This document shows, piece after piece, positions 1 through 34,830 of a stretch of DNA of 34,830 bases (positions are counted from its first letter, which is position 1; each line of letters opens with the position of its first letter). Position numbers and translations under genes: made by a program. Location: contig JAKBAI010000023.1 in the NCBI GenBank assembly GCA_021809185.1, forward strand, positions 1 through 34,830. Reading direction: 5' to 3'. Under the pieces are notes generated by a model. The model had not been told where the DNA came from. It did no database searches and saw only the letters and a list, made by a program, of their open reading frames with translations. Origin of the DNA: Planctomycetota bacterium (GTDB taxonomy: Bacteria; Planctomycetota; Planctomycetia; Gemmatales; Gemmataceae).

Positions 1-231
1 GCGGAGAATCGTCCCCGTGGTCGCGTTGGGAATCTGTTTAATCGCTTGAGGATGAGAGTGGGTCAAAACCTGGCCAATTTCCGTGCCCCGTTCGCTCTGA
101 ATCACGACAGAATCGAAACGATTCAATAGAAGATCCTCGGGGGCTTGAAATTCCCCCAGATAACGTATCGATCCATGGCGGACAATATAAGCCTTTGTTG
201 GAGGCGGAGTTTCTATCAGATCGGTGGCCAT
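1..231 (-). CDS. PSP1-domain protein, N-terminal part (runs off left edge)
   Basis: The minus strand reads 77 open codons from an ATG at 231 to the window edge, so only the N-terminus is present. The protein contains I-V-R-H-G-S-I-R-Y-L-G-E-F followed by V-V-I-Q-S-E-R-G-T-E-I-G-Q-V-L. This matches the start of the PSP1/YaaT-like family, where an RTERG-E-GEVL-type segment follows a short first strand. Proteins of this family are cytoplasmic; the Bacillus member YaaT (RicT) acts with partners in RNA maturation and development, but no precise role can be given here. An AAAGGA-like ribosome site lies just upstream on the minus strand. The gene follows the TGS GTPase on the same strand after a 117-bp gap that holds a 16-bp tandem repeat, so cotranscription is possible. 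The family call is moderately secure because the C-terminal half is not visible. Confidence 0.7.
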   Translation of the reverse strand, partial: MATDLIETPPPTKAYIVRHGSIRYLGEFQAPEDLLLNRFDSVVIQSERGTEIGQVLTHSHPQAIKQIPNATTGTILR

Positions 232-252
232 GGTCCTTTTTCCTATATCCAT

Positions 253-300
253 CTATTGCTGATATCGACTATTGCTGATATCTAATATTGCAGATCATCG
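253..300. repeat. 16-bp tandem repeat, 3 copies
   Basis: Three consecutive 16-bp units start at 253, 269 and 285. The first two (CTATTGCTGATATCGA and CTATTGCTGATATCTA) differ at one base, and the third is diverged. The array lies between the TGS GTPase and the PSP1 gene. Confidence 0.8.
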
Positions 301-348
301 AAGGCGAATGAACTCATGCGACCATCTCCCTGGCCGCAAAAATCTCTA

Positions 349-1341
349 CTATCCGTGAAGTTCCACAATATCTTTGTCGTGGAGAATATGATCGCGTTTA
401 ACACTTTGACCATCAAATACCCCCTGGCCCCAGACCCGCGCGGATTTCAATGTTTCGGCAAAATCGGCATGAACTTTTTCCGCAAAATCCAGAACAGTAC
501 CCCCATGCGGAATTGCATACGGATCCTCCATAGTCGCAGGTTTTCCCGGTTGTTTGCCGTAGATTCGAATCATATCGAGAAATTGGAATAGAGTTGTTTT
601 CAACTCTGTCAAACCGATCTCGTTTTCGGCAGAAATCGGGATAATATTAAAAGAATCGGTAAACATCTCGCGCAGAATTTCCAGTCGATCGTTGGCCCCT
701 TCGGCATCGATTTTATTCGCGATCATCAATGTTTTTAGATGATAGATGGTTGGATCTTCTTCGTTTTCAGGTAGTTGTTTTACCAAATATCTGCGTACTT
801 TTTTGAGACGATCGATAACCGCTTCTACCGCAAACGGACCATCATCATCCCCTAAATCGACCACCAGCAAAGCGGCATCGGCACTCCGGCTAAAATCGGT
901 AATAAAATGCTCATAGAAATCGGCAGTGATTGGCGGCAGATCGATCAATTGAATGCGAACATCTTCCCAGTCCATCATACCGGGAATCGGTTGGCGTGTT
1001 GTAAACGGATAGGGTGCCACTTCGGGGGTTGCCCGCGTTAAACGCGAAAGCAACCGCGATTTGCCGCTATTGGGACCACCGAGCAATAAATATTGGCCGA
1101 TCCCCTGCTTCGGTATTTTATAGCTGGAGACCGATTTGCTAGCGATCGCTTGTTGGTGCTCGATTTCATCGCTGAGTTCAGCAATTTTCGACTTTAGCTG
1201 AGCTTGGACTTTTTCACTGGCTTTATGTTTAGGTAAAATTACCCACATTTTCTTCAGTGCAGCAAGTTTCTCTTGCTTGTTTTTCGCGCGTCGATACTCT
1301 TCTTCGGCATCATGGTATTGTGGCGGCAAATTCACTGCCAT
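349..1341 (-). CDS. TGS-domain GTPase of the DRG/Obg-related group
   Basis: This predicted cytoplasmic GTPase has 330 residues. From the ATG at 1341 it shows a charged helical N-terminus (about 1-75), a P-loop G-G-P-N-S-G-K-S (about 88-95), a switch II-position D-L-P-P (about 134-137), the guanine-specificity motif N-K-I-D (about 209-212) and an S-A-E G5-like segment (about 237-239). A C-terminal TGS domain starts near 265 and ends with D-K-D-I-V-E-L-H. The order G domain then TGS is that of DRG proteins, which associate with translation. The usual D-x-P-G of the G3 motif is D-L-P-P here. The reading frame could also begin at a TTG at 1350, but GGAG is only 2 nt from the TTG and 11 nt from the ATG, so the ATG is preferred. 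The exact cellular partner is unknown. Confidence 0.85.
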   Translation of the reverse strand: MAVNLPPQYHDAEEEYRRAKNKQEKLAALKKMWVILPKHKASEKVQAQLKSKIAELSDEIEHQQAIASKSVSSYKIPKQGIGQYLLLGGPNSGKSRLLSRLTRATPEVAPYPFTTRQPIPGMMDWEDVRIQLIDLPPITADFYEHFITDFSRSADAALLVVDLGDDDGPFAVEAVIDRLKKVRRYLVKQLPENEEDPTIYHLKTLMIANKIDAEGANDRLEILREMFTDSFNIIPISAENEIGLTELKTTLFQFLDMIRIYGKQPGKPATMEDPYAIPHGGTVLDFAEKVHADFAETLKSARVWGQGVFDGQSVKRDHILHDKDIVELHG

Positions 1342-2027
1342 GGGGTTCAATTCTCCAAGTGTTCCTATCAGGAGGGCACTATCCTGTGGTCCTCATTTTC
1401 AAGGTTTTCGGATTATTATATAAATTACTCCCATATTGTCGATTTGTTATCCCAAACCCCTATATCTGACAACGAATAAGGATTTAATTTCATAGTTAAT
1501 CAAATTTTAGATCGTCCTGCCAATGAGTAGCTAGCATATTTTGATTAGCTACTTATTTGATTAAAATAACAACAATTTTTCTACTATTACTAAAAGTTAA
1601 TCCAAAAATCTGCCAAAAGGTCGAACTTTGCTAATCCTTACCATCTCTATAATTAAAGTATATTCGATAGGTGCATACGCTTAAAATATGCTTAAATTAA
1701 CTGTTTTAGGAGGCAATAGCACAATCAAAGAGGATAAAATTGTCAATTGATTTATTCCCATGTAAGAAAAATAACTGGGAAAATCGATCAGAAATCTCCC
1801 TCCAAAGGAATTGACAACTCTTTCTCATTTCGTATATTTAAGATAGGTTTATTAATGAATGGAAAAAGGATTTTGGGTTGTTCTTCTATCCAATTTAGAT
1901 ATTGGTTTTTCTGGAAGATCGGATTCAAAGAGTTGATGCAGAGAAGTGATACAGAGAATTGACTCAAAGAATTGAGAATGAAATCCAAAATATTCTCTCC
2001 ATAAATATTTTAATAAATCGATAACTC
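1342..2027. other. AT-rich intergenic region before tRNA-Phe, with one hairpin
   Basis: No convincing gene lies here; short open frames have low-complexity, unfamiliar translations. The only clear structure is an imperfect 11-bp inverted repeat: 1523-1533 pairs with 1546-1556 (core AGTAGCTA/TAGCTACT) around a 12-nt loop. It is not followed by a T-run, so I do not call it a terminator. It could lie in the leader of the minus-strand GTPase gene. Confidence 0.5.
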
Positions 2028-2100
2028 GGACAGATAGCTCAGTAGGTAGAGCGAAGGACTGAAAATCCTTAGGTCGCCGGTTCGATCCCGGCTCTGTCCA
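2028..2100 (+). tRNA. tRNA-Phe (anticodon GAA)
   Basis: This is a complete 73-nt cloverleaf. The acceptor stem GGACAGA (2028-2034) pairs with TCTGTCC (2093-2099), followed by discriminator A at 2100. The D arm has AGCTCAGTAGGTAGAGC. The anticodon stem AAGGA/TCCTT encloses the loop CTGAAAA with anticodon GAA at 2061-2063. The T arm is GCCGGTTCGATCCCGGC. The 3' CCA is not encoded: CTCC follows. No neighbouring tRNA is present. Confidence 0.97.
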
Positions 2101-2441
2101 CTCCAGAATTTAAAAAATTTAAAACCAATTATCGGATAGTCGAGTTTGTAAAAACAAATTTCTAGTCGAATTCCCCCAATATTAAAATATCTCACAAACC
2201 CCATTTCCTATTCTAATTTTTCGGCAACCAATCTATAATCATTTCTTATAAGCATTGCAGGAGAAACATTCTTCGATCGGTTACTAGCTTAATTATTACT
2301 ACTTAGAATTTTTTCTTTTCGATCGAGAATGTATCATCTTATCTACAAGCAGGTGTAGATCTTCTGCTAGAAGGCGATGGACTTGAACTTAAAATCAGTA
2401 AGCATACCCTAATTTTTCCATTCGCACGAAAGGAGAATACA
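2101..2441. other. Intergenic, no recognisable element
   Basis: This AT-rich stretch lies between tRNA-Phe and the small acidic protein gene. I see no gene, strong hairpin or repeat. The ribosome site AAAGGAG of the next gene lies at 2429-2435. Confidence 0.5.
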
Positions 2442-2801
2442 ATGTCGGTTAATTTACATTTATCGATTATCATTCGGGATTATAACCCCAGCCGAAGAGA
2501 TATTATCAAGCAAGCAATTCAAGAAGAGCTTGTTAAACAACAACTCAACGACGATCTACCCCCGCTTACCGAAAGTATCGATGAAAAAGGTTGCTTTCTG
2601 GCAACCTATAGTAATCGCGATGCACCGGTGATCATCAGCAATGCGTATAAATGGATTCCTCAATTTCGGGAAACTTTACAACAAAAAGCGAATCTTGCCA
2701 ATCAGGGGAATTGCAACGTTCACTTCGATGGGGAGGATGCAGATGATGAGGATTACCAAGATTATGAAGAAGAGGATGAATCTGAAGAGAACGATAAATA
2801 A
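2442..2801 (+). CDS. Small hypothetical protein with acidic C-terminal tail
   Basis: The start is well supported: AAAGGAG at 2429-2435 lies 6 nt before the ATG. The 119-residue product has an ordered-looking N-terminal part (1-90), with a strand-like segment (L-H-L-S-I-I-I-R-D-Y) followed by an amphipathic helix. The last 25 residues are almost all Asp, Glu and Tyr. It has no signal peptide or membrane segment, so it is probably cytoplasmic. I do not recognise the family. An acidic tail of this kind can bind basic proteins or metals, but nothing here decides that. It stands alone, followed by a repeat-bearing gap before the convergent GlcE-like gene. Confidence 0.75.
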   Translation: MSVNLHLSIIIRDYNPSRRDIIKQAIQEELVKQQLNDDLPPLTESIDEKGCFLATYSNRDAPVIISNAYKWIPQFRETLQQKANLANQGNCNVHFDGEDADDEDYQDYEEEDESEENDK

Positions 2802-2859
2802 AGAGGATATTTTCGCATCTAGAAACGAGATCGATTATCTGGATGGATTTTCAATATTT

Positions 2860-2894
2860 GTAGCTAGTTACTAAAAATATGTATCTAGTTACTA
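2860..2894. repeat. 14-bp direct repeat with 21-bp period
   Basis: GTAGCTAGTTACTA at 2860-2873 recurs as GTATCTAGTTACTA at 2881-2894, one mismatch, offset 21 bp. Confidence 0.7.
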
Positions 2895-2921
2895 GTTGTG
2901 ATCGTACCAACAAATCGCGTT

Positions 2922-2967
2922 GCTATGCTAATCGTGTAGCTATGCTAATCGTGTAGCTTCGCTAATC
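2922..2967. repeat. 17-bp tandem repeat, about 2.7 copies
   Basis: GCTATGCTAATCGTGTA occurs identically at 2922-2938 and 2939-2955. A third partial copy at 2956-2967 has two changes. Confidence 0.85.
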
Positions 2968-3146
2968 TCTTAGTTCTATCACCCGCGTTAACATCCCTCT
3001 TTTTCGCGATTCCATTTTTGCTTCGTGTTAAATTCCAGAGTTACCTCGAGAATCGTTCCTTGGAATGAAAGTCTTGAATCGAGCAAGATTATCAAACTAA
3101 TTTAGGCGATTGTCAACAATCAGATAACTCGCTTTATCCCGCCAAT

Positions 3147-4502
3147 CTAAATTCCATCGACAAATCGACCAGGATTATAGACACTTCGAGTATCTAATTT
3201 ATCTTTGATCTTTCTCATCATGGTTCTTTCTGCAACACGATCGGGTGAAGCAATACCCCAAATCGGCAAAAGAGCTGAACCGGGATTATGCGAATCTACT
3301 TGAAGAGATCCCCCATCGGATAACATAGCGCCAGGGTATTGCAAAATCTGGAATGTCCCTTTTTTCTCCTGAAGGATTGCTTGAAGTTTCTCAAAAATAG
3401 ATTGATTCACCGCTGAATTTCGCAATTCTGAAGCGAACCACTGCAAATAGACAATGCCGTTCAAGATGTGGCTGCGAATGCCACAGAGGGGGAATAGCTC
3501 TTGCATTCGCTGGCAAAAGTCGGGGACATCTCCTGGCAAAATCGAAATCTTAATCAGCAACGAATCCTCCGGATACAACGGCGCATCCGCGAGTCGCTCA
3601 TCCAACTTTTGCCAATCTCCCGGCTCTATAAGGTAAAAAGAGGGGACTATCTGTTTGCATTCACTTTGGATTTGCTCCGTTTGCCATGCGACCGCTTCGC
3701 GATTCCCTTCGAAGAGGACGAGCAGCGTCCAAAGAGAATTCGAGCCGTTTTGCATTTTTATACTTTGCTCATTTAAGATCGGCTTGGTTGCCAGCGAACT
3801 ATCTTTCACCACATTCATGAGGGCGGTTTGATTAAAAAGATCCACAGCGAGTGGGCGAGTTGCGCTCTGCCGAATCGCTTCCATAATTTTCGGCAATTCC
3901 GCAGCGGCAACAGAAATCAACAGGGCTTGACGATCTTCTGGGAGCGGCACCACTTTGAAGGTAACTTGTGTTATGAATGCCAATGTTCCGTACGACCCGA
4001 TAAACAATTTCATCAAATCGTAACCAGCGACATTTTTTACTACTCGTCCCCCCCCTTTGATTTCTACCCCTTCATCATTCATGGCAGAAATCCCGATGAC
4101 ATAATCGCGCAGAGTACCGTAACCCAATCGCCGTAATCCAAAAAAATTGGTCGCGATAGCCCCACCCACGGTCGATCGATCCGGAAACGGCAAGTCCACG
4201 GGTAAAAACTGCTTCTCTGCGCGAAGAAGCTCTCTCAACTGTTGGATTGTCATTCCTGACTGAACCGTTATTGTCATATCACGCGCAGGGTATTCGATAC
4301 ATTGTTTCAGCTCGTGGGTTTGAATACCGATTCCTGGTCGCTTGGGGACATGACCAATGTGGCATTTACTCGCCCCACCGATGGGAAATACCGCTAGATT
4401 TTTCGCCTGCGCCCCGCGGATGCAATCCCCGAGCTGACGCACGTTCTCCGGCGTTTCACATGGAATATTCCCCAAACCGCGAATTTCTCGATTTGTACCC
4501 AT
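3147..4502 (-). CDS. glcE: FAD-binding oxidoreductase, glycolate oxidase GlcE-like subunit
   Basis: The 451-residue protein is predicted to be a flavoprotein of the glycolate/lactate oxidase group, where GlcE works with GlcD and the iron-sulfur subunit GlcF to oxidise glycolate to glyoxylate. It has the PCMH-type FAD domain: a G-G-A-S-K stretch (42-46), the first subdomain to about 108, then T-V-G-G-A-I-A-T-N (111-119), L-G-Y-G-T-L-R-D-Y-V-I-G (126-137) and the very GlcE-like V-V-K-N-V-A-G-Y-D-L-M-K-L (154-166). The C-terminus ends in Y-N-P-G-R-F, as in the family. E. coli GlcE is about 350 residues, so this one is longer, mainly after residue 230. The ATG at 4502 has only a weak ribosome site (GGTGAA). 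No GlcD or GlcF gene is in the window, so it may function with distant partners or alone. Confidence 0.8.
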   Translation of the reverse strand: MGTNREIRGLGNIPCETPENVRQLGDCIRGAQAKNLAVFPIGGASKCHIGHVPKRPGIGIQTHELKQCIEYPARDMTITVQSGMTIQQLRELLRAEKQFLPVDLPFPDRSTVGGAIATNFFGLRRLGYGTLRDYVIGISAMNDEGVEIKGGGRVVKNVAGYDLMKLFIGSYGTLAFITQVTFKVVPLPEDRQALLISVAAAELPKIMEAIRQSATRPLAVDLFNQTALMNVVKDSSLATKPILNEQSIKMQNGSNSLWTLLVLFEGNREAVAWQTEQIQSECKQIVPSFYLIEPGDWQKLDERLADAPLYPEDSLLIKISILPGDVPDFCQRMQELFPLCGIRSHILNGIVYLQWFASELRNSAVNQSIFEKLQAILQEKKGTFQILQYPGAMLSDGGSLQVDSHNPGSALLPIWGIASPDRVAERTMMRKIKDKLDTRSVYNPGRFVDGI

Positions 4503-4687
4503 TTTGATTCAATTCACCTAAATAATGATTCGATTTTTTCTGCTTCGATTCCTGTTGCTATTTTTATCATTCTCACGCAAATGGAGCAGATTTTTCCCCA
4601 AGATTCTTCTCTCAAATTATTATTTTTTGCCGATATGACAAGAATAAACTCACTTTAACTACCGCTTGGTCTTCTTTATTCGTGGGT

Positions 4688-6076
4688 TTATTTAGAAATT
4701 GATTTACTCGTGTTATTGTCCAGTTCGTTTTGGAGAATATTGATCATGATTTTCCAGGTCGATGTATTACACGGACAACGAAAGGTTAGCAACGATTTCA
4801 CTCGATCTATTTGAAAATTGGCATTTTTCTTAGAATCAATGAAACTTTTTGACACTTTCTTTTCAATGGACGAAGCGACCGATTCTTGGATGAAGTCCAT
4901 CGTCACGATAGCATCAAACATTTGCCCCTGGAGAACTATCGGCGTCTCCGCAGGAATTATCTGAATGGCTATCTTTCGAAAGATTCGGTTAACTAGATCG
5001 ATTTTGAGGGGATTATTCCCCAAATATTTTGATAAATAGGGTTGCAAGGTTTGAGGTATATCCTGCATCTTTTCAGCATGAAAATACAATACAACGAAAG
5101 GATTTTTAGCAGATTTGATAGCCACATTTTGATGCAGGGTAGCCAAGGGGTTGACAAAGCGATTCCATCGTTCTTCCGCACTGTTGGGAATAGCTTGGAT
5201 ATCCATTTTATTGATTCCGCCGATCCAATCTTGGTCCGCTGATTGCCACCAATACCAACTTAGCGGCAGATCGAGAATTTCTAATAATCGGCGTTGATCT
5301 TCCAAATGAACTTGATGATATTTTCGTTTTTTCATTCTCGTTAAAATCTCTTCAGGATGATCCCAAACAATCGCCGTAACTACTCCTATAGGTTGAAATT
5401 GCAGAGAAACGAGCAGTTCACTTAGTGTATCGATGGAAGGCAGATTCAGAGTATGTGCCGAAGTGGAGAGGAATGAATCACTGGAAGCGAACCACTCCTC
5501 TGGTGTGCCACTTTTGGCCATTAACTGAGCAAAAGTTACGCCATTTTCCTGGGCATATTTTCGCAATGCCCCCAACTGAACCAATAAAAAAGTATCACTA
5601 TTTGATGGGAGATAAGATAAAGAATATACCGATTCGAACTTTTGAGATTCCGAGCTATCCAGATTATTTGTCAATGGGGTACCACGTTGTTTATCTAAAA
5701 CCGTGCTTATCTGCCAAACAATCACCAACAATACACAAATAATGGGGATTCCCCAGATGAAATATCGTGATTTCGATCTATCTATATTCTTGATGGTCTG
5801 TGGATTCGTCCCCGAATAGGAAGAACTCTGGGCGATTAAGATATCATCAGAACGATTTTTCCCAGATTGGGAATTTTTTGGGGATCGATCGCTGGGTTGT
5901 GTATCCTGTAAGAGTTCATTAGGTGAGCTGCTCTGGCCTGAAATTTGAGTGATCGATTGACTAGAAATAAGGAACGATTCTTCGCATCGTGGACAATTCA
6001 TTCTTTTTTCCTCAGATATTTTATCTTCTAGGAAAATTGTAGTATTACAATAGGGACAACGAAGCGATTTAACCAT
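4688..6076 (-). CDS. Zinc-ribbon, single-pass membrane protein of unknown function
   Basis: From the ATG at 6076 the product is about 462 residues. It opens with a two-CxxC zinc ribbon (C7-x2-C10 and C28-x2-C31), similar in style to the short MJ0042-like ribbons common at the N-terminus of planctomycete proteins. A Ser/Asn/Gln-rich linker follows, then one transmembrane helix (about 105-123, Y-F-I-W-G-I-P-I-I-C-V-L-L-V-I-V-W) and a large C-terminal domain of about 330 residues that I do not recognise. By topology the ribbon would be cytoplasmic and the large domain periplasmic. The frame is open to a TTG at 6118, but the ATG has AAGG 8 nt upstream and starts directly before the ribbon. It follows the GlcE-like gene in genome order but is upstream of it in transcription, with a 185-bp gap. 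Confidence 0.75.
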   Translation of the reverse strand: MVKSLRCPYCNTTIFLEDKISEEKRMNCPRCEESFLISSQSITQISGQSSSPNELLQDTQPSDRSPKNSQSGKNRSDDILIAQSSSYSGTNPQTIKNIDRSKSRYFIWGIPIICVLLVIVWQISTVLDKQRGTPLTNNLDSSESQKFESVYSLSYLPSNSDTFLLVQLGALRKYAQENGVTFAQLMAKSGTPEEWFASSDSFLSTSAHTLNLPSIDTLSELLVSLQFQPIGVVTAIVWDHPEEILTRMKKRKYHQVHLEDQRRLLEILDLPLSWYWWQSADQDWIGGINKMDIQAIPNSAEERWNRFVNPLATLHQNVAIKSAKNPFVVLYFHAEKMQDIPQTLQPYLSKYLGNNPLKIDLVNRIFRKIAIQIIPAETPIVLQGQMFDAIVTMDFIQESVASSIEKKVSKSFIDSKKNANFQIDRVKSLLTFRCPCNTSTWKIMINILQNELDNNTSKSISK

Positions 6077-6521
6077 TCCTTCAACCTTCCCAATCAGTGG
6101 ACAATTTCGAATTCTCAAAGCTGTCCGAACGAGAATTCCTTCTTTTGCTATCCGATAAATATATGAGAATTTTAATTAAGAGGGGTTAAAATCATGCAAA
6201 ATTTAGACCAAAACTTATTTTTCGTGAAATTTCTAGATGGATTTTCCCCTTTGTATTGACCTATTTTCCAATCCTTCTTAGACTAGACTCTGGCAAATAA
6301 TCGCTTTTTCATTGTAAGTTAGGTCACACGAAACCGAACGATTCACAACGAAAAGAATTTTTGCCATGTAAAATCTGTCTTCGAGAGCAAAAGATAGTTG
6401 GAAATAGACTAAATCCAAGGGTATCGATCGATTTTCGATTCGAACTTTTGGCATAAAACCTTCAAAATCATCGAACGGAATCGAAAAAATTCAGATAAAA
6501 AATAGAATAGTTTAGATACTC

Positions 6522-6596
6522 AGAGGATCTTTTCCCATGAAGATCCTTTCGTTGTATCATTGGTATCATGGGAAAGTGACGTTAGAAATTAGATGA
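6522..6596 (+). promoter_or_regulatory. Possible secA leader: alternative hairpins and 19-codon frame
   Basis: Two stems share sequence. Stem A pairs 6522-6531 with 6540-6549 (ten pairs, one G-T) around the loop TTCCCATG. Stem B pairs TTTCCCATGA (6531-6540) with TCATGGGAAA (6566-6575), ten perfect pairs. They cannot form together. An ATG at 6537 opens a 19-codon frame (MKILSLYHWYHGKVTLEIR) ending in TGA at 6594-6596. GAGGA at 6523-6527 lies 9 nt upstream of it and is buried in stem A. The arrangement is attenuator-like, but the link to secA, 406 nt downstream, is inference. Confidence 0.3.
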
Positions 6597-6680
6597 TCTA
6601 ACCGAAATAGATAAATTAAAATAGCGGTCACCTACTGGCCAGGTATTGAGGCAAGCTATCAATAGTAGATTTCGGGAAAC

Positions 6681-6760
6681 AAGCAAAGTAAGTGAAATTC
6701 AAGCAAAACGAGTGAAATTCAAGCAAAACGAGTGAAATTCAAGAATAGCGAGTGAAGCAG
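6681..6760. repeat. 20-bp tandem repeat, 4 copies, upstream of secA
   Basis: Four units of 20 bp start at 6681, 6701, 6721 and 6741. Units 2 and 3 are identical (AAGCAAAACGAGTGAAATTC). Unit 1 differs at two positions and unit 4 is more diverged. No spacers are present, so it is not a CRISPR array. Confidence 0.9.
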
Positions 6761-7002
6761 AAGTGGATTTGAATCATTTTGAACCACAGTGAACCAGAGA
6801 AATATAGCTCTATAAAATAGCTATTTCTACGTTTGTTCCTAAAAATGATTTGATTCCATTTGTGTTATGTGAAAATGGATAAAGTCACTTGGGAAAAGTT
6901 AAAATAGATTCTGAAAACGAATAATAAAATCGATCAGGGACAGAGAAAGAAAGTACTTCCAAGCGATCAAAGGGTAAGGACTACGATAACAAGAGAGAAA
7001 TT

Positions 7003-10000
7003 ATGTCAAACGAGATGAATTTTCAAGCAACATTTCTAGAACGACTGGGAGATAGCGCCTCCAATCTGATCAATGGATTTATCCATTTTCTCGGACGGAT
7101 GTTAGGTTCGACAACAGAAGCAGAGATTCGGAAAGTCGGTTATCTACCAACGAAAAATCCCGACCAACCATATCAAATCAAGCCCGGATCGATACTGGAT
7201 CGCATCAATCAGTTCGAAAAGAAAATGGAAGCATTGACCGATAGTGAATTGAAAGAATCGGCAACGAAAATGCGCGAGCGGTTAAAAAACAATGAAACCC
7301 TCGAAGATCTATTACCCGAGGCATTCGCTGCGGTGCGGGAAGCCGGTCGGCGAACAAAAGGGATGCGGCACTACGATGTGCAGATGGTCGGGGGCATTAT
7401 TTTGCATCGCCGCGGCATTGCCGAAATGGTGACCGGTGAAGGAAAAACACTCGTTGCAACTTTGCCGGCATTTCTGAATGCGCTGACGGGCAAAGGGGTT
7501 CACGTCGTCACCGTCAACGACTATCTCGCCCGCCGCGATTGTGAATGGATGCTCCCGATCTATTCCGCCCTAGGACTTTCCGCCGGTTTTATCCAAAGCG
7601 ATATGGAAAGCGAAGCGCGCATGAAAGCCTACAATTGCGATATTACTTACGGCACCAGTAATGAATTCGGCTTCGATTATCTGCGCGACAATATGAAACT
7701 AGCACGCAATGGCGATAACCGTTTCCACCCGTTTTACCAACAAGTACAGCGGGAATTGAATTTTGCGGTTATCGACGAAGTCGACAATATTTTGATTGAC
7801 GAAGCGCGCACCCCGCTGATTATAGCCGGTTCAGCTTCTGGGGATCTGAAACTGTATGAAACCGCCAATCAGGTAGCTATTAAATTGACCGCCGCGGAGA
7901 AAAGTGCCCAAGCCGAACGGATGGCACAAATGGCCGCAGGAACCTATGTCGAAACCGAAGAAGAGAAAGAGGAGAAAAAAAAGAGCCCTGGCCCCAAAGG
8001 GATTTACTTCGATGTTCGCGAAAAGGAGAGAACCTGCCATTTAACCGATAAAGGGATTCGCTTGGCCGAGGAACTGGTCGGGGTCGAAAGCTTCTTTACC
8101 ATGGGGAATACCGAATGGCCTCATCTGATCGATAATGCCCTCAAGGCACACCATTTGTATCAGCGTGACCGGCACTATATGGTCATGGAGCACGAAGGGG
8201 AACGGAAAGTTATTATCATCGACGAATTTACCGGGCGTGCCCTCTTTGGCCGGCAATGGAGTGATGGTCTGCACCAAGCCGTTGAAGCCAAACACAAATC
8301 GGATGGGGTGAAGATCAAGGAAGAGAATCAAACCTTGGCCACTATCACATTGCAAAATTATTTCAAATTGTACAAAAAAATCTCGGGTATGACAGGTACC
8401 GCTTCGACCGAAGCGGGGGAATTCTGGAAAATCTATACCTTAGAAGTGGTTCCCATCCCGACGAATCGCAGCATGAAGCGGATCAATAATCCCGATCTGA
8501 TCTATTTGAATATAGAAGATAAATGGGATGCGATCGTCACCGAGATTGATAGTGTACATAAAACGGGGCGACCGATCCTGATCGGGACAACCGATGTCGC
8601 CAAATCAGAAATGCTCGCTTCGCTATTGAAACGCAAAGGTATCCGCTATGAGCTGCTCAATGCCAAGCCGGAAAACGTTACCCGCGAATCGGAAATCGTG
8701 GCCCAAGCGGGCCGGATGGGAGCTGTAACCATCGCCACCAACATGGCGGGTCGCGGCACCGATATTATCCTAGGCGGTAACCCTGAATATCTGGCCTGGG
8801 CTAAGCTGAAATCGACCTATGCTTCAAGACTCGATGTTCCCGACCAGGTTTGGAAACAAACAGTCGATGAGATCGAAGCACAAGAAAAAATGCGCGAAGC
8901 AGGCCGTAAAGTGGCCGAAATCGGTGGTCTTCATATTATTGGAACCGAACGGCACGAAAGTAGACGAATCGACAATCAGCTCAGGGGGCGTGCGGGCCGC
9001 CAGGGGGATCCCGGTTCATCCCAATTTTTTGTCTCGCTGACCGATGATCTCATGAGATTGTATGGTGGGGAATGGGTCGCTTCGGTGCTCACGCGCTTTG
9101 GCGCTCAAGCCGGGGAACCTATCGCCGGAGGGAGCTGGATTTCGAAACGGATTCAAGCCTGTCAAAAACGCATCGAAGAGATCCACTTTGAACAGCGCAA
9201 ACATCTCCTCGATTACGATGAGGTTATGGACGTCCAGCGCAAAGAGATTTATACGAAACGGCAAGCGATTCTGAACGATGCCAACTGTAAAATTCAATTG
9301 TTCCAGATGATGGAAGTAGAAACCGAACAGGCTATAGAAACCTATCTGGCCCCAGATTACGGGAGCGCTGAATTTGCCAAATATGCTTCTGCGAAGTTAG
9401 GGGTTGAGCTTGATCCCCGCGAAATCAACTCGATGAGCTGGGAAGAAGCCAACAATTACGCTCACGAAATGGCCCTCAACCATTCCAGTACCGTCGTGCA
9501 GGATATCCTTGATGAAAATCTCAGCATCGATGACGATCCGAAAGATTGGAAATGGAAAGAGGTTTCACGGATTCTACAATCCCGCTACAATCTAAAACTG
9601 AATGATCGCGAGCTGAAAAAAATTGGTCGCGACGAGATTGAACAAATATTACTCGCGCAGATCCGCGAAGCGGTTCAAGTAATTCCGCTTGACGAAGGAT
9701 CCAGTTTCTTCGATCCCGAGTATGGGGTAAATTCGTTGCAGCAATGGCTCCAGCGCAAATTCCATGTACAGATCCCCACTCAAGAGATCGATAGCAGTCT
9801 ACCCGTTGATGTCCTAACGGCAAAAATTGTAAAAGCGATTAAAGAAGCCTATGTCGAACGCGAAGTCAATTTCCCAATCGAAGTCGCGATGAACCATTTC
9901 ATGGCTGAAAAGAATTCCCAATTCGGCAGCCAAAAGTACGACCGCGAAGGGCTTCTGCACTGGGCGAAAATTCGCTTTGGTGTTGCTGCTGAATCCCTTA

Positions 10001-10917
10001 CTTCTTTGCAATTTCGCATGGAATCCCGCAGCAAAATTTTCGCTATTCTCAAGGAAGTCAGTACCAATTACTACAGCAAAATCTCGCAATGGGAGATTGA
10101 TAATCAGTTAAATGAAACTTTAGCTGGGACCAAAATTGCAGAACCAGCTGATGCCAAAGAATTATGCGATTGGATGAAATCGAGTTTCGATCTTACCATT
10201 CCAGTCGAAGCACTCGCGCAACAACCGAGAAACGTCATTCAGAATATACTCTGGAATTTCTTCGATCTTAAATATCGTCCAGAAATTCATAACACCGAAA
10301 GAAATTTACTTTTGGAAACGATCGATAATGCCTGGAAACAACATCTGCTCAGCTTGGATCACTTGCGTTCTTCGATTAGTTTGTATGGAGTCGCTCAATC
10401 CGGGGATCCGCGAATCATCTTCAAGAAAGAAGGGATGAAAGAATTCGAAGGGATGTGGAAAGGGATTCGTGATCGTGTTACCGATTCGCTGTTCCGAATG
10501 TCGGGCGAAGATAATACCGATGTCATTTTCATGGCACTAGAATCTTTGAAAAGTCTCGGGGTTCCTGTCGAAAATAGGGATCCGAACGAGTCCAACGAGA
10601 CGAGTGAAAATCGAGTCGATGGTAAAGAATTCGAATCCCCTCCTCTGAGACGCAATGTTGTTTCCGCTATGCTGAAAAATGCTAACTTGGCCGGAACCAA
10701 AGCGAATCCCGAATCGGCTCTTTCATCCCCCCCACCCGAGGTGAGAGCGAAAGCAGACCAGGAAAACAACGATATGACCACGAACTCTAGTGAAGGGAAG
10801 AAAAGAGAACCGATTCGAAACCAAATGCAAAAAATCGGCCGTAACGATCTTTGTCCCTGTGGCAGTGGTAAGAAATATAAAAATTGCCATATGAAACAGA
10901 CAACGCATCCTTCGTGA
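7003..10917 (+). CDS. secA: Preprotein translocase ATPase SecA, enlarged
   Basis: SecA is the ATPase that drives unfolded preproteins through SecYEG at the inner membrane. The motifs are clear: M-V-T-G-E-G-K-T (142-149), D-E-V-D (258-261) followed by I-L-I-D-E-A-R-T-P-L, M-A-G-R-G-T-D-I (581-588), and Q-L-R-G-R-A-G-R-Q-G-D-P-G (659-671). The C-terminal SEC-C zinc motif has C1284, C1286, C1295 and H1296. The family is usually 800-950 residues; this one has 1304. Most of the excess is between about 785 and 1092, inside the C-terminal helical region. There five degenerate copies of a 40-47-residue unit can be seen, before the normal sequence resumes at about 1098 (N-T-E-R-N-L-L-L-E-T-I-D-N-A-W). 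A low-complexity linker (1188-1275) precedes the zinc motif. The gene ends in TGA. It appears monocistronic, with hairpins downstream. Confidence 0.97.
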   Translation: MSNEMNFQATFLERLGDSASNLINGFIHFLGRMLGSTTEAEIRKVGYLPTKNPDQPYQIKPGSILDRINQFEKKMEALTDSELKESATKMRERLKNNETLEDLLPEAFAAVREAGRRTKGMRHYDVQMVGGIILHRRGIAEMVTGEGKTLVATLPAFLNALTGKGVHVVTVNDYLARRDCEWMLPIYSALGLSAGFIQSDMESEARMKAYNCDITYGTSNEFGFDYLRDNMKLARNGDNRFHPFYQQVQRELNFAVIDEVDNILIDEARTPLIIAGSASGDLKLYETANQVAIKLTAAEKSAQAERMAQMAAGTYVETEEEKEEKKKSPGPKGIYFDVREKERTCHLTDKGIRLAEELVGVESFFTMGNTEWPHLIDNALKAHHLYQRDRHYMVMEHEGERKVIIIDEFTGRALFGRQWSDGLHQAVEAKHKSDGVKIKEENQTLATITLQNYFKLYKKISGMTGTASTEAGEFWKIYTLEVVPIPTNRSMKRINNPDLIYLNIEDKWDAIVTEIDSVHKTGRPILIGTTDVAKSEMLASLLKRKGIRYELLNAKPENVTRESEIVAQAGRMGAVTIATNMAGRGTDIILGGNPEYLAWAKLKSTYASRLDVPDQVWKQTVDEIEAQEKMREAGRKVAEIGGLHIIGTERHESRRIDNQLRGRAGRQGDPGSSQFFVSLTDDLMRLYGGEWVASVLTRFGAQAGEPIAGGSWISKRIQACQKRIEEIHFEQRKHLLDYDEVMDVQRKEIYTKRQAILNDANCKIQLFQMMEVETEQAIETYLAPDYGSAEFAKYASAKLGVELDPREINSMSWEEANNYAHEMALNHSSTVVQDILDENLSIDDDPKDWKWKEVSRILQSRYNLKLNDRELKKIGRDEIEQILLAQIREAVQVIPLDEGSSFFDPEYGVNSLQQWLQRKFHVQIPTQEIDSSLPVDVLTAKIVKAIKEAYVEREVNFPIEVAMNHFMAEKNSQFGSQKYDREGLLHWAKIRFGVAAESLTSLQFRMESRSKIFAILKEVSTNYYSKISQWEIDNQLNETLAGTKIAEPADAKELCDWMKSSFDLTIPVEALAQQPRNVIQNILWNFFDLKYRPEIHNTERNLLLETIDNAWKQHLLSLDHLRSSISLYGVAQSGDPRIIFKKEGMKEFEGMWKGIRDRVTDSLFRMSGEDNTDVIFMALESLKSLGVPVENRDPNESNETSENRVDGKEFESPPLRRNVVSAMLKNANLAGTKANPESALSSPPPEVRAKADQENNDMTTNSSEGKKREPIRNQMQKIGRNDLCPCGSGKKYKNCHMKQTTHPS

Positions 10918-10928
10918 TTCGACGTCAA

Positions 10929-10953
10929 ACAGCGCACTCTGGGTGCACGCTGT
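10929..10953 (+). terminator. Candidate terminator hairpin after secA
   Basis: ACAGCG (10929-10934) pairs with CGCTGT (10948-10953), and an inner CAC/GTG pairing leaves a CA bulge. It begins 12 nt after the secA stop. A pyrimidine stretch (CTTCTCTACT) follows rather than a pure T-run. Confidence 0.4.
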
Positions 10954-11014
10954 CTTCTCTACTCGATTTGGCAACGCTGAGCGAGTAAATAAAAATGCCA
11001 GAGTGTAAAATCGT

Positions 11015-11048
11015 ATCGGGAAACACGAATATCAAATGGTTTCCCGAT
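11015..11048. terminator. Perfect 10-bp inverted repeat between secA and waaA
   Basis: ATCGGGAAAC (11015-11024) pairs exactly with GTTTCCCGAT (11039-11048) around a 14-nt loop. There is no T-run, so it could be a factor-dependent terminator, a transcript-end stabiliser or an operator for waaA. Confidence 0.35.
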
Positions 11049-11166
11049 TACTCTCCTATTATAAAAGGGAGTGTTAGTGAAGGGCAGAAATGATTCGGAT
11101 CTTGCCGCCTCAGATCTAAGATCGATGACATAATATCCGAGAAAGGATTCAACACGGATACCGAAG

Positions 11167-12585
11167 ATGTTTAATCTATTCTATTTTCTTGCTCTATTCC
11201 TGTGTTCGCCATTTCTGCTTTATCGTGCTTATCGAACAGGCCGCTATCTACCACGCTGGAAAGAACGGTTCTTTGGAACTAGAATTCAATTCACCCCCTC
11301 TTCAGCGAATACGAGCCTGGTCGTTTCTGGCATCACCGATAACAGCAACTCCTGTGCGGGTAAGAGAAATCGAGTTCTCTGGTTTCATGGTGTTAGCGTC
11401 GGAGAAATTCATTTACTCACCACTCTCGTTACCCAATTTCAACAGCAATCTCCCAATGATCGAATCGTCGTATCTGCTTCGACCGTAACCGGATACAACG
11501 AAGCCCAAAAGCGATTTCGCAACGCAACCGTTATTCAGGCCCCGTTCGATTGGAGTTGGGCGATTAAAAAAATACTCGATTCGATGCAGCCTAATCTGAT
11601 TATCCTTGCGGAAAGTGAATTGTGGCCTAATTGGTTAAAAATAGCAGAGAAACAACAGATTCCTGTCATCGTGATCAATGGTCGGCTTTCGCCACGATCA
11701 TTCAAACGGTATCGCTTAGCGAATCGGTTACTTCGTCTTCTGATTCTGAATCGAGTTCAACAATGGGTGATGCAAAGTGAAGCGGAAGCAGATCGGTTGC
11801 GCCAGCTCGGCGTTTCGGCGGATAAAATAGTGGTTAGTGGTTCGATCAAATATGATGGAGCCATGGTCGAACCTTCCAAAGACGAATTGGCGAATCTCCA
11901 AGAGCTATTTGGCATTCAGAATCATCATCTGGTGTGGATTGCAGGAAGCACCCATGCTCCAGAAGAAAAAATCGTTGTCAACATATTTAGACAACTCGCG
12001 GTTACCTACTCGAATCTTTATCTGATTTTGGTTCCGCGAAGCGCGGATCGGTTCCAAGAAGTAACCGAGTTACTTGCTGAGGCTCGCGTCCCCTTTCAAA
12101 AACGATCTGAACTAAAAACCTCTGCAAAGGTAAACGAGATCCAAACGGATAAGCCGCGGATACTATTAGTAGATACGATCGGAGAATTGGGAAAAATCTG
12201 GCATCTAGGCCATATCGCCTTTACGGGAGGTAGCTTGGATGGTCAGCGCGGCGGGCAGAGCATGATAGAACCTGCTGCGGCAGGTCTACCTCTGCTTTTC
12301 GGCCCACATATCTGGAATTTCCGGGATGCTGCCCAGCGTTTAATCGAATGCGGAGGGGCAAAAATAATCCGAACCGAGGAAGAATTTTATAACGAAATGG
12401 TCTTTCTCATCGACCACCCGGAAATCCGTAGAAACCGAGGGGATAATTCGCGGCAACTTGTCGTTCAGCAACAAGGGGCCACGCAACGAACGCTAAATGT
12501 TCTCGACCTCTGGTTGCAACGACAACAAGAATCGAGAACTCCGCTTCAAGAGAATACCAGTACCGCTCCACGAAAAGCGGGATAA
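11167..12585 (+). CDS. waaA: 3-deoxy-D-manno-octulosonic acid (Kdo) transferase
   Basis: WaaA/KdtA transfers Kdo from CMP-Kdo to the lipid A precursor at the cytoplasmic face of the inner membrane. The 472-residue protein starts with the family's hydrophobic anchor (1-20). G-V-S-V-G-E-I-H (75-82) follows, whose Glu80 corresponds to the catalytic base. Further conserved stretches are S-A-S-T-V-T-G-Y (103-110), A-E-S-E-L-W-P-N (148-155), I-N-G-R-L-S-P-R-S, and near the C-terminus E-P-A-A-A-G-L-P and G-P-H-I-W-N-F. An extra segment of about 20 residues at 43-66 separates the anchor from the first fold. E. coli WaaA has 425 residues. The ATG at 11167 has no strong ribosome site but begins directly at the anchor. 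The gene implies a lipid A-containing outer membrane. It is followed by a convergent gene. Confidence 0.93.
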   Translation: MFNLFYFLALFLCSPFLLYRAYRTGRYLPRWKERFFGTRIQFTPSSANTSLVVSGITDNSNSCAGKRNRVLWFHGVSVGEIHLLTTLVTQFQQQSPNDRIVVSASTVTGYNEAQKRFRNATVIQAPFDWSWAIKKILDSMQPNLIILAESELWPNWLKIAEKQQIPVIVINGRLSPRSFKRYRLANRLLRLLILNRVQQWVMQSEAEADRLRQLGVSADKIVVSGSIKYDGAMVEPSKDELANLQELFGIQNHHLVWIAGSTHAPEEKIVVNIFRQLAVTYSNLYLILVPRSADRFQEVTELLAEARVPFQKRSELKTSAKVNEIQTDKPRILLVDTIGELGKIWHLGHIAFTGGSLDGQRGGQSMIEPAAAGLPLLFGPHIWNFRDAAQRLIECGGAKIIRTEEEFYNEMVFLIDHPEIRRNRGDNSRQLVVQQQGATQRTLNVLDLWLQRQQESRTPLQENTSTAPRKAG

Positions 12586-12748
12586 AAAGAATTCACAGAA
12601 ATAGGATTTCTATTGAGCTATTTTTACGCACCAACGGGCAAAAGAATCTCTCACTGGACTGGGAAAGTCTATCTGTAAGTGATGGTTGAAGAGCAGGTTT
12701 TCTCAAGCGATTTGCCCTTCAAATGCTGATCTTACCCTGGCTTAATAG

Positions 12749-12816
12749 AATGAGCCATTAAGAATGGTTCAATAGCAAGGGTTCAATTCAATAGCAAGGG
12801 TTCAATGGCTCGTTTT
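12749..12816. terminator. Long-stem convergent terminator enclosing a 19-bp duplication
   Basis: AATGAGCCATT (12749-12759) pairs with AATGGCTCGTT (12804-12814) over 11 positions including one T-G pair, and TTTT follows on the plus strand (12813-12816). It lies between the converging ends of waaA and the transglutaminase gene, so it may serve both. The 44-nt loop consists mostly of a tandem duplication, which is unusual for an intrinsic terminator. Confidence 0.45.
12768..12805. repeat. 19-bp perfect tandem duplication
   Basis: TTCAATAGCAAGGGTTCAA occurs at 12768-12786 and again, unchanged, at 12787-12805. Confidence 0.9.
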
Positions 12817-12833
12817 GATTCGAATGGCAAAAA

Positions 12834-13847
12834 TTATCGGTCGGTTTGCTGTTGCTGGCTCTGTTGTTGGCGATAATTCAGCCGGCGAATCTGTTGATAG
12901 AGACCACTGGAATTGTTGTTTAAACCTCGTTCGGAGCTTTGTTGCTGTTGTTGTACCCACGCAGGGGCGGTAAGCTCCAACAAATCGTTAGGAACTTTAT
13001 CGACAATTTGCACGAGAACGTTTACCTGAATCATCTCGCGAACATTCGCACCGCGCCAGACCCCGCGATTAGGTGGCACATCGTTATAATCACGGCCAAT
13101 AGCCGCAATGATATATTCATCTTCAATCCACTTGCCGCGCGTTGGATCCAGATCGACCCACCCGACCTCCGCTCCTCCCCAAATCTGACACCAAGCATGA
13201 GTCGCCAGTTCACCGGCCTGATGAACATAGCCAGAGACATAACGGCAAGAGATAGCAAAAAATCGAGCTAGGGCAATAAAAAGATGGGTAAAATCTTGGC
13301 AGACTCCCTGACCAAGCCGTATAACCTCCGCGACAGAGCTTTGCGTGGTAGTAACCTGTTTTTCGTAACGCAGCTTGGTTCGTACAATATCCATTAATTG
13401 CGAAGCCGATTCATATAGATTATTTCCTTGAATAGGGGGAAGAGTGGCAAACCACCTTAAAACTTCACTATTGGGTCTGGTTAAAGGGGTATAACGCAGA
13501 AATTCCATCGCTTCCAAAGCAATTGGAAATACCCCCTCATCAGCGGGATTGGTGGTATTGTTATGGATTATATTTTTCAGGCGATCGGGGGATCGGCGAT
13601 GACAACGGGTGCAGCTCGATGCTCGAATGAGAATTTCTGAGTGCTGAGGCATAACATTGAACATTTCCACCCGATTACCAAATCCATCTCGATATTCCGT
13701 TATGGGTACCGATGGTACAACCTTTAATTTATAACCCAACACGGTTTGATCTTCATTCGAAAGCGGGGACATTCTTATTTCCATTACCGATTCAATCACC
13801 GGTTCAGAATAAGTAAAGCGCGTCTCGTGATCGATGCGAAACAACAT
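12834..13847 (-). CDS. Transglutaminase-like cysteine peptidase family protein
   Basis: The 337-residue protein has a bacterial transglutaminase-like N-terminal beta domain (1-80, F-R-I-D-H-E-T-R-F-T-Y). A transglutaminase core with the expected triad follows: C183 in G-Q-G-V-C-Q-D-F-T-H, H217 in A-T-H-A-W-C and the Asp of W-V-D-L-D-P-T (D234). Such proteins are peptidases or amidases rather than proven crosslinkers. In many bacteria they sit beside alpha-E and ATP-grasp-type genes, but no such partner is present here. No signal peptide is apparent. The last 40 residues are low in complexity (runs of Gln and Asn, starting at 299). The ATG at 13847 has GGGA and AAAGG upstream. The substrate is unknown. 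Confidence 0.88.
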   Translation of the reverse strand: MLFRIDHETRFTYSEPVIESVMEIRMSPLSNEDQTVLGYKLKVVPSVPITEYRDGFGNRVEMFNVMPQHSEILIRASSCTRCHRRSPDRLKNIIHNNTTNPADEGVFPIALEAMEFLRYTPLTRPNSEVLRWFATLPPIQGNNLYESASQLMDIVRTKLRYEKQVTTTQSSVAEVIRLGQGVCQDFTHLFIALARFFAISCRYVSGYVHQAGELATHAWCQIWGGAEVGWVDLDPTRGKWIEDEYIIAAIGRDYNDVPPNRGVWRGANVREMIQVNVLVQIVDKVPNDLLELTAPAWVQQQQQSSERGLNNNSSGLYQQIRRLNYRQQQSQQQQTDR

Positions 13848-14433
13848 ATTATTCCCAGCCTTTCTGTTTTATCATCCTTCGTTATTTCTGGTATTGTTAT
13901 TATTCTAATTCCAGAAAGCAATTCATTTTTTCCAAAACAATGAGAATCTAAGCGGCACATCGAGCTATTTTAATCTTTAATTCAGAATTATCCTCGAATC
14001 GGGTTCCCGTTAACCCTAATCGACACATTAGCACAGATAAGAGAAGGATATATAGCATATTGATCTTGACGAGAATTAAAATCAGTGAAAGAATGCGCAA
14101 GATTGTCAACGGTGTTTCGTTCACACTAATAAAAAGATATACCGGAAAAGATATACCGGAAATAAATACCAGAGATATATACTGAAAAAGAGTAAAAGAA
14201 AGCAAAGAGAATAGAAGACTAGAATTAAAATACAGCAAATAGAGATAGATAAAGCCCATACGAAATACGTAAATACATTATTCATAACAAAAAAATCAAA
14301 GCACAAATAAGAAATATAGGTTAGAAGAATCGAGAATTTGAAGAGGCAAATGCCTGCAAGTTAGATTCGCAAAACCAAAAGATTTAATAGATAAAATAGC
14401 AGATAATCGATTGCAAACAGGACTGGAAAAACC
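13848..14433. other. Divergent AT-rich gap, no gene supported
   Basis: The gap lies between the divergent transglutaminase and TPR genes. The plus strand is strongly purine-rich, which opens a minus-strand frame (13948-14259) with a monotonous hydrophobic translation. I reject it as a composition artefact. A 14-bp duplication lies at 14136-14163. Confidence 0.5.
14136..14163. repeat. 14-bp tandem duplication
   Basis: GATATACCGGAAAA (14136-14149) is followed directly by GATATACCGGAAAT (14150-14163). Confidence 0.75.
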
Positions 14434-17037
14434 ATGGCCATGGACGCGGCCTCGCTTAACCGAGCAAATGATCAAATAAGCAATTATCACGAGCAGAGCG
14501 GAGAAGGGCGAAGCCATTCATCCGGATATTCCACTACGAATATTCATAATCCGGAATCAGCAAGGCGGGATCAGGGATCGAGTTTACCGCCACCTTTACC
14601 GCTATCGTCAGAGAAGGAAAAGCCAAGAACACTATGGCAAATTCCGATCTTTTTGCTGGGATTATTGTCATTAGGGGGGGTTTGGTATGCGCGGCCTTAC
14701 TTGCAACCAACTCCGCTGCAAAAATGGACACAAGCATTGAAAGCGTTGCAAAGAACGCTACAAAATCCTGCATCTCTAAACGTCCGGCAATTAGCAGCAC
14801 AAATTCAACCACTCGAAACCGCCGATGTTCCCGAGGGACTGAAAAAAGAGACCGATTTTTTAATAGGAAGTTCTTATATTATTCTAGCTGAAGCCGCGCC
14901 GTTTTCGCCGGAGAGCAAAAAATACTGGCAGATTGCCCAGAGACGATTAGAAAAGCTAAAGCCGGAAGAATTGAAGAATGGTGCCGATGGGAAAAAGCTG
15001 ATATTCCGCCAAGGAAAGACCTGGGCAAATCTATTGTCTCACCCCCCCGAAAAGATTATCGAAACTCTGACAAATTCATTGCTATGCGGGGACGATCAGG
15101 GGGAAGGATTCCGTCTAATTGCGTATCAATATCTGCGCTTAAACGAACCAAATCTGGCTATAGGGCGCGATAATTTGCGTGAATTTTTGTCACGAGCGCA
15201 GCCCGGCACCGATAACCGCACCCTCAATGAAGCCCGTTTGACCATGGGCAAACTAGATCGGCAACTCCGCGATTGGGACGATGCGAGAAAAGTCCTGTCG
15301 CGGATTAATCGAGATGCCCCATTGGATCTGTTCCTAGAAGCTAGACGAGAATTGGCCAAAGGGTATGAAATTGATCGCGACTGGAACGGTGCCGTCCACG
15401 CTCTAGAAGAGGCTCGAAACGCTACGGGCATTAGCGAAGCAGACAAAATCAAATTCGAATATTGGCTTGCTACTGATCAGCTCCAGGCAGGTAAGAGAGA
15501 AGAGGCATTCAAACTGTTTCAGAATTTGCAAAAAACCAGCGGGCCAGAGGCCCAAGCAGCAACTCTGAAACTAGCTGAATTATATACTCAGGATCCAAAA
15601 AAATCCATGGAGGTGGTCCAGCTGTTAGAAAGTGCAGCGCAAACTCGCCAGCGCGATCCGAAAAATGATAATCCCCTCATCGCGCAGATGGAGTCAGTCA
15701 AAATTTACGAAAATGCAATTCGCATTTTTGAGCAACGAAAAGATTTTTCTATGGCGCTACGCATCACCCATGCGTTTGCTCCATGGAGCAGTAGTCTTCG
15801 TGAACATGAATATGCTGCGCATATTTACGAAGCTTGGGGAAATGCCCTTTTGCAGGTCGCCAAAACTCAGCCTGAGGTTGAAGCAGCGAACTACACCGAA
15901 GAAGCCAAGAAACAATTCCGGCAAGCTGCGAACGAACTGGCGATGAATCTTGATATGATTCCCGCCGGAGAAGCTCGTAATAAAGTAGTCCGCGATCTGG
16001 CCAAGTTACTTACTTACGCTGGAGATAAAAATGAAGTGGAAAAGATAGTCACCAAGTATATGCAGAATTCGATCGAGAACAACTCGACTGTAAAAAAATC
16101 GACTAATAAACTCCCTTCGGAAGTAGAAGCCAAAGATTATCTAACACAAGGCAAACAATTCCTCGCCATGTCCGACCGAGTCCACGCTATAGAATCTTTT
16201 CGCCGTGGGATATTGGAACCCGGGGCTAAGGCCCTAGCATGCAAATTTGAATTAGCTAAAATCTTGTACGAGGAGAGAACTCCTAAAGAGATCAAAGAGG
16301 CGATCGAATTACTCAAACAGATTGATACCATCGAAGCAGAAAAAGTCCCTGCCACTCACGCGGAAGCCTTGTATCTGCTTGGTATCGCGCAATTTAAACA
16401 GAATAATTGGAAAGAGGCCGAAGTTAGTTTGGGGCGTGCTCTCCAATTTTATCCCAATCACCCCTCTGGTAATAAAGCACTCAATTACCGTGCTGATTGT
16501 CTCTATCACCAAGCTGCTGATCTGGCCAATCGTATTTTAGCTCTCAGTAATAATCTGGAAAAAAATAACGATAATTCGGTCATGATGAAACGGATACAAG
16601 AATCGATCCAGTCGTTGCAAGAAGAGAAAAAACAATTCTTTATTCGGGCACGAGAAAATTATGCTGCCTTAGAAACTCGCTTGGAAACAAAGGCGACACA
16701 GCAAGCTCTCTCATCCGATGAATTGATCCTTCTACGGATTTCCAGTAGTAGAGCCGCAGAATGCTCTTACTTTCTGGACGATTATTCTGATGCAATTCGG
16801 CGCTATCAAATTTTAGCCGATCGTTATAAAGGATCGATTTACGAATTAATGGCTTTAAGTCAAATATGGCAATGCTACCATATCGATCCCGACACTTCCA
16901 AACAAGCAGAGTTTGTACTCGCTAGAATGAAAGTGGTATTTCAGCAACTCAAACCAAGTGATTTCAATCCGCGCGTCAATGAACAGAAAAAGGAATTCTG
17001 GGAAGGTTGGTTCCGCTTAGTCGAGAACCCCCGTTAA
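14434..17037 (+). CDS. Membrane-anchored tetratricopeptide-repeat protein
   Basis: The 867-residue protein has a polar, Pro-rich N-terminus (1-66), one transmembrane helix (about 68-84, W-Q-I-P-I-F-L-L-G-L-L-S-L-G-G-V-W) and about 780 residues of helical repeat. TPR-like units are clearest near 300-330 (A-R-R-E-L-A-K-G-Y-E...W-N-G-A-V-H-A-L-E-E-A), 640-675 (A-L-Y-L-L-G-I-A-Q-F...W-K-E-A-E-V-S-L-G-R-A-L) and the C-terminus (D-D-Y-S-D-A-I-R-R-Y-Q). TPR arrays are scaffolds for protein complexes, and the orientation suggests a periplasmic scaffold. No enzymatic domain is visible. ATGs at 14434 and 14440 are both possible; AGGA and GGAAAA precede them. The gene converges with the histidine kinase gene. 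The specific role is unknown. Confidence 0.85.
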   Translation: MAMDAASLNRANDQISNYHEQSGEGRSHSSGYSTTNIHNPESARRDQGSSLPPPLPLSSEKEKPRTLWQIPIFLLGLLSLGGVWYARPYLQPTPLQKWTQALKALQRTLQNPASLNVRQLAAQIQPLETADVPEGLKKETDFLIGSSYIILAEAAPFSPESKKYWQIAQRRLEKLKPEELKNGADGKKLIFRQGKTWANLLSHPPEKIIETLTNSLLCGDDQGEGFRLIAYQYLRLNEPNLAIGRDNLREFLSRAQPGTDNRTLNEARLTMGKLDRQLRDWDDARKVLSRINRDAPLDLFLEARRELAKGYEIDRDWNGAVHALEEARNATGISEADKIKFEYWLATDQLQAGKREEAFKLFQNLQKTSGPEAQAATLKLAELYTQDPKKSMEVVQLLESAAQTRQRDPKNDNPLIAQMESVKIYENAIRIFEQRKDFSMALRITHAFAPWSSSLREHEYAAHIYEAWGNALLQVAKTQPEVEAANYTEEAKKQFRQAANELAMNLDMIPAGEARNKVVRDLAKLLTYAGDKNEVEKIVTKYMQNSIENNSTVKKSTNKLPSEVEAKDYLTQGKQFLAMSDRVHAIESFRRGILEPGAKALACKFELAKILYEERTPKEIKEAIELLKQIDTIEAEKVPATHAEALYLLGIAQFKQNNWKEAEVSLGRALQFYPNHPSGNKALNYRADCLYHQAADLANRILALSNNLEKNNDNSVMMKRIQESIQSLQEEKKQFFIRARENYAALETRLETKATQQALSSDELILLRISSSRAAECSYFLDDYSDAIRRYQILADRYKGSIYELMALSQIWQCYHIDPDTSKQAEFVLARMKVVFQQLKPSDFNPRVNEQKKEFWEGWFRLVENPR

Positions 17038-17092
17038 GCAGCTACCTAGATATATTCGTCGAACGGAGATTTAGAAAATTGCATCTCTTCGA

Positions 17093-17115
17093 GAGCAGCT
17101 TCGCTAGAGTTGCTC
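17093..17115. terminator. Hairpin between convergent TPR and histidine kinase genes
   Basis: GAGCAGC (17093-17099) pairs with GTTGCTC (17109-17115), seven pairs with one G-T, loop of nine. It lies between two gene ends. No long T-run is present, so its terminator role is tentative. Confidence 0.4.
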
Positions 17116-17128
17116 CTTAAAATTTGGA

Positions 17129-18898
17129 TCAAGCCGATTTACTAGCCGGTTCCTTGTCGCCAGAAGCAGAGTCTTTACGCAACATCATTTCCGGCTTTAA
17201 CAAAGGGTGCAATTTACTAGGTTGATCCAGATTCGTTGGGAGGGTAACGAAAAAGGTTGTACCCAGATCTGGTACACTTTCAACCACAATCGAACCATGG
17301 TGAGCGTTCACAATCGTCTGGCAGATAGCTAAACCGAGACCACTCCCCCCCTTTTCACGATTACGAGCACGATCGGCACGATAAAAGCGATCAAAAATAT
17401 GCTCTTGATCACTTTCCGAAATACCGATTCCCGTATCAGAAATGGAAAGAATTGTCTGCTTTGGATCTATTTTTTTCAGCTTAACAATGATACGACCGTT
17501 GGGCCGATTATAAATAATCGCGTTGTTGAGAAGATTAATGATGACCTGCATCAGTCGATCGCCATCGCCATAGAGATGAATATCGTCCAGAATCAATTCA
17601 ATTTCAATACCCTGAGCATCGGCCAAAGGTTGTAGTAAATCTGCCGTTGCGGCAACCAGAGCAGTGAAATCTAAAGGCTGTTTACGCAACTCCCATTTAC
17701 CCGCATCTGCCCGAGCCAACATGAACAAGCCCTCGACCAAAACTTTCATGCGCTGAGCCGCCCGCAAATTCGTTTCTAGCGCGGATCGGTAATCAACGGC
17801 AGAACGGTCCCGAGATAAAGCATGCTCCGATTGAGTCAAAATAATTGCTAAGGGGGTTCGCAATTCGTGAGAAGCATCGGCAGTGAATCTGATCTGCTGG
17901 GCAAATGCCGCTTCTAAGCGACCAAACATATCGTTGAGAGTATGGACCAACATCCCAAACTCGACATCGATCCCTTTGGGATCGATCCGCTCTTGCAAAT
18001 TCGTTGCGGAAATATTTTCGGCAATTTGCGAAATTTTTATGATCGGTTTTATCGCTTGCCGAGAAAAGAACCAACCTCCAAACACCCCCAATAAAATGAC
18101 CATCGTTCCCGTTAAAAACATTCGAACCGATCTTTTATTCAATTCGTTGATCTCTTTTTTTACGAGCTGACCTACTAAGATTCTCGAAGATAAATTGGCC
18201 CCGATCCAGACATAGCGATATTCGCCGAGCTGCTGCGATTGATAGGAATTCTCATTATAGGTGGAGGGACCAAATAATTTTTCCATGGACAGCAGAGGGG
18301 CCTCTTCATTGGAATTGAGTAGAAGGGTGTGGTCACTGAGCCAGATCGAGTAAAATGGCAAACGTTCTACTTCATCGATATATTTTTGATGTAGATGGAG
18401 ATCTTCGGAAATGCGTAAATATTTTATCAATTCTTCTTTAAGGAAAAGGGAATTATCTGGTGATCCTGATCCCTTAAATAAGGGCGGAAGTATCAATCCA
18501 CTCTTGTTCTCAAAAGAGCTTCCTTTCTTGTTTGATTTTGAGTCGGATTTATCCGAATTTTTGGGTTGGTTACCTGGGAAATGGGAATGGGATGATTTTT
18601 TATTATCCCCAAAAGGCAGATGTTTCAAATCATCCTTTTTATGAGGATCGTGGATTGTATTATGGAGATTTTCTTTCTCTTCTTCGAGCCAGGTATGGTC
18701 ATGAGGGAAACATTCTGAAGGTATGCGATGCAAAGCGGTATCTAGGGTACGTGCTATGGCATGTAATTCGCCATCGACTTCGCTCCATTTTCCTTGGCGC
18801 GATTGATAATCAAGCAAAACGGCAAAACCGCTGATCGTAACAAACATGATCCCGGTATACCATACCTGTAATTTGAAACGAAAAGATTTAAGGCCCAT
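17129..18898 (-). CDS. Sensor histidine kinase (HAMP, HisKA, HATPase)
   Basis: This is an inner-membrane sensor kinase of 589 residues from the ATG at 18898. It has TM1 (about 12-30), a periplasmic sensor region to about 258, TM2 (about 262-278), HAMP (to about 332), then the H-box S-H-E-L-R-T-P-L with phospho-acceptor His344. The N-box is I-I-N-L-L-N-N-A, the G1 box D-T-G-I-G-I, the F-box F-D-R-F-Y-R and the G2 box G-G-S-G-L-G-L-A-I. The periplasmic segment 65-130 is rich in His, Asp, Lys and Ser, which would suit metal or envelope-stress sensing, but that is inference. Its start overlaps the end of the response-regulator gene by 11 bp, indicating translational coupling. The reading frame also has a TTG one codon upstream. 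Confidence 0.93.
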   Translation of the reverse strand: MGLKSFRFKLQVWYTGIMFVTISGFAVLLDYQSRQGKWSEVDGELHAIARTLDTALHRIPSECFPHDHTWLEEEKENLHNTIHDPHKKDDLKHLPFGDNKKSSHSHFPGNQPKNSDKSDSKSNKKGSSFENKSGLILPPLFKGSGSPDNSLFLKEELIKYLRISEDLHLHQKYIDEVERLPFYSIWLSDHTLLLNSNEEAPLLSMEKLFGPSTYNENSYQSQQLGEYRYVWIGANLSSRILVGQLVKKEINELNKRSVRMFLTGTMVILLGVFGGWFFSRQAIKPIIKISQIAENISATNLQERIDPKGIDVEFGMLVHTLNDMFGRLEAAFAQQIRFTADASHELRTPLAIILTQSEHALSRDRSAVDYRSALETNLRAAQRMKVLVEGLFMLARADAGKWELRKQPLDFTALVAATADLLQPLADAQGIEIELILDDIHLYGDGDRLMQVIINLLNNAIIYNRPNGRIIVKLKKIDPKQTILSISDTGIGISESDQEHIFDRFYRADRARNREKGGSGLGLAICQTIVNAHHGSIVVESVPDLGTTFFVTLPTNLDQPSKLHPLLKPEMMLRKDSASGDKEPASKSA

Positions 18899-19544
18899 CA
18901 ATCATATATCCTTGACCACGTCGAGTAATGATAATATCTTTACCCAACTTCTTTCTAACATTATAGATATGCACATCGATTAGATTGGAAAGAGAATCTT
19001 CGGTTTCATCGAAGAGATGATCGTAAATCATGGTTCGGGTGACCAGCTCACCCCGATAGAGCATTAAATATTCAACCAGGGAATATTCCATTGCCGTAAG
19101 TGGAATCGATTGATCCCCCCGGCGAACAACCCGCGCTGCGGTATCGATCAACAAGTCTTTCACCTGAATAACCGATTCGGCATGGCCAAGAGATCTTCGA
19201 ATCAGAGCACGCAACCGGGCTTGTAATTCTACCAGCTCGAATGGCTTGATCAGATAATCATCGGCTCCATAATCCAAGCCACGGACCCGATCGTTTAGTC
19301 CTTCCCTCGCTGTCATAATTAAAACGGGAGTTTTATGAGTTTTTCGCAAATTTGCTAAGACCATGAACCCATCTTGCTTTGGAATCATGAGATCCAAAAT
19401 GATTGCATCGTAATCATTGGAGGTCGCCTTGAACAACCCCTCGTCCCCGTTGACTGCCTCATCAACAGCATAACCGGTTTCTCGCAAAGTGCTCGCAACA
19501 ATACTGCGAAGATCACCCTCGTCTTCGATTATTAATACACGCAT
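18888..19544 (-). CDS. OmpR/PhoB-type response regulator
   Basis: The 218-residue regulator has a receiver domain with the acidic pair in I-I-E-D-E, phospho-acceptor Asp51 (I-I-L-D-L-M-I-P), the conserved Thr and Lys of L-I-M-T-A-R and Y-L-I-K-P-F, and a C-terminal winged helix (T-A-M-E-Y-S-L-V-E-Y-L through R-R-G-Q-G-Y-M-I). The open frame extends to a GTG at 19631, but the ATG at 19544 has GGAG 8 nt upstream and begins exactly at the receiver fold (M-R-V-L-I-I-E-D-E), so it is chosen. It overlaps the kinase start by 11 bp and is the obvious partner of that kinase. The glycine-rich Spy-like gene lies 317 bp upstream on the same strand and is a plausible target. Confidence 0.95.
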   Translation of the reverse strand: MRVLIIEDEGDLRSIVASTLRETGYAVDEAVNGDEGLFKATSNDYDAIILDLMIPKQDGFMVLANLRKTHKTPVLIMTAREGLNDRVRGLDYGADDYLIKPFELVELQARLRALIRRSLGHAESVIQVKDLLIDTAARVVRRGDQSIPLTAMEYSLVEYLMLYRGELVTRTMIYDHLFDETEDSLSNLIDVHIYNVRKKLGKDIIITRRGQGYMIDGP

Positions 19545-19861
19545 CTGTCTATCTCCAGCCTCCCGGTGTAGTTCGGTGTAATTCATGGTCAGGAACTTAT
19601 CTGCCTCATCTGCTTTTTCGATCCGATCCACTTTCTCACCACCAACCGTCTATAAAGCCCTTTCCCTGGGCAACCCCCCTTCCATGATTTAATTAACTAA
19701 TTTTGATAAAGTGTTTATTTATTATATTTAAATATTATTTCAATAATTATCAATTAACCATTCAAGAATTAATCTCTCATTACTATATATTATATTAACT
19801 TGTTAAAATTCTATATTTATTTCGATTAAAATGTTTTATTTTTCAATAGTTAGTATAGGAT
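19545..19861. other. Very AT-rich gap upstream of the two-component operon
   Basis: The part from 19680 to 19860 is almost entirely A and T. It separates the glycine-rich gene from the regulator-kinase operon and probably carries the operon's promoter. No gene or clear hairpin is seen. Confidence 0.5.
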
Positions 19862-20512
19862 CTAGCCCCCTTTACCATTATTGAAACCTTTTTTTGGGGG
19901 AAACCCATTACCTGGTCCATTGTCCCCATCATTATCATTCGAGTTGTTCGGGTTACCTTTTCCCTCAAAACCCCCTTTGCCAAAACCTCCCTTACCGAAG
20001 CCTCCTTTACCACTACCCCCTTTGCCAAAACCTCCCTTACCGAAGCCTCCGTTGCCAAAGCCTCCCTTACCAAAACCCCCTTTGCCAAAACCTCCGTTCA
20101 TCATTTGCAATTGGCTTAGTTGCTTCTGGGTCAAAATCGATTTAAGTTTTGTACCCACCTCTTTTTCAAGTGCGGTAATTTGTTGTAGCTGATCAGGTGT
20201 TAGATTCAACTGGTCGCGCATAAAAGGAGGTATTACTTGACCGATCTGCATCGTTCCAGGATTTCCAAATCCCCCTTTTTTATTTCCAAAACCTCCTCCA
20301 TTCTGATTGTCAAATCCTCCCTTACCACCAAAACCCTGTTTACCCCCGAACCCTTCTTTACCACCAAAACCTCCTTTGTCCCCTTTACCTCCGTTGAATC
20401 CATTTTTTCCCTCGCCATCTCCCCCATCCTTATTGGGAGGTTGACTTATACCACTCAAAGCAACAATCCCCACGGCAAACAATGCAACTAACATTCGCAA
20501 GATTTTTTTCAT
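19862..20512 (-). CDS. Exported glycine-rich repeat protein with Spy/CpxP-like helical core
   Basis: The 216-residue product starts with a typical signal peptide (M-K-K-I-L-R-M-L-V-A-L-F-A-V-G-I-V-A-L-S-G). A first Gly-Phe-Lys-rich block follows (about 28-88), then a helical core (about 93-137) with L-N-L-T-P-D-Q-L-Q-Q-I and I-L-T-Q-K-Q-L-S-Q-L. A second block of G-G-F-G-K-G units (about 139-180) and a Pro/Asn/Gly tail follow. The core pattern of L-T-x-x-Q and I-L-T-x-x-Q resembles periplasmic Spy/CpxP-type proteins (LTxxQ motif). The repeats are visible in DNA at about 19975-20100 and 20250-20370. AAGAG lies upstream of the ATG at 20512. It sits upstream of a two-component pair with a periplasmic sensor, a CpxP-like arrangement. 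Function is inferred, not shown. Confidence 0.8.
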   Translation of the reverse strand: MKKILRMLVALFAVGIVALSGISQPPNKDGGDGEGKNGFNGGKGDKGGFGGKEGFGGKQGFGGKGGFDNQNGGGFGNKKGGFGNPGTMQIGQVIPPFMRDQLNLTPDQLQQITALEKEVGTKLKSILTQKQLSQLQMMNGGFGKGGFGKGGFGNGGFGKGGFGKGGSGKGGFGKGGFGKGGFEGKGNPNNSNDNDGDNGPGNGFPPKKGFNNGKGG

Positions 20513-20526
20513 GGATTACTCTTTTC

Positions 20527-20559
20527 AATATTATTTTAATATTATTTTAATATAGTTTT
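20527..20559. repeat. 11-bp tandem repeat, 3 copies, upstream of the glycine-rich gene
   Basis: AATATTATTTT occurs at 20527-20537 and 20538-20548, with the variant AATATAGTTTT at 20549-20559. The array ends 15 bp before the start codon, within the likely leader or promoter. Confidence 0.75.
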
Positions 20560-21106
20560 CAGAAAAAACAAAATTTTAAATTAATTTGGACTCAGATTAT
20601 TTGGCTAGAATTTTTTGGATAAAGTAAATCTATTTGACCTAAACTTAAATTCAAAAACTCTTAAAATCTTTCCCCAATCAAAAAGTCCACCGTCCGCTAC
20701 ACGAGAAATCCTCAACAATCCGTTTGCTGGAATCAAACAAACGAAACGTACTTCAAATGAAATATTAATCCTTTAATCACATTTTTATGTACAAATCGAT
20801 TCAAAAAAACGGCCTAGGCTCCTAAGGATCGATATTTAGATCAATATTTGAATATAATATTTTGTGCATACTTAGATCACAACCGATTCCTGCCCATTGC
20901 ACTATATTTTAAAACACAAAACATTTGATTTATAATTTTAATTTTAATAAGATCATTATTAAGTAATCATGAAGAAAATGAAGTTGCGAAAAATATCCAA
21001 AAAGTATTTTTTTTGGTCAGCAATGCTCAAAGCCGAGCTGACACAATTCGAACCAAAATAGTTCAATTCCGATTCCATTTTCTTGGAGAAGAATCATCTA
21101 TTCCGC

Positions 21107-21135
21107 TTGACGCTAAAGCCAAAGTAATTTATAGA
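21107..21135 (+). promoter_or_regulatory. Sigma-70-type promoter for the 21182 gene
   Basis: TTGACG (21107-21112) and TATAGA (21130-21135) are separated by exactly 17 bp, five of six matches to each consensus box. The predicted transcript would start near 21142, about 40 nt before the ATG. Confidence 0.6.
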
Positions 21136-21161
21136 GTGCCCAAAATAGGGGGGAACTCTAA

Positions 21162-21179
21162 TAAAGCGAGGGGGCTTTA
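21162..21179 (+). promoter_or_regulatory. Ribosome-binding site in a hairpin loop
   Basis: TAAAGC (21162-21167) pairs with GCTTTA (21174-21179) and exposes GAGGGG (21168-21173), the likely Shine-Dalgarno sequence of the gene starting at 21182. It may influence translation; functional meaning is inferred. Confidence 0.35.
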
Positions 21180-21181
21180 AT

Positions 21182-21763
21182 ATGGAGAAAACCATTCAAA
21201 TCGACCATAATAGGTTGAGAAGAACTGATCTTAAATCACAAGATAATGGCGAAAATACCAAATTCGAGAATGCTCGCAAACCAAGAAATTGGCTATTGTT
21301 AATCATTTTAGTCATGTTACCGATTGGTGGGATAGGCTGTATGGGATCGGTACACTCGATTGCCAGAGACTCAGAGGGAGGAGTCATTTCGATTCCCAAA
21401 AATACCAATACCTGGCCATTCTATTATCGCCGGCAAGCAGAAATGAAAATGGCACAACAATTTCCAAATGGGTACGAAATTATACGCGAAGAGCAGGCAA
21501 TTATTCCGCCTGAAACCTACGACAAACGAGATCTTTCTCAATCGGATGCGTCTTTAAACCCGTACTATCGCACTTACACGGGAGGCACTCAACGAGAACG
21601 CAGAGAGTATCGAATCTACTTCCGTGGCAGGAATGCGATCCCGAGCCAAACGATTCAGCCCGATCCCACCATGCAAAATCGATCGAACTCAGAAACGGGA
21701 ACTCAGCCGGTGGAATGGAACAACCCACCAGGTAATAATCTGACGTTAGAAAAATCTCCGTAA
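21182..21763 (+). CDS. Small membrane-anchored or lipoprotein-like protein, unknown function
   Basis: The 193-residue protein has a long charged N-terminus (1-35) and a hydrophobic segment (36-52) ending in G-G-I-G-C at Cys53. This resembles a lipobox but lacks the usual Leu at -3. After it comes a compact segment with G-G-V-I-S-I-P-K-N-T-N-T-W-P-F-Y-Y-R and M-A-Q-Q-F-P-N-G-Y-E-I-I-R-E-E (about 66-106), then a disordered Asn/Pro/Thr-rich tail. I have the impression of similar small exported proteins in planctomycetes, but cannot name a family. The domain after Cys53 should be periplasmic. It has its own promoter and ribosome site, and a long inverted repeat lies 200 bp downstream. Confidence 0.75.
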   Translation: MEKTIQIDHNRLRRTDLKSQDNGENTKFENARKPRNWLLLIILVMLPIGGIGCMGSVHSIARDSEGGVISIPKNTNTWPFYYRRQAEMKMAQQFPNGYEIIREEQAIIPPETYDKRDLSQSDASLNPYYRTYTGGTQRERREYRIYFRGRNAIPSQTIQPDPTMQNRSNSETGTQPVEWNNPPGNNLTLEKSP

Positions 21764-22372
21764 ATCAAACCTTTGTAGGACTATTTTAAACAAAAATTGG
21801 CCAGAATGATCGAACAGATGTAGTTTCGATTCCCCCAGAACATCCTGGCCAACGGTAACTTTCACTACTCCATTTAATTCGCAATTCCCATCTTATCTCT
21901 CGCTAGAATTTGGCAATTTTTCTGCCAATCCGGCAATCTATCTTCGCAAAGAAATCTGCTATTAAAACAGACTATTTATTCCCTGGAACTTAAAAGGTTT
22001 TAGTCTGTTTTCATCGAAAACGTCACAATTGATGGAGGATCTCGATCCGGCCAAAGCAATTAAAAAATATTTGAAAATAAAGAATTGTAAAAGTTCGCAA
22101 TTGAACAAATATGGAAGCCAAGGTATAGCGACTCCTCATTCTTGAACGAGAAGCTATCGCTGAGAAGCTCTCACTCCGGTGCGGGGTTAGGTGGTGGCTT
22201 CCGTAAGAGAATGTGCAATGGGGGCAAGATTTAGTCTCGAAAGGGAATTCGTGGCTCAAACGAATAAAGAGACGAATCTTGAAGTATTTATTCGTCGGAA
22301 TCAAGCGAAGATTACTACTAGAGAAGAACGCCTGATTCAAGATGAACAGGAAAATCGAAACTGGGGCAGGAA
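21764..22372. other. Intergenic region with a long hairpin
   Basis: Contains the 11-bp inverted repeat at 21964-22011. A GTG-started frame at 22191-22382 (63 codons) overlaps the next gene by 10 bp, but it has no good ribosome site or recognisable product, so it is not called. The rest is unremarkable. Confidence 0.5.
21964..22011 (+). terminator. Candidate terminator, 11-bp perfect stem
   Basis: AAAACAGACTA (21964-21974) pairs exactly with TAGTCTGTTTT (22001-22011), and the right arm ends in TTTT. The 26-nt loop is long. It lies 200 bp after the small membrane protein gene. Confidence 0.45.
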
Positions 22373-22777
22373 ATGGCTATAACGCCGTTAATACGATCAA
22401 TACTCATGGATGATCATTTGATTCGGGGGTTAGGTGATGCTGAATCGCGAATGTTGGTGGAATGGTTGGTGGACTGGGCGGAAATGTTGGCAGATACTAT
22501 ATCCGATGAGGAACTGGTTGAGAAACGATTTTATAAAGTTCGGAGTCGTGCGCAGCTCATATGTTGTTATTTACGCCTCTGCCAGGAAACCGATGCGCAC
22601 GCCAGTCTTACCCAATTTACGGCAACGCAGAAATTGCCGTGGCCCCTCCCAACCTTAAAAATCGACACAATTGAATTACTGGATCGGATACTCGATTGGG
22701 AAAGTCGACATTATTGTCATAGTTGGACCGATGGAACCAGGGAAGCGCCAGAGTTCTTTGCACGCCAAGCTGCATAA
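22373..22777 (+). CDS. Small hypothetical protein, probably lineage-conserved
   Basis: The 134-residue soluble protein has a Trp-rich helical composition: L-I-R-G-L-G-D-A-E-S-R (17-27), L-V-E-W-L-V-D-W-A-E (28-37), then K-L-P-W-P-L-P-T and I-L-D-W-E-S-R near the C-terminus. It resembles small planctomycete proteins I have an impression of, but no function is known to me. The ATG at 22373 is preceded by GGGGCAGGAA, close to the start; a second candidate ATG (22406) begins M-D-D-H-L-I-R-G-L-G but has no ribosome site. It lies 249 bp upstream of the GAF/HlyD gene on the same strand. Confidence 0.7.
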   Translation: MAITPLIRSILMDDHLIRGLGDAESRMLVEWLVDWAEMLADTISDEELVEKRFYKVRSRAQLICCYLRLCQETDAHASLTQFTATQKLPWPLPTLKIDTIELLDRILDWESRHYCHSWTDGTREAPEFFARQAA

Positions 22778-23026
22778 TGCCGATGAATATATAAGTAATA
22801 AGGCTAAATCTTGGATTGGTAACCAACATGGAATAAGATCCCAAAATCGCCCATAAATCAAGCAACAACATCAAAATTTTCGAATGATGAGGTTCTAGAG
22901 AGAACGGAATAATTAAAAAAGTGATTTTACCGCTTCCCTTTGGATCTTAAAAGCGTTAAAATAATGAGGATATTTTTATTTTAATCGAATAGATCCAAGA
23001 AGTTAAGAAGCGAAAGCGAGGGGTGC

Positions 23027-25201
23027 TTGTCACAGAAAACAACTACCAAATCGGCAGAAAAAGAGATCGATCCAGAAGCATTAAAGAAGCTTTCCAAACA
23101 GATTGATCTAACGTTTGAATCGGTAGCAAAACTATCTGGGTCGGCCATACCTCCGACCGATTTTTTTCAACAATTTCTCAAATTAACAGTTGATGGCATC
23201 AACGGTGTAGCTGGAGCAATCTGGCTAAGAACTCCGCAAGGTTTCTTGCAGCTCCAATGCATGCATCACTTCGAAAAATTAGGACTCGATGATAAAAAAG
23301 GGGCGAGACAGACTCATAATGAATTGCTGCGGCGAGCATTTCAAATGGGACGCGGCCTCATTCTAGAACCATTTGCCCGGCTCACCCCCGAAGAGGGGTT
23401 ACTCGCAGCTAATATGACCAATTTCATGGCCATCTTAGCCCCGATTTTGTTAGAAGATGGTCAAAGTTTAGGTCTTCTGGAAGTATTTCTGGAACCATTT
23501 GTCGATCAACGAATTCAGCCAACTTTTATGAATTACGTTATCCAAATGGCGGGATATGCTTCGAATTATCAGCGAAACGGCAATATCCGCAAATCAGCAG
23601 GGGAAGAAAAAGCTTGGACTCAACTGGAATCGTTTGCTCGCTTGATCCACAGTTCACTCGAACCAGCGGAAGTAGCCTTTCAAATCGCTAAAGAGGGGAA
23701 ACGCCTCATCGCCTGCGACCGAGTTTGCGTCGCGGTTCGCCGGAATGACCGTAAAAGTCGAATCGAAGCGGTGAGCGGCGCGGATGTGATCGAAAATTCT
23801 AGCAGTCATATTCGGCGAATGCGAAAATTGGTCGACGAAACCATCCAATGGGGTGAAAAAGTAACGTATAACGGTACTCGGGATGAAACGTTACCTCCGC
23901 GGGTGCTCAAAGCTCTCGATTCTTATCTCGCGGAAAGCAATCCAAAATTACTGGTTTTAATGCCGCTTCATGATGATCGCGAAGTGATGGACAAAGCCAA
24001 ACCGCATGTTCGCAAAAAAGCCCGCTCGGCACTTCTCATCGAATCGTTTGAAACACCCGAAAAACTTGAACCGATGATGGAGCGATTGGATATTGTTGCT
24101 AGCCATGCTGCCCCCGCTCTTTACAATTCAATCGAAATGAATCAGATTCCGTTGAAAGTTTTATGGAAACCGCTGGCTATTTTACAAAACGGTCTCGGTG
24201 GCAAAGCTCGATTCTGGTTGGCAACAGGGATTTCGCTATTCGTTCTGATCACTTTAGCGATGATATTTATCCCTTACCCTCTGAAATTAGATGCCAAAGG
24301 TCAACTTTTACCTTTAGAACGGCACTATATTTATCCGCAAATGGAGGGGCGAGTTATCACTTTTCGTGTAAATCCTGGCGATCATATTCGCTCGGAAACC
24401 ATTATCGCCGAGATGATGAATCCCGATTTGATGATGCGAATTGCTGAATCCAAAAAGAATATCGCGGAAAGCCAAGCCAAAATTAAAAGCTGGGAGAATT
24501 CGTTGTTACGTGGAGGGGCTACAAGCTCTCCCGACAATTTCAAAACTCAGAAAGAGATCGAATCTCAGCTCGCTGCGGAAAAAGCTAAGCTGCAAAAATA
24601 TTTGCAGCAGCTCGATGAACAGGAACGTGTTTATTTTGCGGATAAAGATCATGCAGGCACTTTTGTGGTCAAGGCCCCAGCTTTTGAACCTTCGCGTTCT
24701 TCCAATGCCGATCCAGTGTGGACCATCTTGACCACGGATTACAAAGATCAGCTGACACAAAAGACAGTTCGTGCCTCGGAACCGTTAATGCGTATAGGCA
24801 ACGTGACGGGAGCTTGGGTGATTGAACAAAAAATCCCACAAAAACATGTTGGCCAGCTTATGAAAGCCTTTAAATCGTCGGATCCGGAAGAATTTTTGGA
24901 AGTCGATGTCTTGCTTCGTAGTAACCCCAACGAAAGTTTCCGCGGTCGACTCTACCGTAAAGATATTTCTGGTGCTGCTGTCCCGAACAAAGACGATAAT
25001 AATCAATCGGAGCCGGTCCTTCATGCCTACGTAACGATCAATCACAAAGACATTCCGGATCAATTCCACATCCCGATCGATCTACTCAAAACTGGCTCCG
25101 AAGTGACCACGAAGATTCGTTGTGGCGATCACGCGATGGGTTATTCTCTCTTCTATGGGGTCTGGGAATTCATTTATGAACATGTGATCTTTTACTTCTA
25201 A
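23027..25201 (+). CDS. GAF-domain membrane-fusion (HlyD-like) protein
   Basis: The 724-residue protein combines two GAF-like domains (about 45-180 and 200-367), one transmembrane helix (about 396-416) and an HlyD-type periplasmic adaptor. The lipoyl half starts at Y-I-Y-P-Q-M-E-G-R-V (434-443), with a coiled coil at about 465-535 and a barrel after that (V-W-T-I-L...G-A-W-V-I-E). By this topology the GAF part is cytoplasmic and the adaptor periplasmic. Such a protein could couple a cytoplasmic ligand signal to an export complex, but that is inference. The start is TTG at 23027: GAGG lies 5 nt upstream, and the next in-frame ATG is only at residue 79, inside the first GAF domain. A strong terminator follows at 25229, so it is transcribed apart from the next two adaptor genes. 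Confidence 0.85.
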   Translation: MSQKTTTKSAEKEIDPEALKKLSKQIDLTFESVAKLSGSAIPPTDFFQQFLKLTVDGINGVAGAIWLRTPQGFLQLQCMHHFEKLGLDDKKGARQTHNELLRRAFQMGRGLILEPFARLTPEEGLLAANMTNFMAILAPILLEDGQSLGLLEVFLEPFVDQRIQPTFMNYVIQMAGYASNYQRNGNIRKSAGEEKAWTQLESFARLIHSSLEPAEVAFQIAKEGKRLIACDRVCVAVRRNDRKSRIEAVSGADVIENSSSHIRRMRKLVDETIQWGEKVTYNGTRDETLPPRVLKALDSYLAESNPKLLVLMPLHDDREVMDKAKPHVRKKARSALLIESFETPEKLEPMMERLDIVASHAAPALYNSIEMNQIPLKVLWKPLAILQNGLGGKARFWLATGISLFVLITLAMIFIPYPLKLDAKGQLLPLERHYIYPQMEGRVITFRVNPGDHIRSETIIAEMMNPDLMMRIAESKKNIAESQAKIKSWENSLLRGGATSSPDNFKTQKEIESQLAAEKAKLQKYLQQLDEQERVYFADKDHAGTFVVKAPAFEPSRSSNADPVWTILTTDYKDQLTQKTVRASEPLMRIGNVTGAWVIEQKIPQKHVGQLMKAFKSSDPEEFLEVDVLLRSNPNESFRGRLYRKDISGAAVPNKDDNNQSEPVLHAYVTINHKDIPDQFHIPIDLLKTGSEVTTKIRCGDHAMGYSLFYGVWEFIYEHVIFYF

Positions 25202-25228
25202 TTCCCATTCGTCATCACAAACGGTACT

Positions 25229-25276
25229 GACCAGATAATCTTCCTAATTGATCAAGGGGGATTTCTGGTCTTTTTT
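25229..25276 (+). terminator. Rho-independent terminator of the GAF/HlyD gene
   Basis: GACCAGA (25229-25235) pairs with TCTGGTC (25264-25270), and AATCTTCC (25237-25244) pairs with GGGGGATT (25256-25263) with two G-T pairs. The loop is 11 nt and TTTTTT follows (25271-25276). It begins 28 nt after the stop codon. Confidence 0.9.
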
Positions 25277-25530
25277 GAAAGGAATCAAATCGCTCAAATT
25301 TTCGGATTTTGTAAAGTTGATTAATATTACACAATAATTGGTTGCATAAAATTGAGATAGTTTACAAAAATGAAATCATAAGAACTTTAAGAGGTCGATT
25401 TTTACCTTAAACGTAACAAGATGATTTTTTTATTGTATAAGATCAATTCGATTTTGCTTGACATCTTAAGTTTCTCACCATTCCTAAAAACGACTTCATA
25501 CGATGAATCGGTTCAAATACTAGCCGAATT

Positions 25531-25580
25531 GGAAACAGGTATAAATTGGAAACAGGTATAAATTGGAAATAGGTATAATT
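25531..25580. repeat. 17-bp tandem repeat, 3 copies
   Basis: GGAAACAGGTATAAATT occurs at 25531-25547 and 25548-25564, with the variant GGAAATAGGTATAATT at 25565-25580. A further degenerate copy may follow to 25599. Confidence 0.85.
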
Positions 25581-25701
25581 GCTGAAATCAGATATAATTG
25601 AAAGAACCGTAAAATATAGCTCTCCTATTTCGAGAGAGCTTGAGTAATAAAGAGATAGAAACTGGTCCATATAAAGATAAGTGCCGAAGGAGTTCGCGAA
25701 A

Positions 25702-27738
25702 ATGGTTTTTCACCATCAGAAGATAATCCAACGATGGAAGATCGTATCCCTGCCCATGCTCTTGGGATTAATGATCAGCCTAGGCTGTAATAGTAATTAC
25801 GAAAAAACTCGAACTTCGAGCTATACATCGAGTGAAGTACCGGACAAAGAACCGGGCGACCCGCTCTTCGCACCGATTCCATTTTCCAAACCGGACACCG
25901 GGGTTCATTCGAAAATGGATCCTATATTACTGCCATCATGCAGTGTTATGATCGACCCGACGATGCGCCGAGATGTTCCAAGTCGAGAAGAGGGAATTAT
26001 TGCATATATTGGGGTAGAGAAAAATAAGAATCCGATAACGATGACCGAAGACCAGAACGTCCAAGAGATTCTCAAGAACTTCCGGCCACTGACCATAGGT
26101 GATAAAGTAGATGCGAATCAACCGATTGCCATTTTGGAACCAACGCGGGCAAAATTAGATGTGATTATCGCTAAATATGCATTGGTAGGTGCCAAGAAGC
26201 AGATCATTGCTGCCAAAAATGTCCTTGAAGAAGCCAAAGCAAATCTCAAGTTGACTGAAAAAGGGAGTCTTAAACGAGCGATTGCGGAACTGGATGTTCA
26301 CGCTGCGCGGGCGAGTGTGGCACGCTATGAAGCGGAACTAGAGGCCAAAATCGCTGAAGAATCTAAAATCGGTCCTGAACTGGAAAAAGCCAAAGAAAAA
26401 TTCTCAAAACACACGATTGTTTCGCCCATTCGCGGTGAAGTTGTGCAAATTTATAAACAGCCTGGCGAATCGATCAAAGCCAATGACACGGTGATACAGA
26501 TCGTGAATTTTGATCGATTGGAAGTTGAAGGATCTCTCGAACGGCAATTTGCCCAGAGGCTCCGAGCGGGAATGAAAGCCTCCGTCGAACCCAATATTTT
26601 ACGCAGCCCAGAACAAACGCAAGATGTGTTTCACCGGGGCCGAGCTATAACTGCGATTGCTTTCAGCCAAAACACGCCAATCCCCATGATTATCTCCGCA
26701 GCGGAGGATAACCTGGCCGTAGTCTGGGATCTGAATCGCAATCGCTTACAAACCTGGAAATTCCCTGGTATCGTTCGAGCCATTGCTTGCACCGGCAAAG
26801 AGTCGAAAGAATCGTTCGTGCTCTTAGGAAACGAAGATGGGTATGCAAGGATTTTCGATCTGAATCATCTAGGGGAAGAGCCGCGCATAACTCTCAAGGA
26901 TCGCCATGAGGGGGGGGTACGAGCGGTTACTTTCTCTCCAAACGGGGAATGGTGTGTCACCGCGGATGGTGTTCGCAATCTGTTTCTCTGGGAAACGGCA
27001 ACGGGTAATCTGATTTACCGGTTCCCACAAAAACACAACGACTATGTCACCTCTCTCTTTTTCTTGCCGCAATGCCGGGTTGTTTCCGTTGGCAAAGATA
27101 ATACGTTACGCCAATGGAAAATTGGGAAAGATGCCGCTCAGCTTGAAAAAGACAAATCGATTTTGCACCGGACGGGGGAAGTTTCGCAAATCGGGATGAC
27201 GGAAGATGGTAATCAAATTCTGGTCGATTATTCGAAAAGCAAATTGCATCTCGTTCATCTCTGGGATACGCAAACCGAACGAGTATTGCAACAGGTGAAC
27301 GAAGCAACTTCGTTTCGCTTACTTGCTTTATTCTCGCCTCCTATCGGTCCTAAAAATCAACGGCTGATCTTGACCGCTAACAATTCCAGTAATCTAACCC
27401 TCTGGCGTGCCCCTTCCAAAGACGAACGGGGATCGGAACTTTGCCAGCTGGTGTTACCACACGACAATCAACCCACTTTTGCCGCTTTTTCCCCGAATGC
27501 CAATCAAGGGGTCATCGCTGTTGGCACTAAACAAGGAGAAATCCATCTCTGGACGATGCCGACTTCTGATGAGATCAACCATCACTGGATCGGGACGATT
27601 GAGCATATCGATTCCACCGTTGATACCAGTGGCCGCAGTGTTAAAGTCACTGTCTCATTTGATAACCCAGCAGATGACCACTACCGCTTACGCCCTGGAA
27701 CCAATGCCACTCTGGTCATCGATCCTATTCAGAAGTAA
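25702..27738 (+). CDS. HlyD-type adaptor lipoprotein with an inserted seven-bladed WD40 propeller
   Basis: From the ATG at 25702 (AAGGAG 9 nt upstream; a GTG at 25681 is in frame but precedes that site) the product is 678 residues. A signal sequence ends in I-S-L-G-C, suggesting a lipoprotein. Next come the first lipoyl half (about 97-147), a coiled coil (about 150-236), the second lipoyl half (V-S-P-I-R-G-E-V-V, about 240-248) and the first barrel strands. Residues about 312-620 then hold seven WD-type blades ending V-W-D, I-F-D, L-W-E, Q-W-K, L-W-D, L-W-R and L-W-T. After the propeller, W-I-G-T-I-E-H...V-K-V-T-V-S-F and L-R-P-G-T-N-A-T-L-V-I complete an adaptor barrel. The propeller thus sits inside the adaptor. 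It probably acts in the periplasm with the M50-HlyD protein, 48 bp downstream. The substrate is unknown. Confidence 0.87.
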   Translation: MVFHHQKIIQRWKIVSLPMLLGLMISLGCNSNYEKTRTSSYTSSEVPDKEPGDPLFAPIPFSKPDTGVHSKMDPILLPSCSVMIDPTMRRDVPSREEGIIAYIGVEKNKNPITMTEDQNVQEILKNFRPLTIGDKVDANQPIAILEPTRAKLDVIIAKYALVGAKKQIIAAKNVLEEAKANLKLTEKGSLKRAIAELDVHAARASVARYEAELEAKIAEESKIGPELEKAKEKFSKHTIVSPIRGEVVQIYKQPGESIKANDTVIQIVNFDRLEVEGSLERQFAQRLRAGMKASVEPNILRSPEQTQDVFHRGRAITAIAFSQNTPIPMIISAAEDNLAVVWDLNRNRLQTWKFPGIVRAIACTGKESKESFVLLGNEDGYARIFDLNHLGEEPRITLKDRHEGGVRAVTFSPNGEWCVTADGVRNLFLWETATGNLIYRFPQKHNDYVTSLFFLPQCRVVSVGKDNTLRQWKIGKDAAQLEKDKSILHRTGEVSQIGMTEDGNQILVDYSKSKLHLVHLWDTQTERVLQQVNEATSFRLLALFSPPIGPKNQRLILTANNSSNLTLWRAPSKDERGSELCQLVLPHDNQPTFAAFSPNANQGVIAVGTKQGEIHLWTMPTSDEINHHWIGTIEHIDSTVDTSGRSVKVTVSFDNPADDHYRLRPGTNATLVIDPIQK

Positions 27739-27786
27739 ATCGTTATCTGAGAAACCACCGCCAATCGGATTGCAAGGATTTAGGTT

Positions 27787-30021
27787 ATGAACGCCACGGT
27801 AGAAGCGGCAGAACGGCGCAAGCTAGTCCGGTTGCAAAAGCGACCGGACCTTTATGTCGTCCAGCAACGCTATGAAAATCGCCAGTATCATATTGTCAAA
27901 GATCCCGTTGGATTGAAATATTACCGTCTCAACGAGCAGGAATATTTCGTATTCTCCAAGTTGGATGGTAAATCTACTTTGGAGGATATTCAAAAATCGT
28001 TTGAAAGCAATTTCCGCCCTAGCCGCTTAAGCCTAGAAGACCTGGAAAGTTTTGCACGGCAATTGGTCCTCAATGGCTTAGTTATTCACGAAACAACCGC
28101 TGCGGGGAAAGGGCTATTCGACCGCCGGCAAAAACAGAAACGCATGAAAAGGCTGATGACCTTTTCTAATATCCTGTATATGAAAATTCCCATCATCGAT
28201 CCGGATCGTTTACTCGATGGGATGTATCGTTATCTGAGTTGGATTTTCACTTACTGGTTTCTGTTTTTAAGCGTTTGTTTAATGGCCTCCGCACTGGGAT
28301 TGGTGGCTCTCAAATTCGATATTTTCTGGGATAAACTCCCTGCCTACCACGAATTTTTCCGCTTTCGCACCGTTCTGTATATGTGGATCGCGCTCGGTTT
28401 TGTGAAGGTGATTCACGAATTTGGCCACGGTTTGAGTTGCAAGGCTTTCCGGGGAGAATGCCATGAAATGGGGGCCTTGCTGATGTGCTTCTCCCCTGCC
28501 CTATATTGCAACGTCACCGATGCCTGGACCCTTTCCGATAAATGGAAACGAATTGTCATTAGCTTTGCTGGGATTTATGTAGAATTGATCATTGCCTCAA
28601 TAGCCACGTTTGTGTGGTGGAACACCCCGCACTGGCCTTTTGTCAATAACATTGCTCTTAGCCTCATGGTATTATGCAGTGTTAGTACTTTTATGTTCAA
28701 TGCCAATCCGCTGATGCGTTTTGACGGCTATTATATCTTAGCCGATTGGTTGGAAGTCCCCAATTTACGCGAACGTTGCAACCGCTTTTTGAACAATCAA
28801 TTTTCCAAAATCGCTCTGGGGATTGAAGTGCCCCCCGAACCTTATATGGCTCCGGGCCGCAAAGTATTGTTCATTGTTTATGCTATTGTTAGTTATGTCT
28901 ACCGCTGGGTTGTTACCTTCAGCATTCTGTACTTTTTATGGAATTGGCTGAAACCGTATAAACTAGAGTCCATCAGTATGTTGCTGACCATGGCTTCCGT
29001 TATATCGATGATTTTCTGGCCAGTATTTCGGTTGTTCCGCAATATTCGAAAACGAGGGAGATTGCCTGATATGAAACGTAATCGTGTCCTAGTCACTTCC
29101 AGTATTTTTGCTGCCTTCCTGGCGATTTTCTTTCTGGTCCCTCTGCCCATTAGTCGGATTCGAGAAACCGGACTGGTTCAGGTTCAGGAAGATAATCTAG
29201 CCCGGGTCTATTTGACCGATTCGGGCACACTCGATTATATAGAAGTTTACGATGGTCAAGAGGTGCGCGAGGGACAAATCTTAGCACGATTCTCCAATCC
29301 CAAATTAAAAGCTGAATTGGGAGAGATCAACGCCTCGATTCAGGAATTAGAAACACGAATCAAAAATATTAATAACCAAATGCCAACTCTGCGCTTGGAG
29401 GTCTCGCTCCGTAACCAGGCCGAAAACGACCTGGCCAATCTTCAAGAACAGTTACGCAGCACCAAATTGCAACAACTTCAGACTCAGGATCGTCTCGATC
29501 GCATTTCCGAATTGCGTGCACCGCGATCTGGTGTTGTTATGAACTCTCCAAAAACGGATGAACTTCACAAGTTCTGGGAAAAACTCGATAGCCCTGCCTT
29601 CTGTTCTATTGGCGACCTGAATCATATGCGTATCCTACTACCAGTCGAACCGCAAAATTATCGATTACTCCAGCAAAATCTGGATCTTTACGGCACTCTG
29701 ATGGTATCCATTCACTTCCCTGGACGTAGTGATAAGGTCTATCATGGTCAAATCTCTAAGCTACCGCAAATCCCTGCGGACGATGTCCCAATTGCTTTAA
29801 CCTCACGCGGCGGTGGTTCCTTAGCAGTCAAACCAAGTATCAATCCCAATCTGAACGAACCTTTGACCCAAACCTATCTAATACCGGTTGAAATTACCGA
29901 TAGCGATTATACCATTTGCCCCGGTACACTTGCTACCGCAAAAATTCATACCGAATGGAAACCACTATCTTGGTATGTCTGGAGAAAAATCGCTTCCGCA
30001 ATGGATTGGGGTTTACTCTAA
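27787..30021 (+). CDS. PqqD-like / M50 site-2 protease / HlyD fusion membrane protein
   Basis: The 744-residue protein has a PqqD-like N-terminal winged domain (about 36-105, Y-Y-R-L-N-E-Q-E-Y-F-V-F...T-L-E-D-I) and a multi-helix M50-type membrane region. The zinc site is H210-E-F-G-H214 and the third ligand Asp313 lies in N-P-L-M-R-F-D-G-Y-Y. More helices follow to about 452, then an HlyD-like periplasmic part (about 463-735) with split lipoyl halves (L-D-Y-I-E-V-Y-D-G-Q-E-V-R-E-G-Q and L-R-A-P-R-S-G-V-V) around a coiled coil. The intact catalytic residues suggest an active intramembrane protease. AAGGA 8 nt before the ATG supports the start. It lies 48 bp after the WD40 adaptor gene and 43 bp before folP, so an operon is likely. 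A PqqD-like domain often recognises a peptide leader, hinting at peptide maturation or export. Confidence 0.9.
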   Translation: MNATVEAAERRKLVRLQKRPDLYVVQQRYENRQYHIVKDPVGLKYYRLNEQEYFVFSKLDGKSTLEDIQKSFESNFRPSRLSLEDLESFARQLVLNGLVIHETTAAGKGLFDRRQKQKRMKRLMTFSNILYMKIPIIDPDRLLDGMYRYLSWIFTYWFLFLSVCLMASALGLVALKFDIFWDKLPAYHEFFRFRTVLYMWIALGFVKVIHEFGHGLSCKAFRGECHEMGALLMCFSPALYCNVTDAWTLSDKWKRIVISFAGIYVELIIASIATFVWWNTPHWPFVNNIALSLMVLCSVSTFMFNANPLMRFDGYYILADWLEVPNLRERCNRFLNNQFSKIALGIEVPPEPYMAPGRKVLFIVYAIVSYVYRWVVTFSILYFLWNWLKPYKLESISMLLTMASVISMIFWPVFRLFRNIRKRGRLPDMKRNRVLVTSSIFAAFLAIFFLVPLPISRIRETGLVQVQEDNLARVYLTDSGTLDYIEVYDGQEVREGQILARFSNPKLKAELGEINASIQELETRIKNINNQMPTLRLEVSLRNQAENDLANLQEQLRSTKLQQLQTQDRLDRISELRAPRSGVVMNSPKTDELHKFWEKLDSPAFCSIGDLNHMRILLPVEPQNYRLLQQNLDLYGTLMVSIHFPGRSDKVYHGQISKLPQIPADDVPIALTSRGGGSLAVKPSINPNLNEPLTQTYLIPVEITDSDYTICPGTLATAKIHTEWKPLSWYVWRKIASAMDWGLL

Positions 30022-30064
30022 TTCACTCCAATTCCTCCAAGAGAGAATTTGAAGCGGAGAAAAT

Positions 30065-31063
30065 ATGATCTGGACTTGTGGGCAGTTCTCGTTCGCATTT
30101 AGTTCAACCAAAGAGGAACAACAACAGTTCGCATCCACGCTTGAAAGTTCTTTTCTTGAAAGTTCTGTGGTTGAAAGTTCTATCCAGCCAAATGGGACTA
30201 GCCCTCGTTTAAAAGCTCCGGAGCCAGGAGCGCAACGATTGCTAGGCGCTCTTGGCAAGAAAGTTCAACTCCCTCTTGTAATGGGAATTGTCAATGTAAC
30301 CCCCGATAGTTTTTCGGATGGCGGGCAATTTCACCATAGGGATCAGGCCGTTCGCCATGCCCTGCAATTGGTTGAAGATGGTGCCAATATTCTCGATATT
30401 GGCGGGGAATCCAGTCGACCCGATGCCCAACCGATTTCCTGGCAAGAAGAATGTGATCGCGTGTTGCCGGTGCTGCGCATCTTAGTTCCGCAAATTTCTA
30501 TTCCGATATCGATCGATACGACCAAACCCGAAACCGCAGAGCGCTGCCTCGATCTGGGGGCTAGCATCGTCAATGATATTCGTGGCTTTCGGGATCCAGC
30601 CCTAGCACAAATTTGTCTCCCCTATAAGCCCGGTCTCTTGATCATGCACATGCAGGGGAATCCTCTCACCATGCAAAATATCCCTTACTATGATCAGGTC
30701 GTTCCAGAAACGATCGACTTCTTGAAGAACCAGATCGATCGATTGCTCGATAGCGGCTTCTCTTTAACGCAACTCGCCATCGATCCAGGGATCGGTTTTG
30801 GCAAATCTCTCGATCACAATTTGACTATTCTGCGTTCGCTTCTTGATTATCAAGTATTGAACCGCCCGCTTTGCCTGGGAGTTTCACGGAAAAGTTTTCT
30901 TGGGCGAATTACCGATAGGGATGTTCATAATCGATTGCCCGGTTCGCTAGCGGTTATCTGTTATGCGCAGATGAAACACTCGGCTCAGATTGTTCGCGTT
31001 CATGATGTTCGCGAAACAATAGATATCTTAAAAACAATTGCCGCTATCGAAAATGCAAACTGA
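30065..31063 (+). CDS. folP: Dihydropteroate synthase
   Basis: FolP condenses p-aminobenzoate with hydroxymethyl-dihydropterin diphosphate in cytoplasmic folate synthesis. Signature segments are M-G-I-V-N-V-T-P-D-S-F-S-D-G-G (73-87), D-I-G-G-E-S-S-R-P-D-A (111-121), D-P-G-I-G-F-G-K (240-247), S-R-K-S-F-L (274-279) and R-V-H-D-V near the end. The pABA/sulfonamide loop usually reads E-S-T-R-P-G; here it is E-S-S-R-P-D. The catalytic core begins near residue 68. The N-terminus carries about 65 extra residues with a five-residue repeat (L-E-S-S-F, L-E-S-S-V, V-E-S-S-I) encoded by a 15-bp DNA repeat. GGAG is 5 nt before the ATG at 30065, so the long form is well supported. It lies 43 bp after the M50-HlyD gene and is the last gene of this operon. 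Confidence 0.96.
   Translation: MIWTCGQFSFAFSSTKEEQQQFASTLESSFLESSVVESSIQPNGTSPRLKAPEPGAQRLLGALGKKVQLPLVMGIVNVTPDSFSDGGQFHHRDQAVRHALQLVEDGANILDIGGESSRPDAQPISWQEECDRVLPVLRILVPQISIPISIDTTKPETAERCLDLGASIVNDIRGFRDPALAQICLPYKPGLLIMHMQGNPLTMQNIPYYDQVVPETIDFLKNQIDRLLDSGFSLTQLAIDPGIGFGKSLDHNLTILRSLLDYQVLNRPLCLGVSRKSFLGRITDRDVHNRLPGSLAVICYAQMKHSAQIVRVHDVRETIDILKTIAAIENAN
30140..30184. repeat. 15-bp in-frame tandem repeat inside folP
   Basis: Units at 30140-30154, 30155-30169 and 30170-30184 share TTGAAAGTTCT and differ mainly in the last bases. The period is a multiple of three, so each unit adds five residues without a frameshift. Confidence 0.85.
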
Positions 31064-31262
31064 GTTCAGCGTATCAATTGTTCAAGGCAGTGCCATCATT
31101 GAATTGTACGGATAAAACGGATTCGATGCGCGGGATATTGAACAGTCAATTTTGGTTATTGCAACTGGGAATAATGCGGACAGACAAATAGCCTGGAGAG
31201 AATGAGAACACTGGCTGCCTCTTCCGCAAACTGAATTAAAACACTAGAATTAAATGAAAAAA

Positions 31263-32012
31263 TTAGACTACTTCGATAACAATACAAGAGATATTGTCTT
31301 TGGATCCCATTTCTAAAGCGAGCTGGCCCAACCCATCGGCACAAGCTTGGACATCACTCTGTGTCAAAATATATTGTAAAATCTTATCATCGGGAACGAA
31401 TCCATGTAACCCATCCGTACATAACAGAAATCGATCCCCTGGTTGAATCAATACATTGATGACATCGGGACCGTCCCCAACCTCTTTACTGCCCAGATAT
31501 TTCCAAAGAACGTTCTTGAATTTATGATCTCGGGCCTCTTCCTGAGTGATTGTTTTCGCTTCAACCAATGCCTGAGCCAGAGAATGATCTACCGTCAACT
31601 GAGTCATTTTGCGATTCCGGATTAAATACGCACGGCTATCGCCTACCCCCGCCAAAAATAGTTCATTATTTTTTCGCCAGGCCGCCAATACCACGGTAGT
31701 TCCCATGTTCTTCATCTCTTTATCGAGAGAACCCATCGCCATGATTTCTTGATTCGCCTGGACGATCGACTTGCGAATCTGCTGTTTCGCGGCATCTCCG
31801 GTCATGGATGCTACCAACGATTTTCTCAGCTCCCTGGGAATAATCTCAATCGCTCTCCGGCTAGCAATTTCCCCGTGGGCTTGTCCCCCCATACCATCAG
31901 CAACGATGCAAACCGTCAAATCAGGAAATGTCTTCGCTTCAATCGAATCTTCATTATTGTCGCGATAATTCCCTAATAACGTACATTTTCCGATGTTTAA
32001 TGAAAAACCCAT
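31263..32012 (-). CDS. PP2C-family (PPM) serine/threonine protein phosphatase
   Basis: The 249-residue cytoplasmic phosphatase belongs to the metal-dependent PPM family, which removes phosphate from Ser/Thr and often opposes Hanks-type kinases. Conserved metal-binding positions are visible: R-D-N-N-E-D (17-22), D-G-M-G-G (39-43), C-T-D-G-L (198-202) and K-D-N (238-240). G-V-G-D-S-R-A-Y-L-I-R (122-132) is the usual core strand. The length is typical of a stand-alone bacterial PP2C, with no membrane or sensor domain. The ATG at 32012 is preceded by AGAGAG. No kinase gene is present in the window. The gene converges with folP. Confidence 0.94.
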   Translation of the reverse strand: MGFSLNIGKCTLLGNYRDNNEDSIEAKTFPDLTVCIVADGMGGQAHGEIASRRAIEIIPRELRKSLVASMTGDAAKQQIRKSIVQANQEIMAMGSLDKEMKNMGTTVVLAAWRKNNELFLAGVGDSRAYLIRNRKMTQLTVDHSLAQALVEAKTITQEEARDHKFKNVLWKYLGSKEVGDGPDVINVLIQPGDRFLLCTDGLHGFVPDDKILQYILTQSDVQACADGLGQLALEMGSKDNISCIVIEVV

Positions 32013-32483
32013 CTCGATCTCTCTTTTTCTGAACTTCGTTTGTTTTTCAGTTCTTCTGACTTTTCTTACTATTCGATTTGTCTTGGGAAGCTAAACCCTT
32101 GACATTAACTATTATTTCCAGAGAAAAATCTCCAGTTCAGCCTTCGCTTTTTACCTGAAATTTTCCAGTTATAATTCAACTTTTATCTTTTAATTAAGTT
32201 CCTTCTCTAATATTCAATCTTAATCTCCATGATTGTTACAACGTTAATATTCCTTAGTGACAATTGAACTAGATTGAAAGTTGAACTATCCTAATTTTAT
32301 GTATTAAGCAGCCTAAATGCTATGCAAAATCAACTATTTCATGACTTCTTACAATAAATATATGGCTACCAAAATTGATCATATTCTATGGAATTTTACT
32401 TTATCTGTCGAACTTTTATGAAATTAACTGGTGAATACATTTTCTTTGATAAAATTAGCTTTAATAAATTACCAAATCTCCAT

Positions 32484-32541
32484 ATTATCCCACCAAATTA
32501 TCCCACCAAATTATCCCACTATGTAATTCCACTATGTAATT
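32484..32541. repeat. Two abutting 13-bp tandem repeats
   Basis: ATTATCCCACCAA occurs at 32484-32496 and 32497-32509, with a partial third copy from 32510. CCACTATGTAATT then occurs at 32516-32528 and 32529-32541. Two different units of equal length adjoin and overlap slightly. Confidence 0.85.
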
Positions 32542-32984
32542 CGAGATTACTCTCCAACTAAAATAATAATTAGAAACAATGAATTCGTAACAAAAAATAA
32601 TTTCTTATATTAGAACGAAAATCGGTCATCTAACCGTAAAATTTTGAAAATCCTTTATAAATTTCACTGTCCAGTAAATTTTATAATTTTAGCATATCGT
32701 ATCGATGGAATTATCTTAGTGAAATCGATGAAATTTTACCCGTTATTTTATCTATTTTATAGCAATTCTGTCGTTTTTCCCAGTTTTTCCTCTCTTTAAG
32801 GAATTATCTAACTTAAAAGCAGAATGAATTTGATTAATAGAGCCTTTGTGAGTTCCTAACTGCTCTTTTCTGGAATCGTTATGGTAGTTAGAATCTTTTC
32901 TAAATTAGAGTATCAGATAACAATTAAACGGTTACTAGTGAATGGTTAATAATTTAGCCTTAATCATTCTCTGGGAAACCAAAT

Positions 32985-33013
32985 TTGATCTGATAGCAAT
33001 CAGATTATATAAG
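32985..33013 (+). promoter_or_regulatory. Promoter with palindromic operator-like spacer for the glycosyltransferase
   Basis: TTGATC (32985-32990) and TATAAG (33008-33013) are 17 bp apart. Across this spacer lies a perfect palindrome: ATCTGAT (32988-32994), AGCA, ATCAGAT (32999-33005). A dimeric regulator bound there would cover the promoter. The boxes match consensus at four and five of six positions. Confidence 0.5.
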
Positions 33014-33052
33014 GGTAATGAAATTGGTTGAAATCAGAAAGAATTCCCAGAG

Positions 33053-34219
33053 ATGAAAATCCACTCAGCAAATTCGATTCTGTTTGTTCACGATTGGTTG
33101 ACTGGGATGCGGGGAGGAGAAAAGTGTCTAGAGATTCTCTGTGAATGGCAACCAACGGCCCCGCTGTTCACTCTCTTTCACCGATTTGGATCGGTATCCA
33201 GAACCATTGAAAATCGACCTATTCTAACCAGTTGGTTTCAAAGACTACCGCACATCCAATCGTATTACCGGTATTTGTTGCCGGTAATGCCTCTGGCATT
33301 ACCAAGCCGATTACCCAAAGCCAAACTGATGATCAGTTTAAGCCATTGTATTGCGAAATCGGTTCAGCCGCCACCCGGCGCAGCTCATCTGTGTTACTGT
33401 TTTACCCCCATGCGCTATGCTTGGCAAATGAGAGATGCCTATTTTTCCGCACCCAAACGAAATCGTCTCAAGGCCAGAGCAATCGATCTACTGCTCGATC
33501 AACTCAGCGCTTGGGACCGCCAAACCGCTGCACAAGTTACCGAATTCATTGCTATTAGTAAGACCATCCGCAACCGAATCTTGACCTGTTATCAACGAAA
33601 TAGTACCGTTATCTATCCCCCGGTGAATACCCATTTTTTCACCCCTTCCTTTCAGAAACGAGAAAATTTTTATCTGGTGGTTTCGGCGTTTGCCCCTTAT
33701 AAGAAAATCGACCTAGCCATTCGGGCCTGTCAACAATTGAAACGTCAACTTATCATCATCGGTACTGGCCAAGCCAAACGGCAGTTACAAGCGATTGCCA
33801 ACTCAGAATATATTCATTTTCTGGGCCATCAATCCGATGAATCGATTCGCGATTATCTACGACGTTGTCAGGCACTCCTCTTTCCAGGAGAAGAGGATTT
33901 CGGTATTGTCCCCGTCGAAGCAAACGCATGTGGCACCCCCGTCATCGCTCTCAATCGAGGAGGGGTTCAGGAAACAGTTATTGGTCTAGCGAACAACGAT
34001 AACGCCACGGGAATCTTTTTTGACGAAGCAGATGTCGATCATCTGATTGGGGCGATGTTACAGTTCGAAAAGAGCGGCAAAAATATCTCCAGCGAGAGCT
34101 GTCGCAAACGTGCTCTACAATTCAGCAGCAATCAATTCGCGCAAAAATTTATAGACCATGTCGAACGGCATTATGGAATCTCTCGTGAAGAATGGATCCC
34201 TCAGCGCCGAGCGGGGTAA
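33053..34219 (+). CDS. Glycosyltransferase, GT4/group 1 family
   Basis: The 388-residue GT-B glycosyltransferase probably transfers a sugar from a nucleotide-sugar donor at the cytoplasmic side of the inner membrane. The N-terminal half has F-V-H-D-W-L-T-G-M-R-G-G-E-K (11-24), typical of mannosyltransferase-like relatives. The C-terminal half has V-V-S-A-F-A-P-Y-K-K-I-D-L-A-I (209-223), I-I-I-G-T-G (234-239), F-L-G (256-258) and the donor-site E-x7-E motif E281-D-F-G-I-V-P-V-E289. No membrane segment is seen. The ATG at 33053 has only AGAG upstream. It has its own promoter and a terminator after it, and no other polysaccharide genes are adjacent, so the acceptor is unknown. Confidence 0.92.
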   Translation: MKIHSANSILFVHDWLTGMRGGEKCLEILCEWQPTAPLFTLFHRFGSVSRTIENRPILTSWFQRLPHIQSYYRYLLPVMPLALPSRLPKAKLMISLSHCIAKSVQPPPGAAHLCYCFTPMRYAWQMRDAYFSAPKRNRLKARAIDLLLDQLSAWDRQTAAQVTEFIAISKTIRNRILTCYQRNSTVIYPPVNTHFFTPSFQKRENFYLVVSAFAPYKKIDLAIRACQQLKRQLIIIGTGQAKRQLQAIANSEYIHFLGHQSDESIRDYLRRCQALLFPGEEDFGIVPVEANACGTPVIALNRGGVQETVIGLANNDNATGIFFDEADVDHLIGAMLQFEKSGKNISSESCRKRALQFSSNQFAQKFIDHVERHYGISREEWIPQRRAG

Positions 34220-34323
34220 GCTTTTCCTAAAATGGCTCTTATTCGTTTTTCAAGATTGTGGATTGTTTCTCTAAATGAACCTCGGATCTCTCTCCAGTTT
34301 GATTTTGAGGGACTATCGGTTCG

Positions 34324-34342
34324 ATAGCAAAGAGCTATTTTT
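34324..34342 (+). terminator. Small intrinsic terminator after the glycosyltransferase
   Basis: ATAGC (34324-34328) pairs with GCTAT (34334-34338), loop AAAGA, followed by TTTT (34339-34342). It lies 105 bp after the stop codon. The stem is short, so strength is uncertain. Confidence 0.5.
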
Positions 34343-34440
34343 CGTAGGCTAAAGCATCTTTATCTGCTTTTTGAAATTTGCTTCAACGATCCCTAAACAT
34401 AAAAACCTGTTCTGCTCAGGAATCGTTGCGCCGTCTACAA

Positions 34441-34830
34441 TTATTCTTTTTCCGTCGTGGCTCCCTCCAACAATTCAGTTAAAACTTTATCCAACTTTAT
34501 TTCATCGCATCCACAAGATTTATACCGTATTACTCCCTTTTGATCGAGTACATATAAAGTTGGCCAACCACGAACATTCCACTCCTTGCTTATGGGGCCT
34601 CCTGTTCCTTCTGGCCCATTCCAGAATGAACGCCAAGTTATTTTTTCTTCTTCGATTCGTTCCTTGAGAGACGATTTATCTACATCGGAATTGACACCAA
34701 TAATGACAAAAGGTTGATCCTTATATTTTTGCACAAGCGACCGCTCGTGTGGATACATAGCCCGGCACGGTCCTCACCAATCCCCCCAAAAATCGAGCAA
34801 TATCACTTTACCCCGGTAATCCGATAACTT
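34441..34830 (-). CDS. TlpA/thioredoxin-like protein with in-frame TGA at the redox cysteine (candidate selenoprotein, partial)
   Basis: The minus strand encodes the C-terminal part of a TlpA/AhpC-like thioredoxin-fold protein; the N-terminus lies beyond the edge. Read from 34830 it gives K-L-S-D-Y-R-G-K-V-I-L-L-D-F-W-G-D-W, then TGA (34774-34776), then G-P-C-R-A-M-Y-P-H-E. The family has W-C-G-P-C here, so TGA replaces the first redox cysteine. The frame then stays open for 110 codons with family features: I-I-G-V-N-S-D, the cis-proline region G-W-P-T-L-Y-V-L-D and K-G-V-I-R-Y. Membrane-anchored or periplasmic thiol-disulfide exchange is the family's usual role. TGA could encode selenocysteine, giving U-G-P-C, supported by the GGUC-loop hairpin downstream. 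The alternative is a TGC-to-TGA nonsense mutation or sequence error. A start at the ATG at 34758 would lack the active site. Confidence 0.75.
34732..34749 (-). promoter_or_regulatory. Candidate bacterial SECIS hairpin
   Basis: On the coding (minus) strand CACGAGC, GGUC, GCUUGUG form a seven-pair stem (one G-U) with a four-base GGUC loop. The stem starts 24 nt after the TGA and the loop starts 31 nt after it. The loop sequence is the one in the E. coli fdhF SECIS that SelB recognises, and the distance falls in the range reported for bacterial SECIS elements. It lacks the bulged U of the E. coli element. The hairpin overlaps codons for the family-conserved P-H-E-R-S-L-V, so chance pairing cannot be excluded. 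Confidence 0.55.

Follow-up and report, generated by a model that had tools for sequence, protein, structure and literature searches.

Bacterial selenoproteins of the PF00578 (AhpC-TSA) family are a known kind, because published inventories already contain members with UxxC and UxxU motifs. In their available portions, (PMC13188914) and (PMC9312934) describe a PF00578 'Prx-like thiol:disulfide oxidoreductase' with one or two selenocysteine (Sec) residues; the string 'planctomycet' does not occur in the texts of either. Two Sec residues in one redox motif (UxxU) are also known from the Prx-like 2 proteins of the GOS set, according to the accessible part of (PMC2398784), and genes for Sec insertion have been found in Gemmata obscuriglobus and Isosphaera pallida (PMC4807772, available text). 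The Cys-containing oxidoreductases ResA, TlpA and CcmG are the other obvious point of comparison.

Starting from a gene at the end of a 34,830-nt stretch of DNA (from here on the window), we describe here a widespread branch of such proteins. The window is contig C12 of a draft assembly with 407 contigs and an estimated completeness of 94.9%. From its FWGDWCGPCRAMYPHER type of sequence we presume that the window comes from a member of the Planctomycetota, perhaps of the Gemmataceae. The branch shares with the inventory proteins PF00578, the UxxC or UxxU motif and one or two Sec; set beside the descriptions in the available parts of those papers, many of its members differ by a long helical N-terminal domain and by a nearly fixed SECIS that codes for HERSLV. 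The GOS proteins, so far as described in the text at hand, likewise have two Sec in one motif, as in the UxxU clade below, but are filed under the distant pfam04592. With ResA, TlpA and CcmG the branch has in common the fold, the position of the active site and a Pro-Thr pair, whereas the intact gene used as reference (copy A) has Sec in place of the first Cys, about 240 additional N-terminal residues and scores under the NCBIfam cut-offs. In the accessible text of the open-licence literature searched, the branch, its locked hairpin and the UxxU clade are not named.

The window-end gene and a tandem array

The features of the window end are collected in Table 1. An earlier note on this DNA had placed a TGA at the first position of a W-C-G-P-C redox motif, and the codon is there (34776-34774, minus strand), flanked in frame by TGG (W) and GGA CCG TGC (G-P-C) to give WUGPC. 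Starting at base 34830 the frame reads KLSDYRGKVILLDFWGDW, TGA and GPCRAMYPHERSLV, and goes on to the TAA at 34443-34441, with 110 codons past the TGA that contain no further stop. The statement that the family sequence is unbroken on both sides holds downstream; upstream it can be followed for only 18 codons, where the contig ends. The ORF that a gene caller was expected to begin at the ATG at 34758 also exists (34758-34441, 105 aa). Standard gene calling would split or shorten such genes and the active site would be lost.

Table 1. Features at the end of the window (positions in the window)
Feature	Position	Strand	Remark
3' part of a putative TlpA/ResA-like selenoprotein gene (129 codons + TAA; 5' part off contig)	34441..34830	-	84% protein identity to copy A (C77)
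In-frame TGA, predicted selenocysteine, first redox position of WUGPC	34774..34776	-	
TGC, putative resolving cysteine of the UxxC motif	34765..34767	-	
Predicted SECIS hairpin CACGAGC-GGUC-GCUUGUG, codons HERSLV	34732..34749	-	
GGUC apical loop, 31 nt past UGA	34739..34742	-	
ATG-initiated ORF, 105 aa, without active site; likely output of a standard gene caller	34441..34758	-	
Last 92 nt of the contig, matching the end of C77 (5759-5850) without a difference; assembly interrupted within a tandem repeat	34739..34830	.	

The assembly breaks here inside a tandem array. Contig C77 (5,850 nt) carries two intact copies of the gene, A (2253-3428) and B (3602-4774), divergent from an ORF whose sequence looks transketolase-like. 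Both copies start with GTG after a Shine-Dalgarno-like stretch, have an N-terminus that by eye resembles a signal peptide, and carry the TGA at residue 281; the redox motif of copy B is WUGSC. A third copy, C, extends from 4950 to the contig end, and its final 92 nt are the first 92 of the window on the minus strand. Most simply, the window would hold the 3' part of copy C, a join that we infer rather than read because the identical 92 nt are also found inside copy A. Relative to copies A and B, copy C has a one-base gap, and its frame ends at 5558, some 85 codons ahead of the Sec codon; it is either a broken gene or misassembled at the frame break. Because this break lies in its probable upstream part, the window copy may be damaged and hence perhaps not expressed, though its family is intact.

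We have compared the copies by dN/dS (Nei-Gojobori, with bootstrap intervals). Between A and B the ratio was 0.34 above the TGA (0.22-0.52; 279 codons) and 0.12 below it (0.03-0.30; 109 codons), so that selection at the protein level below the TGA is at least as strong as above it. Below the TGA the window copy gave 0.30 against A (0.16-0.52) and 0.38 against B (0.22-0.67). These values are higher than that between A and B, with overlapping intervals, and together with the shared 92 nt and the frame that shuts ahead of the Sec codon in copy C they would fit a window copy that is now no more than the 3' piece of a third, broken member of the array, lacking a full-length product within a family of true selenoproteins. 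We consider this a real possibility, short of being the probable case: the stop-free codons and the exactly preserved hairpin speak for an intact gene, the presence of the 92 nt in copy A makes the join less certain, and a 407-contig draft that breaks inside a repeat can produce such an error.

Elsewhere in the window (25681-30021, plus strand) two adjoining ORFs, the first with HlyD and WD40 domains and the second with M50 peptidase and HlyD domains and a weak PqqD match, have the look of an unusual pair for export or maturation.

A hairpin in the selenocysteine-type relatives

The seven-pair hairpin with a GGUC loop that the earlier note had described is located at 34749-34732. It begins 24 nt after the UGA, includes one G-U among its 7 pairs and reaches -8.4 kcal/mol when folded alone. 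The SECIS of E. coli fdhF has the same GGUC apical loop; compared with it the window hairpin has a longer spacer (31 nt to the loop) and lacks a bulged U. The bSECIS model, in the available part of (PMC13188914), allows a loop of 3-9 nt, a stem of 4-16 bp, a spacing of 16-37 nt and a minimum free energy of -7.5 or lower, and wants a G in the first two positions of the loop. The window hairpin falls within all of these limits, with its 4-nt GGUC loop, 7 bp, 31 nt and -8.4 kcal/mol.

Copy A matches 92 of the 95 genomes of the window's family (E up to 1e-10). We have assembled 30 loci and 40 further stretches, the latter comprising the remaining TGA-bearing matches among those listed and a sample of the Cys matches. 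After a motif filter, collapse of identical stretches and removal of L018 and L053-L057, there were left 35 Cys-type sequences and 35 Sec-type sequences, of which 16 are UxxU and 19 UxxC (the latter including three of the source genome); the filter overlooked one further Sec type, L081, which has the same hairpin. Both kinds of homologue that had been suggested as worth looking for, those with TGA and those with TGC or TGT at this codon, were thus found, and an in-frame UGA at the redox Cys position of homologues is what is expected of a selenoprotein. The GGUC loop was present in 35/35 Sec-type and in 0/35 of the sampled Cys-type sequences, with stems of seven pairs in 20 and six pairs in 15 of the Sec set. 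Hairpin energies were between -8.4 and -10.5 kcal/mol in the Sec set and between 0 and -5.5 in the Cys set. The codons of the hairpin were nearly invariant in the former: CAC (35/35), GAG (33/33 of Glu), CGG (35/35), TCG (35/35) and CTC (31/35). The fourth of them codes for Ser in all 35 Sec sequences and in none of the 35 Cys sequences. The source genome also has a Cys paralogue of similar length without the hairpin, on contig C345 (IWATWCGPCRAMIPHEREMV). Outside the family, the search for close relatives returned five genome-contig loci (L053-L057: three in Pedobacter, one in a Chitinophagaceae MAG and one in Haloferula), none of them close and all with CGPC.

The covariation analysis covered 85 Sec sequences (64 UxxC and 21 UxxU) in which the loop is GGTC, including loci added by a DNA pattern. 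Of 99 rows, 14 without GGTC at this place were left out, namely L018 and 13 that resemble other reading frames. In this set, which was selected for the loop and in its later loci also for the hairpin, 95.6% of the stem cells were paired; with the partner slid by 1-3 nt the values were 15.5-43.2%. A compensatory change from G-C to C-G was found in L079, together with Glu to Gln, and another, from G-C to A-U and accompanied by Leu to Phe, in four sequences from L159-L161, all of one family (f60), where a fifth has the G-U intermediate. Two stem pairs are broken in L168, and the outermost pair is non-standard in 23 of the 85.

The TGA-plus-hairpin pattern itself, allowing up to 2 mismatches, was detected in 21/95 family genomes, and its reversed control in 0/95. 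Two of the genomes (G010 and G018) had only two-mismatch matches, that of G018 with TGC, which leaves 19. Across the phylum the pattern occurred in 74/392 genomes and the control in 3/392, the former number including likely chance matches such as that of G231, which begins with TGG. We also considered co-occurrence with the Sec machinery as evidence for Sec. A selB match above the cut-off was found in 18 of the 19 pattern genomes, the exception being G069 (79% complete), where no selB match was obtained; this evidence is weak and does not discriminate, since as many as 81/95 family genomes have selB above the cut-off. In one genome (L157 of G071, 3092-6974) the Sec redoxin gene lies tail to tail with selA-selB, downstream of a gene with an HTTM domain.

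The reading of the TGA and the fold of the protein

A TGA that is an ordinary stop, followed by a relic or by a frame separately translated from ATG 34758, would suit what a gene caller is likely to report, but it is very improbable given that dN/dS between A and B is as low or lower below the TGA than above it, and that both intact paralogues and 19 family genomes keep the TGA together with a hairpin that the sampled Cys relatives lack. Pseudogene decay throughout the family was rejected on the selection below the TGA and the conservation of TGA and hairpin. A decayed frame in relatives, named in the earlier note as what would speak against a selenoprotein, was not found in copies A and B or in the relatives examined.

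The genome encodes the whole Sec machinery (selA, selB, selD and a tRNA-Sec with UCA anticodon), whose complete absence had been proposed as grounds for giving up the selenoprotein reading. The genes selA (478.6 bits) and selB (408.3 bits) are neighbors on C313, selD (348.9 bits) is on C49 and has its own in-frame TGA (ASCAGUAGK), and the tRNA-Sec on C211 was found by model search (63.9 bits) and by ARAGORN. A second match to the tRNA-Sec model (48.3 bits, above cut-off) is called tRNA-Ser by ARAGORN. That the TGA is read as another amino acid such as Cys or Trp, by a change of code or near-cognate read-through, is highly unlikely in view of this machinery and of the hairpin that accompanies the TGA and is missing in the sampled Cys relatives; TGA is moreover the stop codon of at least three long ORFs in the window, 7003-10917 (secA in the earlier note), 30065-31063 (folP in the same note, an identity backed by a Pterin_bind match) and 17129-18901, which bears out the claim that it is a normal stop there. 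A sequencing error from TGC or TGT to TGA is scarcely conceivable, since the same codon recurs at three places in this draft assembly and in numerous other genomes.

The selD gene (L020, minus strand of C49) has a possible weak hairpin with a GUU loop 33 nt past its UGA (-4.3 kcal/mol alone), and therefore one SelB may have to read both GUU and GGUC loops in the source genome. On C176 of the same genome a distinct TlpA-like ORF next to a lepA-like gene (L018:3016, plus strand) carries a TGA in frame (VWAEFUTPCKQKFPH), followed 30 nt later by a GUU-loop hairpin, and is a candidate further selenoprotein.

The machinery, the two types of homologues and a hairpin that conforms to bSECIS and has compensatory changes all support the earlier reading of the window-end gene as coding for a Sec-containing redox protein, as judged from sequence. 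Very probably, the gene whose 3' part lies at the window end codes for an apparently exported oxidoreductase of the TlpA/ResA fold in which UGA stands for Sec at the attacking position of WUxxC. SelB with Sec-tRNA(Sec) would bind the GGUC-loop hairpin 31 nt downstream as the ribosome arrives at the UGA. Outside the cytoplasm, the selenolate would then attack disulfides or other oxidized substrates, and the mixed selenenylsulfide would be resolved by Cys284 (numbered as in copy A). The gene would belong to a small tandem array, of two intact copies and the window copy, by the transketolase-like gene.

Regarding the family, the label 'thioredoxin-like' is better replaced by ResA/TlpA-like. Copy A scored 68.5 bits with PF00578 (gathering score 26), and two UxxU proteins also passed this score (L068, 79.8 bits; L069, 78.5 bits), so that both marks of a PF00578 selenoprotein, a score above gathering and UxxC or UxxU, are present. 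Copy A remained under the cut-offs of thioredoxin (TIGR01068, 37 vs 96.8 bits), ResA (NF002854, 78.6 vs 170 bits) and the WAxxUGC_long selenoprotein (NF041054, 34.1 vs 300 bits), and no model of NCBIfam 20.0 reached its cut-off for seven proteins of the branch (six Sec and one Cys). The AlphaFold2 model (alignment A1 with 17 sequences, pLDDT 89.5) has a helical N-terminal domain at about 34-243 and a thioredoxin-fold domain, with Sec281 just before the helix 282-285. The best Foldseek matches were ResA-type chains (4nmu, TMt 0.84-0.89; 4nmu_B 0.88), covering the C-terminal domain only. A cis-Pro is typical of the thioredoxin-type fold, and at its expected site there is a Pro-Thr pair (352-353) that is invariant in the 17 aligned sequences. 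From all this we infer an apparently exported thiol-disulfide oxidoreductase of the ResA/TlpA fold, with Sec as the attacking residue.

Proposed double coding and the UxxU clade

When the hairpin codons of the 35 Sec sequences were randomly recoded with synonymous codons, equal stability was reached in a median of 1% of the recodings (0.1-2.4%), which is well below what a chance hairpin would give. HERSLV can be coded in 3,456 synonymous ways; pairs 2-7 survive in 128 of them, 32 of which also have the GGTC loop. The hairpin codons are nearly invariant largely because so few codings keep both stem and loop; protein and RNA lock each other. The sets of Sec and Cys sequences are thus a natural experiment in which an RNA signal constrains the sequence of a protein.

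In the UxxU members (e.g. WSEFULTURAQWPHERSLVK) 9 nt separate the two UGAs, and the spacing to the loop is 31 nt for the first and 22 nt for the second, both within the 16-37 nt range given in the available part of (PMC13188914). Some members of the branch appear, from their sequences, to carry two seleniums. We have built a tree of 117 domains (62 UxxC, 20 UxxU and 35 Cys) with the two redox columns masked, the window row being too short for inclusion. All UxxU rows formed one clade (support 100/100) nested among UxxC rows, in a tree that has few columns and 30 of 114 inner branches open, and that kept the hairpin-coded columns, which might draw Sec rows together. Its starred branches require the type to have switched between Sec and Cys no fewer than four times.

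Somewhat more likely than not, the hairpin is a locked double code, being at once SECIS and HERSLV codons, with the Ser a by-product of the RNA and the changes E to Q and L to F tracking the pairing, and a single lineage gained UxxU on one hairpin, giving a candidate diselenide enzyme that is multicopy in some genomes. The clade makes testable whether one bacterial SECIS serves two UGAs, and what role a diselenide active site has in an oxidoreductase.

The UxxU subfamily comprises L040, L063-L069, L071, L072, L075-L077 and L080-L082. Genome G028 has five pattern matches, every one of them UxxU. Two other UxxU loci, L114 and L165, have small in-frame repeats immediately 3' of the SECIS (HERSLVKNGSLVKNGEG and HERSLVEKLEKLEKKPF).
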